A stretch of DNA of 64,000 nt. Source: Anaerostipes rhamnosivorans (lineage in GTDB: Bacteria > Bacillota > Clostridia > Lachnospirales > Lachnospiraceae). Where the stretch lies: the NCBI RefSeq assembly GCF_005280655.1, contig NZ_CP040058.1, forward strand, positions 2,642,001 through 2,706,000. The letters are read 5' to 3'. A program made the translations under genes and the position numbers. The notes below the pieces were generated by a model that ran no database searches, was not told where the DNA came from, and saw only the letters and a list, made by a program, of their open reading frames with translations. Below are positions 1 to 64,000 of the stretch, piece after piece; position 1 is the stretch's first letter; every line of letters starts with the position of its first letter.

Positions 1-753
1 GAAAATTGCGACTGGATTGTCCTTTGTAAAATATTTCATCGAGATGGTTCCCTTCTTCCCCTTCATCTTCGGGAGGATCCCGGTGAGCTCACTGAGCTTT
101 AAGTCCAGTTCCTGGCTGTTCCAAAGGTTTACGGTGAGTTCTCCGCTGATCAGCAGAGCCTTTCCGTCCGCGTTGAAATGGATCTGGCTGACCGGAAGCT
201 CGTACTTGTCAATGGCCATGGTAATTTTTAGTATCTGCATAAATACACTGCTTTTCTTCTCCGGGATTTTTTCCCCAAGCGCAATTTCTTTGTAATTCAG
301 CCCTGTTACCAACGGTACATCATCATAGTGTTTCTCATAAATTTCCAGCGCGTACCCTTCTTTGTCGAAGTAAACATACTTGCCGTTATAATTCAAACAC
401 CCTGCCCTTTTCTTCTCATTGACCTGCACTGTCACCTGATTGGTCCCCTGCAGTGAGATATCAACTGACTCCACAAATGGAAGCGTTTTTATCGGTGAGA
501 TTTTGTTTTGCAGATATAAGACCAGACCATTCCCCACATATGTATTTTGTTTCAGTGCCGCTGCGATCTCTCCTTCTGTGTAATGGTCGTTCCCTTTTAC
601 AATCATCTTTTTTGTTTGAAAAACACCAAAAAGCACGACACATACAAAAATCAACAGAGTAACGACACATAAAACGATTGTCTTTTTGTGGCCAGGCCCC
701 TTTTTTTGTTTCTTGGCCTGGCTGATTGTTATGATCTTTTCATTTTTATCCAT
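1..753 (-). CDS. ftsQ: Cell division protein FtsQ/DivIB (partial)
   Basis: This is a bitopic division protein of the FtsQ-FtsL-FtsB complex at the septum. The visible 251 residues have a basic cytoplasmic N-terminus, one membrane helix at about residues 24-46, then a POTRA-like start (KKMIVKGNDHYTEGEI) and the FtsQ beta domain. The start is the ATG at 753, and the C-terminus lies outside the window. It follows ftsW in the dcw operon with 11 nt between, the usual position for divIB in Clostridia. Confidence 0.85.
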   Translation of the reverse strand, partial: MDKNEKIITISQAKKQKKGPGHKKTIVLCVVTLLIFVCVVLFGVFQTKKMIVKGNDHYTEGEIAAALKQNTYVGNGLVLYLQNKISPIKTLPFVESVDISLQGTNQVTVQVNEKKRAGCLNYNGKYVYFDKEGYALEIYEKHYDDVPLVTGLNYKEIALGEKIPEKKSSVFMQILKITMAIDKYELPVSQIHFNADGKALLISGELTVNLWNSQELDLKLSELTGILPKMKGKKGTISMKYFTKDNPVAIF

Positions 754-764
754 AAGCAGTTCCT

Positions 765-1883
765 TTACATCCGTATTTTTCTGGATACTGACAGAACCAG
801 ACCCATCTCCGCCATGACCACCAAAATAGAAGTACCGCCGTAACTGATGAACGGCAATGGAATTCCGGTAGGCGGAATTGTGTTTGTTACAACTGCAATA
901 TTAATGAAAACCTGTACTCCGATATGAATCATAAAGCCGATGACAACCAAGGACCCAAACAGATCATCAGAGTTCATGGCGATCAAAAGCATTCTCCAGA
1001 TCAAGAGCATAAACAGTAAAATAAGGCACACAGCTCCAAACAGTCCCAGCTCCTCGCAGATGATTGAAAATATCATATCATTATGGGACTCCGGTATGAA
1101 TCCCATCTTCTGCATACTCTGTCCCAGCCCTTTTCCAAACAGTCCCCCGGATCCTATGGCATACAGTGCCTGCATTGTCTGAAGTCCTTTGGGATGTGTC
1201 TCAGGATTTTTCCAGATCGCCACACGCTCATTTCGGTAGCTGTTGGAAAATGTCAGATAGAGTACCAGTCCCGCGACGCCGGACAGGGCGATTCCCAAGA
1301 GCTCTTTGGTCTTTGGGCTCACCACAAAAATCATGACCCCCACCATTGCAGTCAGTACAATGGCTGTACTCAGATTCTGGTAAGCAACCAGTCCGATGAT
1401 AGGCAGACAGCGTACAATGACTTTCACTGCGGCGGCCATAGTTCTCATCCTATGGGCATTCTTCGACAATATGTAAGCCAGGTAGATCACGAGGAAAATC
1501 TTTGCCACCTCAGATGGCTGGAACTGAAATCCTCCTATGGAAATCCAGCGCACCGCACCCTTTTTGGCAGCTCCGATAAATAACACGATGATCAAAAGTG
1601 CCACGCTGAGCCCATAGCAGCCGTAGGCTATGACCTTCGTGTTGAGGATCCTATAATCAAACCACGTGAGAACAGCCATAAAAACTGCCCCCACTGCCAC
1701 GGCAAAACACTGCCTGATCAACCAGTGATAAGGGTTCCCAAAGTTCAGAGTACTCTTATAAGAACTTGTACTGAAGATCATGACCAAGCCGAATCCAACG
1801 AGAAACATCACGATGAAAAGCATCGGATAATCGAGATAACGCCGTTTTGGCATGTATTTTTCACTGACTCTGCTCTTCTTCAA
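765..1883 (-). CDS. ftsW: Peptidoglycan glycosyltransferase FtsW
   Basis: SEDS-family polytopic protein (372 residues) that polymerises lipid II at the septum together with a class B PBP. About ten hydrophobic segments are visible. Family signatures include FQPSEVAK in the middle and the C-terminal PPTGIPLPFISYGGTS region. It lies between murD and divIB, 3 nt after murD. FtsW rather than RodA or SpoVE is favoured by the dcw location. Confidence 0.93.
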   Translation of the reverse strand: MKKSRVSEKYMPKRRYLDYPMLFIVMFLVGFGLVMIFSTSSYKSTLNFGNPYHWLIRQCFAVAVGAVFMAVLTWFDYRILNTKVIAYGCYGLSVALLIIVLFIGAAKKGAVRWISIGGFQFQPSEVAKIFLVIYLAYILSKNAHRMRTMAAAVKVIVRCLPIIGLVAYQNLSTAIVLTAMVGVMIFVVSPKTKELLGIALSGVAGLVLYLTFSNSYRNERVAIWKNPETHPKGLQTMQALYAIGSGGLFGKGLGQSMQKMGFIPESHNDMIFSIICEELGLFGAVCLILLFMLLIWRMLLIAMNSDDLFGSLVVIGFMIHIGVQVFINIAVVTNTIPPTGIPLPFISYGGTSILVVMAEMGLVLSVSRKIRM

Positions 1884-1886
1884 ATC

Positions 1887-3251
1887 TTAACGCTCCTTTA
1901 TTCTTTTTACACACTCCTTGAAGCGGTCACCCCTTACTTCATAATTCGGGAACATCCCCCAGCTTGCACATGCAGGTGACAAAAGAACCGCATCACCTGA
2001 AACCGCATGAGACGCCGCATACTCTACCGCTTCCTCCAGTGTATCCACATACACGATCTGAGAAAAACCATGGGCTTTGGCTGTCTCACCGATCTTCTCT
2101 GCTGTTGCTCCGAGAAGGATCAGTTCTTTAACTTTTCCGTCAAAAGCTTCAATCCAGTCATCATACTCTGCCTTTTTATCATAACCCCCGCCGATCAAAA
2201 ATGTCGGGCGGTTCATGGCTTTGATCCCTTTTATGGCGGCATCGGTGTTTGTTCCTTTTGAATCGTTATAGTAGGCAACATTTTCAATGGTATCTACATA
2301 TTCTATGCGGTGTTCCACACCTTTAAAACCAGAAACTCCCTGTCTGATCTTTTCGGCCGGAACTCCCATATAATGAGATACTGCGATGGCCGCCAGAATA
2401 TTCTCATAGTTGTGGTCTCCCAGGAGGTTGATGTCCTGCTCTGTACATATGGCAAACGCAGATCCGTTTTCTGCCAGCATAAAGGCTCCATCTTTAAAAT
2501 ACACACCTTCTTCTAATTCATGGTGAAGGCTGAAAAATACGACTTTTGCCTTTGCCCGCACTGCCATTTCCCTGGTGACGGCATCCTCATAGTTGAGTAC
2601 CATGATCTGGTCCTTGGTCTGATTCATTCCAATGGACTCCTTGGTCTTAGCATAAATCTCCACAGTCCCATGCCGGTCCAGATGATCCGGGGTAATGTTT
2701 AAAACCGCTGAAACCTTCGGACAAAAGTCATGAATCGTTTCCAGCTGGAAACTGCTGATCTCTGCTACGATCACGCTATCGTCTTTTGTATCCAAGGCAA
2801 TGCTCGTATACGGTGTCCCGATATTTCCAACAACATAGACATCACTGTAACAGCATCTCATGATCTCGCCCACCAGTGCTGTTGTGGTTGTCTTTCCATT
2901 GGTGCCTGTGATGGCCGCTATCTGTCCTCTGGATACCTGGTATGCCAGCTCGATCTCACTCCAGACAGGTTTCCCGGCTTCCATAAATCTCTTTGAAACC
3001 GGAGCATTTACTGATATGCCAGGGCTTAACACAAGGAGATCAAACGCTTCTGTATCTTCTGCTTTAAGTTCACCCAGGATCAGAGGGATCTCTCTGTTCC
3101 CTTCAAGCTTGGCGTACACATCCATCGGTTTAAGCTCTTCATTTCCGTCATAGAGACTTACCAAGGCTCCGGATCGAATCAGAAGATTGGCTGAACCTAT
3201 GCCGCTTTTTCCTGCTCCCGCAACTAAAACCTTCTTATCTTTTAATGTCAT
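1887..3251 (-). CDS. murD: UDP-N-acetylmuramoylalanine--D-glutamate ligase
   Basis: Adds D-Glu to UDP-MurNAc-L-Ala in cytoplasmic peptidoglycan precursor synthesis. An N-terminal Rossmann motif (VAGAGKSGIGS) is followed by the Mur ligase ATP loop GTNGKTT at residues 116-122 and the C-terminal ligase domain with NDSKGTN. I chose the ATG at 3251 because AAGGAG lies just upstream. An in-frame start at 3344 would extend the frame into mraY with sequence unlike MurD. 454 residues, normal for the family. Confidence 0.95.
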   Translation of the reverse strand: MTLKDKKVLVAGAGKSGIGSANLLIRSGALVSLYDGNEELKPMDVYAKLEGNREIPLILGELKAEDTEAFDLLVLSPGISVNAPVSKRFMEAGKPVWSEIELAYQVSRGQIAAITGTNGKTTTTALVGEIMRCCYSDVYVVGNIGTPYTSIALDTKDDSVIVAEISSFQLETIHDFCPKVSAVLNITPDHLDRHGTVEIYAKTKESIGMNQTKDQIMVLNYEDAVTREMAVRAKAKVVFFSLHHELEEGVYFKDGAFMLAENGSAFAICTEQDINLLGDHNYENILAAIAVSHYMGVPAEKIRQGVSGFKGVEHRIEYVDTIENVAYYNDSKGTNTDAAIKGIKAMNRPTFLIGGGYDKKAEYDDWIEAFDGKVKELILLGATAEKIGETAKAHGFSQIVYVDTLEEAVEYAASHAVSGDAVLLSPACASWGMFPNYEVRGDRFKECVKRIKER

Positions 3252-3265
3252 TTTACGCTCCTTAT

Positions 3266-4234
3266 CTAAATGGCAACCAGGCCGATCAGACATAAGATGG
3301 CTGTCACAATGGCAAATATGGCGACGACTTTCGTCTCTGGCCATCCGGACAGTTCAAAATGATGGTGGATCGGCGCCATCTTAAAGATTCTTTTTCCTGT
3401 TTTCTTAAAATATACTACCTGTATCATAACAGACAGCACTTCAATCATGTAAATAAAGGCCACAAGCGGAATAAACAGCGGAAGACGTAACATCACCGCA
3501 GTTGCAGCCACAAATCCTCCCAGCGCCAGCGAACCTGTATCGCCCATAAATACCCGAGCCGGATACACATTAAATACAAGGAATCCAAGCAGGGCTCCCA
3601 CAGTGGCGCAGGTGATCGGCCACAGCCCCGGATCGTTCCCAGCGATTCCAGCCCCGATGGCAACCACCGTAAAGAAAGTGGCGATCAGAACAGTGACGCT
3701 GGACGCAAGGCCATCCAGTCCGTCTGTAAAATTGGCTCCGTTGACTGTTCCCAAAAGGATGATAAAAATAGCCGGAACAAAGAGCGCACCTAATTCCAGG
3801 TATTTTCCGTGTGAGAACGGAATCAGCATGGAAGTGCCGATATCCGTATGGTTGATCAGATAATACGCAAACACTCCGGTCACAATGATCTGGCCAAGCA
3901 TCTTCTGCCAGGCCCGGAGTCCCAGATTTCTTTTCATTACAACTTTGATGTAATCGTCAATAAATCCGATAAATCCAAATCCCAATGTGACAAACAGCAC
4001 TGGAATGATGTTCGGGTAGTCCTTTACATAAAACAGAGAAGCCACGATAATGCCAAGTAAGATGATCAATCCGCCCATGGTTGGGGTCCCTGATTTTTTC
4101 AGGTGGGACTCCGGTCCCTCTCCCCGGATGAACTGGCCGAATTTCAGCTTCTGCAAATATTTAATCATCACCGGGCTTAAAACCACGCTGACGAAGAATG
4201 CTATTAGAATTGGTTTTACGATACTATAATTCAT
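3266..4234 (-). CDS. mraY: Phospho-N-acetylmuramoyl-pentapeptide transferase
   Basis: Integral membrane enzyme that makes lipid I from UDP-MurNAc-pentapeptide and undecaprenyl phosphate. 322 residues with about ten membrane helices. Family motifs are visible: GTPTMGG near the N-terminus, the acidic IDDYIK loop, NFTDGLDGLA, and the C-terminal APIHHHFE histidine motif. It sits between a PBP gene and murD in the dcw operon, the canonical order. Confidence 0.97.
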   Translation of the reverse strand: MNYSIVKPILIAFFVSVVLSPVMIKYLQKLKFGQFIRGEGPESHLKKSGTPTMGGLIILLGIIVASLFYVKDYPNIIPVLFVTLGFGFIGFIDDYIKVVMKRNLGLRAWQKMLGQIIVTGVFAYYLINHTDIGTSMLIPFSHGKYLELGALFVPAIFIILLGTVNGANFTDGLDGLASSVTVLIATFFTVVAIGAGIAGNDPGLWPITCATVGALLGFLVFNVYPARVFMGDTGSLALGGFVAATAVMLRLPLFIPLVAFIYMIEVLSVMIQVVYFKKTGKRIFKMAPIHHHFELSGWPETKVVAIFAIVTAILCLIGLVAI

Positions 4235-4275
4235 GTTTTCACCTCATTTGTTTTTCTTATCTTTCCAGTATATCT

Positions 4276-6012
4276 TTATTTCTCTGTTTTATCAACCGTA
4301 TAATCCTTGGAAATTCCAAGATAAGGAAGCGCGACTTTGAACACTTCACGGACGACCGGAGCCGCGATGGTTCCCCCATAATACGTCCCTTTCGGCTCGT
4401 CGATCATAACTAACGCCATTACGGTTGGATGCTTTGCCTTTGAAAAACCTAAGAATGAAGAAATATACTTTCCTGTTCCACGAGGCAGCTTTTCACTGGT
4501 TGCAGTCTTTCCTCCTATGGAATATCCCTCGATCTTGCAGTTCCTTCCGGACCCTTCTGACACTACCGCCTCCAAAAGCTCTCTCATAGTCTCAGATGTT
4601 TCCTTCTTGATTACATTCTTCTTTTTTGCAAATTCAAAGGTCTTGACTGTCTTCCCTGACGGTGCCACTGCCTTCATACCGAAATGCGGTGTCACCAGAG
4701 TGCCTCCATTGACTGCGGCACTGGCCGCTCTCATAAGCTGAAGAGGAGTGATCTGGAAGGACTGGCCGAAGGACATGGTGGCAAGCTCCACAGCTCCCAC
4801 ATTCTTTTTATTGTGCATGATGGAGTTGGCCTCTCCCGGAATGTCGATCCCGGTCTTTTCAAATAATCCCATCCTGCGGAACATGGTATACATGCCGTCC
4901 ACTCCCACTCTGGCTCCCACTTCCATAAAGACGGGGTTGCAGGAATTCATAACGCCCTCTTTAAAAGTCTCAGATCCGTGTCCCGTGGTTTTATGGCAGC
5001 GGATCTTTCTGTCTTCCACGATCCTGAAGCCCGGACAGCTGAAATGATCGGTCACCTTCACCTTCCCAAGCTCCAGCCCGGCAGTGGCGGTCACGATCTT
5101 AAAAACAGACCCTGGTTCATAAGTATCATTGATACATGTATTTCTCCACATCTGGTTCAGAAGTTCCTGTCTCTTCTTCCCTGTGGTCTTGTCTTTTTTG
5201 CCTTTCAGCTTAAACGGTTCATTTAAATTATATTCAGGAGTATTGACCATGGCATAGATTTCTCCGTTTTGGGGATTCATGATGATCATAGACACCCTCT
5301 TGGCTCCCTTTTCTTTTCTGACCTTTTCACATGCCTGCCATACATAATTCTGAAGGTTTACATCCAGCGTTGTGTACAGGTCATTCCCTGCTACAGGCTC
5401 ATCTCTTTCCTCATAGGCCCCATCAATCTCCCGTCCTCCGCCGTCGGTGAGTGTAAGGATTCTTCCCGGGGTTCCCTGCAGATAGGAGTCATACGTCACT
5501 TCAAGGCCTACGATGCCCTGGTTGTCTCCTCCGGTAAAACCCAGGACCTTTGAGGCAAGATCATTGTACGGATAGGTTCTCTTATAGTCCTCATCCACCT
5601 TAACCCCAGCCAGCTCGTATTTTCTGATCCGGTCAGCTACATCTTTTTCTACATTACTTTTAATCTTTTCCCTAACTGAATTTTTATAAACCTTTTTTTT
5701 GATTTCCGCCTTGTCTATCTCAAGCTCCCTGGATAGGACGGACACAATTTTATCCTTCTGTTTTGTCTGGGAATGGATAACGGATATGGAGTACACCGCC
5801 TTATTGGAGGCAATCTTCACGCCGTTTCTGTCGTAAATATTCCCTCTGGGAGCTTTGATCTCCCGCTCCCTCTGATGCAGATCCTTTGCCAGAGCCAGAT
5901 ACTTATCCGCCTGGCCTATCATAAGATAGCAAAGCCTTCCCCCCACAAAGATCAGGCAGAATGCAAAGATGCCTCCCATTAAAAGCATCCTTCGTTTATA
6001 ACTTGTTTTCAT
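4276..6012 (-). CDS. Class B penicillin-binding protein (FtsI/SpoVD type)
   Basis: Transpeptidase of the divisome or of spore cortex synthesis. One N-terminal membrane helix (about residues 9-31), a PBP dimer domain, then the transpeptidase domain with SxxK (S302-VFK) and SxN (S357-C-N). The third motif reads KTAT at 502-505 where almost all PBPs have KTGT. There is no PASTA domain, which typical SpoVD proteins carry. It is one of two class B PBPs in tandem in this operon, so the FtsI and SpoVD assignments cannot be separated from sequence alone. Confidence 0.88.
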   Translation of the reverse strand: MKTSYKRRMLLMGGIFAFCLIFVGGRLCYLMIGQADKYLALAKDLHQREREIKAPRGNIYDRNGVKIASNKAVYSISVIHSQTKQKDKIVSVLSRELEIDKAEIKKKVYKNSVREKIKSNVEKDVADRIRKYELAGVKVDEDYKRTYPYNDLASKVLGFTGGDNQGIVGLEVTYDSYLQGTPGRILTLTDGGGREIDGAYEERDEPVAGNDLYTTLDVNLQNYVWQACEKVRKEKGAKRVSMIIMNPQNGEIYAMVNTPEYNLNEPFKLKGKKDKTTGKKRQELLNQMWRNTCINDTYEPGSVFKIVTATAGLELGKVKVTDHFSCPGFRIVEDRKIRCHKTTGHGSETFKEGVMNSCNPVFMEVGARVGVDGMYTMFRRMGLFEKTGIDIPGEANSIMHNKKNVGAVELATMSFGQSFQITPLQLMRAASAAVNGGTLVTPHFGMKAVAPSGKTVKTFEFAKKKNVIKKETSETMRELLEAVVSEGSGRNCKIEGYSIGGKTATSEKLPRGTGKYISSFLGFSKAKHPTVMALVMIDEPKGTYYGGTIAAPVVREVFKVALPYLGISKDYTVDKTEK

Positions 6013-6066
6013 ACAAAACTCCGGAATCTATAATGGTAAAATATATGACAAACATCGAACAAGTAT

Positions 6067-6131
6067 GAGTTTTTCTCCATTGTTTCCAGTCGGCTCTGGA
6101 AAGGCCTCCTTCCAACAATGAAGAAAAACTC
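6067..6131. repeat. Long stem-loop in PBP intergenic region
   Basis: Inverted repeat with arms at 6067-6084 and 6114-6131 that match at 17 of 18 positions, enclosing a second small hairpin (CCAGtcggctCTGG). It lies downstream of one PBP stop and upstream of the next PBP start within the dcw operon. No T-run follows on the minus strand, so it is not a simple terminator. Confidence 0.6.
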
Positions 6132-6185
6132 TTAGAGGTGGCGCCTTTTGTCTTGTAGCAGCCTGCTCCAGCAGACATTACGTCC

Positions 6186-6478
6186 ATTTTCACCAGTTCG
6201 GAGGCCTTGCATTCGAAGGGTCGTTAGTTTTTCTTCTTGAAGCAAAGACTCGGAGGCAAGGAGGTTCGATTCACTAAATTCTCGCCTCGCCTCTGGCTCA
6301 CGTTCATTAAGTTCCTTCGAACGACCTTCGCACTAAGTTTAGCCTGCACTTTGTTTGTCTTCACTAAGTGCTCTAGGTCAGCGTCAGCGAGTTCCGAACG
6401 GGCCGCCGGAGAGACTTTGCTGAAAGTTAGAAAATCTTACGTCCCTGAGACAGCAAGCCGGAGAACTGGTGAAAATGT
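6186..6478. repeat. Palindromic intergenic element (MITE-like)
   Basis: About 290 bp bounded by inverted copies of a 15-bp sequence (CATTTTCACCAGTTC at 6186-6200; its complement ends at 6478). Internal inverted pieces are also visible (CGAAGGGTCGTT / AACGACCTTCG). No credible protein is encoded on either strand. Together with the neighbouring hairpin it fills the only long non-coding gap in the dcw operon, 6013-6477. The right end abuts the stop codon of the following PBP. Confidence 0.5.
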
Positions 6479-8298
6479 TATTTGGTTGTTTTTGGGACAT
6501 TCATGTCTTTTAAGGATTCTTTCAGCACGTCTCTTGCCATCTCCACTGCCAGTCCTGTGTTGAGCTGTGAATCCTTCTGGATTTCATCGATCACCACATA
6601 GACTACGACTTTTGGGTTTTCTACCGGGGCAAATCCGCAGAAGGAGACAATATAGGTTTTTGCACTTCTGGGGATCTTCTGGGCTGTTCCTGTCTTTCCT
6701 CCCACGCTGTATCCTTTGATCTGCGCTTTCTTTCCGGTTCCCTTTTCCACGGTCTCCTTCATATAAGAACGGAGCTTTTTGGAAGTGTCCGCGGAGATCG
6801 TCTGTTTTACCAGCTCTGAATTTTTATTGTTCAGCACATTTCCACTATCGTCCCTGGTCTGCTTTACAACATGAGGTTTGTAATAGTAGCCCCCATTTAC
6901 GAGAGAACTGAAGGAAGATGCCATCTGGATCATGGAGCAGTTGAATGTCTGTCCGAAGGAACTGGTCGCCAGGTCCACATTGGTCATCTCATCTGCACTG
7001 TACAAAAGCCCGGAGGTTTCCGCCTCCGCAGGGAGGTCAATGCCGGTCTTCACTCCGAAATTAAAATCTTTCTGATACTTGGCAAATACATTTTTCCCTT
7101 CTTTGGCCGCAATGTCCATCAGAGCCACATTGCAGGAATATGCGATACTGTCCGAAAGAGTAAGGTTTCCGTGTCCCTCCTGATGCGAGCAGTGGATTTT
7201 ATGCTTTCCAACCTGCTTGTAGCCTTTACAGTAATATGTCTCGTTTCCTTTTAAAATCCCCTCTTCAAGACCGCCTGCCACTGTAAATGGTTTGTAGGTT
7301 GATCCAGGCTCAAAACTGTTGGAGACGATCGGATTTTTCCAGATTTCATTAAAAGCCTTAACTTTTTGCTTCTCAGACATCCCATTGATCTGGCTCTGGG
7401 TATATTTTGATAGCAGTGCCTTGTCATTCCTGGGATTTTCCAGGTCATAGGTGTTGGAATTAGCCATAGCCAGCACTTCCCCATTGTTGGGATCCATGAC
7501 CAAGATGGAACTTCCCTTGCTGCCGTATTTTTTCTCAAACTTGGCCAGCCGGTCTTCCGCTATTTTCTGAATGTTGATATCAATGGTTGACACCAGTGTC
7601 TTTCCGTTTTCAGGATCCACAATGGAATCATCCTGTTCCAGCTCTTCATTTAAATAGGTATACTTCCTTCCGTCCACACCGATCAGGGCGCTATTGTAAT
7701 ATTGTTCAATGCCTGTTGTACCTATACTTCCGTCGGACACAAACCCAAGAAGGTGGCTCGCAAGACTTTTATTTGGATATCTTCTCACATACTTCTCAGA
7801 AAATGTAATTCCAACGACCTTTTTCCCGTCTTTGGATTTGAGATAATCCTTTAAGTCCGCAACCTTACTGTATTTCATGTCCTTTTTGTAAACAGAATAA
7901 TAGGAATCCTTGTGGTCCTTCAAATACTCCAGCAGGTCATCCCGGTCCAGATTCATATATTTGGTCAGCGCGTTTAACGCATTTTTCTGTGTCTGCTCTG
8001 TCCGCAGAATATTTTTCGGCTCCAGGACCAGGCTGTACAGCTTTTGGCTGGTAGCCAGGGTATTACCGTTTCTGTCTAAAATATCTCCTCTTTTATATGG
8101 AAGAGTCTGGCTCTGGTAATTCTGCTGGGCCAGGACCTTCTTTTTATATGTCTTGTTTTTCGCCACACTGAAATAAACCAGCCGGCCCACAAGGCCTATA
8201 AAAAGAATTGCTATGAGAGCCACAATGGACAACGTCCTGACTCTCATAGCATTGTTTATTCTTTTTATCTTTTTATATTTTTTTTTCTTCAAAAACAC
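6478..8298 (-). CDS. Class B penicillin-binding protein
   Basis: 606-residue transpeptidase with a basic start, one membrane helix (about residues 22-46), the PBP dimer domain and the catalytic domain. All three active-site motifs are canonical: S333-TYK, S388-C-N and K535-T-G. It follows the FtsL-like gene by 6 nt, the position of pbpB/ftsI in Firmicutes dcw operons. It is therefore the better candidate for the division PBP, with the downstream paralogue possibly specialised. Confidence 0.9.
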   Translation of the reverse strand: MFLKKKKYKKIKRINNAMRVRTLSIVALIAILFIGLVGRLVYFSVAKNKTYKKKVLAQQNYQSQTLPYKRGDILDRNGNTLATSQKLYSLVLEPKNILRTEQTQKNALNALTKYMNLDRDDLLEYLKDHKDSYYSVYKKDMKYSKVADLKDYLKSKDGKKVVGITFSEKYVRRYPNKSLASHLLGFVSDGSIGTTGIEQYYNSALIGVDGRKYTYLNEELEQDDSIVDPENGKTLVSTIDINIQKIAEDRLAKFEKKYGSKGSSILVMDPNNGEVLAMANSNTYDLENPRNDKALLSKYTQSQINGMSEKQKVKAFNEIWKNPIVSNSFEPGSTYKPFTVAGGLEEGILKGNETYYCKGYKQVGKHKIHCSHQEGHGNLTLSDSIAYSCNVALMDIAAKEGKNVFAKYQKDFNFGVKTGIDLPAEAETSGLLYSADEMTNVDLATSSFGQTFNCSMIQMASSFSSLVNGGYYYKPHVVKQTRDDSGNVLNNKNSELVKQTISADTSKKLRSYMKETVEKGTGKKAQIKGYSVGGKTGTAQKIPRSAKTYIVSFCGFAPVENPKVVVYVVIDEIQKDSQLNTGLAVEMARDVLKESLKDMNVPKTTK

Positions 8299-8304
8299 CG
8301 CTCC

Positions 8305-8805
8305 TTACTTCGAATCAGGTATCTTATTGTATTGTCTTACATAGTCAACATTTTTACTGTCATATGCAATTACCTTGTTCTGCGCAGGTTTTTTCATCCC
8401 ATATTTTTTCATGGCAGTCTCCTGGATCGCAGGAAGATTAATGCTCTGTTCAATTTCCAGATTCAAATCCTCATTTTCCACCATCAGGGTGCTGAGCTCC
8501 GATTTTTTTGCCGAGACCACGGCACGCTGGTGTTCCAGTTTCGTCTGTTCCGATAAATAAAAGAAACTGACCACTGCGATCACTGCAATTCCCGCCGCCA
8601 GGGCCCTAATAAATGCAAAATCAAACTCCAGAGCTTTATTCTGATTTTCCTTTGTCTGAGGTGTTGTCTTTTTCTTTGTGCGGACTGCCGGTTTCTTCTT
8701 AGGCTGTACCGATGGTTCATATTCAGGCCTCGCCGGTGCTGCTTCCATTTTCCGTGCAGTGCTTCCGTAAATAAATTCATATCGTTCTTGTCTTGTCTTA
8801 TTCAC
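8305..8805 (-). CDS. FtsL-like septum protein
   Basis: 166-residue bitopic protein with a long basic Lys/Pro/Thr-rich cytoplasmic tail, one membrane helix (IRALAAGIAVIAVVSFFYL) and a short extracellular coiled coil with regular Leu/Glu spacing. This is the FtsL layout; sequence identity across FtsL proteins is always low. I prefer the GTG at 8805 because GAGGGGGAG lies about 10 nt upstream. A TTG at 8838 would overlap rsmH by 14 nt. Confidence 0.75.
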   Translation of the reverse strand: MNKTRQERYEFIYGSTARKMEAAPARPEYEPSVQPKKKPAVRTKKKTTPQTKENQNKALEFDFAFIRALAAGIAVIAVVSFFYLSEQTKLEHQRAVVSAKKSELSTLMVENEDLNLEIEQSINLPAIQETAMKKYGMKKPAQNKVIAYDSKNVDYVRQYNKIPDSK

Positions 8806-8824
8806 TTGGCTGTTCTCCCCCTCA

Positions 8825-9760
8825 CTATTTTCTCTCAAACACTCTTAACTTTGAACTTTTTGCTCTTTTGTTCCTTATCAATTCTTCTTCTGTAGGTAAA
8901 ATCGGCTTTCTCGTGATCACCTTGCCTTTTGACTCATTTCCGCATGTACAGATTGGAAAATTCGGCGGACAGGTACATGGGTTTTCATTTTTTCTGAATG
9001 CCCGTTTTACGATCCTGTCTTCCAGTGAGTGAAAGGTAATGATACAAAGTCTTCCTTCGGGGTTTAACAGCTCGATCATCTGGTCCAGGCTTGTCTTCAG
9101 AACATCAAGTTCACGGTTGCACTCAATCCGTATAGCCTGAAATGTTCGCTTGGCAGGATGTCCTCCCACAGCCCTTATCTTCATCGGAATTGCATGTTTG
9201 ATCACCTCAATAAGCTGCCCTGTTGTCTCAATCGGTGCTTTTTCTCTCTCCGCGGCTATGTGCTTGGCAATATTCTTGGCAAACTTGTCCTCCCCATAGT
9301 CACGGATGATATGAAACAATTCTTGTTCACTGTATTCATTGACAATGTCTCTTGCGGAAAACGACTGTCTCTGGTCCATCCTCATATCCAGCGGTACATC
9401 CTCCCGGTAGGTGAATCCCCGGTCCTTCTCATCCAGCTGAAAAGAAGAAACGCCCAGATCCAGAAGAATCCCATCTACATGTGAAATCCCAAGATCCCTG
9501 AGTACATTCGGCATGTTTACATAATTGTCTCTGACTATGGTGACTTTATCCTTAAACGGCGCAAGCCGCTTTGTACTGGCCCTGATCGCATCTTCGTCCT
9601 GGTCAATACCGATATATCTTCCCTCATCAGAGAGCCTGCTCAAAACATGGTAAGCATGTCCACCTCCGCCCAGGGTTCCGTCCACATAGATTCCGTCCGG
9701 TTTTATCTTAAGTTCCCTTATTGTCTCATCCAACAACACAGATGCATGTTCAAAATCCAT
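8825..9760 (-). CDS. rsmH: 16S rRNA (cytosine1402-N4)-methyltransferase
   Basis: SAM-dependent methylase (formerly MraW) acting on 16S rRNA C1402. 311 residues with the SAM-binding start [10 protein letters not shown], the LDLGVSS motif, and the C-terminal [14 protein letters not shown]. It follows mraZ by 16 nt and precedes the FtsL-like gene, the universal order. Confidence 0.97.
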
Positions 9761-9776
9761 TTGTCTTTCCTTCCAT

Positions 9777-10208
9777 TTAGATATTCAAACCTAGTTCCTG
9801 CATACTTCCGGCAATATCGTCCATATCGTCATAAGCATTATTTAAAAGCCATTGTTCCTTACTCCATACCTCGATACGGTCCAGCATGCCTGTAAGAACT
9901 ACTTCCTTATCCATCTGTGCAAATTCACGCAGTGTGCCCGGCACCAGGATCCTTCCCTGCTTGTCCAGCTCACAGGTGGATGCTCCAGCTAAAAAGAATC
10001 TGGAAAACTTCCGCGCATTCTTATCGATTAGAGGCAGGCCCCGGAGTTTCTCCTCAAAGGCCTCCCACTCTTTCATAGGAAACACGAATAGGCATCCATC
10101 CAATCCCTTTGTAATTACAAATTCACTGCCCAGGGCTTCCCTGAACTTTGAGGGGATTATCAGTCTGCCTTTTGCGTCGATTGTGTGATTGTATTCGCCC
10201 ATAAACAT
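9777..10208 (-). CDS. mraZ: Transcriptional regulator MraZ
   Basis: AbrB-fold DNA-binding protein that autoregulates the dcw operon. 143 residues, the family length, with two repeats of the SpoVT-AbrB fold ([13 protein letters not shown] and [13 protein letters not shown]). I chose the ATG at 10208 giving MFMGEYNH, the conserved N-terminus. The GTG at 10217 is too far upstream. First gene of the operon; its probable operator lies about 70 nt upstream. Confidence 0.96.
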
Positions 10209-10280
10209 GGTAATCACCTACCGTTTCCCTGATCGGGTGCGCTCCACCTGGTGTTCAAGCGTGACACTTTGTGGTATTTT

Positions 10281-10308
10281 ATACCCACTATCCACCACTT
10301 CCCACCAC
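10281..10308 (-). promoter_or_regulatory. MraZ operator (three direct repeats)
   Basis: On the minus strand AGTGG occurs three times with exact 10-bp periodicity (GTGGTGGG, GTGGTGGA, GTGGGTAT). MraZ is known to bind short TGGG-type direct repeats spaced one helical turn apart, and these lie directly upstream of mraZ. The third repeat runs into a TATAAA sequence that could be the -10. Confidence 0.75.
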
Positions 10309-10350
10309 TACTGTTTCCATTCTAATGGATTGTTAACAAAAAATCAAGAA

Positions 10351-10391
10351 AAAGAAAAAACTGTCCACAGAATTCCTTCTGTGAACAGTTT
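10351..10391 (-). terminator. Terminator of lgt
   Basis: A 14-bp stem with one mismatch (AAACTGTcCACAGA / TCTGTGaACAGTTT) is followed on the minus strand by a T-rich run, immediately after lgt and before the dcw operon. Confidence 0.8.
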
Positions 10392-10404
10392 CTTTTCCAC
10401 AACC

Positions 10405-11286
10405 TTAATGTTTTATTTTTCTCCACTGATAGACCAGCACCAACAGTGCTCCAATGGCCAGAAGTGCCGCAACCACCTGGGATACAGCGATCTGCGTACC
10501 AGGAATCAGCAGTTGGTCTGTCCGGAGTCCCTCGATCCAAAACCGTCCGATCCCATATCCAATGGCATAAATTACCACTGATTCTCCATCAAACTTCTTG
10601 CGCCTGGACATGATGACAACGATGATCAGCACTGCCAGATTCCACAGTCCTTCATATAAAAAGGTAGGATGAACCTGAATATACGTATTCATGTGGTTCC
10701 CACTCCCTACAAAGACAGCCTGGTCATACAGCCCCGTGTCCACGATCTCCGAAAGCCTACCGTGCTTCACGAAGTAATCCGTGGGAATCTGCATAGCCAG
10801 AGGACCGTCTGTAAATCCTCCAAAAGCCTCCCTGTTGAAAAAATTCCCCCACCGGCCAAGAATCTGGCCGATCAAAAGCCCTGGCACTGCGATATCCGCA
10901 AGCTTAAAAAACTCTATTTTCTTTACCCTGCAGAATATCACCATGGTGATAACCGACACAATGATCCCGCCGTAGATGGCAAGACCTCCGCTTCTGATAT
11001 TCAGGATCTCCGTCAGGTGATTCTTATAATAATCCCATGAAAAGATTACATAGTAAAGTCTCGCCCCAATGATCGCCGGTATGAGTACGACGATAACAAA
11101 GTCAAACACAAGATCAGGATTGATCCCGTTCTTTTTCGCCATTCTGCTGGCAGCCAGCATTCCGAGCAAAAACCCCAGGGCGATGACAATCCCATAATAT
11201 TTAATCTCAAATCCTCCGATCGAGATGCCCTCCCCTACATGTTTGAGTACAATACCCAAAAAGGGAAATCGGATTTCATTTTCCAT
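10405..11286 (-). CDS. lgt: Prolipoprotein diacylglyceryl transferase
   Basis: Transfers diacylglycerol to the lipobox cysteine of prolipoproteins in the membrane. 293 residues, seven hydrophobic segments, and the Lgt signature GRWGNFFNREAFGG plus HPTFLYEGLWN. Stands alone with its own terminator. The lipoprotein encoded at 23374-23898 is a likely substrate. Confidence 0.95.
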   Translation of the reverse strand: MENEIRFPFLGIVLKHVGEGISIGGFEIKYYGIVIALGFLLGMLAASRMAKKNGINPDLVFDFVIVVLIPAIIGARLYYVIFSWDYYKNHLTEILNIRSGGLAIYGGIIVSVITMVIFCRVKKIEFFKLADIAVPGLLIGQILGRWGNFFNREAFGGFTDGPLAMQIPTDYFVKHGRLSEIVDTGLYDQAVFVGSGNHMNTYIQVHPTFLYEGLWNLAVLIIVVIMSRRKKFDGESVVIYAIGYGIGRFWIEGLRTDQLLIPGTQIAVSQVVAALLAIGALLVLVYQWRKIKH

Positions 11287-11382
11287 GTTACCAAACTCCT
11301 TTCCGTCGTTTCATCTTATCCCATTTTCCTTTTCTTTTCAAGGTTCTTATGGTAGACTTGTTTTATCATATTTTAGCGGCTT

Positions 11383-11468
11383 GACGGCTGAGTGCGCCAA
11401 ATGCGGACTGCCAAAGGCAGATTATTTTCTTAAGCATTTGCGGGCATCCTGCCCGAAGAGCTTTATTA
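11383..11468. repeat. Paired small hairpins upstream of ychF
   Basis: Two adjacent hairpins (CTGCCaaAGGCAG and GCGGGCatccTGCCCG) lie in the 215-nt gap between lgt and ychF. They carry no T-run. They could be 5'-UTR structures of ychF or an extragenic repeat. Confidence 0.4.
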
Positions 11469-11501
11469 TACGCAAAGATAGTAGAAAGGAATCAATACAC
11501 A

Positions 11502-12599
11502 ATGAAATTAGGTATCGTAGGATTGCCAAACGTAGGTAAAAGTACTTTGTTCAATTCTCTCACAAAAGCAGGCGCTGAGTCTGCCAACTATCCATTCTGC
11601 ACCATTGACCCTAATGTAGGGATCGTAACTGTGCCGGACAAAAGACTGGACGTACTGTCTGAAATGTATCACTCAAAGAAGGTCGTCCCTGCCGTTATAG
11701 AGTTCGTGGACATCGCAGGCTTGGTAAAAGGAGCTTCCAAAGGAGAAGGTCTTGGGAACCAGTTCCTGGCGAACATCCGCGAGGTGGATGCCATTGTCCA
11801 CGTAGTCCGCTGTTTCGAGGACGAAAATATTGTCCATGTGGACGGATCTGTCAGCCCGTTGAGGGATATCGAGACGATTAACTTTGAATTGATCTTTTCC
11901 GACATTGAGGTTTTAGACAGAAGGATCGCAAAATCCAAAAAGGGCTCCAGAAACGATAAAGCTCTCGCCCAGGAAGTAGAGCTTTTAGAGAGAGTCAAGG
12001 CCCATCTGGAAGACGGAAAGCTTGCCAAGACATTTGAGACAGCTGACGAGGAGGAACAGGCCATTTTGGATTCCTGTAATCTTCTGACGATCAAGCCTGT
12101 CATTTTTGCAGCCAATGTCTGTGAAGACGATCTTATGGATGACGCCGCTTCCAATGAGTATGTAAATGAAGTGAGAGATTATGCCAAAGATGTGGATGCA
12201 GGCGTTTTTGTTATCTGCGCTCAGATCGAACAGGAAATCGCGGAGCTGGATGATGATGAGCGGAAAGAGTTTTTAGAAGATCTGGGACTCAGTGAGTCAG
12301 GCCTTGACAAGCTGATTGCCGCAAGCTATTCTCTTCTCGGTCTGATCAGCTATCTGACATCCGGAGAGGATGAGACAAGAGCCTGGACCATCACAGAGGG
12401 AACCAAGGCTCCTCAGGCAGCCGGAAAGATCCACACAGACTTTGAACGCGGCTTCATCCGCGCTGAAGTCGTATCCTATGATGACTTGGTGGAAAACGGA
12501 AGTATCACTGCTGCCCGTGAAAAAGGCCTTGTCAGACAAGAAGGAAAAGAATACGTGGTACATGACGGGGACGTGATTGTATTTAAGTTCAATGTGTAA
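11502..12599 (+). CDS. ychF: Ribosome-binding GTPase/ATPase YchF
   Basis: Obg-family P-loop NTPase (365 residues) that prefers ATP and associates with ribosomes. The start MKLGIVGLPNVGKST holds the Walker A. The C-terminal TGS domain ends KEYVVHDGDVIVFKFNV. It has its own upstream region and a strong terminator downstream. Confidence 0.97.
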   Translation: MKLGIVGLPNVGKSTLFNSLTKAGAESANYPFCTIDPNVGIVTVPDKRLDVLSEMYHSKKVVPAVIEFVDIAGLVKGASKGEGLGNQFLANIREVDAIVHVVRCFEDENIVHVDGSVSPLRDIETINFELIFSDIEVLDRRIAKSKKGSRNDKALAQEVELLERVKAHLEDGKLAKTFETADEEEQAILDSCNLLTIKPVIFAANVCEDDLMDDAASNEYVNEVRDYAKDVDAGVFVICAQIEQEIAELDDDERKEFLEDLGLSESGLDKLIAASYSLLGLISYLTSGEDETRAWTITEGTKAPQAAGKIHTDFERGFIRAEVVSYDDLVENGSITAAREKGLVRQEGKEYVVHDGDVIVFKFNV

Positions 12600-12719
12600 C
12601 ATTTTCCACATAATTTCCGTTCGGCTCTTAGAATGTCTCACTCCAATCATGTGAAAAAAGGATAAAATATCTTCTGGAGAATCCAGAGGATGTCACCTGT
12701 GATATCTTTTCAAAAAGGA

Positions 12720-12759
12720 GGGACCGCAGTGTTTCACAAATGTGAAACACTGCGGTCCC
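12720..12759. terminator. Bidirectional terminator after ychF
   Basis: A perfect 19-bp inverted repeat with a two-base loop (stem GGGACCGCAGTGTTTCACA), flanked by A-runs and T-runs. It serves ychF and the converging NlpC/P60 gene. Confidence 0.9.
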
Positions 12760-12789
12760 TTTAGTTATATGTAAATAATCTTCTCTCGC

Positions 12790-14082
12790 TTAGTTTATGA
12801 TGCGCACTGCTTTGCATGGGGTACGGTATCCCATGCTGGATACTTTGATGCCTCCGCGCGGATATGGTGCAGAGTTGCTGGCGTGGACTACCTGTCCATT
12901 TCCTATGTACATTGTCACATGGTTGATCCGTCCGCCTCTTTTGTAGAACAACAGATCTCCCGGTCTCACATTGCTGACGGAGATGGTACGTCCGTCGTTT
13001 GCCTGGGAGGATGAGGTCCTGCTGATGCTGTAACCGAAATGTCCCAGTACCTGCTGGGTGAATCCGGAACAGTCAATCCCGTTGGTCAGGCTGTTTCCCC
13101 CGTAGCGGTATTTATTTCCCACAAACTTCAGTGCATAGTTCACTACCTTCTGGCGGCTGGTACCTGAAGAACTGCTCTCGCTGTCCTGGGAAGAGGATGT
13201 CTCCCGGCTGCTCTGTGTGGACCGCTCCGTACTCTGGGTGCTCTCTGTTGCTTTCGGTTTAGACTTCTTCACCGTTGACTTGGCATTGGTAAAATAATAC
13301 CGGATGCTGACATAGTCCTTTGCAAGATAGCCTTTATCACCGTCTGCTTTTACATTGACCCAGTCTGCACTTTCTTTCAGGATCTTATAGCTGTCATTCT
13401 TTGAGACCAGGGTCAGCACCTTCGCTTTGGTAGACTGTTTCTGCCTTACTTTCAGCGTGTCTGCTTTCACCACTGCCTTCTTCGGAAAATTATGCTCCTT
13501 GGCATACTTGTGAATGTTATTTCCCCAGATGAGATAATCATTCTTAACATAGCCAGTCACTTTCCCGGAACGGATCTTTGTCCACTCTCTGCCCTTTTTT
13601 AAAACCGTTCCGATGTTTCCCTTTTTAAACTTTCCTACGACCAGGCTGGATGTACTTTTCTTCTTCCTGATATTTAACACTGAACGGACATCCGGCGCTG
13701 CCTTGCCCTGATATGTAGAACTTGTGTATTCTGGTTCCTCGTTCTGTTTTTTAGCCTCGGTCTTTGGTTTTGCACTTGTTGTCTTCTGTGCTGCGGTAGT
13801 TGTGGATACTGGCTGTTTCTTTACTTCTGTGATATGTTTTGCCTGGGTTGTCTTCTCCGCCGCCGTTGTCCTGGCTGTGGTCTTTGTTGTTTTACTGTTT
13901 GGCGCTGCCTTTTTTTGTGATGCAGAACTGTCTGATCCTGTGTACTCTTCCATGGCTGCCGCAGAGCCTGCAAGTCCGGTCTGATACTGGCTTGCCTTCG
14001 CATCTGCAAACGTGGAAACTCCGAGAATGAATGCCAGTGACAGTCCGGCTGTCATCGTCCCCTTTGCTATTATCCGCTTCAT
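12790..14082 (-). CDS. Secreted SH3b-NlpC/P60 peptidoglycan endopeptidase
   Basis: 430-residue exported cell-wall hydrolase that cleaves stem peptides. Signal peptide at the N-terminus (residues 1-28), a Thr/Lys/Ala-rich linker, two bacterial SH3 domains (about 135-185 and 205-255), a Ser-rich linker, and a C-terminal NlpC/P60 domain with C338 (DCSGF) and H388 (NHVTMY). Standing alone, it is a probable autolysin for daughter-cell separation. Confidence 0.9.
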   Translation of the reverse strand: MKRIIAKGTMTAGLSLAFILGVSTFADAKASQYQTGLAGSAAAMEEYTGSDSSASQKKAAPNSKTTKTTARTTAAEKTTQAKHITEVKKQPVSTTTAAQKTTSAKPKTEAKKQNEEPEYTSSTYQGKAAPDVRSVLNIRKKKSTSSLVVGKFKKGNIGTVLKKGREWTKIRSGKVTGYVKNDYLIWGNNIHKYAKEHNFPKKAVVKADTLKVRQKQSTKAKVLTLVSKNDSYKILKESADWVNVKADGDKGYLAKDYVSIRYYFTNAKSTVKKSKPKATESTQSTERSTQSSRETSSSQDSESSSSGTSRQKVVNYALKFVGNKYRYGGNSLTNGIDCSGFTQQVLGHFGYSISRTSSSQANDGRTISVSNVRPGDLLFYKRGGRINHVTMYIGNGQVVHASNSAPYPRGGIKVSSMGYRTPCKAVRIIN

Positions 14083-14230
14083 ATCCCTTTTGTGTCTCCC
14101 TCTCCTTCCAGTGTATTGTGAACATATTACAATATTATTGAAATAAATTTAACACATTCTATGCAGAATGTCAATAAATCGTCATATTCTCACAAAACTA
14201 GATGATTCTCGATGAAAATCGTAATAAACA

Positions 14231-14264
14231 AAAAGGACCATGTCTCTGGCGCTGACATGGTCCT
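14231..14264 (-). terminator. Terminator of dapL
   Basis: An 11-bp perfect stem (AGGACCATGTC / GACATGGTCCT) followed by a T-run on the minus strand, 11 nt after the dapL stop. The rest of the gap up to 14082 is AT-rich and holds the promoter region of the NlpC/P60 gene. Confidence 0.85.
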
Positions 14265-14274
14265 CTCATATGAT

Positions 14275-15489
14275 CTATATATTCTTGATCCGTTCAATAG
14301 CTTTTACGGTATTTTCGTAGTTTCCAAACGCTGTGAGCCGGAAATATCCTTCACCGCTCGGTCCGAATCCTGATCCCGGTGTCCCCACCACATTCGCCTG
14401 CTCCAACAGATGGTCAAAGAAATCCCAGGAAGACATTCCCTCCGGAGTCTTTAACCAGATATATGGTGCATTGACTCCGCCGGACACGGTATATCCCGCT
14501 TCTTTTAGTCCCTCAAAGATAACTTTTGCATTGTTCATATAGTAGCCGACCTGTTCTTTCAGCTGGGCTTTTCCCTGCTCTGTATAAACGGCCGCTCCCG
14601 CTTTTTGAACAATATATGGTGCACCGTTATATTTTGTTCCGTGGCGTCTTGCCCATAAATCATGAAGTTTTACATCTCCGCATTTCAAATCCTTCGGAAC
14701 CACCGCATATCCCAGGCGCACCCCGGTAAACCCAGCGTTTTTGGAAAAACTCTTTAACTCAATGGCACAGGTTCTTGCGCCTTCACACTCATAGATGGTG
14801 TGGGCCACATCATCTTCTGAAATATATGCCTCATATGCCGCATCATAGATGATGACCGCCCCGTTTTTGTTGGCATAATCCACCCAGCCCTGAAGCTGGT
14901 CTTTTGTGATCGTAGAACCAGTCGGGTTATTTGGGAAACACAGATAAATAATATCCGGCACTTCCTCAGGGAATTCCGGCGCGAAATTATTCTCTGCCGT
15001 ACACGGCATATAGATCACATCGCTCCATGTTTCACTCTTTGGATCATAGGTTCCCGTTCTGCCCGCCATGACATTGGTGTCTACATAGACCGGATAGACC
15101 GGGTCACAGACTGCAATCTTATTGTCCTTTGCAAAAATCTCCTGGATATTTCCTGAGTCACACTTTGCGCCGTCGCTGACAAAGATCTCATCTGCCTGGA
15201 TCTTGGCTCCACGTGATCTATAATCACCCTCCACGATTGCGTTTCGTAAAAATTCATATCCAAGATCAGGCGCATATCCATGAAATGTTTCTGCCGAAGC
15301 CATCTCATCCACTGCACCGTGAAGTGCCTCGATGATTGCCGGAGCCAGAGGCTGTGTCACATCCCCGATCCCAAGGCGGATCAATTCCTTATCCGGATTG
15401 GCTTCTTGAAATGCATTAACCTTTTTGGCAATGGTAGAAAACAAATAGCTGCCTGGTAACTTTAAATAGTTGTCGTTGATTTTAAACAT
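14275..15489 (-). CDS. dapL: LL-diaminopimelate aminotransferase
   Basis: PLP enzyme that converts tetrahydrodipicolinate directly to LL-DAP, by-passing DapD/C/E. 404 residues. PLP-site features are [19 protein letters not shown] and the Schiff-base lysine in [13 protein letters not shown] (about K250). The DapL branch is common in Clostridia. It follows the ANTAR regulator by 16 nt but has a distinct function, so the two may simply be co-transcribed. Confidence 0.94.
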
Positions 15490-15505
15490 GATGTCCTCCT
15501 AATAT

Positions 15506-16054
15506 TTAATATGTATATGAATCCCGGATCATTTTTGCCATCTCAATTAATCCGACCCCGCTGTTCATACTGCGGCGCTGGATGTATTCGTGGGCTTCCT
15601 GCTCTGTGATCCGGTTATTTTTCATCAGCAGTGCCTTAACTTCTTCTATAATCTCCAGTTCTTCTCTGGTGCGCTGTCTCGGTTTATGCTTCTTTTCCTT
15701 TTGTCTGGCCAGCATGGTGTCTACCACCTGTCTGACCTTTTCTAACAAAAGCTGGGGTTTTAACGGCATGGGCAGATATTCCATCCCCTGAAGATCAAAA
15801 AATTCAAGATTCGTCTGGGGAGCCAAAACGATCATTTTAAACCCTGTCGGGAGATATTCCCTCAGTTCACTGCTGACCATGTCAACAAACTTATAGCCGC
15901 AGACAACTAGTCCGTCTTCCAGACTCTCCGCCCGCTGCATAATCTGGGCTCCTGTAACACAGGCAGCCGTCACTTCAAATCCATTTCTCACAAGCAGGTT
16001 ACGGATGCTCCTTGCCTGTTCTTGTTTCGGGAAAAGAACAAAAATATTAACCAA
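15506..16054 (-). CDS. ANTAR-domain response regulator
   Basis: Receiver-like N-terminal domain (about residues 1-115) without an obvious phosphoacceptor pocket, a basic linker, then a C-terminal ANTAR RNA-binding helix bundle. ANTAR proteins act by transcript antitermination. It is directly downstream of glnA, as in clostridial glnA-nitR pairs, so control of nitrogen genes is likely. The TTG at 16054 is favoured because GGGGAGG lies 8 nt upstream; the GTG at 16063 is too close. Confidence 0.85.
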   Translation of the reverse strand: MVNIFVLFPKQEQARSIRNLLVRNGFEVTAACVTGAQIMQRAESLEDGLVVCGYKFVDMVSSELREYLPTGFKMIVLAPQTNLEFFDLQGMEYLPMPLKPQLLLEKVRQVVDTMLARQKEKKHKPRQRTREELEIIEEVKALLMKNNRITEQEAHEYIQRRSMNSGVGLIEMAKMIRDSYTY

Positions 16055-16096
16055 GCTTCCCACCTCCCCGTATGAATGACGCCTGCCTTCTGCCGG

Positions 16097-17428
16097 TTAA
16101 ATCTTATACAAATATTCATCAATTTCCCACTGGGAGACAGTCTTTTGATAGGATTCCCATTCTCCCTGTTTTGCATCCAGATACCGGTCAAAAATGTGCT
16201 GTCCGAGCACTTCTTTCATAAACTGACTGTCTTTGAACAGGTCCAGTGCCTCCTTCATATCCCTTGGAAGGGAGCCAATACCGGCCTTAAGCTTAGCCCG
16301 TTCTGTGACTTCGTATTGATTCTTCGTGGATGCTTTTCCTGGCTGGAGCTTGTTTTCCAATCCGTCGATCCCTGCCGCCAGGCTCACTGCCAGCGCCAGA
16401 TATGGATTGGCCGCAGAATCCGGACTTCTGAATTCCAGACGCGTTCCGCTTCCTCTGGCGGTCGGCACACGGATCAGCGGACTCCGGTTGGCCGGAGACC
16501 AGGAGATATCGACCGGAGCTTCATAGCCCGGCACGATCCGTTTATAGGAGTTTACCAAAGGATTCGTGATAAGCGACATCTCCGGTGCATGCTTCATCAA
16601 TCCTGCCATGAAATGATATGCCTCATCGCTGAGACCCAGATCACCTCTGGAATCTGCAAATATATTCTGTCCTTCTCTCCAAAGGGACATGTTCAGATGC
16701 ATACCGGAACCGTCCACGCCGGAAATCGGTTTCGGCATAAAGCTTGCGTAAAGCCCATGGCGCTTGGCAATATACTTTACAACAAATTTAAATGTGAGAA
16801 TATTGTCAGCTGTGCGGAGCGCATTGTCGTACTTGAAATCGATCTCGTGCTGGGCCGGCGCCACCTCGTGGTGGGATGCCTCGATCTCAAATCCCATGTT
16901 TTCAAGATTCAGGATCATATCCCGCCTGGCCGCCTCTCCAAGGTCTAACGGCGCCACGTCAAAATAGCTGGCCTTCTCATGGGTCAGTGTGGTCGGGCAT
17001 CCTTCCTCATCCGTATGGAATAAGAAGAATTCGCACTCCGGTCCTACGTTAAAGTTATACCCGAGCTTCTTGCTCGTTCTGAGCACTTTTTTCAAGATAT
17101 AGCGGGAATCCCCGATGAATGGAAGCCCGTCCTGCCCGTAGACATCACAGACCAGCCTTGCGACCTTGCCGCTTTGGGAATGCCAGGGAAATATAAGGAA
17201 ACTGTCCAAATCAGGATACAAATACATGTCAGATTCTTCTATCCGCACAAAACCATCCACAGAAGACCCGTCAAACATGCACTTATTATCCAATGCCTTT
17301 TCCAGTTGTCTTGCCGTGATCGCCACATTTTTCAGTGTTCCGAACACGTCGGAGAACTGCAGCCTGATAAACTGTACATCATTTTCTCTAACCAGATCTA
17401 TGACGTCTTGCTTCGTATATCGGTCCAT
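16097..17428 (-). CDS. glnA: Glutamine synthetase type I
   Basis: ATP-dependent ammonium assimilation enzyme, dodecameric, cytoplasmic. 443 residues (GSI-alpha length). Visible are the NVGPECEFFLF metal-binding segment, HHEVAPAQHEID, and NRSPLIRVP with the following substrate-binding Arg residues. The C-terminal adenylylation site of GSI-beta is absent. The start at 17428 follows GAGGAG; the in-frame ATG 47 codons upstream overlaps the promoter and is rejected. Confidence 0.95.
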   Translation of the reverse strand: MDRYTKQDVIDLVRENDVQFIRLQFSDVFGTLKNVAITARQLEKALDNKCMFDGSSVDGFVRIEESDMYLYPDLDSFLIFPWHSQSGKVARLVCDVYGQDGLPFIGDSRYILKKVLRTSKKLGYNFNVGPECEFFLFHTDEEGCPTTLTHEKASYFDVAPLDLGEAARRDMILNLENMGFEIEASHHEVAPAQHEIDFKYDNALRTADNILTFKFVVKYIAKRHGLYASFMPKPISGVDGSGMHLNMSLWREGQNIFADSRGDLGLSDEAYHFMAGLMKHAPEMSLITNPLVNSYKRIVPGYEAPVDISWSPANRSPLIRVPTARGSGTRLEFRSPDSAANPYLALAVSLAAGIDGLENKLQPGKASTKNQYEVTERAKLKAGIGSLPRDMKEALDLFKDSQFMKEVLGQHIFDRYLDAKQGEWESYQKTVSQWEIDEYLYKI

Positions 17429-17492
17429 ATCATCACTCCTCTTTTCTTTTTTGGCATACGGCCCGGAATCCAGCCTTTGCCTAGTTATAATA

Positions 17493-17521
17493 ATTTTATC
17501 AAGTAACATTTTCATTGTCAA
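17493..17521 (-). promoter_or_regulatory. glnA promoter
   Basis: On the minus strand TTGACA (17516-17521), a 17-nt spacer and TAAAAT (17493-17498), about 65 nt before the glnA start. The leader between contains a GC-rich foldable stretch that could be the target of the adjacent ANTAR protein. Confidence 0.75.
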
Positions 17522-17557
17522 TTCAAGAACATCACACGCCTCATCTAAAAGAATAAT

Positions 17558-17593
17558 AAAAAGGGGCACCTTTAATAGACTTAAAGGTACCCC
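17558..17593 (-). terminator. Terminator of carAB
   Basis: Thirteen-bp stem (GGGGtACCTTTAA / TTAAAGGTgCCCC) followed by six T on the minus strand, just after carB. Confidence 0.88.
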
Positions 17594-17602
17594 GTTGTAC
17601 GT

Positions 17603-20600
17603 TTAAATTTGTGCGATGTCCACAACTGATAAATTTTCTCTGCTTCCTGATTCCAGGCTGGTCAGCAGAGCATCCGCTGTATCCAGGCTGGTAAGACAAG
17701 TCACACCGGTTTCAATCGCATACCGGCGGATCAGGAATCCGTCCTTGCTGCGCCCTACTCCCTGAGAAGGTGTGTCTATGATCAAATCTATTTTATCATC
17801 TAAAATCAAATCAAGCAAGTTGGGAGATTCTTCCTCCAGTTTATTGATCGGATGAGCAGGCACTCCATTTTCATTCAGCACCCTGCATGTACTTCTTGTG
17901 GAGAAGATCTCATATCCAAGATCCGCAAATCTTCTGCCGATATCCACCGCGTCGATTTTATCAGAATCCTTCACCGTGAGGATCATCTTCTTGTATTTCG
18001 GAAGATTGATTCCCGCCCCGAGGAAAGCTTTATAAAGCGCTTCGTTGTAATTTTTAGATACACCGAGGCATTCTCCTGTGGATTTCATCTCTGGTCCAAG
18101 GCTGACCTCTGCCCCGCGCAGTTTCTCAAATGAGAACACCGGCTTTTTAATAGCATAATACTCAGATTCATCCTGAAGACCCGGTTTGTATTCCAGATTT
18201 TTGATCTTAGCTCCGGCGATCACCTTAGCTGCCAAATCTACGATCGGAATCCCTGTCACCTTACTGATATAAGGAACAGTTCGGCTGGAACGTGGATTCA
18301 CCTCGATGACAAATACTTCCTCGTCACAAACGATGAACTGAATGTTGATCAGTCCCACAACGTGCAGCGATTTCGCAAGCTTTCTTGTGTATTCAGCGAT
18401 GACACGTTTCACCTTATCACTTAAGTTAATGGAAGGGTAGACAGAAATACTGTCACCGGAATGGATTCCGGCACGCTCAATATGCTCCATGATTCCAGGA
18501 ATGATAATCTCTTCCCCGTCACATACGGCATCTACTTCCACTTCCCGTCCTACCAAATATTTGTCGATCAGAATCGGATGCTCCTGTGTCTGACGGTTGA
18601 TGATCTCGATAAAGGAAATGATATCTTCATCGGAAACGGCGATCTGCATTCCCTGTCCTCCGAGAACATAGGATGGTCTCACAAGAACCGGATATCCCAG
18701 CTCATGGGCCGCGTTCAGCGCTTCCTCACAAGTAAATACTGTCATTCCTTTCGGTCTTGGAATACAACATTCTTCGAGAATCTCATCAAATAACTCCCGA
18801 TCCTCAGCAGCATCTACATTCTCCGCACTGGTTCCTAAAATCGGAACTCCCATCTCCATCAGAGCCTGGGTCAGTTTGATCGCGGTCTGTCCGCCGAACT
18901 GTACAACCGCTCCGTCCGGTTTTTCCAGATCGACGATGCTTTCCACATCCTCAGCGGTCAGCGGCTCAAAGTACAGCTTATCTGCCACGTCAAAATCTGT
19001 TGATACAGTCTCTGGATTATTGTTTACGATGATCGTCTCATATCCAGCCTCTCTCAAAGCCCACACACTGTGAACAGAACAATAGTCAAACTCGATTCCC
19101 TGTCCGATACGGATCGGGCCTGATCCCAATACCATAACCTTTTTCTTTTTGCTCAGTTCCTCTACTTCGTTTTCACTTCCGTAGATAGAGTAGTAATACG
19201 GAGTGCTGGCCTCAAACTCAGCCGCACAGGTATCTACCATCTTATATGCTGCATGGAGGTCAAACTGATTTCTCAGCTCCTTAATCTCTTTTGCGGTTTT
19301 TCCTGTCAGCTTTCCAATGACAGAATCCGGGAACTCAAGGCGTTTCGCTTCGGCAAGAAGCTCTTTGTCCAATTCCCCTGCACTCTGCAATTTCTTTTCC
19401 ATCTCTACCAGAACAGCAATCTTATCTAAGAACCACCGGTCAATCTTCGTGATGTTGAAAATGGTGTCATAGTCAAAGCCTCTTCTGATCGCTTCCGCAA
19501 TCACGTAGATTCTCAGATCATCGATCTTCTCTAACTCTGACTTCAATTCCTCATCTGACATATCCCCGTAGTTTCCGAAGATCAGGCTGTCCACGTTCTG
19601 TTCCAGAGAACGGATCGCCTTCATGAGCGCTCCTTCAAAGTTGTTGCAGATACTCATGACCTCTCCGGTCGCTTTCATCTGAGTCGTCAGCGTCCTCTTT
19701 GCATGAATAAACTTGTCAAACGGCAGACGCGGCATTTTGACAACACAGTAATCCAGCATTGGTTCAAAGCTTGCGTAAGTTTTTCCAGTGATCGCATTTG
19801 GAATCTCATCCAGATTGTATCCCACTGCGATCTTTGCTGTCACCTTTGCGATCGGATAACCTGTCGCCTTGGATGCCAGGGCAGAAGAACGGCTGACACG
19901 TGGATTTACCTCGATGACACAGTATTCAAAACTGTCCGGGTTCAACGCAAACTGCACGTTACATCCGCCGTTTACTTTAAGTTCCGTGATAATATTCAGG
20001 GCGGAAGTACGCAGCATCTGGTACTCTTTGTCCCCTAATGTCTGGGAAGGGGCCACAACGATACTGTCACCAGTGTGGACTCCGACCGGATCAATGTTTT
20101 CCATATTACATACTGTAATGCAGGTGCCGTTGGCATCACGCATCACTTCATACTCGACTTCTTTCCATCCGCCGATGTAACGCTCTACGAGAACTTCTCC
20201 TACACGGCTCAGTCTGAGTCCATTTTCCAGGATCACCTCTAACTCTTCTCTGTCGTGGGCGATTCCGCCGCCGCTTCCTCCCAATGTATAGGCCGGACGG
20301 CACACAACTGGATAACCGATCTCTTCCGCAAATTCTGCACCCGCAGGAATATCAGTTACAACCCGTCCCGCCGCGATGGGCTCCCCGATCTTTTCCATAG
20401 TATCTTTAAATTCCTGGCGGTCCTCTGCCTTTTTGATCGTTGTGGAAGAGGTACCGATCAGGCGCACGCCGCTCTTTTCAAGATACCCGCTCTCTTCAAG
20501 CTCCATGGCAAGGTTCAGGGCAGCCTGTCCTCCGAGAGTCGGAAGAATGCTGTCCGGTTTTTCTTTTTCCACGATTTTTTCTACAACCTCCGCAGTCAGC

Positions 20601-20803
20601 GGCTCAATGTAGACTTTATCAGCGATATCTTTATCTGTCATGATGGTGGCCGGGTTGGAGTTTACCAAAACAACTTCGATTCCCTCTTCCTGAAGGGCAC
20701 GACAGGCCTGGGTTCCCGCATAGTCAAACTCTGCTGCCTGTCCGATGACGATCGGTCCGGACCCAATGACTAATACTTTCTTAATATCTTCTATCCTAGG
20801 CAT
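17603..20803 (-). CDS. carB: Carbamoyl-phosphate synthase large subunit
   Basis: Makes carbamoyl phosphate from bicarbonate, ATP and ammonia delivered by CarA, for arginine and pyrimidine synthesis. 1066 residues with the duplicated ATP-grasp halves, each opening with a VLGSGPIxIGQ-type motif. The C-terminal regulatory MGS domain ends at the stop. It overlaps carA by 8 nt, indicating translational coupling. Confidence 0.97.
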   Translation of the reverse strand: MPRIEDIKKVLVIGSGPIVIGQAAEFDYAGTQACRALQEEGIEVVLVNSNPATIMTDKDIADKVYIEPLTAEVVEKIVEKEKPDSILPTLGGQAALNLAMELEESGYLEKSGVRLIGTSSTTIKKAEDRQEFKDTMEKIGEPIAAGRVVTDIPAGAEFAEEIGYPVVCRPAYTLGGSGGGIAHDREELEVILENGLRLSRVGEVLVERYIGGWKEVEYEVMRDANGTCITVCNMENIDPVGVHTGDSIVVAPSQTLGDKEYQMLRTSALNIITELKVNGGCNVQFALNPDSFEYCVIEVNPRVSRSSALASKATGYPIAKVTAKIAVGYNLDEIPNAITGKTYASFEPMLDYCVVKMPRLPFDKFIHAKRTLTTQMKATGEVMSICNNFEGALMKAIRSLEQNVDSLIFGNYGDMSDEELKSELEKIDDLRIYVIAEAIRRGFDYDTIFNITKIDRWFLDKIAVLVEMEKKLQSAGELDKELLAEAKRLEFPDSVIGKLTGKTAKEIKELRNQFDLHAAYKMVDTCAAEFEASTPYYYSIYGSENEVEELSKKKKVMVLGSGPIRIGQGIEFDYCSVHSVWALREAGYETIIVNNNPETVSTDFDVADKLYFEPLTAEDVESIVDLEKPDGAVVQFGGQTAIKLTQALMEMGVPILGTSAENVDAAEDRELFDEILEECCIPRPKGMTVFTCEEALNAAHELGYPVLVRPSYVLGGQGMQIAVSDEDIISFIEIINRQTQEHPILIDKYLVGREVEVDAVCDGEEIIIPGIMEHIERAGIHSGDSISVYPSINLSDKVKRVIAEYTRKLAKSLHVVGLINIQFIVCDEEVFVIEVNPRSSRTVPYISKVTGIPIVDLAAKVIAGAKIKNLEYKPGLQDESEYYAIKKPVFSFEKLRGAEVSLGPEMKSTGECLGVSKNYNEALYKAFLGAGINLPKYKKMILTVKDSDKIDAVDIGRRFADLGYEIFSTRSTCRVLNENGVPAHPINKLEEESPNLLDLILDDKIDLIIDTPSQGVGRSKDGFLIRRYAIETGVTCLTSLDTADALLTSLESGSRENLSVVDIAQI

Positions 20804-21875
20804 TTTTTGCTCCTTTCATCATTTCAATAAATTCATCAAACAAGTAAGCGGTGTCAACCGGTCCCGGGCTGGCTTCCGGATGGAACTGCACGGTACGGAC
20901 ATTCTTGTCCTTATAGCGGAGCCCCTCAATGCTCTTATCGTTGACATTGATGAATGAAACTTCTGCCAGATTCTTTGGTACACTTTCTTTTTTAATGACA
21001 TATCCATGGTTCTGGGAAGAAATATAAACGCGTCCTGTCGCAAGATCTTTGACCGGGTGGTTGCCGCCGCGGTGTCCGAAACGCATCTTTCTCGTATCCG
21101 CACCGTTGGCCAGGGCCATCAGCTGATGCCCAAGGCAGATTGCAAAAATCGGTACCTCGCTGTCGTATAATTTCTTGATCTCTTTGATAATGGACACACA
21201 TTCTTTCGGATCCCCAGGTCCGTTGGACAACATAATCCCGTCCGGCTGGTCCCCAAGGATTTCTTCTGCTGTAGTAAATGCCGGATAAACTGTAACATCG
21301 CAGCCTCTCTTATTTAAAGACTTCGCAATATTGCTCTTTGTGCCCAGGTCTAAAAGGGCAACCTTCAGCCCGTCCCCCGGAAAATGCTCTTTTTCATTTC
21401 TTGTTACAGTCTTTACTGCGTCTTTTACCTGATATCCTTTTAATTTTGGAAGGATCTCATCCAAATCGTAATCTGGATCTGTAGTGATCATTCCACCCAT
21501 GCAGCCTTCTTCTCTTAAGATTTTTGTGATCGCTCTGGTATCCACTCCCTGGATTCCAGGTATATCATTGGCAATAAGATATGCCTCCAGATCCTGCTCA
21601 CTCCTGAAGTTACTTGCAGTTCTTGATAATTCTCTTACAATAAAAGCCGAATGCCATGGCTTTACGGATTCTGCATCCTCAAGACATACGCCGTAATTTC
21701 CAATCAGCGGATATGTCATGACAACTCCCTGTCCCTGATAGGACGGGTCCGTAAGCACCTCCAGATAACCTGTCATCGATGTATTAAATACAACTTCGCA
21801 GATCACTTCTTTCTTGGCGCCGAAACTTTTTCCTTTAAACACTTGCCCATCTTCCAAAATCAAAAATGCGTCCAT
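20796..21875 (-). CDS. carA: Carbamoyl-phosphate synthase small subunit
   Basis: Glutaminase subunit; hydrolyses Gln and channels ammonia to CarB. 359 residues. N-terminal CPSase domain, then a class I amidotransferase with the nucleophile in FAICLGHQLMAL and the His/Glu pair near VQFHPEASPGP. First gene of carAB. The 180-nt upstream region (21876-22057) is AT-rich; I see no clear attenuator or PyrR element in it. Confidence 0.96.
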   Translation of the reverse strand: MDAFLILEDGQVFKGKSFGAKKEVICEVVFNTSMTGYLEVLTDPSYQGQGVVMTYPLIGNYGVCLEDAESVKPWHSAFIVRELSRTASNFRSEQDLEAYLIANDIPGIQGVDTRAITKILREEGCMGGMITTDPDYDLDEILPKLKGYQVKDAVKTVTRNEKEHFPGDGLKVALLDLGTKSNIAKSLNKRGCDVTVYPAFTTAEEILGDQPDGIMLSNGPGDPKECVSIIKEIKKLYDSEVPIFAICLGHQLMALANGADTRKMRFGHRGGNHPVKDLATGRVYISSQNHGYVIKKESVPKNLAEVSFINVNDKSIEGLRYKDKNVRTVQFHPEASPGPVDTAYLFDEFIEMMKGAKNA

Positions 21876-22057
21876 GAATCTGTTTCCTCCTTAAAAATGT
21901 GCATAAAAAAAATATATCCAAAAATAAAAATCACGAATCCAAGCATTGAGGCGCAGGCGCAGTTCAATGCAATATGTGGTATTATTTTAGATATATCTCT
22001 CTACAAATTGTAAAAATTCTATCACAAATAAAAACCTTTTGCAAGGGTTTTTGACAA

Positions 22058-22672
22058 TTAATTTGCGTTTTTTGAAAAAATACAGCCGCAGAAGCTTTGC
22101 CGGTATAACCCATACATTTGTGACAGCTCTACAGAACGTTTATAACCATTCTTTTTCTTAAAATCAGACGGCAGGAACTTTACATGAAACTGCTCCTCCA
22201 TCTCCTGTCCGATTTCATTGAGCCATTGTGCGTTCTTCATCGGACTTATCGTAAGTGTGGTGGTAAAATAATCACTTCCCAGATCCCGGGCCGCCCTGGC
22301 TGCCTCTGAAAGTCTCAGCCGATAACAAATAAGACACCGTTTCCCGCCCTCCGGCTCCTTTTCATATCCCTTGACAGCTTCATAAAACTCTTTGGGACGA
22401 AACTCTTCTTTTATAAAGGCCACTTCCTCCGGGAATTCCATCTCTGAGATCAGGCGTCTCTGCTCTTCGGCTCTTTTTTCATATTCTTCTTCGGAGTCAA
22501 TGTTGGGGTTATAGTAATATACTGTGATTTGAAAATACTTTGAGAGATATTCCAAAACGTAGCAGCTGCAAGGAGCACAGCAGCTGTGCAGCAAAAGAGA
22601 AGGCCTCTCATCCTGAAGCCCTTCTATGATACGGTCTAACTTTTTCTGATAATTTTCCTTCATCATTTCCAC
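22058..22672 (-). CDS. queH: Epoxyqueuosine reductase QueH
   Basis: Catalyses the last step of queuosine synthesis for tRNA wobble positions. 204 residues with the DUF208 signature: LLHSCCAPCSCYVLEYL with vicinal cysteines, a YYYNPNI motif, and the second cysteine cluster CLICYRLRL. QueH replaces QueG in many anaerobes. Stands alone. Confidence 0.9.
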   Translation of the reverse strand: MEMMKENYQKKLDRIIEGLQDERPSLLLHSCCAPCSCYVLEYLSKYFQITVYYYNPNIDSEEEYEKRAEEQRRLISEMEFPEEVAFIKEEFRPKEFYEAVKGYEKEPEGGKRCLICYRLRLSEAARAARDLGSDYFTTTLTISPMKNAQWLNEIGQEMEEQFHVKFLPSDFKKKNGYKRSVELSQMYGLYRQSFCGCIFSKNAN

Positions 22673-22758
22673 TCCTGTCTTTTATTATACACGATTTCCT
22701 ACCTAATTCAATTAAGTACATCAAATATTTACAAATAACATTTGGTAATAAAATTCTA

Positions 22759-22787
22759 TTGACAATTCATTCAATCTATTTTATTAT
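22759..22787 (+). promoter_or_regulatory. Promoter of the 22.8-kb gene pair
   Basis: TTGACA (22759-22764), 17-nt spacer, TATTAT (22782-22787), 35 nt before the ATG at 22823. Confidence 0.75.
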
Positions 22788-22822
22788 TGTATTATAACAT
22801 TAACACAAACAAGGAGGCACTT

Positions 22823-23044
22823 ATGGGAAAGAAATTAGTTGCACCGATCATTATAACTATTTTTTCACTTTGCTTCATGCTATTTTATTATGGCCTGATT
22901 TTTGCTTTTATCCCTCTTTCATTCTGGATAAAAGCATTGATCGGTATTCTGCCTCTTTCTCTTGGCGGAGTCTCCATTTTTGTACTCGTTGAGCGAATAA
23001 AAGAGATAAGGAGTGGTGAGGAAGATGATCTTAGTAAATACTGA
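22823..23044 (+). CDS. Small two-helix membrane protein
   Basis: 73 residues with two hydrophobic segments joined by a short loop and a charged C-terminus. I chose the ATG at 22823 because AAGGAGG precedes it. Overlaps the following YbjQ-family gene by 20 nt. Function not recognised. Confidence 0.7.
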   Translation: MGKKLVAPIIITIFSLCFMLFYYGLIFAFIPLSFWIKALIGILPLSLGGVSIFVLVERIKEIRSGEEDDLSKY

Positions 23045-23336
23045 TTACATTACAGGAAAAGAATTAGAAATGATCCAGCTGGTAAAAGGCAATACGATCC
23101 AGACAAAAAATGTAGGAAGGGATATCACACAGGGATTTAAACATCTGGTAGGCGGGGAGTTGACAGCCTACACTGAAATGATGAACGATGCCCGTGCTTT
23201 GGCTACCAAACGCATGGCTGAGGAAGCTGAAAGCCTGGGAGCGGATGCGGTTGTCAATATCCGTTATGCTTCCGCGGAAGTTATGGCCGGGGCCGCAGAG
23301 ATCATGGCTTATGGAACTGCAGTGAAGTTTAAATAA
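23025..23336 (+). CDS. YbjQ/UPF0145 family protein
   Basis: 103-residue protein with the family features: an N-terminal strand (ILVNTDYITGKELEMI), and the core GRDITQGFKHLVGGEL and GADAVVNIRYASAEV. Members form beta-barrel pentamers; the function is unsettled and a metal-binding role has been proposed. Start at 23025 follows GTGAGGAAG; the GTG at 23013 lies inside that site. Confidence 0.85.
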   Translation: MILVNTDYITGKELEMIQLVKGNTIQTKNVGRDITQGFKHLVGGELTAYTEMMNDARALATKRMAEEAESLGADAVVNIRYASAEVMAGAAEIMAYGTAVKFK

Positions 23337-23370
23337 AAAGATGCCCTGGCTTTATAGCCGGGGCATCTTT
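23337..23370. terminator. Bidirectional terminator
   Basis: AAAGATGCCCTGGC and its near-perfect complement around a 6-nt loop. It sits between the converging YbjQ-family and lipoprotein genes with A/T tails on both sides. Confidence 0.85.
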
Positions 23371-23373
23371 GAG

Positions 23374-23898
23374 CTAATCCTCTACTTTTATAGATGTTAG
23401 TATGTCCTCAAACTGCTTTTTATACTCAGAATCCTGATAAAACATAGATAAAGCAATAAGCTTACCATCTATATTAAAAAGAAAACCTTGGTATTTCATC
23501 TCTCCATTGTCATTTTCTGCGTCAAATGAAATGTACTGTCCTTTTAAATCATTCACTGTCTTGGCTTTAGCTTTTAAATTTGATTTATAGTAGGGGTTGT
23601 TTGCTTTGACAGATTTTAAATAAGCATCCAGATTTTCCTTTTTATTAATATCTAAATTGGGCAAATCAACTGTCTCTACTTGAAAAGTAACTACAACCTT
23701 TCCTCTTTCTTCTTTCTGAAAAGCACCCTCTGCTTCTTCCTCCATTGATTTCCAGCTCTTTGGAAGTTTATAGACCAGATCCGTTCCTTCCACACTGTAC
23801 TGTTTTGTTTCCTCCCTTTTTGTTGACTTCTTTGTCCCACATCCTGCCATACTAAAAACTAATATAAATACAGTTAAAGCTAATAAAACTTTTTTCAT
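23374..23898 (-). CDS. Small exported lipoprotein
   Basis: 174 residues. Lipoprotein signal peptide with lipobox SMAGC at residues 16-20, then a soluble domain of alternating strands. Distantly like PsbP/DUF-type surface lipoproteins, but I do not recognise a specific family. Single gene between a terminator and the CRISPR-associated exonuclease. Confidence 0.7.
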   Translation of the reverse strand: MKKVLLALTVFILVFSMAGCGTKKSTKREETKQYSVEGTDLVYKLPKSWKSMEEEAEGAFQKEERGKVVVTFQVETVDLPNLDINKKENLDAYLKSVKANNPYYKSNLKAKAKTVNDLKGQYISFDAENDNGEMKYQGFLFNIDGKLIALSMFYQDSEYKKQFEDILTSIKVED

Positions 23899-23977
23899 TC
23901 TCTCTCCTCCTAAATGAATTGTTTTAAAGTTTTGTAACTTAATTACACATTAATTATACTTATATTACTGCTTTTAT

Positions 23978-24487
23978 TCAATCTTTTTCGTGCAATTTTT
24001 TCCATATCCTCACGCTGGTGTCTACATCATCCAAAGCATTATGTCCCATCCCTTTTTTCGTACTCAATTGATCTCTGGATTTCAATGGATCAATTCCTGC
24101 GAAATAGAGCATACTGCTCAGATCTAGCAAGGGATAAGGTGCATCCCATTGTCTCCGTTCTCTGTCTGTCTCAACACATTTCAAAAAAAGCCTAGTCTCT
24201 ACTGGAAAAGGAACATCAGCGATACAATAAGTTTTCTCTTTATATTTCATCCAAAAACTCCAAAAGCAATCCAGCAACTCTTCCTCAGTCTCAACTTGTT
24301 CATAATCTCCAAGGACCGGAATCACATTTTCTCTCACCCATTGGGTTTTAATCTCTTTCTGGTCTATTTTTCTTCCTATATAGAGAGAATCTATTTCCTT
24401 TCCTGTTTCATCTATGACAATTGACGCTACTGTCAAAAAGGAACCATATAACCCATCTGTCTCTGCGTCTACAAAAAAATAACGAAT
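23978..24487 (-). CDS. CRISPR-associated DEDDh exonuclease, non-ATG start
   Basis: 169-residue RNase-T/DnaQ-fold 3'-5' exonuclease. With translation from the ATT at 24487 the full catalytic set is present: D7 and E9 (FFVDAETDG), D91 (CIADVPF), and H149/D154 (GHNALDDVD). GAGGAAGG lies 6-10 nt before that ATT. The first conventional start, TTG at 24436, would delete D7 and E9. It follows the CorA-like gene of the Cmr operon. In SAM-AMP type III systems a DEDD or NrN phosphodiesterase neighbours CorA and is thought to remove the signal, so I infer that role here. Confidence 0.72.
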   Translation of the reverse strand: MRYFFVDAETDGLYGSFLTVASIVIDETGKEIDSLYIGRKIDQKEIKTQWVRENVIPVLGDYEQVETEEELLDCFWSFWMKYKEKTYCIADVPFPVETRLFLKCVETDRERRQWDAPYPLLDLSSMLYFAGIDPLKSRDQLSTKKGMGHNALDDVDTSVRIWKKLHEKD

Positions 24488-24544
24488 AGGAATCCCCCTT
24501 CCTCTGCGAGTATCGATTTCACATATTCAATTTTTATAATAAAA

Positions 24545-26047
24545 CTATTTCATGCATTTTGCAATCACTTTACATAGATCTGGCATATGAGGCATTAAAG
24601 TTACAAGCAATGCTAGAAAACTAACAAAAAGGGCCCATTTGTTCCATCTAAAGCCTTGATTAATACTAGCGGCTTCATATGCAATGTTCATTTGATCCAT
24701 CAGCATTTGCTTTTCTTTTTCAATATACAGTGCTTCTGCTATCATGTCATACAGTTCTATTCCCTGTTCCTGGCATGTCACCTCAAAAAACTGTAATTGA
24801 TTTTGAAAAGCAATATAATCTTCCTGTAAATCTGTTAATTTCTTTGCTGCTCTACAATTCAATATGAACTTATGTTTTTTCAACGCATTTGAAAAAGCTG
24901 CGATTTTCCGCTGAAATGATATGATAGAACATCTCTGTGCAAGGCATAATGTGACCATCTCCGTATAAATGACTAAGAATGGATTAACAACTGGGGCATC
25001 TATGTCTTTGTCTGTTGTTGTCATACAAAAGAACGAATGATGAGTAATCGCATAAGCAGTCCCGTATTCAATCCAGCGATCATATAATTGTTTGTTTAAA
25101 ATTTCTTCTCTCATCCGCTCTGTCGGACATGAAGTTTTATCTTGACGATCCACAAAAATCAATTCATACAACTCTTGTTTAAATTGATTGCATCCCGCTG
25201 TTTTTATTAATTGATTTCCACTGCCACAAAATTTTTCTTTTTGAAGGCATTTGGCAAAATAATCATCCCGGACCAGGCATGTCACGTACATCCTATCATC
25301 TAAAGCAGTAGCCAGATACCACTTTTCGCCTGATGAATATTTTTGATCCGTAAACTTTTTTTCGGCCTTTTTATAATTCAGTATATCAATAATAAAAGAC
25401 GCTATACAATTATAATTTGCATATTTATGTTCATGTAAGATTTCATGGCTGCTTCCAAACTTTTTACGAAAATCAAAACTAAAGGTTCCTATATTCTCTA
25501 TCGACACAGAAAGTAAGTCTGCACATATATCTGAATCCAAAAAAGGAGCTGTGATTCTTCTTCCGTATTCATTAATATCTTTTACCTCTTTAATTGAACC
25601 ATGTTTTCTGTTCTCACACTCAAAAATTAAAATTCCAATGCCAGAATTAAAAATTTTTAATTTTATTGAATATAGATCCAGTTCATATACTTTTTTAATC
25701 ATCTCATTGTTAAATTTTTCAGTTTTTTTAATAGTATAACACGCTTGTTGTCTCACCTCTTTTGTACAGAACTGATAATTATGTACTACTTCTGAGTCAC
25801 CTCCAAAAATAGCCTGACAGACTGGAGTATGAAAATACTGATAAGCCTGATAAAGCCATATCCGACTTTTTTCGTCTTGTAAAGCAGGCGTTGTATTTAC
25901 ATTTGAAAAGTCTTTTATATCCGTTTTATCCCAATAATGGTTACTGTCAAAATATGATATAATTTCTTCTTGTTTTACTTTTATCCCTTCCCATATAAAC
26001 GGAAAATAGAAAGTATGGTAGCTATATACTTCTTTTTCTTCATTCAT
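24545..26047 (-). CDS. CRISPR type III membrane effector (CorA-like)
   Basis: 500-residue protein with a large soluble region, a helical segment (about 390-460) typical of CorA stalks, and one clear membrane helix (WALFVSFLALLVTLMP) close to the C-terminus. The N-terminus YSYHTFYFPFIWE resembles CorA-like proteins encoded with Cmr systems. Only one helix is visible and the GMN motif of Mg2+ channels is absent. It overlaps cmr6 by 8 nt. Role inferred: membrane effector gated by the Cas10 nucleotide signal. Start at 26047 follows AGGGGG. Confidence 0.65.
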   Translation of the reverse strand: MNEEKEVYSYHTFYFPFIWEGIKVKQEEIISYFDSNHYWDKTDIKDFSNVNTTPALQDEKSRIWLYQAYQYFHTPVCQAIFGGDSEVVHNYQFCTKEVRQQACYTIKKTEKFNNEMIKKVYELDLYSIKLKIFNSGIGILIFECENRKHGSIKEVKDINEYGRRITAPFLDSDICADLLSVSIENIGTFSFDFRKKFGSSHEILHEHKYANYNCIASFIIDILNYKKAEKKFTDQKYSSGEKWYLATALDDRMYVTCLVRDDYFAKCLQKEKFCGSGNQLIKTAGCNQFKQELYELIFVDRQDKTSCPTERMREEILNKQLYDRWIEYGTAYAITHHSFFCMTTTDKDIDAPVVNPFLVIYTEMVTLCLAQRCSIISFQRKIAAFSNALKKHKFILNCRAAKKLTDLQEDYIAFQNQLQFFEVTCQEQGIELYDMIAEALYIEKEKQMLMDQMNIAYEAASINQGFRWNKWALFVSFLALLVTLMPHMPDLCKVIAKCMK

Positions 26048-27125
26048 GATATAACCCCCTGCTTTCAAATAACTTTTTCATTTCCTCTCCTTGATCTTCC
26101 ATATTAAAAATAGAAATAAGTTTTCCAGATTCATTTATTTCTCTTTTCATCCTTATTCGTATTTTCATTCCCACATGAAAGAAGTCAGATAATTCGCCCT
26201 TTGTCTTTTCTACATTCAAAATATTTTTCTTTTTGACTATAGAATAATTTGCTTCTCCAATTCTACACTTTAATTGTCTTCCCTGGACCTCTATGACCTC
26301 AGCTGAATAAAGGTTTCCAGGTTTTAACTCAATTTTGTTTTTAACCGGCACCATAGATCCATAACCAAGATTTGTCTTTGCCCCAATCCCAAGTTCACAC
26401 AAAAGCTTCTGATACAAATCCTTCCTGTTCTTTTCTGAATCTTCAATCTTACCCCCATCGCTCATTCTTATGTTAAATTCAAAGGTAATATTAGGCCGCA
26501 CTTTCAGTATCGTAGTGATTGCCTCTGGTGATTTAAAAATACTCTCTGCCGGATTTTTCTTATTGATATGAGGAGTTATATTATCTGTATCTATAAACTT
26601 TCTTCCACATTCTTCTGCTTTTGTAATATAAGCATCAAAAAATAAATCCTTTTCTGCAAACTCCTTGTCCAAATCCGGTTCAAAAACCTTTTTCTCAAGC
26701 TCTCCCAGTTTCTGTTCTCCTCCGCTTTCATACTCCCACCCAAGCCATTTGCAGATTTCTTCCGGAAACTTCTTAAATCCTGATCGGATAATTCCCTTAA
26801 TCGTGGATCCTGGAATATATGGATATCCGGTAACATAGTCCATTGACATTCCCATCTGGATATCTTCGTTTTTTCCTTTTGTTCCATGTGCGTTTCCAAT
26901 CCCTATCAACAGGCCAGGAGAACAGGTTTTCAGCTGAAAAGACACTACCCCATGTAATTGTTTCAATTCGTCATAACTGTTCGTATGCTTTTTGAAATCT
27001 GAGTCAACTAATCGATCTTTACATGTCTTCATTTGATATTCAGCTTCCTCATCAGTTTTTAATAGACATTTATAATAATCAACCTCAAATAAATATTGAA
27101 GATTACTATTCGTTTTCTCCCCCAT
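26040..27125 (-). CDS. cmr6: Type III-B CRISPR RAMP protein Cmr6
   Basis: 361-residue RAMP of the Cmr complex that caps the backbone filament. Cmr6-like features are SPGLLIGIGNAHG and PYIPGSTIKGIIRSGF, followed by a glycine-rich segment (LGIGAKTNLGYGSM). Last Cmr gene of the operon and overlapping cmr5 by 20 nt. Confidence 0.87.
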   Translation of the reverse strand: MGEKTNSNLQYLFEVDYYKCLLKTDEEAEYQMKTCKDRLVDSDFKKHTNSYDELKQLHGVVSFQLKTCSPGLLIGIGNAHGTKGKNEDIQMGMSMDYVTGYPYIPGSTIKGIIRSGFKKFPEEICKWLGWEYESGGEQKLGELEKKVFEPDLDKEFAEKDLFFDAYITKAEECGRKFIDTDNITPHINKKNPAESIFKSPEAITTILKVRPNITFEFNIRMSDGGKIEDSEKNRKDLYQKLLCELGIGAKTNLGYGSMVPVKNKIELKPGNLYSAEVIEVQGRQLKCRIGEANYSIVKKKNILNVEKTKGELSDFFHVGMKIRIRMKREINESGKLISIFNMEDQGEEMKKLFESRGLYHE

Positions 27126-27564
27126 TATCTTTTTCTCCTATCTCCGCATCATCCTTCAGTGGATATAAATTCATTGCCAGCTTTAATGCAATCGAATAAT
27201 TTATGACTTGTTCCTTTAATACAGCATATGTTTCACGATATTCAAGACCCTTACATCCTGACAAGGTCTCCTTTATATATTCCCAAAGAGTGCAATCCGG
27301 TTGATCCAGCTTTTCCTGTTCATTGATCATTATATAAATAGCTTTCATCAACTTTGTCCGGTCTACGGCTGCATTCCCTTTTTCACTATAAAAAGAGACT
27401 GCGGAAATTAAACTGCCCATTGATATGGATGCCCCGAAAGCTGAGATCTGAGATTTGTATCCCTTTAAGATCACTGGTTCTCCATTTATTTCTTCGACAA
27501 TACCTATTTCATTCAAAACATCATAAGCCCGTGAAATGGCCTGATCTACCTTTCTCTTATTCAC
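27106..27564 (-). CDS. cmr5: Type III-B CRISPR small subunit Cmr5
   Basis: 152-residue all-helical small subunit that stacks along the Cmr filament and contacts target RNA. Typical Cmr5 start (KRKVDQAISRAYD) and a central FGASISMGSLISAV helix. I chose the GTG at 27564: GGGGGAG is 7 nt upstream and it gives a 4-nt GTGA overlap with cmr4. Confidence 0.83.
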   Translation of the reverse strand: MNKRKVDQAISRAYDVLNEIGIVEEINGEPVILKGYKSQISAFGASISMGSLISAVSFYSEKGNAAVDRTKLMKAIYIMINEQEKLDQPDCTLWEYIKETLSGCKGLEYRETYAVLKEQVINYSIALKLAMNLYPLKDDAEIGEKDNGGENE

Positions 27565-28364
27565 TTCTGTACTCCCCCTTCTAAACACGTGATCTTGGTA
27601 TATCCATATCCCACAGAAGCACTTCCTCCAAACTGTACTATGTTATTGGTGACAATTTCATTGAAATAATCAAATTTGTCACAGTCATCCGGGTACAATA
27701 CCGTCATATAAAACAGGCTCTCATGGGGTACGATCTGCTCGTACCAAAGATTTTTAGACGTTCCATTTTCCAGACGATTTCTTGCAAGAACCGGGAGATC
27801 AATACTTTGAAAGATGGATGAGGATGCGATAGCAAGATTATCAGTTAGTTGAAGTTCATCTGGGAACGTATTATTTATTATTTTCTTAACCGGATACCCT
27901 TCTATTTCGATAATTTTTGAAGATTCCATGACCGCAAAATCATAACCATTTTGAGGTATTTCTTTAAACAAATCTTTCTCATTTTTTTGAGATCCAAATA
28001 TCTTCATATGTTCTATAAAGGAATGCAGGATTTCATTCGTCGTCACCATCGCATATGTAGCTTCTCCGCATGACACTCTCATAGGCCTTGCAAGCAGCTG
28101 TGCCTGCAGAAATTTAAAATGTCCTTCTTTTACAACCGGTCCGCCAAACTCATTGCCAAATATGTATTCTATTATTTCCTTGCTGACGTCCGTCTGTGTC
28201 CTAAAATGCTGAAGCAGAGAGCCTTTTATTCCCGAAGAATAAATGGCAGGATTTCCGGTAACCACATCTTTTTCTACTTCATTATCTATAATATTATAAC
28301 TTTCTTCACCATTTCCCACATGCATGTTTGTTAAACACTTTAATAAATATACTGCTGTCTTCAT
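27561..28364 (-). CDS. cmr4: Type III-B CRISPR backbone RNase Cmr4
   Basis: 267-residue RAMP, the repeated backbone subunit that cuts target RNA every 6 nt. It starts with the canonical LTNMHVGNGEESYNIIDNEV, in which D27 matches the catalytic aspartate, followed by SSGIKGSLLQHF. The C-terminal glycine-rich loop FGGSASVGYGYTKI is intact. RNA cleavage therefore looks competent. Confidence 0.9.
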   Translation of the reverse strand: MKTAVYLLKCLTNMHVGNGEESYNIIDNEVEKDVVTGNPAIYSSGIKGSLLQHFRTQTDVSKEIIEYIFGNEFGGPVVKEGHFKFLQAQLLARPMRVSCGEATYAMVTTNEILHSFIEHMKIFGSQKNEKDLFKEIPQNGYDFAVMESSKIIEIEGYPVKKIINNTFPDELQLTDNLAIASSSIFQSIDLPVLARNRLENGTSKNLWYEQIVPHESLFYMTVLYPDDCDKFDYFNEIVTNNIVQFGGSASVGYGYTKITCLEGGVQK

Positions 28365-28377
28365 TTGTCATCCTCCT

Positions 28378-29475
28378 CTAAAAACAATAGTTAAAACCAG
28401 CGGCCTGCAGCCCCGGATGCTGTATAATTTTCAGCAATTCTTTTTTATTCTCTGTATAAATCACACTTCCGGCAGAAATCATTTTAAACAAAGCCTCATC
28501 CTTTTTAAACCGCTCCCGGTAACTGATATTCTTTCCATCCTTTGTTGTCAGTCCCCGGTATTCTACTGTCTCAATCACAGAAAAATCCTGCAGTCCTTTG
28601 AATTTTTCATCAAAATGCGGCACATATGCATCTGATATAAAATATACAAGCTTATTTATATCCGTTTGAGCAAATACATTTTCCATATTCAGATACTGCA
28701 TTAGCCCGTTCTCTTCTCCATCTACTTTTAAGAACGTTACCTGGAACATAGATTTCCCCTGTCCTATATAAGCCAGCATAGGTTTCTGTTGTTTCCAAAG
28801 TTCGGCTTCGGTTTTAACAAAACATCCAAAAGTAAAACACTGATCTTCGGTTTGCTTTAAATATTTATAACCTTTTTTAAAAAAGCCAGAGTTATCCGTA
28901 CCGGCGGCTGTTCCTGTCTCTGCTTTCTTAATTCCAACCCTCGTATCTGTTCCAAACAATGTATCATGCAATATTTTCTTTCCAGAATCAAGATCTACAA
29001 AATCCTGTGTGATTCCTTTTTTCACATCAAACGTTTCTGGAAGTTTTATACAGCCTTCCGTTGTCTCGTAAGCCGTCTCTGATAACTGAAAAGGTGAATA
29101 TATTAATTTCTCATTGTCGTGATTTTTAGGCATTGGCAGATAAATTGATTTTTTATCTTCCTTTTTGCTTTGAGCATGGATAAAAACCGGGGAAATCCCC
29201 AGGATCTTTCCATACCTTTCTGGTGGATCCTCCAAAGAAAAACTTCGTTCTCCAACCAACTGGTTATTTTCTTCTTTTTCTTCTTGAGTATAATCAAAAT
29301 CAGATTTTACGTGTTTTAATCCAAGATATCTTAATGTTCCCAATATTGTAGATTGGGAAGGCATTTCCTTCGACTCAGCATAATATCTGATATTCCCTTT
29401 ATCAAATCCAAAGGATCTTTCGTTCCCCAGAAAATACGGCTCTATGGGATGAAATAAAACTTTATAAACTGCCAC
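28378..29475 (-). CDS. cmr3: Type III-B CRISPR protein Cmr3
   Basis: 365-residue Cas5-like RAMP that holds the crRNA 5' tag next to Cmr2. N-terminus YKVLFHPIEPYFLGNERSF and PSQSTILGTLRYL are characteristic. Stop and start of the neighbouring genes touch (cmr2 ends where cmr3 begins). Confidence 0.87.
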   Translation of the reverse strand: MAVYKVLFHPIEPYFLGNERSFGFDKGNIRYYAESKEMPSQSTILGTLRYLGLKHVKSDFDYTQEEKEENNQLVGERSFSLEDPPERYGKILGISPVFIHAQSKKEDKKSIYLPMPKNHDNEKLIYSPFQLSETAYETTEGCIKLPETFDVKKGITQDFVDLDSGKKILHDTLFGTDTRVGIKKAETGTAAGTDNSGFFKKGYKYLKQTEDQCFTFGCFVKTEAELWKQQKPMLAYIGQGKSMFQVTFLKVDGEENGLMQYLNMENVFAQTDINKLVYFISDAYVPHFDEKFKGLQDFSVIETVEYRGLTTKDGKNISYRERFKKDEALFKMISAGSVIYTENKKELLKIIQHPGLQAAGFNYCF

Positions 29476-31115
29476 TATGCATCACCCCTTTCTTCCTGGT
29501 AAAATTTCATGATTCGGATAATAGCATCTAAACATTCCAGAGCCTCTTGCTTATTCTGATTCAAACTTACAATCTCTTTTTTCTTTTCCAGATTATAAAA
29601 CAACATTGTAATGTCTCTTATATACTTTCTTTCTTCTGTAAGCGATGCCTCCATATCATCCTTGCCCTTAATAAAAATACCCCTATGTCTGTTTGAAAAT
29701 AAATTTTCCACCAAATTTTGTAGGACTTTTTCACTATCTCTTTTACTGCTCTTTTCTAATGCCATTTTTATTTCCTGTTCATGCAGGGCAAATTTTTGTG
29801 TCAACGAACGCAGAAACTTCTCATCTAAGTTCCTGATCTCATGAAACAATTCAAGCATCCGGAGATAAGTTTCATTCTTAGAGAATCTTTTTATAAAAAT
29901 CCCATTTGCCTGCCCCGAATGTTTCATCAGCTCAACAGCAAGTCCGTGTTTATCTCCTTCCTTTGCCTTCATTAATAGCATATAGGCCCTATTTAGACTT
30001 TCATACAATGGATAACCTTCATGATGGATGGCAACCCCAAAAGAAACAGATAGTCCAGAAGGCATTCCATCTCCATCCTTTAAATATTCTTTAAATTCCG
30101 TTTTAAAGACTATATCTAATTCCTGTATCAGGTCAAAAATAGTATCCTGCTCTTTTCCCTCCAAAGGTGCCAGAAACAGTAAATCATCTCCTCCTGCATA
30201 AATGGTAACTCCTCCATATTTATGAATCCTTTCTGCCGCCTTTTTTGAGTATCGAAAACATGTCTTTGAAAATTCCCGGATAGCAGGATGTACTTCTTTT
30301 TCTTGAGAAAAATTTATTATATTTCTTAGTATTTTTGTTAAATTATCTCCATCAGACTGGACAAATGCATAATATTGATATTTCTTTTTTTTGAGTTTTT
30401 CAGCGCCCACTTCGTTTTTCGCAATATCGGAGATATTCTTAATCCTTCCATTTTCCATCAGCTGCCAGTTATCCCCCTGGACTGCATCTTTCACAAGAAA
30501 ACTTTGTTTTATATAGAAGTTCTTCCCTTTCTCACTGTCACCATCCTCCTTTGCCTTTTCATTCAACATTCCCTGATTCACAAGCATTTTTAATATGTAG
30601 TTTTCGTTTTCCTTCGTGTTGACAGTTTTCATCAATTCCAGCGCATCCAATAGTTTCCCCAGCTGAAGAATCGGATTATCATTTTCCATGACGGATGCCT
30701 TGACTGCATGAATCTGCAGGCAGCTGTTCATAAACTTCTGGTACTTTTCTCTCTCCTCAGGATCACCTTTAAGGTTTTCATAAAATTGATCTGCCACTTT
30801 AGTTTTTATCCACTTTACGGAATCCTGAACTACTTTCATTTCGCCGGCTTTTGCTCTAAAAATTATACGGTCATGAAAAAGTCCCACACCCTGCGCTTCC
30901 TGCCGTATTTGTTTTGTTTCCTCATCCACTACAGGGCAGACAAATTCTGTTTCTTCTATCCCAGCTGCAATCAATTTTTCTGTTAAATTTCTTGCAATAT
31001 ATGAAAAAAAATAACTGGCTCCCCAAAGTCCCGCCGGAGATGATGATAACATCAGAGTATCCACAATAGGGCCAATCGTGATTCCTATGTAATCTGAACT
31101 ATTTTGTATTTCCAT
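29475..31115 (-). CDS. cmr2: Type III-B CRISPR Cas10 (Cmr2), HD-less
   Basis: 546-residue large subunit. The palm polymerase motif is intact (GGDD at 308-311, in YAGGDDLLFLAP), as is the first palm aspartate motif SDGDN at about 254-258. The N-terminus starts directly with GPIVDTLMLSS and there is no HD nuclease domain, so it should not degrade ssDNA. With a CorA-like effector and DEDDh enzyme downstream, SAM-AMP synthesis rather than cyclic oligoadenylate is the better prediction. Confidence 0.9.
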   Translation of the reverse strand: MEIQNSSDYIGITIGPIVDTLMLSSSPAGLWGASYFFSYIARNLTEKLIAAGIEETEFVCPVVDEETKQIRQEAQGVGLFHDRIIFRAKAGEMKVVQDSVKWIKTKVADQFYENLKGDPEEREKYQKFMNSCLQIHAVKASVMENDNPILQLGKLLDALELMKTVNTKENENYILKMLVNQGMLNEKAKEDGDSEKGKNFYIKQSFLVKDAVQGDNWQLMENGRIKNISDIAKNEVGAEKLKKKKYQYYAFVQSDGDNLTKILRNIINFSQEKEVHPAIREFSKTCFRYSKKAAERIHKYGGVTIYAGGDDLLFLAPLEGKEQDTIFDLIQELDIVFKTEFKEYLKDGDGMPSGLSVSFGVAIHHEGYPLYESLNRAYMLLMKAKEGDKHGLAVELMKHSGQANGIFIKRFSKNETYLRMLELFHEIRNLDEKFLRSLTQKFALHEQEIKMALEKSSKRDSEKVLQNLVENLFSNRHRGIFIKGKDDMEASLTEERKYIRDITMLFYNLEKKKEIVSLNQNKQEALECLDAIIRIMKFYQEERGDA

Positions 31116-31132
31116 CAGTTTATCTCCTTATA

Positions 31133-32287
31133 TTAATCAATTTTTTCTAGTTTAAATTGTTTTTTGTTTTTACTATAGGAATCCAGCATATCTCTAACAT
31201 CATACTGCCCTTTATCAGGTATTTTAGCCACGAATTTATTCTCTCCATTTTGAAAGATGATCTCTAAAGAATCTGCTTTTTCCTGGAGCTTATGGACAGC
31301 TTTCATATCAAACAATAAATATACATTTTTATAGTCGATTGCCGGAATAAAACGGATCGGAGAAGGAAATCTAAATTGAGGACGCTCTGTTCCATTTTCA
31401 GTTACTTTTAGCTTAAAATCACCTTTTTTAGGACGGAGATAGGAGTAATGTTCTGCAAATCCAAGTAATCCTCTGATATACCATATTTGTTCTTCTCCGT
31501 TTAGTTTTTCATTTTTTAATAGCATATCCATAGCATTTTTTTCATGTATAATGTTACCTCTTTCCTTATAATGATATTCATCCAGCATAAAAGATGGCTT
31601 TCCATTCAAACCACTTTTTATATCACAGTTAAAATTCTTAATCAAATCTAAACATTCTTTGTAGCAACTTTTTGTTCCTTTTAATTTGTAAAGCTGAAAT
31701 CTAGGATTCTCTGAGCAAAGGAATGTTTTCATATATTTCTTGATCAACTGATCTTGCAAATGTTTATTTTCTTTTACTTCCTCTGTCAAAAAGTAACCAT
31801 AACCTTTATCCTGCCTGAATCCAAATGTTGTGGTTGCCAAAAACTCCGGAAAAACATGATGGATTAACTCTTTTAATTCATGATGGCTGCAAAGAAATTC
31901 AATAATTAATTCCGTGCTATATGAATTGAATCTAGGATCTTCATTGGTCCAAAAGTATGCGCCATAGGCCGTATTTTTGTTTCTCTTATATGTCTTTAAT
32001 TTATGTTGGTTTTTGACTAACTTAATTCTCAATTTATAATCATATGCGATAAGTTCCAGTTTTCTATCATTATCTTGCGCTATCCAACTTTCATCACCAT
32101 AAGCCAACCATTTGTGTTTGATTTCTTTATCGTTCTTTTGAATATACTGGCTTATATATCGATCTAGTTTAGGTTTCATTTCCGTAGCACGGACAGTCCT
32201 TCCCGACTCATCTTTAAAATGGATTAACGGAGTCAGCTGCCATAATCTGAATTCAAGCTTGCTCCCATCTAAAATACTTCCACTCAT
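31133..32287 (-). CDS. cmr1: Type III-B CRISPR RAMP protein, Cmr1 position
   Basis: 384-residue RAMP-fold protein with an N-terminal FRLWQLTPLIHF strand and a glycine-rich loop (FGFRQDKGYGYFLT). It is divergent from standard Cmr1 and assigned mainly from its place as first gene of the Cmr operon and the need for a 3'-end-capping subunit. Three ATGs occur in a row; the third (32287) is best spaced from GAGGAGG. Confidence 0.72.
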   Translation of the reverse strand: MSGSILDGSKLEFRLWQLTPLIHFKDESGRTVRATEMKPKLDRYISQYIQKNDKEIKHKWLAYGDESWIAQDNDRKLELIAYDYKLRIKLVKNQHKLKTYKRNKNTAYGAYFWTNEDPRFNSYSTELIIEFLCSHHELKELIHHVFPEFLATTTFGFRQDKGYGYFLTEEVKENKHLQDQLIKKYMKTFLCSENPRFQLYKLKGTKSCYKECLDLIKNFNCDIKSGLNGKPSFMLDEYHYKERGNIIHEKNAMDMLLKNEKLNGEEQIWYIRGLLGFAEHYSYLRPKKGDFKLKVTENGTERPQFRFPSPIRFIPAIDYKNVYLLFDMKAVHKLQEKADSLEIIFQNGENKFVAKIPDKGQYDVRDMLDSYSKNKKQFKLEKID

Positions 32288-32551
32288 CATCATTCCTCCT
32301 CTTTTGAAAAAAAGACAGAAATTGCACACTTGCAACTTCTGTCTAATTTTTTGGACGCAGAATATCCCTATTAAATTTGTAGAGTTTCATTATATTCAAG
32401 TAAATAGGAATCCTTTTTGTACTCCAATTTATTATACAATTATACCCACATAAATTTGAGATGTTCTGATCTATCATGTTTATCACTTAATCCCCATATC
32501 ATTCTGTTTACATTTTATACAGGTTACAGCACATTATTTATCCTGCACCTC
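32288..32551. other. Gap between cmr1 and cas6
   Basis: AT-rich spacer of 264 nt. No repeated 25-37-nt unit is present, so this is not a CRISPR array. One segment (32384-32413) ends AATGAAAC on the minus strand, resembling the 3' end of some CRISPR repeats, but it occurs once. Probably the promoter region of the Cmr operon. Confidence 0.5.
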
Positions 32552-33253
32552 CTACATCCAACGGTAATTAACAAACCCAGCTCCGCGGGCATTGATCTCC
32601 CCCAGCCCAGTTCCCAATGTCATATAACTAAGCTCCTGAGACAATTCATTGTCCGCTACTTTGAGCGCAATCTTATCCCCCAGCAGCTTTATCTTCTTAT
32701 AGGCAACTGCGATGGGCGCTCTGTTCTGTACTTGGATCATTCGGATAAACTCAAAATCTTCATCTATTTTTGTACTGCAAAAATTGTTATATTTCTTAAT
32801 AAGATTTACCGTCAGCCTTTTTTCATATTCCTCCAACGAAAAAAATCCCCTCCAGTAGCGTTCTGCTTTGACAATCACCGGGGAGATAGAATAAATCGTA
32901 TCTATAATTTTGTGTTTCTTGGGAATGATTTTATATTCACAGGTCAATGCCTGCATCTCTTCGGACCGCTCATTCTTTAATTTTCCTGAAAAAACTTCTG
33001 CAAGTCTTGGATCAATCGTGCGGATCGTGATCACATACACTTTGTCCTTCTTATATAGTTTGTCTTTTTCCAGTGGATATGGGTTGCCGAAAGAATAATT
33101 TTTGAATTGATTTGTCTCATGAAATTCCAGAAGTGCTTCGTCTCTGCTCAGGCAAATGTCGATCAGCGCAGCCGTCTTTTTTTGAACCGTATCTACAGGT
33201 ATATCCTTTAATAAATATACCTTTAAGCGGACTTCAAATACTTGTAAATCCAC
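32552..33253 (-). CDS. cas6: CRISPR pre-crRNA endonuclease Cas6
   Basis: 233-residue RAMP endoribonuclease that cleaves CRISPR transcripts within repeats. Two ferredoxin-like halves, ending in the family glycine-rich loop GLGEINARGAGFVNYRW. Separated from cmr1 by 264 nt and possibly transcribed separately. No array lies next to it, so its substrate must be elsewhere in the genome. Confidence 0.88.
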   Translation of the reverse strand: MDLQVFEVRLKVYLLKDIPVDTVQKKTAALIDICLSRDEALLEFHETNQFKNYSFGNPYPLEKDKLYKKDKVYVITIRTIDPRLAEVFSGKLKNERSEEMQALTCEYKIIPKKHKIIDTIYSISPVIVKAERYWRGFFSLEEYEKRLTVNLIKKYNNFCSTKIDEDFEFIRMIQVQNRAPIAVAYKKIKLLGDKIALKVADNELSQELSYMTLGTGLGEINARGAGFVNYRWM

Positions 33254-33614
33254 TTTCCCACCCCTTCCTTTTGCTTTACCCTCATATCATGTGTGTTTTG
33301 ATATGACTCATTAGTTTCCTTTATATATGAACCATTCTATTGTTCTATTTTACTATATTTTAGAAGGAAATACAACTTATTATAGGTTTTTCTAACAAAA
33401 TATATCATTAAATCATATTATTAGAATATATTTAATAATTTCACATTTGGAATCCAGTCTTCGGGGTTGTCCATAAGGTACTCTAAAGTCGTTTCTTATC
33501 TCTCATTATATCTCTAAATGTAGACAGATTCAACGCTTCCGCTCAGATTTCCCGGACAATTAGCTTCTCAGTCATCCGGGAAATCAGGCTTACGTTCTCC
33601 AATATATTCTACAG
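33254..33614. other. Non-coding AT-rich stretch with hairpin
   Basis: No gene and no repeat array. An 11-bp perfect inverted repeat (GATTTCCCGGA at 33546-33556; complement at 33575-33585) lies downstream of the DUF2148 gene and may end its transcript, although a T-run is missing. The rest is AT-rich and probably holds the cas6 promoter. Confidence 0.5.
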
Positions 33615-34154
33615 CTATTTCCGGTCAAAATAAGGTGACTTGCCAAGAGCAGAAAGCGGTATCCCAAGAACAATTTTAACCTCCGGCCCAAGCAATCCAA
33701 GTGATAAAGCTCCCTTTCCTATGGAAAACATGATACGGTTATCCACTCGGTTCATGGATGCTGTGCTGACTGCTGATCCCAATGCAATTCCCAGATCGAT
33801 GGGATCAAATACACAGACACTCTGGTTCTCGCGGCATCCCTGACAGTCTGTCTGATTACAATACCCGCAGCATTCATTCAGTCCTCTCTGCTGATAAGTT
33901 ACACCTACTAAGACCACAGCCTGGCTTTTTCTTAAGTTTTCTGCATCTCTAATATAAAAATCCTGCCCTTGTTCTTTTCCCAATCTTTCTGTCTCATCCG
34001 CAAGGGCTGAAAGCTCTTCTCCGGTGACAACCGCCGTGTGGATAAAATCCAGCCCTCTTGTCTTCGGTGCGGTTCTGGCAGCCACGCAAATCTGCCTTGC
34101 GGCCTGAAGTACTCCTTCCATTTCTAAATCCTTTTCCTCATAAATCATCTTCAT
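33615..34154 (-). CDS. DUF2148 ferredoxin-like protein
   Basis: 179 residues with a cysteine cluster (NECCGYCNQTDCQGC) expected to bind an iron-sulfur centre, followed by the conserved VFDPIDLGIALGSAVS. Function unknown; found in anaerobes. Overlaps the MarR gene by 17 nt, so the two form an operon and the regulator may sense its product or substrate. Confidence 0.82.
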   Translation of the reverse strand: MKMIYEEKDLEMEGVLQAARQICVAARTAPKTRGLDFIHTAVVTGEELSALADETERLGKEQGQDFYIRDAENLRKSQAVVLVGVTYQQRGLNECCGYCNQTDCQGCRENQSVCVFDPIDLGIALGSAVSTASMNRVDNRIMFSIGKGALSLGLLGPEVKIVLGIPLSALGKSPYFDRK

Positions 34155-34569
34155 ATCCTCCTATTTCCTGCAATTCTTCCAAGATCTCCAACAGGCTCTC
34201 TACCTGCGTTTCCCCCAGCTGCTGCCTGACCTCTGCCTGGATTTTATCCCACAAGGGTTCCGCTTTTTCTAAAAGCTCTTCTCCTGACGGCGTCAAAACT
34301 AATCTGCGGTTTCTTTCCCTGGTCTTAGAGATATCTTTTATGTAGCTGCTCTTTTGAAGAGGTCTTAAGTTTCTCACGAGAGTACTCCTCTCAAGCCTCA
34401 TACTCTTAGCCAGTTCACTGACACTTGCTGATTCCAGCTTTTTAAGATGTGCCAAAGCTGAATATTGGTTTACCGTGATCCCCGCCTCCTTTAAACCGGC
34501 GTCATAATAGCTGGTCAGAGTATTGGCTGCCCGCCGCAGACGTATGCACACACATGCTTCCTTTTTCAT
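34138..34569 (-). CDS. MarR-family transcriptional regulator
   Basis: 143-residue winged-helix dimer. Shows the MarR pattern: an N-terminal dimerisation helix, ITVNQYSALAHLKKL, the recognition helix SVSELAKSMRLERSTLVRNLRPL, and the wing with RNRRLVLTPSGEELL. Start at 34569 follows AAAGGAGG. Divergent from the truncated gene at 34736; the intergenic region is 166 nt. Confidence 0.9.
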   Translation of the reverse strand: MKKEACVCIRLRRAANTLTSYYDAGLKEAGITVNQYSALAHLKKLESASVSELAKSMRLERSTLVRNLRPLQKSSYIKDISKTRERNRRLVLTPSGEELLEKAEPLWDKIQAEVRQQLGETQVESLLEILEELQEIGGYEDDL

Positions 34570-34735
34570 TTCCGCCTCCTTTCCGTGTATATACAACAAT
34601 TATATTTGAAAATCCTTCCTTTGTCCAGACATTCCTTCTAAATATGTTTCTTCTATATTAATATAACTATAAGCAGCTGCCCTATGGTTATATTTTCGAC
34701 TCGCCCGCATATAGTAAAAAAAAAGGATTTTTTAA

Positions 34736-35593
34736 ATGGCAGACAAAGGCAACTTAAAAATTCAAGTAAACTCTACCATTGGATATGTTCCGGTCCGGAA
34801 TGCTACAATATCGATTTCCTACACAGGTGAATCAGATCAGATTCTTGAGCAGCTTAATACCAATCAAGACGGACAGACGGAAGAGATTGCACTGGATGCC
34901 CCTCCGGTAGAATACAGTCTTTCTCCAGGTGAAACCCAGCCGTATTCAGAATATAATCTGCATGTGACAGCACCTGACTACGAGCCAATTACCATTTCCG
35001 GAGCACAGATCCTGGCAGATACAAACGGCCTGCAGAATGTTAGCTTAATTCCTCTGGAAACGGCAGCTACGAACTTTGATAACATCGTCATAGGCCCCCA
35101 TACTCTGTGGGGTGAGTATCCCCCTAAGATTGCGGAAGATGAGATCAAACCGGTTGATGAAACCGGTGAGATTGTATTAAGCCGTGTGGTTATCCCCGAG
35201 TTTGTGATCGTTCACGATGGGGCTATCGGTGACCAAACAGCGCAAAATTACTATGTCCGCTACAAAGATTACATTAAAAATGTGGCGGCCTGTGAAGTTT
35301 ATTCTACCTGGCCCCGGGCGACCTTGGAGGCAAATATTCTTGCGATCATGTCCTTTACCTTAAACAGGGTTTACACCGAATGGTACAGAAACAAAGGACA
35401 CGATTTTACTATCACTTCCTCCACAGCTTATGACCACAAGTGGATGAATGGAAAGACAACATATGATTCCATTAACAGCATTGTGGATGAGATATTTGCC
35501 AGCTATCTGTCACGGCCAAATGTGCGTCAGCCGATCCTGACCCAGTACTGTGACGGCAACCGGGTGTCTTGTCCAGAATGGATGACCTTATAG
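34736..35593 (+). pseudogene. SpoIID-like cell-wall protein, 3' end cut by prophage
   Basis: 285 residues in two parts: an N-terminal carboxypeptidase-regulatory-like fold (about 1-110), and a domain with YYVRYKDYIKNVAACEVYSTWP and the SpoIID/LytB-type core ILAIMSFTLNRVYTEWY. Homologues as I remember them continue after CPEWMT with about 30-40 residues (QWGS...LG...GY). Here the frame stops two codons later, exactly where prophage sequence begins. The break is most simply the attL junction. Function of the truncated product is uncertain. Confidence 0.7.
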
Positions 35594-35632
35594 TAATAGC
35601 GTATTAACTTTTTTCTTCCTATTAAATATAAA

Positions 35633-35653
35633 AGCCCGGCTATACGCCGAGCT
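35633..35653. terminator. Hairpin at left prophage end
   Basis: AGCCCGGC-tatac-GCCGAGCT with one mismatch and flanking T/A-rich sequence, between the truncated host gene and the first prophage gene. Confidence 0.65.
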
Positions 35654-35659
35654 TATTTT

Positions 35660-35866
35660 TTATTCTTCGTCAGTAATGATAACAGTTTTATCACCGTTAT
35701 TTTTAATTGTTATTGCTGCCGTTAAAGGGTCCTTTGAAATTCTATCCTTTGACAATGCGATAATGGCATCTTCTTTCTCCATTCCCGCGCTCTCATTTAA
35801 TACTTTCATTCCTTTTTTCTTACACGCTTCTTTTAATGCATCTCTTTGTTCCTTTTCTGTATTCAT
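35660..35866 (-). CDS. Small hypothetical prophage protein
   Basis: 68 residues, highly charged N-terminal helix then strands. No recognised family. ATG preceded by GTGAGG. Leftmost prophage gene. Confidence 0.55.
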   Translation of the reverse strand: MNTEKEQRDALKEACKKKGMKVLNESAGMEKEDAIIALSKDRISKDPLTAAITIKNNGDKTVIITDEE

Positions 35867-35880
35867 ATAACCTCACTTTC

Positions 35881-36122
35881 TTATAACAACTCTATACTAA
35901 TAATTTTTATTGTTGTTTCTAATGGATCGTCTTTTCGCTCAATAATATCAAACACATAGTTGATCCAATCACTGTCGGTTAACTTGATACTATAAGATCC
36001 CTCCGGAACGTCTCCTATTCCGTCCCAGATTTCACCGAGAGTTACTTCCCCCCCTGTTCTACATCAGGAAGGTTGTTATTGTATTGATCTATTGTCTGCG
36101 CTTTTTCTACTATGCTATTCAT
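35881..36122 (-). pseudogene. Small prophage gene with frame break in a G7 tract
   Basis: Starts at the ATG at 36122 after GGAGG (MNSIVEKAQTIDQYNNN...). In frame it ends at a TAA just after a run of seven G. The -1 frame then continues for about 57 residues (EVTLGEIWDGIGDVPEG...) to a stop at 35881. Eight or five G would give one continuous protein of about 82 residues. Either the gene is broken, phase-variable, or read by -1 slippage on the G tract. Function unknown. Confidence 0.55.
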
Positions 36123-36167
36123 TTTTCTACCTCCATATTTTCTTTTATCTTAACATGTTTTTTGTTC

Positions 36168-36302
36168 TTATTCCACATTGTCATAAATTATCTCTAAAGC
36201 CCTGATACTTTTTGATTTTAAATCTTCTGCACAGAATTGATTTTTTGTCTGAAATTCTAATATGCCTTTTATAAGCATTTTTTTATATTTTCTATGATCC
36301 AT
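36168..36302 (-). CDS. Small hypothetical prophage protein
   Basis: 44 residues (MDHRKYKKMLIKG...), basic, probably helical. GAAGGAG precedes the ATG by 7 nt. Not recognised. Confidence 0.5.
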   Translation of the reverse strand: MDHRKYKKMLIKGILEFQTKNQFCAEDLKSKSIRALEIIYDNVE

Positions 36303-36343
36303 AATTTCTCCTTCTCCGGGAGAAAACCTCTCCCGGTCAGTTA

Positions 36344-36508
36344 TTAAAAATCTCTATTTGATTGTCTTAACAACCCATGCTGAAAATTTTTACCATTCCC
36401 GAATCTAGATTTCCCATTCCAAATCCATACAAATCCTTCTGGTGCGGTTAATGCTCCGTTTAGTGCGCTCCATCCTTTCGGCATTTCGTTATAAACTAAA
36501 ACATCCAT
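36344..36508 (-). CDS. Small hypothetical prophage protein
   Basis: 54 residues beginning MDVLVYNEMPKGW, Gly/Trp-rich. GGGAGG lies 7 nt before the ATG at 36508. A hairpin (CCGGGAGA / TCTCCCGG) follows the stop. Transcribed from a minus-strand promoter that carries the TACGTACGTA operator. Confidence 0.55.
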   Translation of the reverse strand: MDVLVYNEMPKGWSALNGALTAPEGFVWIWNGKSRFGNGKNFQHGLLRQSNRDF

Positions 36509-36559
36509 TTCGTTTCCTCCCTTTTTATTTGATTTATTCGTTTCCTTTACTGTAATTAC

Positions 36560-36644
36560 ATTATACCATACGTACGTAATTAATTCTACTGACATTTTGC
36601 ACAAATTTACGTACGTATTGTTGTTTATTTTTATTATGTACGTA
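36560..36644. promoter_or_regulatory. Divergent promoters with TACGTACGTA operators
   Basis: Two full copies of the palindrome-containing decamer TACGTACGTA (36569-36578 and 36608-36617) and a shorter GTACGTA (36638-36644) lie between the leftward gene at 36508 and the rightward ribbon-helix-helix gene at 36688. A minus-strand TATAAT (36560-36565) starts 3 bp from the first copy. Most likely operators of the adjacent RHH protein. Confidence 0.75.
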
Positions 36645-36687
36645 TAGTCTATTATGTGATAGTATGTATATGAAAGGATGTGATAAG

Positions 36688-36876
36688 GTGGCATACACTA
36701 AGGAACAAGGAAAATATAGCGTTGAATACGCAAAAAAGAAATTGAAAAGAATACCTCTCGATGTTCAGAAGGAGTATTATGATGAAGTAATTGTTAAAGA
36801 AGCTGAAAAACGTAAAATGTCAGTGCGGGCTTTCATTCTTTCTGCAATCGAAGAAAAAATCGAAAACAACAAATAA
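36688..36876 (+). CDS. Arc-type ribbon-helix-helix regulator
   Basis: 62-residue DNA-binding protein. The RHH layout is visible: a short strand with KRIPLDVQKEYYD, then the two helices ending SVRAFILSAIEEKI. I prefer the GTG at 36688 (VAYTKEQGKYS, the common N-terminus of this family) preceded by AAAGGATGTG; an ATG at 36664 is also in frame. Flanked on both sides by TACGTACGTA sites, so it is probably autoregulatory. Confidence 0.8.
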   Translation: MAYTKEQGKYSVEYAKKKLKRIPLDVQKEYYDEVIVKEAEKRKMSVRAFILSAIEEKIENNK

Positions 36877-36879
36877 GCA

Positions 36880-36908
36880 TTGACATTATTACGTACGTAT
36901 AGTATAAT
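36880..36908 (+). promoter_or_regulatory. Consensus promoter with operator in spacer
   Basis: Perfect sigma-A promoter: TTGACA (36880-36885), 17-nt spacer, TATAAT (36903-36908). The spacer contains TACGTACGTA (36890-36899), the same decamer found upstream of the RHH gene, so occupancy would block RNA polymerase. Confidence 0.88.
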
Positions 36909-36968
36909 AAAATTAGTTAAGGGATAACCTTTAACGAATCGCCGGGCAGGCGGAGAAAGGAGGACAAG

Positions 36969-37100
36969 ATGGAGGAAATGACAAGACTTGAACTTCTTAC
37001 CCTTCTATATTCCATACAAGCCCTTATGGACACCGGGAATACAGAAAAAGCAAAAGAGATTATCGAGAAGGTAATCAAAGAGGCTGAAAAACAGCAATAA
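36969..37100 (+). CDS. Small hypothetical prophage protein
   Basis: 43 residues, two predicted helices (TRLELLTLLYSIQALMD and TEKAKEIIEKVIKEA). AAAGGAGG lies just upstream and the repressible promoter at 36880-36908 drives it. Function unknown; regulation suggests a role in the lysis-lysogeny decision or superinfection. Confidence 0.6.
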   Translation: MEEMTRLELLTLLYSIQALMDTGNTEKAKEIIEKVIKEAEKQQ

Positions 37101-37141
37101 AAAAGCCGGCAATATACCGGCTACATACGACAAATAAGAGA

Positions 37142-37168
37142 AGGGCAGTCCTGTCACTGCTCTTTTCT
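37142..37168 (+). terminator. Terminator
   Basis: AGGGCAGT-cctgtc-ACTGCTCT stem followed by TTTCTT on the plus strand, downstream of the 43-residue gene. A second GCCGG hairpin lies at 37104-37121. Confidence 0.7.
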
Positions 37169-37328
37169 TAAACTCATTATATCATCCACGCTTTCAAATT
37201 TCCATCATCTTTTTATCGATTCCATTTTATACCACATTCGCGACACCCAAACATATGTTTACTTTTTTACGATATTGAGATATAATATCATCAAAAACAA
37301 ATGTTCTATTTTCTTATGGAGGTATAAT

Positions 37329-37628
37329 ATGAAATTGATAAACATGTCAGATGATAAAAAGAATTTTTGGATCTGTGCTATTTCAGGGACGAAAAGATAT
37401 GAAATAAAAGAAATTCTTTTATGTAAACAGGGGAAGTCTACTGATCATTCCGGAAAAAAATATAATTATGTAGAATACAAAATCCGGGTTTTGGTAAATA
37501 AATTTGGCACATATCGCACTTATAAAGCTAGATACATAATCAGCAAAAATAGTTGGTATATTATGGACAGCTGCGCTGAACTCATATCAGACCAAGAATG
37601 GGCAGCGAATAGTTATCAATTTAGATAA
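37329..37628 (+). CDS. Hypothetical prophage protein
   Basis: 99 residues, strand-rich and basic, with several Tyr/Lys pairs. ATG at 37329 is preceded by GGAGG with 6-nt spacing; the in-frame ATG at 37275 has no ribosome site. No recognised family. Probably a lysogenically expressed gene. Confidence 0.55.
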   Translation: MKLINMSDDKKNFWICAISGTKRYEIKEILLCKQGKSTDHSGKKYNYVEYKIRVLVNKFGTYRTYKARYIISKNSWYIMDSCAELISDQEWAANSYQFR

Positions 37629-37730
37629 TTTTCGTTTCTTCATCATTTGTATCCATGATTTTCCATGTCGACACATGGATAAATATGTTATTATATATAA
37701 AGTAAATAAATTACATAGGAGGAAGCATAA

Positions 37731-37994
37731 ATGAGAAGTACAGGAATAGTTAGAAAGCTTGATGAGTTAGGACGTATTACGTTGCCAATCGAATTACGGC
37801 GGAATCTGGATGTGGCTGAGAGGGATCCCCTTGAAATTTTCACCGATGAGGATACTATCATATTAAAAAAGTATAACCCAGCAGACATCTTTACTGGTGA
37901 AATGGATAATCTCATTGAATACAAAGGTAAAAAAGTTTCAAAAAATTCTATCATTGAACTAAGCAAACTTGCTGGTTCAAGTATTGAAGAATAA
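37731..37994 (+). CDS. AbrB/MazE-family regulator
   Basis: 87 residues. N-terminal SpoVT-AbrB swapped-hairpin fold (GIVRKLDELGRITLPIELRR), acidic middle, helical C-terminus. No MazF-like partner follows. AGGAGG precedes the ATG. A likely transition-state-type repressor expressed from the prophage. Confidence 0.85.
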   Translation: MRSTGIVRKLDELGRITLPIELRRNLDVAERDPLEIFTDEDTIILKKYNPADIFTGEMDNLIEYKGKKVSKNSIIELSKLAGSSIEE

Positions 37995-37999
37995 ATCTA

Positions 38000-38029
38000 T
38001 TCCCAGGTGTTTTATCCTGGGAATTTTTT
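38000..38029 (+). terminator. Terminator of the AbrB gene
   Basis: TTCCCAGG / CCTGGGAA stem followed by six T on the plus strand. Confidence 0.85.
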
Positions 38030-38035
38030 AGAATT

Positions 38036-38062
38036 AAAAAAGGCCGGGATCCCTCCCGGCCT
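38036..38062 (-). terminator. Terminator of the late operon
   Basis: AGGCCGGGA-tcc-TCCCGGCCT stem followed by a T-run on the minus strand, immediately after the endolysin stop. Confidence 0.88.
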
Positions 38063-38066
38063 GATC

Positions 38067-38813
38067 CTATCTTTTTCTGTTCTTGTACAGCGCCGTGCAG
38101 GTCTTCTTTCCTGCATAGCTGCCTTTCTTCCAGCCGAGTTGCCGCCAGTATGCTTCAAGTTTAGACTGCGTCCTGTGACCCCAGATGCCGTCTGTCACAA
38201 TATTCTCGCCCGGAACCAGGCTGTTTAATTTGCCTTGCAGCCAGCGAATTGCATTTTTGCCGGAATCCTTTTTTACCGCTGTGTACTTCTTTGCGGCAGA
38301 TTTAACACCGATTGCATTTTTAAAATCGGACCAGCATGAATTTGTTGCGCCGGCCCATGGCTCTGGGCAGGCTTTCCCGTTTACGTCCCAATGTCGAATT
38401 ACATGTGATGCTGGAACGCCATATTTCTTCATTAGAAATTTGACCAGTTCGACTGTCTGCTCCCGGACATTCCCCGGCACCTTCCCGGCACTGTTGCACA
38501 TCTCTATAGACAAGCTGTTTGCGTTCGTGCATTTTTTGTAATAATTTCCCGCTGCCCCAGACGTAGAATAACACCCACCCACGGACCAGGCCACCCGGTT
38601 TACTGCTACAGACTTATAGATGTACTTTCCGCCATCGACAAAATAATGTGCTGACGCTCCCCTGGATGCACCCTGGAAGTATTTACAGTTGTTTAAAGCC
38701 GTATCGCCGCTATTCCCGGTGTAATGTATTACGATATAATCTATATCCTTTGTGCTTCTTTTGCCGCCGTAGTTGCTTTTATGAGCAAACTTCTTTTTAA
38801 ATTTTAATGACAT
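38067..38813 (-). CDS. Endolysin, N-acetylmuramoyl-L-alanine amidase
   Basis: 248 residues. Amidase_2 (PGRP) domain with zinc ligands H30 (IVIHYTG), H141 (VIRHWDVNGK) and C149, then a C-terminal peptidoglycan-binding-like repeat (GIWGHRTQSKLEAYWRQLGW). It has no signal peptide, so release relies on the holin encoded immediately upstream. Last gene of the late operon. Confidence 0.93.
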   Translation of the reverse strand: MSLKFKKKFAHKSNYGGKRSTKDIDYIVIHYTGNSGDTALNNCKYFQGASRGASAHYFVDGGKYIYKSVAVNRVAWSVGGCYSTSGAAGNYYKKCTNANSLSIEMCNSAGKVPGNVREQTVELVKFLMKKYGVPASHVIRHWDVNGKACPEPWAGATNSCWSDFKNAIGVKSAAKKYTAVKKDSGKNAIRWLQGKLNSLVPGENIVTDGIWGHRTQSKLEAYWRQLGWKKGSYAGKKTCTALYKNRKR

Positions 38814-38846
38814 TTGCTTCTCCTTCCCGAAAAGAAAAGAGGGCGA

Positions 38847-39314
38847 TTATTCGTCCTCTCCCTCCTGATCTTTATTTACCATTTTATCCGCAACTTCAAG
38901 CCCTTTAATAAGGATTGCAGGAACATTAAATCCAGCTTCAACGAAATTCTCCACAATAGATCGAATCTCATTTACAAGGAGTGACGCCAGGACAAACCAT
39001 CCCAGTAATGTAGTAATACCAAGGTCAACTCCAATTACTTTTCCAATTTCTATAAACACTGCACTAGATCCGAAAGCAACCATAATCATCAACCAGTATC
39101 CCAACTTCTTTAAAACACCTTTCCACCCCTCTGCAGAGTTCTCCCTTCCTGCCATACGGCTTTTCATCCACCCGGTAAGCCAATCAACTGCATTCAGAGC
39201 AAAAAAAGCAACAAATAAAATCCAGTGTTCTCCTAATATATAGCTTAAAATCGCCACCGCCGCTCCTGTAACCGCATTATAAGTATCAATGATGTTGTTT
39301 CCCATTTTCTTCAT
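38847..39314 (-). CDS. Phage holin (toxin-secretion/lysis type)
   Basis: 155 residues with three to four hydrophobic segments and the family motif NAVDWLTGW near residue 40, followed by a charged C-terminus. Start at 39314 follows GTGAGG. It is in the usual place directly before the endolysin. Confidence 0.88.
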   Translation of the reverse strand: MKKMGNNIIDTYNAVTGAAVAILSYILGEHWILFVAFFALNAVDWLTGWMKSRMAGRENSAEGWKGVLKKLGYWLMIMVAFGSSAVFIEIGKVIGVDLGITTLLGWFVLASLLVNEIRSIVENFVEAGFNVPAILIKGLEVADKMVNKDQEGEDE

Positions 39315-39365
39315 GTACCTCACTTTCCTTTCCAATTATTTATTTCATTATTCGTTTATTGCATA

Positions 39366-39450
39366 ATAAAAAGACCGTTTCCGGTCCTGCTCGTATCTCC
39401 ATTTTCCCTCCACGTTGCGATATCGCAACAAAAAAGAACCTTGCGGTCCT
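39366..39450 (-). promoter_or_regulatory. Lysis-gene control region
   Basis: Between the tail fibre and holin genes, reading the minus strand: a terminator-like hairpin with T-run (39429-39450), a perfect 16-bp palindrome GTTGCGATATCGCAAC (39414-39429), then a second hairpin GACCG-gaaa-CGGTC with T-run (39366-39386). This arrangement suggests attenuated or separately timed lysis-gene transcription. Confidence 0.6.
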
Positions 39451-39465
39451 AAACTAAATTCCTAT

Positions 39466-40806
39466 TTACTTCGCAAACCATCCTGACCAGGATCCGTTAA
39501 TTTTAACTCGTGTATATAAACCTCCATTTAAATTCCCCATACAAAGCACTTGTGAATATCTTCCACCTGCCGCAAATACTATTCCATAATAATTTTCTTT
39601 TCCCGGTACATCACAACCTCCATAGTTATCGTAACTATTTATGTAAAAGATAAAATTTCCATTGTTTTCATCAAGTGAATCTATTATTTTTCTATTTGTT
39701 GGTAGTACTTTGTATGGAAGTGATTCCTTAATCTTATTTAAATTTAAATCAGTACTATTTAAATCCGCATTTAGTTCGGAAACCTGCTCTTTTAGACTTT
39801 TTTCTACCGAAACATAAGATACACGTGATGCGGTGTCGTAAAAAGCAATCTTCTCTTTTGCATTTACAACTCCAGTCATATCATCTAGCGATGCAATAAA
39901 AGATTTTGCTGCTCTCCCGTCTTTCGTTGCGAAAATGTATCTTCCACAAATGATAAAGAATAATCCATTTAAAAATTCTATTTGTCTTGTTACCGTTTTG
40001 TCTAAAAACGATGTGTGCTCCCACATTCGCGTATCTGTCGAAGTGTATATATTTCCATCCTGCGTGACAGCAAGGAACTGTTTTCCGGCATACCGTACAC
40101 TTGTAAAATTTAAGTTCATAAAATTTTCATCACCATTATTTGATATTTTTTTAAGTGATCTAAACTCATCATTGGAAAAACGCAGTCCTTTTGTAGTAGA
40201 TATCACATAAGTTCCATTTCCATATGTTATATCCGTAATCCCTGACATGGAAGATTCATACAAAGGGCTAAAAGCTGGTGTGCTTATATTATTCAAAATT
40301 TCGAACAAATGACCTTCTTCATCAATCACAAAGTAACGTCCGTTTACTTCATTCATACCTTTGATTACAACCCCTGGACCGTTTACATTTTGCCAATCTC
40401 CTATTTCCGTCGTTTCAGATATATAGATACCCTTATCAGGCGGACCACAAACAATAAACTTCCCAGAGAGAAATCCGGCAACAAATTCTCCGGAAAAATT
40501 CTCGTATGTACGGCTATTCCAGGCCTCACCATTTTCGGATACGCAATATCCGTTTTCCGTCAGTGCTAAATACTTACTGTTTCCATAGATAATGTTACTC
40601 TTTATTATTGGAATATCTGTTTCTTTCTCTAATTCTACTGTATAAGAAGGAAACAGGTCATGTTTTACATCTTCCATGTCCATTTTGTTTTTCCAAACTG
40701 TATTATCTAAGACCCTAAAACTTCTCGATATCTCTTCGCCATCCACAAAATCCTCTTCGGACTGCTGTGTCAGCTCTAAATGCTCTGTATACTTTTTTTC
40801 TGCCAT
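39466..40806 (-). CDS. Tail fibre / receptor-binding-like protein
   Basis: 446 residues. A baseplate-anchoring N-terminus, a central region of beta-propeller-like repeats (YGNSKYLALTENG, YGNGTYVISTTKG, YAGKQFLAVTQDG), a short coiled coil, and a C-terminal pyocin-knob-like module ending GSWSGWFAK. Last tail gene before lysis; the most likely host-recognition determinant. Its stop overlaps the start of nothing downstream, and its ATG abuts the DUF2313 gene stop. Confidence 0.7.
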   Translation of the reverse strand: MAEKKYTEHLELTQQSEEDFVDGEEISRSFRVLDNTVWKNKMDMEDVKHDLFPSYTVELEKETDIPIIKSNIIYGNSKYLALTENGYCVSENGEAWNSRTYENFSGEFVAGFLSGKFIVCGPPDKGIYISETTEIGDWQNVNGPGVVIKGMNEVNGRYFVIDEEGHLFEILNNISTPAFSPLYESSMSGITDITYGNGTYVISTTKGLRFSNDEFRSLKKISNNGDENFMNLNFTSVRYAGKQFLAVTQDGNIYTSTDTRMWEHTSFLDKTVTRQIEFLNGLFFIICGRYIFATKDGRAAKSFIASLDDMTGVVNAKEKIAFYDTASRVSYVSVEKSLKEQVSELNADLNSTDLNLNKIKESLPYKVLPTNRKIIDSLDENNGNFIFYINSYDNYGGCDVPGKENYYGIVFAAGGRYSQVLCMGNLNGGLYTRVKINGSWSGWFAK

Positions 40807-41333
40807 TACCTCGCCTCATTTCTCATGTCATACCATGTTTTTAATTTCAAATCTTTCCATGTTATGTTCTTATATTCTAACCATTGCCGGTACCGAAGCA
40901 TAATATCCATTTTTATATTAAGAGGCACGATTGTTTCTAGCAATTTTACAAACTCATCATACATTGCTCGTTTTTTAAGTTCTAAGCGACACATCATTTC
41001 CTGAGTGTCATTATCTATAACAATCGTATAATTTCCTTTACCTAATAGATTATCCATACGGTTAATAAGGTCACGGAATGTGTATGGATAGCTGTCATAC
41101 CATTTAATCAAGATACGGAACCTTCTGTCCTCAAGAGATTCCGTATCTTTTGGATTCACTTTTAGGATTTCTTCTCTTCTCTTTATTCCATTTTCCGTAG
41201 ATGTTGTAATATTCGTATCTTGATCAGCCGTTTCTATATGTCCAAACAGTTTTTTTTCTATAATGTCACCTTTGTCATAAACAGCCTTGATCTCATCAAT
41301 CGCTATCACACATTCAGGGTATTCTAACTGCAT
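40806..41333 (-). CDS. Baseplate protein XkdU-like (DUF2313)
   Basis: 175 residues. Matches the XkdU/YmfQ family in position and in the segment RRFRILIKWYDSYPYTFRDL. It lies after baseplate J and before the fibre gene, the PBSX order. ATG with AGGGGG upstream. Overlaps the previous gene by 10 nt. Confidence 0.85.
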   Translation of the reverse strand: MQLEYPECVIAIDEIKAVYDKGDIIEKKLFGHIETADQDTNITTSTENGIKRREEILKVNPKDTESLEDRRFRILIKWYDSYPYTFRDLINRMDNLLGKGNYTIVIDNDTQEMMCRLELKKRAMYDEFVKLLETIVPLNIKMDIMLRYRQWLEYKNITWKDLKLKTWYDMRNEAR

Positions 41334-42382
41334 ATGATATCCCCCTGTATAGGTATTACATTTTCATCAAGTGTTATATTTGAAGTAAGACCGTTTAATT
41401 TTATTTCCGTCACATCCTGGACTCCTTCAATGTTAAATATTGCATTTTCAACTCCTGCTTTCCTTACTACAATATTATCTTTTTCTATCCAGTCTTTTCT
41501 AAGCAAAAGAAAGTATTCTGAAATTGCACTCTCGATCTGACTTTTCAGATCTTCATATGCAAAACCAACGTCAAAAATTAATGCCATATCAAGATTAATC
41601 TTTACTTCTACTACACCATTAATCAAAACGGAATGGCCAATCGGAGCAATCCCTATTCCATCTCCATTATTTTGTAATGGATCTACTGCCTCCTGTACTC
41701 GCTGTATGACATCATCATCCGGTCTTTCATACGTAGAAGAAATCACATACACAGGGATGGTTCCTCCCTCTCTGCGATATACTTTTACTCCTCCTACACC
41801 CTCGATCTTTCCTATCTCCTGAATGTAGTACGCTCTATTGCCCGCAAAAGGTTTAATTTCAAAACTGTCCAGTAATCTCATCCGATATGATTCTTCATCC
41901 TCCTCTTCGCTTCCAGGTTCAATGAGTTCAACCAACTCGGCTGTTTCCAGACCGTCAATATCATCAAGCGGTGTTAATTCTCCTAGCCACCCGTTTGGAT
42001 CCGTCCCCGTTTCTTCGCATTCCAGCTTGTACGTATGTGTTATATCGTCAATCAATTCTGTAACGATATAATCATAATCGTCTCCGGAAAACTCGCTTCC
42101 GATTTCTATCGAAATATTAAATTTTCCTTTGAAAACTGCTGCTGTTGCTTCTTCTATATAAATACCTTTTTCCTGGCCAAAGAGTACAAGATGATCCAGA
42201 TCAGCCGTATCCGGATAAATATTTTCATATACTGCGGCCAGTTGAAGATACGCTTCTTCCAGCTGTGCTGCACATTTTGAACAAGCGTGGTAAATTAAAC
42301 TCCCTTCAGAAGTATCCAGACCGTCCGGCATATCTTCCATCATAAGTGCAATGATATAATCAAATGTCATTTCTTCATACAT
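41324..42382 (-). CDS. Baseplate J-like protein (XkdT)
   Basis: 352-residue wedge protein of contractile tails. The core GSEEEDEESYRMRLLDSFEIKP-type region and GGVKVYRREGGTIPVYV are typical of gpJ proteins. I chose the ATG at 42382 (MYEEMTFDYI), preceded by AAGGAGG; more upstream starts lie within that site. Overlaps the DUF2634 gene by 8 nt. Confidence 0.88.
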   Translation of the reverse strand: MYEEMTFDYIIALMMEDMPDGLDTSEGSLIYHACSKCAAQLEEAYLQLAAVYENIYPDTADLDHLVLFGQEKGIYIEEATAAVFKGKFNISIEIGSEFSGDDYDYIVTELIDDITHTYKLECEETGTDPNGWLGELTPLDDIDGLETAELVELIEPGSEEEDEESYRMRLLDSFEIKPFAGNRAYYIQEIGKIEGVGGVKVYRREGGTIPVYVISSTYERPDDDVIQRVQEAVDPLQNNGDGIGIAPIGHSVLINGVVEVKINLDMALIFDVGFAYEDLKSQIESAISEYFLLLRKDWIEKDNIVVRKAGVENAIFNIEGVQDVTEIKLNGLTSNITLDENVIPIQGDIICS

Positions 42383-42785
42383 TGATATCAACTCCCTCCT
42401 TTCCATAGTCCGTAATGATCGCAAATGTAATTTTAAGTGTGCTTTCCTGCCTTTCTATCTGAAGGTTCTCAATCCCAGTGACATAAGGATTCTCTGACAC
42501 GCATTCCGATATCAAACGATTGACTTCTGATTCTATGTATTCGTCCGAATTATTCGATCCGATTAATTCTCTTAATTCGCTTCCATGCTCCCATGAATAC
42601 TGGTAATACTTGTATCTAGGAATCAATAAGGCAAGATAGCACCATACAGCAATAGCCTTTGACCCTTCAACAATTTTCCCGGTCAGCTTTCCTGTCGTAA
42701 AATCGACCTCATACTCTTTTGGATACCACTCTTCTTCCTCTTCATTAATATTCTCTTCTTCTGTATCTTCTTCAAATGGAAACAT
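42375..42785 (-). CDS. Baseplate protein XkdS-like (DUF2634)
   Basis: 136 residues, very acidic N-terminus, gp25-like wedge fold with GKLTGKIVEGSKAIAVW and the conserved YSWEHGSEL. In PBSX-type order between DUF2577 and baseplate J. ATG preceded by AAGGTGG. Confidence 0.87.
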   Translation of the reverse strand: MFPFEEDTEEENINEEEEEWYPKEYEVDFTTGKLTGKIVEGSKAIAVWCYLALLIPRYKYYQYSWEHGSELRELIGSNNSDEYIESEVNRLISECVSENPYVTGIENLQIERQESTLKITFAIITDYGKEGVDINV

Positions 42786-42786
42786 A

Positions 42787-43023
42787 TCACACCACCTTGC
42801 AAATGATTATGTAGAGATCGTCTCTTATCTTATATACCAAGACCAAATCCCCAGCTTTCAGATCTTTGATATTTTCGTTTATCTTATAGTCGTCTGTATC
42901 TAATTTGTTCCCTCCAACTTGTATTTCTGTTGAAGATACTGCTTCGGCCAACTGAAGCTCTTCAGGATTTGTTTTGCTTCCCATCTTCTTCATAATCTCT
43001 AATAACTGTTCATATTGATTCAC
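42787..43023 (-). CDS. Baseplate protein XkdR-like (DUF2577)
   Basis: 78 residues forming a small OB-like fold (KAGDLVLVYKIRDDLYIIICKVV). GTG at 43023 is preceded by AAGGAGG and overlaps the previous stop as GTGA. It also serves as an internal control that canonical non-ATG starts are normal in this operon. Confidence 0.82.
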   Translation of the reverse strand: MNQYEQLLEIMKKMGSKTNPEELQLAEAVSSTEIQVGGNKLDTDDYKINENIKDLKAGDLVLVYKIRDDLYIIICKVV

Positions 43024-44738
43024 AGCACCCTCCTTCCCTGCATCCAATGTTTCACATAATATGTGCTGTTTAGATTGCTGATCTTCACCCCTCCTGAACT
43101 TGAACAGTGTATAAACTGCTTATTCCCAAGATAAATCCCGACATGAGAAGGCCCGGCCTTATAGGTCCCCTGGAAGATTACCAGATCGCCTTTCTTCAAG
43201 TTTTTTTTTGAGATCTTCTTTCCTTTAGTTGCTTGGGCCGCTGCCGTTCTCCCAATACTGATTCCGGCCGCTTTTTTAAAAACATATTGCGTGTATCCAG
43301 AACAATCCGATTTTCCACTTTGCGGGCTTGCGGCACCGAATACATATCGGACTTTCCCTTTATATGTTTTTGCCTTAGAGATTACTTTATCCGCTTTCCC
43401 TCCGGATGCACTTGTCTGCTTAAATCCCGTTCCATTCCCGATGATTGCGTACCCTTTTCGCTTTCCAAATTTATTACACTGTGCTTTTGTCTTCATTAAT
43501 AAATCAAAATGGTAAACTCCATTTTCTATATTAATCCGGCCGCCACGGTCATTGACCTTATGCACTTTTTTGTCCCTGGACGTTTTTGTTCCAAGGACCT
43601 GAATCTGCTTTCCGTATGAAATTGACTTTGGTGCAGCGCAGGTATATTTTGAGGGATCAAGCTTTTTCCCTTTGCAATCATAAAACCCACCTTCCATTTT
43701 ATTGTTGGCCGGGTAATATGCCGTGAACAAAGCTTTTACTTTTTTTCCATTCAGTATCCCTGTGCTTTTTGTCTTATTATCTTCCGTATCACCATCCTGG
43801 GTATCCATGATATTTTTAAATGCAAGTTCTAAAGTCATCATGTGCGTGCCGTTTTCCCAGGTATGGGAGTCGTTTTCGATGTAAAATTTTCCGGTCAGTC
43901 CAGAATCATCATCATGTATTTTTAATCCATATCCTGAGATACACCGGATGTCACCAATCGCAGTAATGGACGCACTTTTTTCTATTCCTGTTAGTGTGTT
44001 CTTTGCTTCTTTTTTTCCGCTGCCTTTGTCAACCGTAATCGCCTCCTGAAAGGTTCCATACGTTTTCATCCATTTCTTGTTTGTTAACGTGCCAATCTTC
44101 TTATTCTTTTCATTATATATTGCGACTTTATTGATCATAGAATCGCTCGTCTCCTGAAACTCTGATTCTGTGATTCCCTCTCCCTGATTCAGTTCGATTT
44201 TAAGTAGTTTTCCTTTTTCTATTACAGAAAGCTTATCCCCTACCATAACCGGCATATATTTCTTTCCTTTTTTCCGATATGCCTTTGTATAAACTGCAAG
44301 GATCATATTGTAGTATTCTTTTTCCTGAAAGAAGATCTTTGATATTTTTACCCCGGTTTTCGCTAAACTTGTTGTCTTAACCTTCAGATCTTTGCAGATC
44401 AGTTTCACAATTTGTTCCGGTTTTTTCTTTTTGAATTTATACGTCCCCTTGCTCCGTAACAGATGAATCATGAAATCATTGCATGTGATAGTTGTATTTC
44501 CTGCTTCTCCGGTCCTGGTTCTTGTTGTTACCTTCCCATGAAACAATTTATTATCTCCATCATAAAAGCAAACAACATCCCCGACTTTTATATTTGGAAT
44601 TTTAAAATTCTTATCTCCTGCCGGATTCACCATTCCAAACTCAAATGTTCTAGCAGCTTGATAGCTACTGCCTGACCATGTATAGTTCGTAGTTATGTCT
44701 GTAATGTCATTGCCTTTCCATTTAACTTTTAGGCTCAT
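43020..44738 (-). CDS. Tail hub XkdQ fused to 3D and NlpC/P60 hydrolases
   Basis: 572 residues in three parts. Residues 1 to about 325 are the XkdQ/gpD-like baseplate hub. About 335-450 is a 3D (RlpA/MltA-like) domain with FTAYYPANN and VNDRGGRI. About 455-572 is an NlpC/P60 peptidase with C479 (SDCSGYTQ) and H532. The fusion would let the tail tip open both glycan and peptide bonds during injection. ATG at 44738 forms an ATGA overlap with the upstream LysM gene. Confidence 0.87.
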   Translation of the reverse strand: MSLKVKWKGNDITDITTNYTWSGSSYQAARTFEFGMVNPAGDKNFKIPNIKVGDVVCFYDGDNKLFHGKVTTRTRTGEAGNTTITCNDFMIHLLRSKGTYKFKKKKPEQIVKLICKDLKVKTTSLAKTGVKISKIFFQEKEYYNMILAVYTKAYRKKGKKYMPVMVGDKLSVIEKGKLLKIELNQGEGITESEFQETSDSMINKVAIYNEKNKKIGTLTNKKWMKTYGTFQEAITVDKGSGKKEAKNTLTGIEKSASITAIGDIRCISGYGLKIHDDDSGLTGKFYIENDSHTWENGTHMMTLELAFKNIMDTQDGDTEDNKTKSTGILNGKKVKALFTAYYPANNKMEGGFYDCKGKKLDPSKYTCAAPKSISYGKQIQVLGTKTSRDKKVHKVNDRGGRINIENGVYHFDLLMKTKAQCNKFGKRKGYAIIGNGTGFKQTSASGGKADKVISKAKTYKGKVRYVFGAASPQSGKSDCSGYTQYVFKKAAGISIGRTAAAQATKGKKISKKNLKKGDLVIFQGTYKAGPSHVGIYLGNKQFIHCSSSGGVKISNLNSTYYVKHWMQGRRVL

Positions 44739-45427
44739 TTTTCTATCACCAGCTTTGTTCCGGGATAAATCCAATGTCCATTACTGGATGATTTCCTCCC
44801 ATGTTTTCTTGCAGTTTTTTCAATGATCGTTTTGTTTTTCTTGTAGATTTTTTTCCAGTTCGATGATTTCCCCGTCTTTTTCTTTGCAATACCCCACAAG
44901 GTATCTCCTTTTTTTACCTTATACGTTGAAGTTTTTATTTTCTTACTTGATCTCTTTTTTGTCTTGCTTTTCTTTTTTACTTTCTTTCCCGACTTGGTAT
45001 TTGTTTTTTTCGGTTGTGTCGTATATTTAACTACCACATATTCTTTTAAACTGAGCGTAAAGCTAACATCTTCGGTTCCGTCATCCTGCCCATACTCGAA
45101 ACTCTCAATAGACACCGCCATGTTGATATTTGGTTTTCCTGTAATCATGAGTTGTGGGGTAACTTTTCCATCTTTCCACGCCTTAATCTTCTTCACATAA
45201 TGCCATGGATCCGTGTTAAATCCTTTGTATTGGCAGAAGTCATATTCCTTTGCAGGGAAAAAGGCACTGATCTCAACTGTTCTCAGTGCCTTTTCTCCAA
45301 GTAAATTTATTTCTCCTTTTCGATGTACGTTTACGCTTGTATTGTTTTGTCCGTCTGAGATCTTATAAGAAGACGGGATGACTGCAAGCCTGATTTTATC
45401 ACTTCCATTGTTTAACCAAAATTCCCT
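44735..45427 (-). CDS. LysM tail protein XkdP-like, AGG start
   Basis: 230 residues: an N-terminal gp53-like domain beginning (M)EFWLNNGSDKIRL, a Lys-rich linker and a C-terminal LysM domain (TYKVKKGDTLWGIAKK). No ATG, GTG or TTG exists in frame until 45196, which would remove 77 codons, including the conserved FPAKEYDF and GFNTDPW segments. The codon before GAA-TTT-TGG is AGG at 45427, 5 nt after GAGGAGG. I take AGG as the start. Confidence 0.83.
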   Translation of the reverse strand, partial: REFWLNNGSDKIRLAVIPSSYKISDGQNNTSVNVHRKGEINLLGEKALRTVEISAFFPAKEYDFCQYKGFNTDPWHYVKKIKAWKDGKVTPQLMITGKPNINMAVSIESFEYGQDDGTEDVSFTLSLKEYVVVKYTTQPKKTNTKSGKKVKKKSKTKKRSSKKIKTSTYKVKKGDTLWGIAKKKTGKSSNWKKIYKKNKTIIEKTARKHGRKSSSNGHWIYPGTKLVIEK

Positions 45428-45437
45428 TTCTTCCTCC

Positions 45438-47633
45438 TCATACTACAACTTTTGATAGTTTCTTCACAATCTCATCCACAATACGGTCAATGTCTTCATC
45501 CGACCTCACGATAATCTGATCGGCCAGTTTTTGAATTATGATTGATTTCTTTCCTTCTTCTCTGGCTTTTTGTATGCTTTTATCGTGCGGCCAAACTTTT
45601 GCACCACTCGGCAGATTAACGAGTTCTCCGCCTTTCTCGTTAATCTGTGCAATACCGCCTTTCCAATTTTGAGTACCTTTTGCAAGAGCCGGGATCTTAG
45701 GAATATTCACTCCAAAGCTTTTCCCTCCATATTTCCCTGGAACCCAAGAAGGAATTTTAATCTTCAACTTATTCAGCCCGCCAATTACAGTATTCACCAG
45801 ACCGATAATCCCGTTCAACGGGCGTTTTGCTATTCCCAGCAATGCTTCAAAAATTCCAGAAAAGATTTTTTTAACGCCCTGCCAAGCCTTTTTCCAATTC
45901 CCCGTAAAAACTCCGGAGATAAAATCTACAATTCCGGAAAAGGCTTTTGTAACACCTTTGATAATATCCAGCGTAGATTTCAGCCATCCCGAAAAATATC
46001 CGATCATTAACTTCATTGCCAGCTTCACGATTTTTAGCAACGTTCCGCCGATAAATTTCGCTATCGGTGCAAGAGCTTTTAGTAAACTCTTCAATATTTT
46101 TATGATTGTTTTAAATGCACTGTTTATATTAGAGGCTATCGCTTTTACGGTCTTTCCTAATTGCTTTACATCAATTCCTGCACTTTTCATGGCCGATATT
46201 ACGAATTTGGCCATCTTCTTTGCACCAGCACTGATTTTATCCCAGTTCTTATAAACTAAGACTGCTGCTGTTACAATTGCCAGCAACGCAATAATCACGA
46301 TACCAGCTGGACTTTTAATCATTGCGGCAATCCCGCCAAATCTATTGATGCTTCTGAGCAATTTTGCCCATGCGAGATATGATTTCCCTACCCAAAAAAC
46401 CATTTTTCCAAACATTAAAATCACCGGTCCGACCGCTGCCGCTACCATAGCGATTTTTACAATCGTTTCCTGTGTCTTTGGATTCAGTTTGGAAAACCGT
46501 TCAGATAGGTCCTTTACCTTATTGGCCAGCTTTGTTGCTGGCGGAACAACTACCTTTAAGACAGCCTCCCCGAAAACCGTCATTCCGTTCTTTACAATAT
46601 TGACGGACTTTCTGATCTTACTCAGCGGTGTTTGAATTGCTTTTAATGCTTTCTCTGTTGATCCCGTTGAATCATTCATTTTTTTCGTTTTCTGATTGAA
46701 TGTATCATATTGGGAACCGGTCAGGGCCAATGCACCAACCAAGGCTCGTGAGTTTCCAAACAACTTCGCCATCTTATCGGACTGGCCGCCTGTTTCTTTT
46801 TTCAGAATCTGAAGGACTCCACTCATTCCCTTCGCCTTGATCATTGCCTGCCCGTTTTGATAGCCATATTTAGCCATCAAATTTTGCATGGACTCTGTAG
46901 GCTTTAACAGCCCAGTAAAAATTCCTTTCATCTGCGTGGTTACTTCTGCCGTATTCCCCGTAACCCCGGTCAACGTCGCCATGGATCCGAATAGCTCTTC
47001 GTAGCTCACGTTCAAGCTTTTTCCAAGCGGAAAAAGTGGCTGCATACTCTGCGCCATTTCAGGAAATGTCGTAACGCCTAGTTTCTGCGTCTGGAATGCC
47101 AAGTCAGATATCTTCTTTGCAGTCCCTTCTGAAATGCTATTGTAGCCTTTCATACCGGAAGAAATCAGGGATACAGAGTCTTTTACCTCAGCTCCACCTG
47201 CTTTCGCGGATTTAGCCATGGCATCAAATATCTTTTCTGTTTTCTTCCCTCCATCACCCAGACTTGAAATTGCTTGATACATTCCTTTCGCTGTTGTATC
47301 AAGCCCCAGCCCGGTATCATTCGATGTTCGCAGGACCGCATCTTTGTAGCCCTGTAAATGGCTCGTATTGTCTAACAGGGTATTAATCTGCCCCATGTTC
47401 CTTTGGAAAGTGTCAGCCATCTTTCCACTCGCCATCCCAACCCCTATGATTGGCATGGTGACTTTTCTGGTCAGAGAAGAACCAACAGATTGAATTGATT
47501 TTCCTGCCTTTTGAATCTGTTTTGCCTGCCGCTGCATCAGCCCCGTCTGATGCTCCATATTTTTTGCAGCCTTTGACAGTGGTGATGAAAACTTATCGAC
47601 TAATCTGAGCGTCGCATCAATTACTCTGCTCCT
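45438..47633 (-). CDS. Tail tape measure protein (XkdO), AGG start
   Basis: 731 residues that set tail length and are ejected with DNA. N-terminal coiled coil, hydrophobic middle with several membrane-like segments (ETIVKIAMVAAAVGPVILMFG), C-terminal basic region. The first ATG at 47558 would drop (M)SRVIDATLRLVDKFSSPL, the standard N-terminus of these proteins. AGG at 47633 precedes AGC-AGA-GTA and lies 6 nt after AGGAGG. No other start is available in that frame. Confidence 0.85.
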   Translation of the reverse strand, partial: RSRVIDATLRLVDKFSSPLSKAAKNMEHQTGLMQRQAKQIQKAGKSIQSVGSSLTRKVTMPIIGVGMASGKMADTFQRNMGQINTLLDNTSHLQGYKDAVLRTSNDTGLGLDTTAKGMYQAISSLGDGGKKTEKIFDAMAKSAKAGGAEVKDSVSLISSGMKGYNSISEGTAKKISDLAFQTQKLGVTTFPEMAQSMQPLFPLGKSLNVSYEELFGSMATLTGVTGNTAEVTTQMKGIFTGLLKPTESMQNLMAKYGYQNGQAMIKAKGMSGVLQILKKETGGQSDKMAKLFGNSRALVGALALTGSQYDTFNQKTKKMNDSTGSTEKALKAIQTPLSKIRKSVNIVKNGMTVFGEAVLKVVVPPATKLANKVKDLSERFSKLNPKTQETIVKIAMVAAAVGPVILMFGKMVFWVGKSYLAWAKLLRSINRFGGIAAMIKSPAGIVIIALLAIVTAAVLVYKNWDKISAGAKKMAKFVISAMKSAGIDVKQLGKTVKAIASNINSAFKTIIKILKSLLKALAPIAKFIGGTLLKIVKLAMKLMIGYFSGWLKSTLDIIKGVTKAFSGIVDFISGVFTGNWKKAWQGVKKIFSGIFEALLGIAKRPLNGIIGLVNTVIGGLNKLKIKIPSWVPGKYGGKSFGVNIPKIPALAKGTQNWKGGIAQINEKGGELVNLPSGAKVWPHDKSIQKAREEGKKSIIIQKLADQIIVRSDEDIDRIVDEIVKKLSKVVV

Positions 47634-48182
47634 TTTGCGCCTCCTCTCTTTCTTCGCATTCTTTCAGCAGATACCCATACACCACTTGTTGCTGATTTGG
47701 CCCCATATTCATGTGTTGCTCTGGCAGAATATTATGATCACGAAAAAGAAGATACCCCATGCTGATATCTTCTTTTTCATAGATTAGTTTTTTATTGTTT
47801 CCGCCTTAACTGATGGTGCACCCAATTCGGAAATTGCATCAGCAATCTCCATGACCTCATTTTTAAATATCATCTTTGCCAGATCTTTTGGAGTGGCTGC
47901 TCCAAAATGCTCTTGAAGACCTTTATCCCTTAGGTCTGGATTCACTACTCCTTCTGTTGTAATAAGCAGGTTAATGTCATACATTTTTGTCAGATCCGGT
48001 TTACCTGTCTCTGCGTTTACTGCATTACACTGTAATTCAGATAACCTTTCCGGATCAATTTCCCTGATTGTAATTTTCGGATCTCCGATTAATTCTTGCA
48101 TTCTGCCTGACTCATATGTTTTTTCTTTCTTCTCTGTTATCTTCTTTTTATCAATCTGTAATAATTTATCAATCAAATTCAT
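47617..48182 (-). CDS. Tail assembly chaperone XkdN with -1 frameshift product
   Basis: The zero-frame product (47784-48182, 132 residues, MNLIDKLLQIDKKK) is XkdN-like. At its end the heptamer A-AAA-AAC (47787-47793), a classic -1 slippery site, lies just before TAA. Slippage gives a longer protein continuing KLIYEKEDISMGYLLF... for about 56 residues to a stop at 47617. Long-tailed phages use such gpG/gpGT pairs to load the tape measure. ATG with AGGAGG upstream. Confidence 0.78.
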
Positions 48183-48193
48183 TTTATCTCCTC

Positions 48194-48622
48194 CTATACC
48201 GCGTCAATCAATTCTGCATTTTCAAAAGTAAATGCATATGACTCTTCACCTAATTTTCCAGCTTCCCAGTCCGCTATCGTTAATTCATCAAAGCTTACGC
48301 CGGTTATTTTTACTCGCTCATTCCCAGCTGCGGCTGGATCTTTTAGATTTGAAATAATCGTTATATCCGGCATTTTCCCTTGTTTTACATCCTCAAGCAA
48401 CAGTTTCAACATATACGAGGACACTTTATTTAATTTTAATGTACCAGTTCCCTCAATCTCCGTGATCTTCTTTCCTTTTGTGAGTGTCCCGGTCTGGTTT
48501 ACATCTGCTTTTGTAATCTTATATTTTGCCTCTAACCCAATCGCTTCAGCCATGTATTGTTCATTTAACCAGACTTCACCCCAAGTTCCGTTAATTACTT
48601 GATTTTCTTTGTAGCTATCCCT
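48194..48622 (-). CDS. Tail tube protein XkdM-like, AGG start
   Basis: 142 residues forming the inner tube inside the contractile sheath. The frame from AGG at 48622 reads (M)DSYKENQVINGTWGEVWLNEQ; the INGTWGEVW segment is the conserved beginning of XkdM proteins. The first ATG at 48553 would remove it (23 codons). AGGAGG lies 7 nt before the AGG. No ATG, GTG or TTG is in frame in between. Confidence 0.86.
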   Translation of the reverse strand, partial: RDSYKENQVINGTWGEVWLNEQYMAEAIGLEAKYKITKADVNQTGTLTKGKKITEIEGTGTLKLNKVSSYMLKLLLEDVKQGKMPDITIISNLKDPAAAGNERVKITGVSFDELTIADWEAGKLGEESYAFTFENAELIDAV

Positions 48623-48633
48623 TTTCCTACCTC

Positions 48634-49677
48634 CTAAATTGTAATCTCCATGATAATGTCTTCGATTGCGTCAACAATTCCAATACTCGCTTTCAGGAAG
48701 ACGCTGTCACCCGTGTTTGCTTTTTTAAGCTCTTCGCTGGACATTTCAGTGGTATCATACCCTGCTGCCTCTAAATATTCTTTGTTAGCTTCGATGTCAA
48801 TTTCCACTGCGGCCGCAGATAAAACACTCTGTTTTACCAAATCATCCAAATAATTTTGAATTGCCGATACTAAAAGACACTTATTGTCGTATGTATTCGG
48901 AACTTTCCCGATCCAGTTATTACGGACCGTGCGCGTAATATCTGCCCGTATGGTGTCCATAATGTCGACAATCTTAATCTTCTTTTGCTGTTCCCCCTTT
49001 TCTGAAGTTATTGTTTTTAATGAGTTTACACCCCTTGCGATCCGGATATCTTCTCCATCGTAGAAAAGAATCAGCTTTCCTTCGTTGATTGCATTGTCCA
49101 TTTCGGCTTTCTTCATTCTTGTACAATCCTGTACTTCCGGAAGGACAAAATAAGTTGCAGACATTGTGATCGGTGTTCCTGCAAGAAGTCCAGCGATACG
49201 CGGACAAAACTGATCTGCGGTATAATCTTTACCATCAACTGTCGTATTCTCTGTTGCGTAATTTATAACGGCTTCATGATCAGCTTCATAATTCATAACT
49301 GCCTTTACGTTCTTCCCCTGCGCTCTTTGCTCTTTTACCCAATCTACAACTTTTTGTGAAACCCCTTCTGCCGTTCCGTTAAGTGCAAGGTAATCAATTT
49401 GCTCGCTTTCCAGCGTTTCAAGCGCGGTATCTATCTCGGTAAATCCTTCTCCCGCAAAAACAATAACTGTCCGTTTTGGCTTCTGTTCTCCCCCAATCAA
49501 AGACATTTCAACTGCATTTTTATCTACTCCCGATGGAGCCTTGTCCCCCGGAGCAAGTTTTAGAATTTTTTCTTTATTTGTTGCTGCTAGGATTAACCCA
49601 ACGGTTTTAGAACCGGCTCTATCTGTTACACTTTTGGCCAGTTCTGAAAATCTGATGCTAATTTGTGGCATTCCCAT
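48634..49677 (-). CDS. Phage tail sheath protein (XkdK-like)
   Basis: 347 residues. Contractile sheath subunit with GLILAATNKEKILKLAPGD at the N-terminus and the sheath C-terminal domain (IVDIMDTIRADITRTVRNNWIGK). Proves the tail is contractile (myovirus morphology). ATG with AAGGAGG upstream, in contrast to the adjacent tube gene. Confidence 0.92.
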   Translation of the reverse strand: MGMPQISIRFSELAKSVTDRAGSKTVGLILAATNKEKILKLAPGDKAPSGVDKNAVEMSLIGGEQKPKRTVIVFAGEGFTEIDTALETLESEQIDYLALNGTAEGVSQKVVDWVKEQRAQGKNVKAVMNYEADHEAVINYATENTTVDGKDYTADQFCPRIAGLLAGTPITMSATYFVLPEVQDCTRMKKAEMDNAINEGKLILFYDGEDIRIARGVNSLKTITSEKGEQQKKIKIVDIMDTIRADITRTVRNNWIGKVPNTYDNKCLLVSAIQNYLDDLVKQSVLSAAAVEIDIEANKEYLEAAGYDTTEMSSEELKKANTGDSVFLKASIGIVDAIEDIIMEITI

Positions 49678-50119
49678 GTGTTATTTCCTCCTTTACTCTT
49701 ACACCTTTGATTTTCGGTTCTGTTGCGATTTGACGAATATCCTCGTAAAATTCAAGATTGAATGTAAATTGCATGATGTTCTGTGCTTTCCCGGTGTATC
49801 CCAGTTCAGTATCCATGACTCTTAACTTCTCTTCACAAACTTCAATATAGTCTCCAATCCCCTCTCTAATCTTTTCGGCTATTTCAAGCTGTTGAGATTC
49901 ATCCTTGTCTTTTTGGAAGAACGTTGTCTCAATCATGCATTGTGATTTTACAATGCTGATTGTTGCTCTTTCTCTGAAAATAAGCGGAATAATACGTACA
50001 AAAAAAGAAGGGGTTTTATATCCTTCTTCTACTTCTATCGAATATATTTTTTTAATTTCTGGACATTGCTTTTTCAGAATCTTGATATAGGCATTCTTTA
50101 TGCTTTTTAATTCTATCAC
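49658..50119 (-). CDS. Tail completion/terminator protein (XkdJ/DUF6838-like)
   Basis: 153 residues; GYKTPSFFVRII and EFYEDIRQI match the small protein always found before the sheath in PBSX-like tails. GTG at 50119, 7 nt after GAGGAGG. Overlaps the sheath gene by 20 nt. Confidence 0.78.
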   Translation of the reverse strand: MIELKSIKNAYIKILKKQCPEIKKIYSIEVEEGYKTPSFFVRIIPLIFRERATISIVKSQCMIETTFFQKDKDESQQLEIAEKIREGIGDYIEVCEEKLRVMDTELGYTGKAQNIMQFTFNLEFYEDIRQIATEPKIKGVRVKEEITHGNATN

Positions 50120-50574
50120 TTATTTGCCTCCTCACATATCCTGTTTAACATCCGTTTCGCCCGCTCTGCATGTTTTTCATGCCACTTTGCAATAACCGGC
50201 TCTTTGATCCGTTTCCCATGAACAAACCCGACCGTCTGACCTCCATTTTTGAGTTTCTTCCCTTTTCTGCTGACCGGAGTGACCATCTCGTGTCCATTGT
50301 TAATCAAATGAAAATGAGGATTCTTTTTTCCTCCCTCTGCAAGAAAGTTTGTTTCAAAATCCGCTCTGAAACGATATATCTTGTCAAATCGAAATCCTTT
50401 TACTATGTTTCCGGTTCCCTTTTTTACCTTATTCCATGTCTCCTGCTTCATATCTTTTTTAAATTCAGACTGTTCTTTTTTCAATGTACTTTCTGCAAGA
50501 TCCGGGAATTTTTTTGCGGCGGCCTCTAACTGTTCTTCAATTTCTTCAATTCCATCGAAGTCAAAAGAGATCAC
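50116..50574 (-). CDS. HK97 gp10-like tail-completion protein
   Basis: 152 residues with a long helix of Glu/Lys repeats, then the gp10-family region containing GGKKNPHFHLINNGHEMV. Joins the tail to the head connector. GTG at 50574 has AAGGTGAT upstream. Confidence 0.85.
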   Translation of the reverse strand: MISFDFDGIEEIEEQLEAAAKKFPDLAESTLKKEQSEFKKDMKQETWNKVKKGTGNIVKGFRFDKIYRFRADFETNFLAEGGKKNPHFHLINNGHEMVTPVSRKGKKLKNGGQTVGFVHGKRIKEPVIAKWHEKHAERAKRMLNRICEEANK

Positions 50575-50914
50575 TGATATCACCTTCTTTTATATACTCT
50601 GTGCACTGAATCTCAAGCATTTGGTGTTGTTCCTCTATATCCGCAACATATTTCACTTCTAATTTCTTCCCCTTATACTCAAGGATTGTATCCGTTTTAA
50701 TGTCTTCCCTGTACCTTGTGTAAATAACATAGGAGATCTCCGGAATAATTTTTAATGCCTCATAGTATTCTCCTCCCCTAATAGATTTTACAGTCGCCCA
50801 TATTCTTTTTCCCTTTATTTCACGATGAACCGTCTGTCCCATTGCATCTTCTGTTTCTTCTCTTCTTATAACAAAAATCCTTTTGTTCATTTTACCAATA
50901 TTAATTTGCTTCAT
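50561..50914 (-). CDS. Head-tail adaptor protein
   Basis: 117 residues. SPP1 gp16/HK97-adaptor-like beta barrel: MNKRIFVIRREETEDAMGQ and IRGGEYYEALKI. ATG preceded by AGGAGG with 5-nt spacing. Confidence 0.85.
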   Translation of the reverse strand: MKQINIGKMNKRIFVIRREETEDAMGQTVHREIKGKRIWATVKSIRGGEYYEALKIIPEISYVIYTRYREDIKTDTILEYKGKKLEVKYVADIEEQHQMLEIQCTEYIKEGDISDLF

Positions 50915-50923
50915 TAGGTCCTC

Positions 50924-51214
50924 CTAAATCAAATTTTCTGAATATTGATAAATGATGTTTTCCACGACCCGATTCATGTTCTGGTTGTCAACATACATTC
51001 TTCGGTTATCATACATATCTTCTACCAGAACAAGAATTGCTACTGTCAGATCATCGCTGGAATTGATCTTTTGATCATCAATTCCAGTCTGATTTTTTAT
51101 GTAGTCGATTGCTGCGGAATGAAATATTTCAATATCCTTAAAATCACTTTCTTCGGGATCGTCAATTTTTAGATAGTCAGCTATGTATTCCGGCGTGAGT
51201 TCATTTGCCTTCAT
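50924..51214 (-). CDS. Head-tail connector protein (gp6-like)
   Basis: 96 residues, helical: YIADYLKIDDPEE and AVAILVLVEDMYDNRRMY are typical of DNA-packaging connector proteins following HK97-type capsids. ATG with GTGAGGA upstream. Confidence 0.85.
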   Translation of the reverse strand: MKANELTPEYIADYLKIDDPEESDFKDIEIFHSAAIDYIKNQTGIDDQKINSSDDLTVAILVLVEDMYDNRRMYVDNQNMNRVVENIIYQYSENLI

Positions 51215-51350
51215 TCTTTGTTTTCCTCACTTTTTCAATGTATCCGACTTTCAGTAGGTCTTTTACGACCTCCGTCTCTTCACATTCTCTGACTTCTCCT
51301 TTTGACATTGTGATGGTACCACAAAATTTTTTTAATGCTCGAATCTCCAT
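51201..51350 (-). CDS. Small head-region protein
   Basis: 49 residues (MEIRALKKFCGTITMSKGEV...), possibly a Rho-N-like or collar-associated small protein. ATG at 51350 follows AGGAGG by 5 nt. Located between capsid and connector, where a short gene is common. Confidence 0.65.
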   Translation of the reverse strand: MEIRALKKFCGTITMSKGEVRECEETEVVKDLLKVGYIEKVRKTKNEGK

Positions 51351-51359
51351 AGACTCCTC

Positions 51360-52553
51360 CTATGACGCTTTCATTTTCAGCTTCGCAATCTTCTGAACGT
51401 CTGCCACCTTTGTATCAATTTCCATCCATGCAACCACTCCAACGGCGTGCATCGTCGCATACTTTTCCCTCAGCACCTCGATAGATGCTTCTTCTGTTAC
51501 CTTTACTGCAAGACCGCTCATATCCCCGTAGATAATTGCATCTTTCCCCGCTTCCATCTTTTCCATGTTTGCAGAGCAATACACATCTTTTCCAAGCAAA
51601 GTATAACCCCACTTCGCAGATACATCCCGATTTAATAAATAATTTCCATCTGCATCCTTCAGTTTCCGAATTGCCTTTCTAGTATCTTTATTCATAATCC
51701 AGATACATTCTCCTTGATACGTATCCGGCACTTCTTCCTGTACATCAATCAGCTCATCGGCTGTGATGGCGTTTGCTGCTCCCGCAGTTATTACCTGTTT
51801 TACCCCTTTCATTCCGTCTGCTTTATCTGCTGTTCCGATCAGACATTCATGTTCTACAAATTTCGCAATTGCTTTACCCATATATTCTATGACTTTCTGA
51901 AGAACATTGAAATTGCTGTTATTCATCAGTTTTTTTGATACTAGCGTCAATGCCCCTGCCAGGAATCCGGATAAATCAATTGACTTGAAGGATCCGGAAC
52001 TTGAAGTCAATTCCGTAAACTCATCCGCATAAGCCATTGTAATAGAACTTGTTTCTTCGTCATAATATGGAATTGAAATATTTCCGCCTACATTATACCG
52101 ATCTGACATCTGATATACCGGACAAATATCAACGACCTTTTCAATGATTTTATTCATGATAGAATTTGGAATGACTGCCCCGTTATCCGTAAATGTTAAG
52201 TTTTCCGCGCGCTCTTCTGTTGCGTTGCCTCGGAGATAATCAACGAACGCTCTTTCTTCGACACTGAGTTCCCCCGTTTTTTGTTCCTGCTGCTCTGTTT
52301 TTTTCTCAGGATACATAGAACGAACTTTTTCTTTTGCCTTAATCGTCGCATCAATCCCGGCTATCTTTTTTTCCAGGTCGTCAAATTTCCCTTGCTCATC
52401 ATTGCTCATTGCACGCTCTTCTATTTCCGCCGTTTCTACAATCCCCTGTAATTCTTCCAGATAGGCAGCTCTCTGCTCTTTTAGACCCTTAATGTTTTCT
52501 GCTCTTTCCTGGATTCCTTTTTTTGTTGTTACAATTCTTCTCTGCTTATTCCT
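51360..52553 (-). CDS. HK97-fold major capsid protein, AGG start
   Basis: 397 residues: an N-terminal coiled-coil delta domain that is removed at maturation, then the capsid fold (DRYNVGGNISIPYYD, LIGTADKADG, TYQGECIWIMNK, YCSANMEKM). The first ATG at 52409 would remove 48 codons of the delta domain. AGG at 52553 begins (M)NKQRRIVTTKKGIQE, 8 nt after AGGAGG, and overlaps the protease stop by 8 nt. There is no conventional start in that interval. Confidence 0.87.
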   Translation of the reverse strand, partial: RNKQRRIVTTKKGIQERAENIKGLKEQRAAYLEELQGIVETAEIEERAMSNDEQGKFDDLEKKIAGIDATIKAKEKVRSMYPEKKTEQQEQKTGELSVEERAFVDYLRGNATEERAENLTFTDNGAVIPNSIMNKIIEKVVDICPVYQMSDRYNVGGNISIPYYDEETSSITMAYADEFTELTSSSGSFKSIDLSGFLAGALTLVSKKLMNNSNFNVLQKVIEYMGKAIAKFVEHECLIGTADKADGMKGVKQVITAGAANAITADELIDVQEEVPDTYQGECIWIMNKDTRKAIRKLKDADGNYLLNRDVSAKWGYTLLGKDVYCSANMEKMEAGKDAIIYGDMSGLAVKVTEEASIEVLREKYATMHAVGVVAWMEIDTKVADVQKIAKLKMKAS

Positions 52554-53148
52554 TAATTTTCCCTCCTAAATTTTTAATTCTGTTTTTGTATGATGAAAGA
52601 TCCAGTTTTTCTCCAGCTCTTAAATCCTCATATACGGCCTCTGTCTCCTCGGCCCGCTCCTCAATCACTTCTTCCCCTTCAGAACGCAAATAGATCGAAG
52701 TTCCTACGTAACATGGAAGCTTCCTTTCGTCAATTAAAGATACCTCTTTCAGGTCAAGATCTTCCACGTATCTTCGCTTTAGACCTGTTTTCATTTCTTC
52801 TTCACTTGCTTTTTTCTCGACAAAACCAAAGGACCAGCCCCGAAGTTTCTTTTCTTTTGCTTTTTCCACGATCTCAGCGTCCGTGATCTCCGCAATCGCC
52901 CGAAGTCCGATATTGTCTTCAAATAATTTTATATTTTCCTTTGTACTTCCAAGTCGCCTTGAATGGTCGTGGTTCAATAAAATTTCAACATCATCTGCCC
53001 GCTCTAATGCTTTTTTAAAAACTCCTGGGACAATTTGTTCTATAAATTTTTCTCCGGTTCTTCGGTCCCTGATTGGCCTGCTATCTCTCCCGACTGCATT
53101 GACGTATCCGTCAATGAGGACGGATTGTTCTCTAAGTTCAACTCTCCT
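52546..53148 (-). CDS. HK97 prohead protease, AGG start
   Basis: 200 residues, serine protease U35 family. The family N-terminus RVELREQSVLIDGYVNAV is in frame from AGG at 53148, inside the end of the portal gene (109-nt overlap). GEKFIEQIVPGVF and the HDHSRRLGST catalytic segment follow. The first conventional start, TTG at 52977, would remove 57 codons and leave only part of the fold. A G-rich ribosome site (AAAGGGGG) lies 7 nt upstream of the AGG. Confidence 0.83.
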   Translation of the reverse strand, partial: RRVELREQSVLIDGYVNAVGRDSRPIRDRRTGEKFIEQIVPGVFKKALERADDVEILLNHDHSRRLGSTKENIKLFEDNIGLRAIAEITDAEIVEKAKEKKLRGWSFGFVEKKASEEEMKTGLKRRYVEDLDLKEVSLIDERKLPCYVGTSIYLRSEGEEVIEERAEETEAVYEDLRAGEKLDLSSYKNRIKNLGGKIKE

Positions 53149-54359
53149 TCTTCTTCCCCCTTTCTTAATTTGTTTAGATCAATCGTTTTATTGGTATTTA
53201 ACACATAAACTTTATTTGCAACCGGATCAAGTAATCCATCGTTTAATCCGAGTTTTATAAATTCGACTCCCAGCTGTGGCATCTTCTCTTTTTTTCTCAC
53301 TTCATCTACTTGCAAGAATCCTTTTTCAATGCCTGTCCCGTATGCAGCGTATCGTTTTTCAATATCGCTTCGGTTCAGATCATCTGTATCTGCTTCAAAG
53401 TAATATTCCCCTTTTTCTGATTCAAGCAGCATTGCCCGGTTGATTGCAGTTTCCAAAGCTTTTAGGACGTTGTTGATCTCATATTTAATAAAAATCTTCT
53501 CATCTCGCTCTGTGGCTTTTCCTTCAATCATTGCCGGCGGAGTTCCGACAATTTTGCAAACTTCTATTCCATTTGTTTTTTTATTTTCATTGAGCTGCAT
53601 CTCAACTGAAGTGTTCGATGCTTCTTTGAAGTCCATACCTTCATTTAGAATGACAACATTTTCTCCATTATTTGAGTAGAGTTCTTTCCACGCTGCTTTC
53701 AATTCATCCATTTGCTCTTTCTTCAATCGGCGTTCTGATTTTAAAAATCCTTTTTTATTTCCACCTTTTGAAACAAGATTTTTTTCAAATTTTAAAGCTG
53801 TGTATGCCACCGACAACGATTCCTTATTTTCTTCTATGATACTTTTTCCCCTGATCCCATCTTCTGTATTTCTCAATAGCCTGATCCAGTCTTCCGGATC
53901 ATATGTATTCCCCTGTACCATGATCTGATAATCCTTGAAAATAACATCAGCATTTTCCCGAAAGGAAATATTGCTTTCTTTTACATAGTGCAGGCTTTCT
54001 ATCTTCCTTCCACTTTTATTGATATATGCGTACCCTCCTTTTCCCAGGAAATAATCCATTATTAGCGCATGTTTGAACTGGTATCCATCCAATGTATCCC
54101 CGGTATCTTCATTTAAAAGGACCGTTCTTTCGTCTTCTACCACTTCATTTTTATCACCGTTCCTTTTATAAAGCTTGATAGGGATTGCCGCCACTGTATC
54201 CGCTATTTTAAGAATTGCCCCCGCAAGAGATGGAATGTTCATCGCTTTTTCCCGATCCATTTCAACACCATAGATAAAGGCTCTTAACAGAGCTTCGTTC
54301 ATTTCCGGTGTTTCTTTAACTTCAGGCTCCGCCCGTTCCTTTCTTTTAAAAAACTTCCT
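53040..54359 (-). CDS. HK97-family portal protein, AGG start
   Basis: 439 residues. Dodecameric DNA gate at the capsid vertex. Core motifs include TVAAIPIKLYKR, KHALIMDYFLGKGGYAY, and a C-terminal hydrophilic tail. From AGG at 54359 the N-terminus reads (M)KFFKRKERAEPEV, a standard portal start, 6 nt after AAGGAGG. The ATG at 54302 lies 19 codons inside and has no ribosome site. The frame has no ATG, GTG or TTG before it. Confidence 0.86.
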   Translation of the reverse strand, partial: RKFFKRKERAEPEVKETPEMNEALLRAFIYGVEMDREKAMNIPSLAGAILKIADTVAAIPIKLYKRNGDKNEVVEDERTVLLNEDTGDTLDGYQFKHALIMDYFLGKGGYAYINKSGRKIESLHYVKESNISFRENADVIFKDYQIMVQGNTYDPEDWIRLLRNTEDGIRGKSIIEENKESLSVAYTALKFEKNLVSKGGNKKGFLKSERRLKKEQMDELKAAWKELYSNNGENVVILNEGMDFKEASNTSVEMQLNENKKTNGIEVCKIVGTPPAMIEGKATERDEKIFIKYEINNVLKALETAINRAMLLESEKGEYYFEADTDDLNRSDIEKRYAAYGTGIEKGFLQVDEVRKKEKMPQLGVEFIKLGLNDGLLDPVANKVYVLNTNKTIDLNKLRKGEEEGELNLENNPSSLTDTSMQSGEIAGQSGTEEPEKNL

Positions 54360-54371
54360 TTTATACCTCCT

Positions 54372-56066
54372 TCATGCCATCTGACATATAAATCCATCAT
54401 TTCCATACAACATATCCTGTTGTATCAAATAGATTGCATTGATTAAGGAAATCACCATATCGACTTTTCCACTTGATTTTTTCTTATTCACATATTTGTT
54501 CAAATTCGTATCTTCTGTGCACCTGGCATTCTGAAAGTTGATTTCAAGTAAACGATTACTTTCATACTGAAATTCATGCTGAAGTATTTTTTCCTTCAAT
54601 AATTTCGTTGGCATATGAAGTACAGAACTATGCTGTTTAATATCGACACATTCAAATCCTTCTGCCTCAAGTTTTTGCACTGTTGCAAGCGCGTTCCACT
54701 TATCGTAACCAATTTGGACAATCTCAACATCAAATTTCTTCTCGATATCCAGGATAAATTTTTCAATTTCCCCATAATCAATAACTTCGTCTCCGCAGGC
54801 ATAACAATATTCATTTCTGATCATTTTTTTATAATCGACATGCTCCTTGTTTGACTTGTATTCAATCTTGTCAGCTGGCAAGAATCCAAATACTTTTGCA
54901 TAAATGACTCCTTCTTCCTCTGTTACCATAGCGACTGCCGTATTATCGTCCGTCATGGAAAGGTCAACTCCCAGCCATACGCGGCGACCTCTCCAAAATT
55001 TCAAGTTTTGTTCTATCCTACATTCTTTAACTTTTTGTACATCAATATAACCTTCGGTTCCAAGCCCTTTGTACAGAATGTTGCTGTGCTTACATAAATA
55101 ATTTTCCCTTTTATTTTCATAGATAACTGCCAGATTACGTTTCTTTTTAAGTTCTTTAAAAATATATTCATGTGCTACTGCCACCGGATTACTTTGGTAA
55201 ATAACACGATCATCAGTTTTCCATGCATCCCCGGTCTGTAACTCCTGATCCGGCTCATATAACAAAGAAAAATATCGACGGTCATCAGTCAGACCGTCAA
55301 GCGTTTTCTTTGCTATGTCAATTTCATCCACTAACACATTATTATCGTTCGGATATTGTGTTGAAATGATGATCCCCAGCTTGTTAAATAATGTGATCTG
55401 AGAAGAACGCATAGCTTCTACGGGGTATTCATCCAATGCACCAGCTTCATCCGCAAGGAATGTATTTGCAAGTTTACCGTCCATCCCGTCTTTGCTATAT
55501 GCAAGCGGGGTGTATTCGTTTTCATTTAAATTACAAATGATCTGACTTCGTAAAAGCTTAAATGCAGATTCATCTTCATCGTATAGTGCTGGTGATACCT
55601 TGATTATTTTTCTGATTGCTTTTTGTAGCTCGCTGGAAAGTGACAAATCTGGTGCAACGGAAAAGAACCGGGAAAAATCCGGTTCTGTAAGCATCAATAT
55701 AATAAATATCACTGCGCTGGTGAAGGTCTTGAAGTTCTTTCTTGCAATTTCCAATAATGCAGTGACATAAAATCGTGAGTCAAATTCAGAATTTCTTAGC
55801 TTTGTACAAAGAGTTGCCGTAATAAACAACCATGCGTAATCTTCCAGTCCATCATAAATGCTGCATCGAAGATCCGGGTGGATCATGATTTTTAATAACC
55901 GGCATATTCTCTCATACGCCTCTTCATCGACATAAGCATCCGGATCATTGTCATCTGCAATATTAATCCAGTCCTTCGCCTGTTTTTTCACATAGTTTGG
56001 TACCTTTCCATCTGTTTCAGTGACACACCACGCCGCATACTGATAAGCTTTCCCGTCACGAACCAT
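54372..56066 (-). CDS. Terminase large subunit
   Basis: 564 residues. ATPase domain with Walker A-like ARKNFKTFT and Walker B FLADEAGAL, then the RNase H-like nuclease domain with GVDLSMTDDNTA and IGYDKWNA. YmfN/Terminase_1 family. ATG at 56066 with GGAGG 6 nt upstream, so packaging uses one ATG-started and one AGG-started subunit. Overlaps the small subunit by 11 nt. Confidence 0.94.
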   Translation of the reverse strand: MVRDGKAYQYAAWCVTETDGKVPNYVKKQAKDWINIADDNDPDAYVDEEAYERICRLLKIMIHPDLRCSIYDGLEDYAWLFITATLCTKLRNSEFDSRFYVTALLEIARKNFKTFTSAVIFIILMLTEPDFSRFFSVAPDLSLSSELQKAIRKIIKVSPALYDEDESAFKLLRSQIICNLNENEYTPLAYSKDGMDGKLANTFLADEAGALDEYPVEAMRSSQITLFNKLGIIISTQYPNDNNVLVDEIDIAKKTLDGLTDDRRYFSLLYEPDQELQTGDAWKTDDRVIYQSNPVAVAHEYIFKELKKKRNLAVIYENKRENYLCKHSNILYKGLGTEGYIDVQKVKECRIEQNLKFWRGRRVWLGVDLSMTDDNTAVAMVTEEEGVIYAKVFGFLPADKIEYKSNKEHVDYKKMIRNEYCYACGDEVIDYGEIEKFILDIEKKFDVEIVQIGYDKWNALATVQKLEAEGFECVDIKQHSSVLHMPTKLLKEKILQHEFQYESNRLLEINFQNARCTEDTNLNKYVNKKKSSGKVDMVISLINAIYLIQQDMLYGNDGFICQMA

Positions 56067-56607
56067 TCAGCGCCTCCATCAAAGGATTTTTCTTTTTTTC
56101 TGTTTTTTTTGGCACTGAACGTAAAGCAGATGCAATGGTCATAATGTTTTCTTTTTCGATTTCTAACAGCATTTTTCTTTTTGATTGCACCTGCCGATCC
56201 AGAGCAATCAAATTTTTTTGCATACTATTTTCCATCCCATAAAATTCTTTGAGTGTCATTTCCTCATGTTCAATTAATTCATTCTCTTTTTCTTGAAGGT
56301 CGCAGAGCTGTTCAAACATCTTTTCTCTTTTCTGCTCAAACTCAAAACACTCGGCGTAAAGAAGACAATACCTATTGATCACAACTCCGTACAAATCATC
56401 ATTTTTTTCTATATTTTTTAGTAATTTTTTTATTCTGAGGAACTCTTTATGAGCAATTTTATTCTGTTTTACTTCCGGTTTTTCTCTAATTTCTTCCCCT
56501 GTCAACAAAGATTGTTCAGCCTGCTTGCGTTGGCGCATTTCCTTCTTTGTCCGATGGGAACGACCTTCCATCTCAATTATATTTGTTGGCTTTGTGGGTG
56601 TTGGCCT
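56056..56607 (-). CDS. Terminase small subunit (P27 type), AGG start
   Basis: 183 residues that recognise the packaging site. P27-type proteins begin MPxPxKPT... and continue through EMEGRSHRTK; that N-terminus is here only if translation starts at AGG (56607), 7 nt after TAGGAGG. The first ATG at 56571 is 12 codons inside and lacks a ribosome site. VKQNKIAHKEFLRIKKLL and a long coiled coil follow. Confidence 0.87.
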   Translation of the reverse strand, partial: RPTPTKPTNIIEMEGRSHRTKKEMRQRKQAEQSLLTGEEIREKPEVKQNKIAHKEFLRIKKLLKNIEKNDDLYGVVINRYCLLYAECFEFEQKREKMFEQLCDLQEKENELIEHEEMTLKEFYGMENSMQKNLIALDRQVQSKRKMLLEIEKENIMTIASALRSVPKKTEKKKNPLMEALNGS

Positions 56608-56610
56608 TAA

Positions 56611-56736
56611 TATCCCTCCTATCTTTTCAAATTTGAAAACCTGATGTGGGAATAAATTATAGATAAAGGTAGGGCGTCGGTCTACACGACCGATGGTATT
56701 TCATTTTTCCACCCCCAGGGGGGTACCTGCTACATC
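56611..56736. other. Candidate cos/packaging region
   Basis: 125-nt non-coding interval between HNH and small terminase, where HNH-associated cos phages have their cohesive ends. It contains ACCCCC-A-GGGGGGT (56711-56724), a hairpin CGGTC-tacac-GACCG (56678-56692) and the palindrome TTTTCAAATTTGAAAA (56624-56639). Confidence 0.5.
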
Positions 56737-57120
56737 TTATCTGCTACTGTTCTGCTCCTCGACAATCCGTTTCAATATCCTTCTGCTTATGTTCCCCTTC
56801 TCTGCCTCTTCGTGATGATACCCGCAGAGAGTAATCAGGTTGTCATCATCCAGCCGCTTATCCCATGCTTGACACAACGGCTCAATATGATGCACTGATA
56901 TGTTTTTATAGTTATGTTCCTCTACTGTTCCCGCGATCTTTCTGATGCAGCATTGGCAAAGGTAAGCGTCTCTTTCCCGGATCCTTATGCTTTTCTTTGT
57001 CCATACCCTTGATCTGTGGAACTTTGTTTCCTTTGTATTCTTCTTATTTGTTTGTGGCTTTTTCCCACAGTTGAACTTACTGTCATGGATCCTTCCACAA
57101 TATTTACAACTTTTCAGCAT
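56737..57120 (-). CDS. HNH endonuclease
   Basis: 127 residues with zinc-binding Cys pairs (KSCKYCGRIH; CQCCIRK) and the HNH core ISVHHIEPLCQAW ... NLITLCGYHHEEAE. HNH proteins next to terminase assist cos cleavage. ATG preceded by AGGAGG with 5-nt spacing, and 18 nt downstream of the tRNA gene, so the two are co-transcribed. Confidence 0.93.
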   Translation of the reverse strand: MLKSCKYCGRIHDSKFNCGKKPQTNKKNTKETKFHRSRVWTKKSIRIRERDAYLCQCCIRKIAGTVEEHNYKNISVHHIEPLCQAWDKRLDDDNLITLCGYHHEEAEKGNISRRILKRIVEEQNSSR

Positions 57121-57138
57121 CTTATCCTCCTGACAAAA

Positions 57139-57209
57139 TTGCGGACATAGGAGTCGAACCTATAACTTCGGCTAAGGAGACCGACATGATACCCTTTCAC
57201 TAATCCGCG
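57139..57209 (-). tRNA. Initiator-like tRNA with CCU anticodon
   Basis: 71-nt cloverleaf. Acceptor CGCGGAT pairs with GTCCGCA except C1xA72, which is unpaired as in bacterial initiator tRNA; discriminator is A. D stem GTGA/TCAT with GG in the loop; anticodon stem TCGGT/GCCGA (29:41 and 30:40 are G-C, 31:39 is T-G); loop CTCCTTA gives anticodon CCU; 4-nt variable loop; T arm ATAGG-TTCGACT-CCTAT. No CCA is encoded. It decodes AGG. An elongator tRNA-Arg(CCU) would normally have a paired 1:72. Located at the head of the late operon whose genes start with AGG. Confidence 0.85.
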
Positions 57210-57221
57210 CCACTCCACAAA

Positions 57222-57266
57222 ATAAAGGAACAAGGACTGTTGCCGTTTGGCTACCTTCCCTGTTCC
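57222..57266 (-). terminator. Terminator upstream of the tRNA
   Basis: On the minus strand GGAACAgGGA and its complement TCCtTGTTCC form a stem followed by TTTATTTT. It separates the RinA/ArpU-like gene from the tRNA and late genes, so late expression may need antitermination or a promoter inside this interval. Confidence 0.7.
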
Positions 57267-57319
57267 CTATTCCGATACTACTATAATACTATAAAAAAAG
57301 GATTCTGATTACGGTCATT

Positions 57320-57721
57320 CTATATTTTTTTTGACAGCAAGAAGTAAAACTTTCTACGTCTATCATAGAACATATCCTTTTCGCACGGAATGTTCATTAC
57401 TGTCTTTAAGTATTTGAATGTAACATTTTCTTCTGTAACTGCTTTTAGAAGATATTGATAGATATCACCATCCGCCTCAATGGCTGTTTGTTCAATTATC
57501 TGGCAATTTCTATCCGCCTGCTGCCGAACTATTGCAAGATTCTGTGTCGCATCATTACTCCCATTTCCCTTTGGCATCCCGTCCATGTCCTGGCTTCCCA
57601 CCGTGTCCGTCTTGTACTTTAATATATCCCGGAACTCCGTGTATCTGAGTGCAAAATGATAAGCCTGGTAGAATGCATGCTTAGTAATTCCCCATTTCCT
57701 CTCAGACAACGGTTTAGGCAT
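57320..57721 (-). CDS. Putative late-gene regulator (RinA/ArpU-like)
   Basis: 133 residues, helical, sigma-like end YDRRRKFYFLLSKK. Such proteins precede HNH-terminase modules in phages of Firmicutes and are often late-transcription activators; the assignment here rests on position and that C-terminus. ATG at 57721 with AAAGGAG upstream. The GTG at 57787 would overlap the preceding small gene. Confidence 0.6.
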   Translation of the reverse strand: MPKPLSERKWGITKHAFYQAYHFALRYTEFRDILKYKTDTVGSQDMDGMPKGNGSNDATQNLAIVRQQADRNCQIIEQTAIEADGDIYQYLLKAVTEENVTFKYLKTVMNIPCEKDMFYDRRRKFYFLLSKKI

Positions 57722-57851
57722 GTTTTTTGTCTCCTTTTGTTCCAGGATAATTAATCCTGCATCCTTGTCCAGCTTTCCAGTAATCACATTCCTTGCACTT
57801 CTTTTTATTACAGTAGTTCTCTGCTTCCTTTAAAATTTCTCTCTCTGTCAT
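57714..57851 (-). CDS. Small cysteine-rich protein
   Basis: 45 residues with four Cys (NYCNKKKCKECDYW, GCRI), a probable zinc knuckle. ATG at 57851; its stop overlaps the start of the regulator gene by 8 nt. Function unknown. Confidence 0.6.
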   Translation of the reverse strand: MTEREILKEAENYCNKKKCKECDYWKAGQGCRINYPGTKGDKKHA

Positions 57852-57865
57852 TGTTTGTGTCCTCC

Positions 57866-58861
57866 CTATACCACATACTTTTTATGATCTGCTTTTACAT
57901 TTTCCTGGGTTGATTTTGCATAGATGGAAGTGGTTTGTATGTCGTTATGTCCCAAAAGCTGCTGAACTTCTTCCATCGGCATTCCTCTGTTTAAAGCGTT
58001 TGTTGCTACGGTCCTGCGGAACCGGTGCGGATGTGCTTTCTTTACTCCTGCACGTTTCCCAAGCTCGCAGATCATACTTTCTATTCCTTCTTTCTTCAGC
58101 CTGCTATGCGGCCGCCGCAGATGAACGAATAGAGCTTCGTTGTCGTCTTCTCTGTCATTTATGTATTCTGTCAAGGTTAGGATGGCTTTAGGATTTAAGT
58201 ATACAACTCTTTCTTTCCCGCCCTTTCCATATACGGTTAATTCGTCCCCGGCGATATCTTCCCTATTCGCCTTAACAATTTCTGATACCCGGCATCCGGT
58301 ACTATAAAGAACATCTATGATTGCCAGATCTCTTTTATTTGTCGTCTCACGTCTTAATTTTTCAAGTTCGATTTCTGAATACGGTTTTTTAATTCGATAG
58401 TCCTGCTTGATCTTTGCAACCTTCCTGGCCGGACTGTGCTGAAGGTATCCTTCTTCCTGCTGCCAGTTAAAGAAAGATTTTAATACCCGCAACTCGTTAT
58501 CTTGCGTCACTTTAGATATATTATCTCTCATTGCCCGTTCAGCCAAATAGTACCGGATATCATTTGTATCAATATTCTTGATATCCTTTTGAATCTCATG
58601 AAAGAATCTTTGCAGGACATAACCGTAATAGTTTAATGTCTCCATAGAGAGTCCGGATACCTTTTTAGAGACAAAGAACATGTTATACATCTTGTGATCC
58701 TCGTCTTGATTATAGATTGTTAATTCCGTCTTTCGATCATCAATTTCATAATTATTTAACACCAGATACATGCTTTGTTGCACCGTTGAAAGTTGTTCCG
58801 GAGTAAACTTGACGGATAACCTGACTAGCAATGTGTTGACCAATTCTTCTTTTTTGTTCAT
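57866..58861 (-). CDS. Tyrosine recombinase (XerD-like)
   Basis: 331 residues. N-terminal SAM-like core-binding domain, C-terminal catalytic domain with Arg in STGCRVSEIV, Lys in the GKGGKERVVYL hairpin, HPHRFRRTVAT, and LLGHNDIQTTSIYA containing the nucleophilic Tyr. Sits before the late operon rather than at a prophage end, so it may resolve multimers or perform a rearrangement. A dedicated integrase could lie outside the window. Confidence 0.92.
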   Translation of the reverse strand: MNKKEELVNTLLVRLSVKFTPEQLSTVQQSMYLVLNNYEIDDRKTELTIYNQDEDHKMYNMFFVSKKVSGLSMETLNYYGYVLQRFFHEIQKDIKNIDTNDIRYYLAERAMRDNISKVTQDNELRVLKSFFNWQQEEGYLQHSPARKVAKIKQDYRIKKPYSEIELEKLRRETTNKRDLAIIDVLYSTGCRVSEIVKANREDIAGDELTVYGKGGKERVVYLNPKAILTLTEYINDREDDNEALFVHLRRPHSRLKKEGIESMICELGKRAGVKKAHPHRFRRTVATNALNRGMPMEEVQQLLGHNDIQTTSIYAKSTQENVKADHKKYVV

Positions 58862-58972
58862 AGCTCTTTTTTAGGAAGATATCTATTGTCCGCGGAACCT
58901 ATCCTCCTTTCTTTTCTTTTTTCATATTCCCCTCTCTATTCACATTGTGAATTCATTAATCTTTTTGGATTC

Positions 58973-59149
58973 TTATTTTTTAAAAAGTTCTGGTCTATAT
59001 TTTCTTATAATTCTTACCGCCATAATCTGTCTGCATTTACTTATTGCGCTGTCAAACTCTTTCTTATCTTCTGTATTCTGTGAACTTAACATTGAAAACT
59101 CTCCGCAGCAACGACTTAGTAATCTTAAAATCTGTTCTTGATTCCACAA
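58973..59149 (-). CDS. Small hypothetical phage protein
   Basis: 58 residues from a TTG at 59149 (QEQILRLLSRCCGEFSMLSS...), or 39 residues from the ATG at 59092 which has GGAGAG upstream. Helical, with two adjacent Cys in the longer form. Overlaps the end of the SPFH-like gene in another frame. Similar small proteins occur in clostridial phages; function unknown. Confidence 0.5.
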   Translation of the reverse strand: MWNQEQILRLLSRCCGEFSMLSSQNTEDKKEFDSAISKCRQIMAVRIIRKYRPELFKK

Positions 59150-59492
59150 ATTGAGAATCTTTTGTCTGCACCTTAACCCCTTTCATAGTCCTCTCTTGAA
59201 CAGTTGTTTCTATTTTATATACCTTATCCAAAGGAGACTTAAAGGATATCCCTTCCTTTAATGTTTTACTGCTCGTACCTCCAAAAGCGGACCATTTAAT
59301 ACCAACATTGTTTGCTGGAACATATGCCATGCAAAATGTTATAACCAAGAAAAGTGTTAACGGGATAATTGCAAATAGTTGTTTCTTCCCCGGGCTGAAA
59401 TAGTGACCATTATCATCTACGTCCTTTTTAATTCCAAATATCATAACTGTTACCACTGTTGCCAAAAGCAATAAAATCTTTACTAAAAACAT
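59064..59492 (-). CDS. SPFH/prohibitin-like protein, truncated
   Basis: 142 residues: two N-terminal membrane helices (3-20 and about 40-57), then the beginning of an SPFH domain (VGIKWSAFGG, TVQERTMKGVKVQTKDSQFV). Family members continue for another 100-150 residues after this point. Here an unrelated 30-residue tail follows, overlapping the next small gene, so the gene was probably fused by deletion. ATG with GGAGG upstream. Confidence 0.65.
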   Translation of the reverse strand: MFLVKILLLLATVVTVMIFGIKKDVDDNGHYFSPGKKQLFAIIPLTLFLVITFCMAYVPANNVGIKWSAFGGTSSKTLKEGISFKSPLDKVYKIETTVQERTMKGVKVQTKDSQFVESRTDFKITKSLLRRVFNVKFTEYRR

Positions 59493-59557
59493 TTTTTATA
59501 CCTCCATTTTTTTAATTTCCCCGTACAGCCGATAGGACAGCTAAATCTCAGTTTCGG

Positions 59558-59573
59558 TATGTATCACTACACA
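59558..59573. promoter_or_regulatory. Operator copy for RHH protein (downstream)
   Basis: TATGTA-tcac-TACACA, a one-mismatch version of the palindrome TGTGTA-N4-TACACA found in front of the RHH gene. It overlaps the 3' end of that gene and faces the SPFH-like gene promoter region. Confidence 0.55.
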
Positions 59574-59734
59574 CCATTACGCACCAAATACTCACTTAAT
59601 GCCTGCCGGATCACCCAGGAAATTGAGCGATCTTCCCTTTGGCAATACTTAATCAACTGTTTCATTTGTTCAGGTTCCATGCTAACATTTTGACGAATAT
59701 ATTTTTGTTCCGGCTCCTTTTTCTGTCTTGCCAT
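59567..59734 (-). CDS. Ribbon-helix-helix protein (CopG-like)
   Basis: 55 residues. Strand KYIRQNVSMEPEQMKQLIKYC and helix RSISWVIRQALSEYL fit the RHH fold. ATG at 59734 follows AAAGGAG by 9 nt. Flanked by two copies of a 16-bp palindrome, so probably autoregulated. Confidence 0.8.
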   Translation of the reverse strand: MARQKKEPEQKYIRQNVSMEPEQMKQLIKYCQREDRSISWVIRQALSEYLVRNGV

Positions 59735-59755
59735 GTTGAAACACTCCTTTCCTGA

Positions 59756-59771
59756 TGTGTAGCAATACACA
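59756..59771. promoter_or_regulatory. Operator copy for RHH protein (upstream)
   Basis: Perfect palindrome TGTGTA-gcaa-TACACA just upstream of the RHH start. Matches the imperfect copy at 59558-59573. Confidence 0.65.
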
Positions 59772-59790
59772 AATTTTTTAATATCTCAGT

Positions 59791-60576
59791 TTAACCATCA
59801 TAGCAACTACAAGGGATTTCGTTTTCCTCATAAAATTGGCACATACTGATCTGGCTATCTTCCCATTCCATGTAGTTTTTCCATGCAAAACTCCTTCCAA
59901 GTCCTTTTACTTTAATAAGCTGGTTCTGCGCATTGTCCTCTATTGTGATTGCCCTATTAAATAATTCCGGATAGTCCCGTCTTAGCGCCTTGATTTCGGT
60001 CTTTTTCATAGATGGGCAAAAGAAACAGCTGCTCTTTCCTGGAAGTTCAAGTCCTTCCTCCTGTATAGCCTTAATACAATCCTCTCTGTACCAATCCCAA
60101 TCAATCAATGCATAAATTTTCTTATATTTCTTGTCTTGTAAATCAATAGCAAATGCATGTTCCTTTCTTCTCACTTCTCCTGCATCATACCCAATATACT
60201 TATTTATTTTCTTCCCTGTCTTCCATATTTCTTTACATTCAGGGTGATGGTTGCAATATTTATCCTGAGGCCCGATCTTGTGTTTTAAACTACATTTCTT
60301 CCATCCATATGCTATGCTAGGAAGAGAATGGGATTTTAAGCACTCTTCTTCTAATGTAAACACATTCCCTTCTTTATCTACATTTCTCACAACTGTAATT
60401 TGCGGTAATCCATGGATTTTAAGCCACTCATTAAATCTACTTACATGCTTATATGTATGTGGATGTTCTCCTCCTGTATCTGAAAACAAGATCAGGTCAA
60501 TAGGAATTTTCCTTCTATACATACCAATAATCATTGCAGTACTATTCGTTCCTCCACCAAATGATACAATGTTCAT
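59791..60576 (-). CDS. PAPS-reductase-like (PP-loop) protein
   Basis: 261 residues. N-terminal PP-loop NIVSFGGGTNSTAM for ATP, then cysteine sites KCSLKHK and SSCFFCPSMKKTE which may bind Zn or Fe-S. Phage members of this family are related to DndC and may act in sulfur or base modification of nucleic acid. No dnd partner genes are nearby. ATG with AGGAAGG upstream. Confidence 0.8.
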   Translation of the reverse strand: MNIVSFGGGTNSTAMIIGMYRRKIPIDLILFSDTGGEHPHTYKHVSRFNEWLKIHGLPQITVVRNVDKEGNVFTLEEECLKSHSLPSIAYGWKKCSLKHKIGPQDKYCNHHPECKEIWKTGKKINKYIGYDAGEVRRKEHAFAIDLQDKKYKKIYALIDWDWYREDCIKAIQEEGLELPGKSSCFFCPSMKKTEIKALRRDYPELFNRAITIEDNAQNQLIKVKGLGRSFAWKNYMEWEDSQISMCQFYEENEIPCSCYDG

Positions 60577-60599
60577 GTCCTTCCTCCTAAATTCTAATT

Positions 60600-60758
60600 T
60601 TATTCATCTGTTGCAAATTCACAGATTGCTAAAATATCATCTATACAAAACTCTAGATCTTCTGCAATATCACATACAATCGTGCCACCTTTGCTCTCTT
60701 GCCCGTCCATTTCAGCCACGCATTTTCCGCATCTATTTTGACTATTACATCTAATCAT
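60600..60758 (-). CDS. Small Cys-rich protein
   Basis: 52 residues, zinc-ribbon-like N-terminus (IRCNSQNRCGKC). ATG at 60758 with GAGGAGG upstream. Not recognised. Confidence 0.55.
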   Translation of the reverse strand: MIRCNSQNRCGKCVAEMDGQESKGGTIVCDIAEDLEFCIDDILAICEFATDE

Positions 60759-60807
60759 CTTTTCCTCCTCAAATACTAAAAATACGGGGTTTTGCACCTT
60801 GCACGAT

Positions 60808-60845
60808 CCGGAGTTGAACCGGCTCGTTCAGGGAATCGAACCCCT
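60808..60845 (-). other. Two tRNA T-arm-like hairpins
   Basis: On the minus strand two adjacent stem-loops have T-arm form: AGGGG-TTCGATT-CCCT and CCGG-TTCAACT-CCGG, 7 nt apart. I could not build a full cloverleaf around either. They may be remnants of a tandem tRNA cluster or a tRNA-like structure. The region 60776-60873 contains no protein. Confidence 0.4.
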
Positions 60846-60873
60846 CTGCACCCCGCTGGATGTCCGTCACCCA

Positions 60874-61020
60874 CTAATTTTTATATCCTGGACAATAGTA
60901 ATCTGTCGCTACATAATCATCTATTGGTTTACAATAAACCATTTCGCCCTCGTCATTGTCCTTCACCAATTCGCCTTTTATGCAAGTGGCGCAGCATTTA
61001 TCGTCATACCACTCTTCCAT
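60874..61020 (-). CDS. Small Cys-rich protein
   Basis: 48 residues (MEEWYDDKCCATCIKGELV...YYCPGYKN) with CxxC-type pairs, likely a zinc-binding early phage protein. TTAGGAGG lies 6 nt before the ATG. Confidence 0.6.
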   Translation of the reverse strand: MEEWYDDKCCATCIKGELVKDNDEGEMVYCKPIDDYVATDYYCPGYKN

Positions 61021-61043
61021 ATTGCCCTCCTAAATCCTAATTT

Positions 61044-61214
61044 TCAGTCTTCTACAATGTCACACTCTGGAATTATATACTTCTGATTATTGGTGCTCAT
61101 ACACTCATTTGTTTTGCAGTCTATTTCTGGATCTGTAATGCACTGTCTTCCGATGCAAAATATACACCCAAGGTTTATGCATCGGTCAACTTCTACTATC
61201 TTCGTTTCGTTCAT
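61044..61214 (-). CDS. Small Cys-rich protein
   Basis: 56 residues with six or more Cys (DRCINLGCIFCIGRQC...). ATG with AAGGGAG upstream. Not recognised; similar in style to its neighbours. Confidence 0.55.
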   Translation of the reverse strand: MNETKIVEVDRCINLGCIFCIGRQCITDPEIDCKTNECMSTNNQKYIIPECDIVED

Positions 61215-61234
61215 ATCTGTATCTCCCTTCTTTT

Positions 61235-61420
61235 CTAAATTCTAATTTCTTCATATCCCATATCCAGATATTCTTCTGCAAACGGACGAAGGTATTCTTT
61301 ATAAATGTAGTTTTCTTTTTCTAATTCATCTTTTCCCTCTAATTCAGAGTCTGGTATTTCCACCTCATCTACGTGCTCTGCGCCTTCATATCCAATTCCG
61401 CATTTCATTCTTATTTTCAT
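61235..61420 (-). CDS. Hypothetical early protein, paralogue A
   Basis: 61 residues (MKIRMKCGIGYEGAEHV...), clearly homologous over its whole length to the protein encoded at 62037-62216. Acidic; C-terminal helix EEYLDMGYEEI. AGGAGG upstream. Confidence 0.65.
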   Translation of the reverse strand: MKIRMKCGIGYEGAEHVDEVEIPDSELEGKDELEKENYIYKEYLRPFAEEYLDMGYEEIRI

Positions 61421-61440
61421 TGCTTATCCTCCTTAATATT

Positions 61441-61644
61441 CTAATCCTTAGGCATCCTGTATTTCCCATTCTTAGTGGCATGCTCTATTTCTTTAAACAC
61501 TTCTATTGCTCTTTGTCTGCTACCATAGGTGCCAACAATAATATTTATTCTTCTGTCTTCTGTAGATTTTATTTTTATTACTTTCCCAGACTGAATAAAT
61601 TCATAGGCATCATATTCTTCACCACTTTGTGCTAAGATTATCAT
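61441..61644 (-). CDS. Hypothetical early protein
   Basis: 67 residues, mixed alpha/beta (MIILAQSGEEYDAYEF...GTYGSRQRAIEVFKEIE). This small protein type is frequent in clostridial phage early regions; function unknown. GAGGAGG upstream. Confidence 0.6.
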   Translation of the reverse strand: MIILAQSGEEYDAYEFIQSGKVIKIKSTEDRRINIIVGTYGSRQRAIEVFKEIEHATKNGKYRMPKD

Positions 61645-61661
61645 TTTACCTCCTCAAAATT

Positions 61662-62012
61662 TTAAATTATACCTCTTGTTGCAGACCAAGTGATTCTCTC
61701 AATATGAAACACAAAGTATTCCACATTTTGTTTTGCTCCCCACTCTTCTTTTCCTTTTCCAATTGATAAATGGCATTCCGCTATAAACTCTGGTACGTTA
61801 TTCCCATAACCATTCCTAAAATGTACCAGAAAAGAACGGCCTGTGCTCGTCTCTATCAAACATTCTTTAATACCTTCCCAGTGTTCTTCTGGATATCCCA
61901 ACTCCCTGAGAATACGCTTTGTCCAATATGGTTTGATTTCTCTGTATTCTTCACGCTTTTCACCAGTAAGAATCATCTGGAACCATTTTCTTTTTATCGG
62001 TAATAATAGCAT
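61662..62012 (-). CDS. ASCH-domain protein
   Basis: 116 residues with the ASCH beta-barrel: LLLPIKRKWFQMILTGEKREEYRE at the N-terminus and FRNGYG in the middle. ASCH domains bind RNA or nucleotides; some act as RNases. ATG with TAGGGGG upstream. Confidence 0.82.
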   Translation of the reverse strand: MLLLPIKRKWFQMILTGEKREEYREIKPYWTKRILRELGYPEEHWEGIKECLIETSTGRSFLVHFRNGYGNNVPEFIAECHLSIGKGKEEWGAKQNVEYFVFHIERITWSATRGII

Positions 62013-62036
62013 CCTATCCCCCTAAATCTTAATTTT

Positions 62037-62216
62037 TTATATCTCCTCATACGACAACTCTAAATGCTCCATCCCAAATGGGCGAAGATATTTTTCATAA
62101 ATATAGCTGTCTTTTTCCGTTTCATCCATCCCTTTCAGTTCCGATTCTTGTATTTCAACCTCTTCTACGTATTCTGCTCCTACGTACCCGATTCCACATT
62201 TCATTCTTAATTTCAT
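62037..62216 (-). CDS. Hypothetical early protein, paralogue B
   Basis: 59 residues, roughly 60 percent identical by eye to the 61235-61420 product (MKLRMKCGIGYVGAEYV...). AGGAGG just upstream. The pair flanks two unrelated genes, indicating a local duplication. Confidence 0.65.
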   Translation of the reverse strand: MKLRMKCGIGYVGAEYVEEVEIQESELKGMDETEKDSYIYEKYLRPFGMEHLELSYEEI

Positions 62217-62253
62217 TCCCTCACCTCCTAAAATGCTAATATAGGTGAGTTTT

Positions 62254-62373
62254 CTAAGCGTATTTGATTATTCGTATAATAATCAAAACAATAGAAATTA
62301 TTATGCCAAGTGAAAAACTAATGAAATTCTGGAGAGCTTCGTTGCAATGCCGGAATTTTTTTGTCTTTTTCAT
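62254..62373 (-). CDS. Small membrane protein
   Basis: 39 residues with a basic N-terminus and one hydrophobic helix (ISFSLGIIISIVLIIIRII). Unknown role. Confidence 0.5.
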   Translation of the reverse strand: MKKTKKFRHCNEALQNFISFSLGIIISIVLIIIRIIKYA

Positions 62374-62429
62374 TTTTATCGTTTCGCCCCTTTCTCTGGC
62401 CGGAACCAGTCCACTTCTTCTATTCACCG

Positions 62430-62633
62430 TTAATATCTTCCCTCAATAATTCTCCTTAGACTATTGGAAGTGTCCTCTAAGAAATATTGCAGTTCATCCT
62501 CTACCTCTGTTCCTGATCCTTCCTCAAAAACTTTGATCCGCGCCTCGTCCAAAATCTGTTCCGACTTCTTAAGGATCTCCTGCTCCTCCTCAGTAAATTC
62601 AGCCCTGCATTCACCGTTTGAAACAATCTCCAT
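62430..62633 (-). CDS. Hypothetical acidic early protein
   Basis: 67 residues, helical, very acidic (FTEEEQEILKKSEQILDEAR). ATG at 62633 with AAGGAGG upstream; the longer frame from 62678 overlaps the previous gene. Confidence 0.55.
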   Translation of the reverse strand: MEIVSNGECRAEFTEEEQEILKKSEQILDEARIKVFEEGSGTEVEDELQYFLEDTSNSLRRIIEGRY

Positions 62634-62667
62634 GTCTTTTCCTCCTTCCTTTCGTAATGCGAACAAT

Positions 62668-63036
62668 TTATTTTCCAATTTTTATTAGTTTAAGCATGTA
62701 CTTTGCAATTGCTGTATCTTTTGCTTCTTCGTCTCCTTCTTTTGCTACCACTATCACTTTTGTCAGTTCATCCGCGGCTCCTCTTAGATTTCTTTGCATT
62801 TCTCGTATCTCTCTAATACTCGGATCATGCTCTTCTAGCTCCACTTGATCATATTCCTCAGAGAGTTTATCAATTGCTCCGCCCAATAAGATTTCGCAAT
62901 ATCCTTTTAAATTTTCTTCTGAAGGATGTGCATTATTATTTCTAATCTCTCCATATCTTTCAAGCGTCTTTAAATCATCGTTATCCAATTCTATTTTTAT
63001 CTGTAATTCATAAATCCCTTTTTCTTTTTCTATCAT
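62668..63036 (-). CDS. Hypothetical early protein
   Basis: 122 residues, mainly helical and acidic (KIELDNDDLKTLERYGEIRNNN...). ATG with GAAAGGA upstream. No family recognised. Confidence 0.6.
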   Translation of the reverse strand: MIEKEKGIYELQIKIELDNDDLKTLERYGEIRNNNAHPSEENLKGYCEILLGGAIDKLSEEYDQVELEEHDPSIREIREMQRNLRGAADELTKVIVVAKEGDEEAKDTAIAKYMLKLIKIGK

Positions 63037-63047
63037 GATTTTCCTTT

Positions 63048-63197
63048 CTACATTTTTGCAATCAATATAAGAAGGATTGCTTTTTGAAAATGTTCAAATT
63101 GCTTTATTTTGTCCCCTCTCCATTCACTTATAAATCCTGCCGTAACCTCAAAAGCGGCCACAAAAATTAGCGCAGTGTGTAATATTAGTTCCATCAT
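63048..63197 (-). CDS. Small hydrophobic protein
   Basis: 49 residues with two hydrophobic ends (ELILHTALIFVAAFEV and KAILLILIAKM). Overlaps the next gene's stop by 4 nt. Unknown role. Confidence 0.45.
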   Translation of the reverse strand: MMELILHTALIFVAAFEVTAGFISEWRGDKIKQFEHFQKAILLILIAKM

Positions 63198-63493
63198 CGT
63201 TCTAACCAGCGTGAAATTTCATCGGCAGAAAATGTAAATATTGTATCTCCGTCTGATACCGACAATGTTTTTCCCGTCTGATCATTCGTTACCATGACTC
63301 TCAACATTTTTGTTTTATATCCGATTCTTGTGCCTGTTTTTTTGATTCCTTTTACAAAAATTTCTTTATTCTTGCATTCCATTTTTCTTCCCTCCCTTTG
63401 CGTTCTTCTGATTTCGTTTGATAATCTATTTATGTTCCTGTTTTGACTATCAAGTCTGTCTTCTATTTCATCTATCCGTTTCAATAATTTCAT
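63194..63493 (-). CDS. Hypothetical early protein with coiled-coil start
   Basis: 99 residues: an N-terminal coiled coil (LLKRIDEIEDRLDSQNRNINRL) and a strand-rich C-terminus (LSVSDGDTIFTFSADEISRW). An internal ATG (MECKNKEIF) with GGGAGG upstream suggests a second, shorter product. Confidence 0.5.
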   Translation of the reverse strand: MKLLKRIDEIEDRLDSQNRNINRLSNEIRRTQREGRKMECKNKEIFVKGIKKTGTRIGYKTKMLRVMVTNDQTGKTLSVSDGDTIFTFSADEISRWLER

Positions 63494-63576
63494 TGTTCTC
63501 CTTTCTGCCCCTACTAAGAGGGGCCTACTCGCATTAGTTCCTTTAGTCGATATTAATAGTTTCTTTGTGATATATG

Positions 63577-63735
63577 CTACATGTTTGGATATGGGACAAT
63601 TTCTCTATGTCCACATTCCTTACACTTATAGCCGTCTGTTAATCCGTATTCTATCTCTACAGCTAGTTCCTCAATTTCAAAATCCCTGCTGCCGCACTCC
63701 GGGCAGCTCCACCACGGTATAAATTCTTCATACAT
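63577..63735 (-). CDS. Zinc-ribbon protein
   Basis: 52 residues with two CxxC pairs (WWSCPECGS and YKCKECGHRE), a complete small zinc ribbon. Its ATG overlaps the stop of the DUF3850 gene (ATGTATGA arrangement). Confidence 0.65.
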   Translation of the reverse strand: MYEEFIPWWSCPECGSRDFEIEELAVEIEYGLTDGYKCKECGHREIVPYPNM

Positions 63736-64000
63736 CTTTCACCCCTAAAATACAGTAGCCAGGTTTCAGCCCTTCATGATCCTCCAGAACATATGTTATT
63801 TCCCTTCGGATAATATCTCCGCTCCATTCACCATCCTTATACTTTCGCATCTTCATGAAATCTCCCACTTTATAATCCCGGTCGTTTTTTCGTAATTCAA
63901 ATGGTTTTATCCCCGCTTTTGCGTCCTCAAAAAACTCAGCCGCAGTTTTAACATCATGTTCAATTCTCCGATTGCGAATCTCGCCGTTCGCATCTACCGT
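63728..64000 (-). CDS. DUF3850 (ASCH/PUA-like) protein, partial
   Basis: Open to the window edge; about 90 residues visible. The pattern HDVKTAAEFFEDAKAG, FELRKNDRDYKVGDF and the final GLKPGYCILGV matches DUF3850, a PUA-like domain frequent in phages and probably RNA-binding. The start lies outside the window. Confidence 0.75.
   Translation of the reverse strand, partial: TVDANGEIRNRRIEHDVKTAAEFFEDAKAGIKPFELRKNDRDYKVGDFMKMRKYKDGEWSGDIIRREITYVLEDHEGLKPGYCILGVKDV

Follow-up and report, generated by a model that had tools for sequence, protein, structure and literature searches.

Putative AGG start codons of prophage late genes and a phage-encoded initiator-like tRNA with anticodon CCU

Bacterial translation initiation is taught as the work of one initiator tRNA, which reads AUG and near-cognate codons. 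A prophage of Anaerostipes rhamnosivorans, contained in the 64,000-nucleotide stretch of DNA analysed here (the window), raises the question of how late genes can be started that have no such codon where their proteins are expected to begin.

Late genes and tRNA of the window

Seven late-gene starts of the window (56607, 54359, 53148, 52553, 48622, 47633 and 45427) are occupied by AGG. The genes, with the proposed start codon, the Shine-Dalgarno sequence (SD) and its distance from AGG, are as follows.

57320..57787, minus strand: small gene adjoining the tRNA upstream (phrog_11237, function unknown; no Pfam match)
57139..57209, minus strand: initiator-like tRNA, anticodon CCU (C1xA72, G29:C41, G30:C40, U31.G39, U20, A73)
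56737..57120, minus strand: HNH endonuclease gene, ATG (Pfam PF01844), directly after the tRNA and first gene downstream
56056..56607, minus strand: terminase small subunit (TerS), AGG; AGGAGG, 7 nt; phrog_83
54372..56066, minus strand: terminase large subunit (TerL), ATG, conventional neighbour; PF20441, PF03354
53040..54359, minus strand: portal protein, AGG; AAGGAGG, 6 nt; phrog_12 covers residues 1-416 after AGG
52546..53148, minus strand: head maturation protease, AGG; AAAGGGGG, 7 nt; phrog_80
51360..52553, minus strand: major head protein, AGG; AGGAGG, 8 nt; phrog_10
48194..48622, minus strand: tail tube protein, AGG; AGGAGG, 7 nt; phrog_365 "tail protein", one homologue being named phage tail tube protein
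45438..47633, minus strand: tape measure protein, AGG; AGGAGG, 6 nt; phrog_991 covers residues 2-728 after AGG
44735..45427, minus strand: LysM tail-region protein, AGG; AGGAGG, 5 nt; phrog_380 "endolysin" covers residues 1-228 after AGG

All seven AGG codons lie 5-8 nt 3′ of the SD, which is AGGAGG in six genes and AAAGGGGG in the protease gene. The preliminary description had reported AGG starts behind strong SDs with a conventional in-frame codon only 12-77 codons inside, and this was confirmed on the sequence: the first conventional codons are at 56571 (TerS, 12 codons inside), 54302 (portal, 19), 52977 (protease, 57), 52409 (major head, 48), 48553 (tail tube, 23), 47558 (tape measure, 25) and 45196 (LysM protein, 77). 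Its further statement that A always precedes the AGG holds for 7/7 genes of the window but not for relatives (T in the protease gene of L021, T or C in others). The 20 late genes listed in the window start with AGG (7), ATG (10), GTG (2) or TTG (1); TerL and several connectors keep ATG or GTG.

These proteins could instead start at the internal ATG, GTG or TTG, the stretch from AGG onwards being untranslated, and the databases do contain shorter versions, such as 119-residue tail tubes. Those versions appear to be products of gene callers, whereas family profiles and homologues reach the AGG, the SDs are placed at AGG, and all seven AGG codons are conserved in the related locus L021, in which the flanks have changed. 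We regard internal starts as extremely improbable; the interpretation of AGG as the start codon is strongly supported by these sequence comparisons.

ARAGORN found a single tRNA in the 64-kb window (57139-57209, minus strand, anticodon CCT). The Rfam tRNA score was 47.1 bits against a gathering score of 29. This is the CCU tRNA that the prophage had been said to encode. Positions 1 (C) and 72 (A) do not pair. MFE folding of the isolated tRNA did not yield a cloverleaf, and a promoter and terminator scan stayed near the shuffle mean and was uninformative. The CCU tRNA is kept in L001 and L021 despite differing sequence 5′ of it. A place at the head of the operon, as in the preliminary description, does not hold for every tRNA-carrying phage. 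By its position alone, the small gene at 57320..57787 is a candidate late regulator.

Co-occurrence of AGG starts and CCU tRNAs in other phages

Scans for the tRNA, which were blind to start codons, yielded 19 phage records (window counted) whose CCU tRNA has no A20, the arginine base. In several of the scans the search pattern fixed A73, C40, C41 and A or T at position 72 and left base 1 free; the fixed features, being preset, are not independent evidence. At least one AGG start under a strict rule was present in 15/19 records. The rule found none in L179, G462, G461 and G460. By eye, L179 and G462 have an AGG-start candidate, G461 is ambiguous and G460 has none in 5.7 kb.

An exact anticodon-arm search of viral contigs returned 20 loci, of which one (L001) had a tRNA at the match; the other 19 had none there. 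The tRNA scan of genome contigs returned 92 stretches. Among the 80 listed (L056-L135), L093 and L135 were useful; nearly all of those listed were discarded by eye as ordinary Lys or Arg elongators with a leading CGCGG before the tRNA. Two AAG-reading initiator-like tRNAs were seen in MAG contigs (L103, L086). The two phage tRNAs of L022 (TAT, CCCC) look like elongators. A blast search of phage isolates with the tRNA matched 409 records, in two cases across 80% or more of its length; the 20 matches listed were weak (best E 0.2) and, where annotated, tRNA-Trp or tRNA-Thr. Pattern searches of genomes gave 4/393 class-wide (the window's own and three chance-like matches) and 2/397 in the family.

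At the tRNA-carrying loci 56/392 ORFs had a strict AGG start, compared with 2/1256 ORFs in 89 related phage loci for which a tRNA of this kind was not found and 0/320 ORFs in 340 kb of host chromosome. The strict rule recovers six of the seven window starts, missing the protease because its SD differs. For 15 other codons it gave nothing comparable to AGG; the highest counts in the tRNA-carrying set were GAA 11 and AAA 10 (controls 10 and 31) and ATT 7 versus 2. A looser count of SD-preceded AGG gave 36/692 in 19 tRNA-carrying loci, 2/714 in 14 control loci, 4/361 in 14 "soil" loci and 21/1170 in the host. For this count the near-duplicates L199, L206, L228 and L207 were dropped, and 14/19 of the "soil" group, a nickname for the second tRNA group that is not based on habitat, were counted. 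The strict rule was preferred, since SD-rich sequence gives AGG by chance.

Across the tRNA-carrying phages, which are of different types, AGG starts were concentrated in late or structural genes (packaging, head and tail) and tied to the tRNA. AGG stands at the portal gene in G450, and at the protease, major head, major tail and tape measure genes in G451; the same AGG ORFs are shared by G450 and largely by G452. It is further found at minor head genes and the tape measure (G098), at TerL, portal, major tail and tape measure (G453), at major head and TerL (G455), at portal, major head, tail terminator and major tail (G457), and at major head and portal (G459). Exceptions are L186 and L210, where there are AGG candidates on ORFs without identified product upstream of the tRNA; the lone candidate of G458 is of the same kind. 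One AGG match in G451 lies inside an ORF labelled by eye as methyltransferase-like.

The preliminary description had tied the AGG starts to the tRNA, and homologues bore this out in both directions. Most protease and TerS homologues, from loci where the tRNA is absent, have a conventional start exactly at the AGG position: 67/76 for the protease (46 ATG, 13 TTG, 8 GTG) and 39/43 for TerS (37 ATG, 2 TTG), the single AGG among the latter being that of L093, which carries the tRNA. For the tape measure, 3 of 8 homologues aligned exactly at AGG have ATG. At the protein level, Met falls exactly at the AGG position in 56/120 tail tube and 69/120 LysM homologues. Capsid and portal N-termini are too variable for exact codon alignment. 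Portal AGG also occurs in L262, L265, L266 and L270. Among 80 portal loci only L270 has AGG without the tRNA, the other three AGG loci carrying it; L270 is a 5.2-kb contig with only 1.4 kb upstream, and the tRNA could lie off the contig end. In L302, for which the scans showed no tRNA, the aligned codon of the portal gene is AGG but has no SD in front of it.

These distributions bear on the view that ordinary fMet-tRNA starts weakly at AGG with the help of a strong SD, the CCU tRNA being unrelated. The SDs of the window are indeed strong. Strict AGG starts are, however, almost limited to tRNA-carrying phages, homologues in phages without a found tRNA mostly have ATG, GTG or TTG at the same positions, and weak initiation would probably starve the phage of the abundant capsid and tube proteins. 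We consider this very improbable.

tRNA anatomy and the two readings of AGG

The 1:72 pair is not of Watson-Crick type in 17/18 AGG-type tRNAs (CxA, AxA, CxU, UxU, GxA); L219 has U1-A72. Pairs 29:41 and 30:40 are G:C in 18/18 (C40 and C41 were preset by the search). All 18 lack the last of the three G:C pairs of an initiator anticodon stem, 31:39 being U.G in 14 and C:G in 4. As parsed, 13/18 have A11:U24; the pair is U:A in the window (U11:A24), L054, L190 and L191, and L210 was parsed with G:U, probably through a register shift of one base. By identity, the fMet tRNA of the window host is closer than its Arg-CCU tRNA to all 18, and the host Arg-UCU tRNA ties with fMet in 3/18.

A pattern scan of viral contigs gave 58 loci, of which 39 folded as CCU tRNAs under our own pairing rule. 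They were first split by eye into "initiator-like" and the rest, before AGG was counted; a rerun on all 39 showed that the two groups differ exactly in whether an A follows the D-loop GG (missing in the first, present in the second), so that the A20 split coincides with the by-eye choice. Strict AGG starts were found at 13/20 loci without A20 versus 1/19 with A20. Position 1:72 was open in 19/20 tRNAs without A20 versus 13/19 with A20 (UxU). The C1xA72 mismatch, put forward earlier as an initiator mark, is present in the window, but an open 1:72 alone is not diagnostic of AGG phages, since only one of the A20 tRNAs goes with a strict AGG start; absence of A20 is the marker.

The amino acid carried by the tRNA is a separate question. 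AGG starts may be real and the CCU initiator charged with arginine (or another residue), in which case virion proteins would begin with fArg or Arg. C35 and U36 are determinants of bacterial Arg tRNAs, and MetRS uses A35 (PMC9976931). In a table of the same source, A20 is the base on which E. coli ArgRS mainly relies. Position 20 is U or C in 18/18 AGG-type tRNAs, whereas both host tRNA-Arg species (CCU and UCU) have A20, and 18/19 loci with an A20-bearing CCU tRNA have no strict AGG start. Moreover, A73 and lack of A20, together with G2:C71 and C3:G70, support the tRNAs of this class as Met acceptors by the rule applied to AGG-to-Met Bacilli in PMC8629427. Charging with arginine thus seems unlikely. 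The most likely residue 1 is (formyl-)Met rather than Arg, judging from a tRNA that lacks A20 and keeps A73, G2:C71 and C3:G70.

Inside genes AGG behaves differently. Homologue residues opposite internal AGG were R in 47.5%, K in 22% and M in 0.3% (1200 residues, 22 AGG columns); a second set gave R 36.5%, K 21% and M 0.4% (1892 residues, 40 columns). Internal AGG thus aligns with Arg or Lys and hardly ever with Met, and therefore only the start appears recoded. A change of the whole code to AGG = Met, as known with a tRNA-CCU lacking A20 in uncultured Bacilli (PMC8629427), or an elongator for rare AGG codons, fits neither this alignment nor the open 1:72. The host encodes its own tRNA-Arg CCU and UCU, and late genes show no internal excess of AGG (7.2 versus 10.4 per 1000 in the host). 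The probability of either is negligible.

Proposed mechanism and relation to known systems

The best explanation, to which we assign a probability of about 0.9, is that the phage supplies a second initiator-type tRNA whose CCU anticodon would start late genes at AGG. An open 1:72 pair is recognised by bacterial formylase and helps exclude a tRNA from elongation. In the phage tRNA it would allow formylation and delivery to the ribosomal P site, where the CCU anticodon would pair with an AGG 5-8 nt after a strong SD; AGG within genes would be decoded as arginine by host tRNA-Arg. Because chosen packaging, head and tail genes start at AGG, their products should need the phage tRNA, itself encoded among the late genes, which would place a translational lock on virion assembly. 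The comparisons establish where the AGG starts lie, that they co-occur with the tRNA, how the tRNA is built and that AGG differs in meaning between start and interior, whereas we infer charging, formylation, initiation, tRNA dependence and this role as a "translational key". Very probably, a set of phages would own a natural second initiation channel: an initiator most likely carrying fMet, a private set of virion genes, one codon with two meanings set by position (internal AGG being Arg), and assembly locked to one phage tRNA.

The start system could be real and yet serve to evade host defences or toxins by which the usual initiator tRNA is destroyed, and not to time late genes. According to work cited in PMC12482277, initiator tRNA is a target of VapC, and a change of the anticodon loop might let an initiator escape. 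Against this, the window retains ATG or GTG in some late genes, among them TerL and several connectors, and we rate evasion as distinctly improbable.

If the AGG-start reading is true, start codons would be reassignable independently of the remaining genetic code, synthetic biology would gain an orthogonal initiation pair ready for use, there would be a reason why phage annotation truncates or misses virion genes, and gating of late genes by start-codon choice would become testable. A literature search found no published natural counterpart of AGG starts with a phage initiator, and the system would be categorically new if proteomics confirms it.

The phage tRNAs resemble bacterial tRNAfMet in the open 1:72, A73, G2:C71 (17/18), C3:G70, G29:C41, G30:C40, U or C at position 20 and, possibly, A11:U24 (13/18 as parsed). 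Unlike tRNAfMet (CAU), they are phage-encoded and have the anticodon CCU (by search design), which reads AGG, and their 31:39 pair is U.G or C:G, which leaves them without three consecutive G:C pairs (29-31:39-41). They differ from elongator tRNA-Arg(CCU) in the lack of A20 (18/18) and the unpaired 1:72 (window; 17/18 overall). Phages recode stop codons with suppressor tRNAs in lytic genes; there, too, a phage tRNA alters the decoding of a late gene set and may time it, although it acts in elongation on stop codons and not in initiation.

Initiator tRNAs whose anticodons have been changed by engineering, for example those for UAG starts (PMC8576571, PMC13232202), likewise start at the matching non-AUG codon, but are laboratory constructs, and the available parts of these papers do not name AGG as a start codon. 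Reassignment of AGG to Met is described for uncultured Bacilli of the genus UBA7642, family CAG-288 (Shulgina and Eddy 2021, PMC8629427); PMC13092985 refers to Ca. Enterosoma for it. Their tRNA-CCU also lacks A20, has Met identity features and reads AGG. In these Bacilli, unlike the phages described here, AGG is Met throughout genes, and the host tRNA is thought to derive from tRNA-Arg (PMC8629427). Two phages inferred to share the Bacilli code have no tRNA-CCU according to the available part of that paper, whereas here a phage tRNA would recode the start only.

Probable AGG start codons of the late genes

A single tRNA is encoded in the window:

57139-57209, minus strand: CCU tRNA, the only tRNA of the window

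It matched the Rfam tRNA model from end to end, and position 1 forms no pair with the base opposite. In the 3′ direction it is followed, on the same strand, by genes for HNH, TerS, TerL, portal, protease, capsid and connectors and, further on, for sheath, tube, chaperone, tape measure, LysM protein, baseplate, holin and amidase. The module represents the late genes of a contractile-tailed prophage. The 20 late genes listed start with ATG (10), AGG (7), GTG (2) or TTG (1). The seven AGGs (TerS, portal, protease, major head, tail tube, tape measure, LysM protein) are spaced 5-8 nt from a strong Shine-Dalgarno sequence, and the earliest conventional in-frame codon lies 12-77 codons inside the gene. 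All sequence details on which the preliminary description had built its proposal of AGG starts served by a phage initiator tRNA (the tRNA, the seven AGGs, the Shine-Dalgarno spacing, the internal codons) were borne out by the re-examination.

Three lines of sequence evidence agree that the AGGs would be true starts. First, a relative (L021/L001, portal 95% identical) has all seven AGGs with changed flanking bases, and it keeps the CCU tRNA despite changed sequence upstream of the tRNA. In this relative a second tRNA (called Ala, CGC; L021:7076-7148) directly precedes the CCU tRNA, where the window sequence differs.

Second, 79 loci were aligned with the window genes and the codon opposite each AGG was read: 76 loci with portal homologues (including the AGG user L270), L022 and the tRNA-containing L093 and L179. 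For protease and TerS this codon was mostly a conventional start: ATG, TTG or GTG in 67 of 76 protease matches, and ATG or TTG in 39 of 43 TerS matches. The single AGG among the TerS matches belonged to L093. ATG was aligned with AGG in 4/13 tube, 3/8 tape measure and 2/3 LysM matches; the portal and capsid N-termini were too variable for this reading. Third, 56 of 120 tail tube and 69 of 120 LysM protein homologues start with a Met at precisely the AGG position. In nine of the tail tubes the first residue is the internal Met 24, the outcome expected from a gene caller blind to AGG.

Six database tail tubes (P0007, P0009, P0034, P0041, P0044, P0047), P0007 being 99% identical to that of the window, are truncated at a shared internal Met, which leaves 119 residues. 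At the protein level they suggest further AGG phages hidden by gene callers.

Inside genes AGG appears to keep its meaning. Across 22 alignment columns from 11 window genes (1200 homologue residues) internal AGG corresponded to Arg in 47.5%, Lys in 22% and Met in 0.3%; in the ORFs of three other AGG phages (1892 residues, 40 columns) the values were 36.5%, 21% and 0.4%. Recoding of AGG thus does not seem to be general across genes. The CCU tRNA might alternatively supply elongation. This is unlikely because internal AGG aligns with Arg/Lys, the host encodes its own tRNA-Arg CCU and UCU, and the phage late genes use AGG less often than host genes do (7.2 vs 10.4 per 1000).

Co-occurrence of the tRNA and AGG starts

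The scans for the tRNA used patterns that take no account of start codons and covered contigs of viruses and of genomes as well as the genomes of the family. Initiator-like CCU tRNAs were found in 19 records including the window, corresponding to 18 tRNA sequences when the window and the near-identical G103 are counted once. A strict AGG start was defined by a strong Shine-Dalgarno sequence and no supported conventional start before the AGG or within 12 codons after it. At least one such start was present in 15 of the 19 records, two of the 15 resting on one weak or lone candidate (G458, an upstream ORF; G454, one gene).

The preliminary description had proposed comparing related phages for co-occurrence, and this was found: 56 of 392 ORFs had strict AGG starts in 22 loci with the tRNA. 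In related phages with no such tRNA found (89 loci) the figure was 2 of 1256. None was detected among 320 host ORFs (340 kb scanned). When 15 other codons were put through the same rule, the top count was that of GAA, 11 in tRNA-containing loci vs 10 in controls. With near-identical genes removed the AGG count was 45/357 (Fisher p ~2e-28, which overstates certainty because phages share ancestry).

Among the 39 CCU tRNAs folded, the absence of A20 is what separates AGG users: a strict AGG start occurred in 13 of 20 loci without A20 and in 1 of 19 with it, near-duplicates being counted and only the sequence available per locus examined. Thirteen phage CCU tRNAs scored as U1xU72 (L181, L183, L192, L197, L200, L201, L208, L209, L214, L229, L230, L232, L233) carry A behind the GG of the D loop, and in most of them the D arm is shortened; among their loci, L214 alone had a strict AGG start.

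The portal gene started with AGG in 4 of 80 loci, the rule assigning no start in 22. Three of the four contain the tRNA. The fourth, L270, is the one locus with an AGG portal in which the tRNA was not found; its contig begins 1.4 kb upstream, so the tRNA could lie beyond the end, and AGG stands at protease and capsid as well. No CCU tRNA was found in the 76 non-AGG portal loci. Where 8 kb of upstream sequence was present, the portal AGG was seen in 3/3 loci with the tRNA and 0/18 without (Fisher 7.5e-4; start not assigned in 5 of the 18).

Genes with probable AGG starts in other phages

G451: protease, major head, major tail, tape measure (PHROGs); also portal
G450: the same five, portal by PHROGs
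G452: four of the five of G451
G098: tape measure, two minor head genes (weaker Shine-Dalgarno), 160-residue ORF (PHROG unknown); portal ambiguous
G453: TerL, portal, major tail, tape measure
G455: major head; TerL with weaker Shine-Dalgarno
G457: portal, major head, tail terminator, major tail, further ORFs
G459: portal, major head

Head and tail classes thus recur and the exact set varies. The remaining ORFs listed in G450-G452, TerS and connectors among them, had a conventional start or none assigned. The 160-residue ORF of G098, which we take to be an SPP1-like phage, is a putative tail tube. In the sequence examined of G454 the sole AGG start belonged to an ORF similar to the N-terminus of the window capsid. 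The tRNA precedes every same-strand AGG candidate found in the window, G103, L093, G463, G454, G450, G459 and G457; some candidates were upstream of it in G098, G453, G455, G456 and G458. Upstream candidates on small ORFs also occurred in L186 and L210, so the AGG gene set may not be purely late. These ORFs (L186:3995-4507, minus strand; L210:1399-1884, minus strand) look similar; that of L186 had no PHROGs match.

The tRNA as a putative initiator

The 1:72 pair was open in 17 of the 18 sequences, in five forms (CxA, AxA, CxU, UxU, GxA), the tRNA of L219 having a weak U-A pair. A11:U24 was present in 13/18, and 29:41 and 30:40 were G:C in all 18; with U.G or C:G as the third pair the sequences differ from tRNAfMet. 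Position 20 was U or C in all 18, and A in the two host arginine tRNAs used for comparison. All 18 sequences had higher identity to the fMet tRNA of the window's host than to its Arg-CCU tRNA; against its Arg-UCU tRNA this held for 15/18, with three ties.

According to PMC9976931, formylase relies on the open 1:72 pair together with A73, and A20 and C35 underlie Arg identity in bacteria. Shulgina and Eddy (PMC8629427) classed a CCU tRNA with A73 and without A20 as a Met acceptor, and note that C35 touches the anticodon nucleotide least critical for MetRS. By this rule, the position of C35 and the closer fMet identity, charging with Met appears likelier than with Arg.

Late transcription would produce the CCU tRNA, which would be charged, probably with Met, and then formylated; IF2 would carry it to the P site, where it would pair with AGG. 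Without the phage tRNA, host ribosomes should initiate inefficiently at AGG, so that virion proteins would not appear before the tRNA does. We infer the charging, the formylation, the dependence on the tRNA and the resulting lock on virion proteins.

Other unusual tRNAs were encountered in the search. A phage contig (L165:3168-3242) encodes an initiator-like tRNA with C1xA72 whose anticodon, CAG, would read CUG; no clear excess of CTG starts was seen in the sequence examined. One initiator-like tRNA in a phage tRNA array (L168:3932-4008) has eight bases in its anticodon loop (CTCAATAA). A Neobacillus piezotolerans scaffold (L159:73-148) has a host-type tRNAfMet sequence with CCU anticodon beside tRNA-Asp, a CAU copy being present in the genome too. 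Initiator-like tRNAs with anticodon CUU, which would read AAG, occur on two Clostridia MAG contigs (L103:5264-5327, L086:5817-5878) that are not obviously phage. Upstream of HNH, a related phage without the CCU tRNA (L022:6465-6617) encodes tRNA-Ile (UAU) together with a tRNA whose anticodon has four bases, CCCC.

In the search listings of an open-licence library, with subscription papers and most preprints outside the scope, we found no naturally occurring AGG start system, bacterial or phage, in line with the preliminary description, and no phage-encoded non-AUG initiator. The nearest known systems are the Bacilli that read AGG as Met and engineered initiators. The phage system would work like an initiator tRNA, yet it misses some of the tRNAfMet features tested, and for this reason the CCU tRNA is not filed as tRNAfMet.
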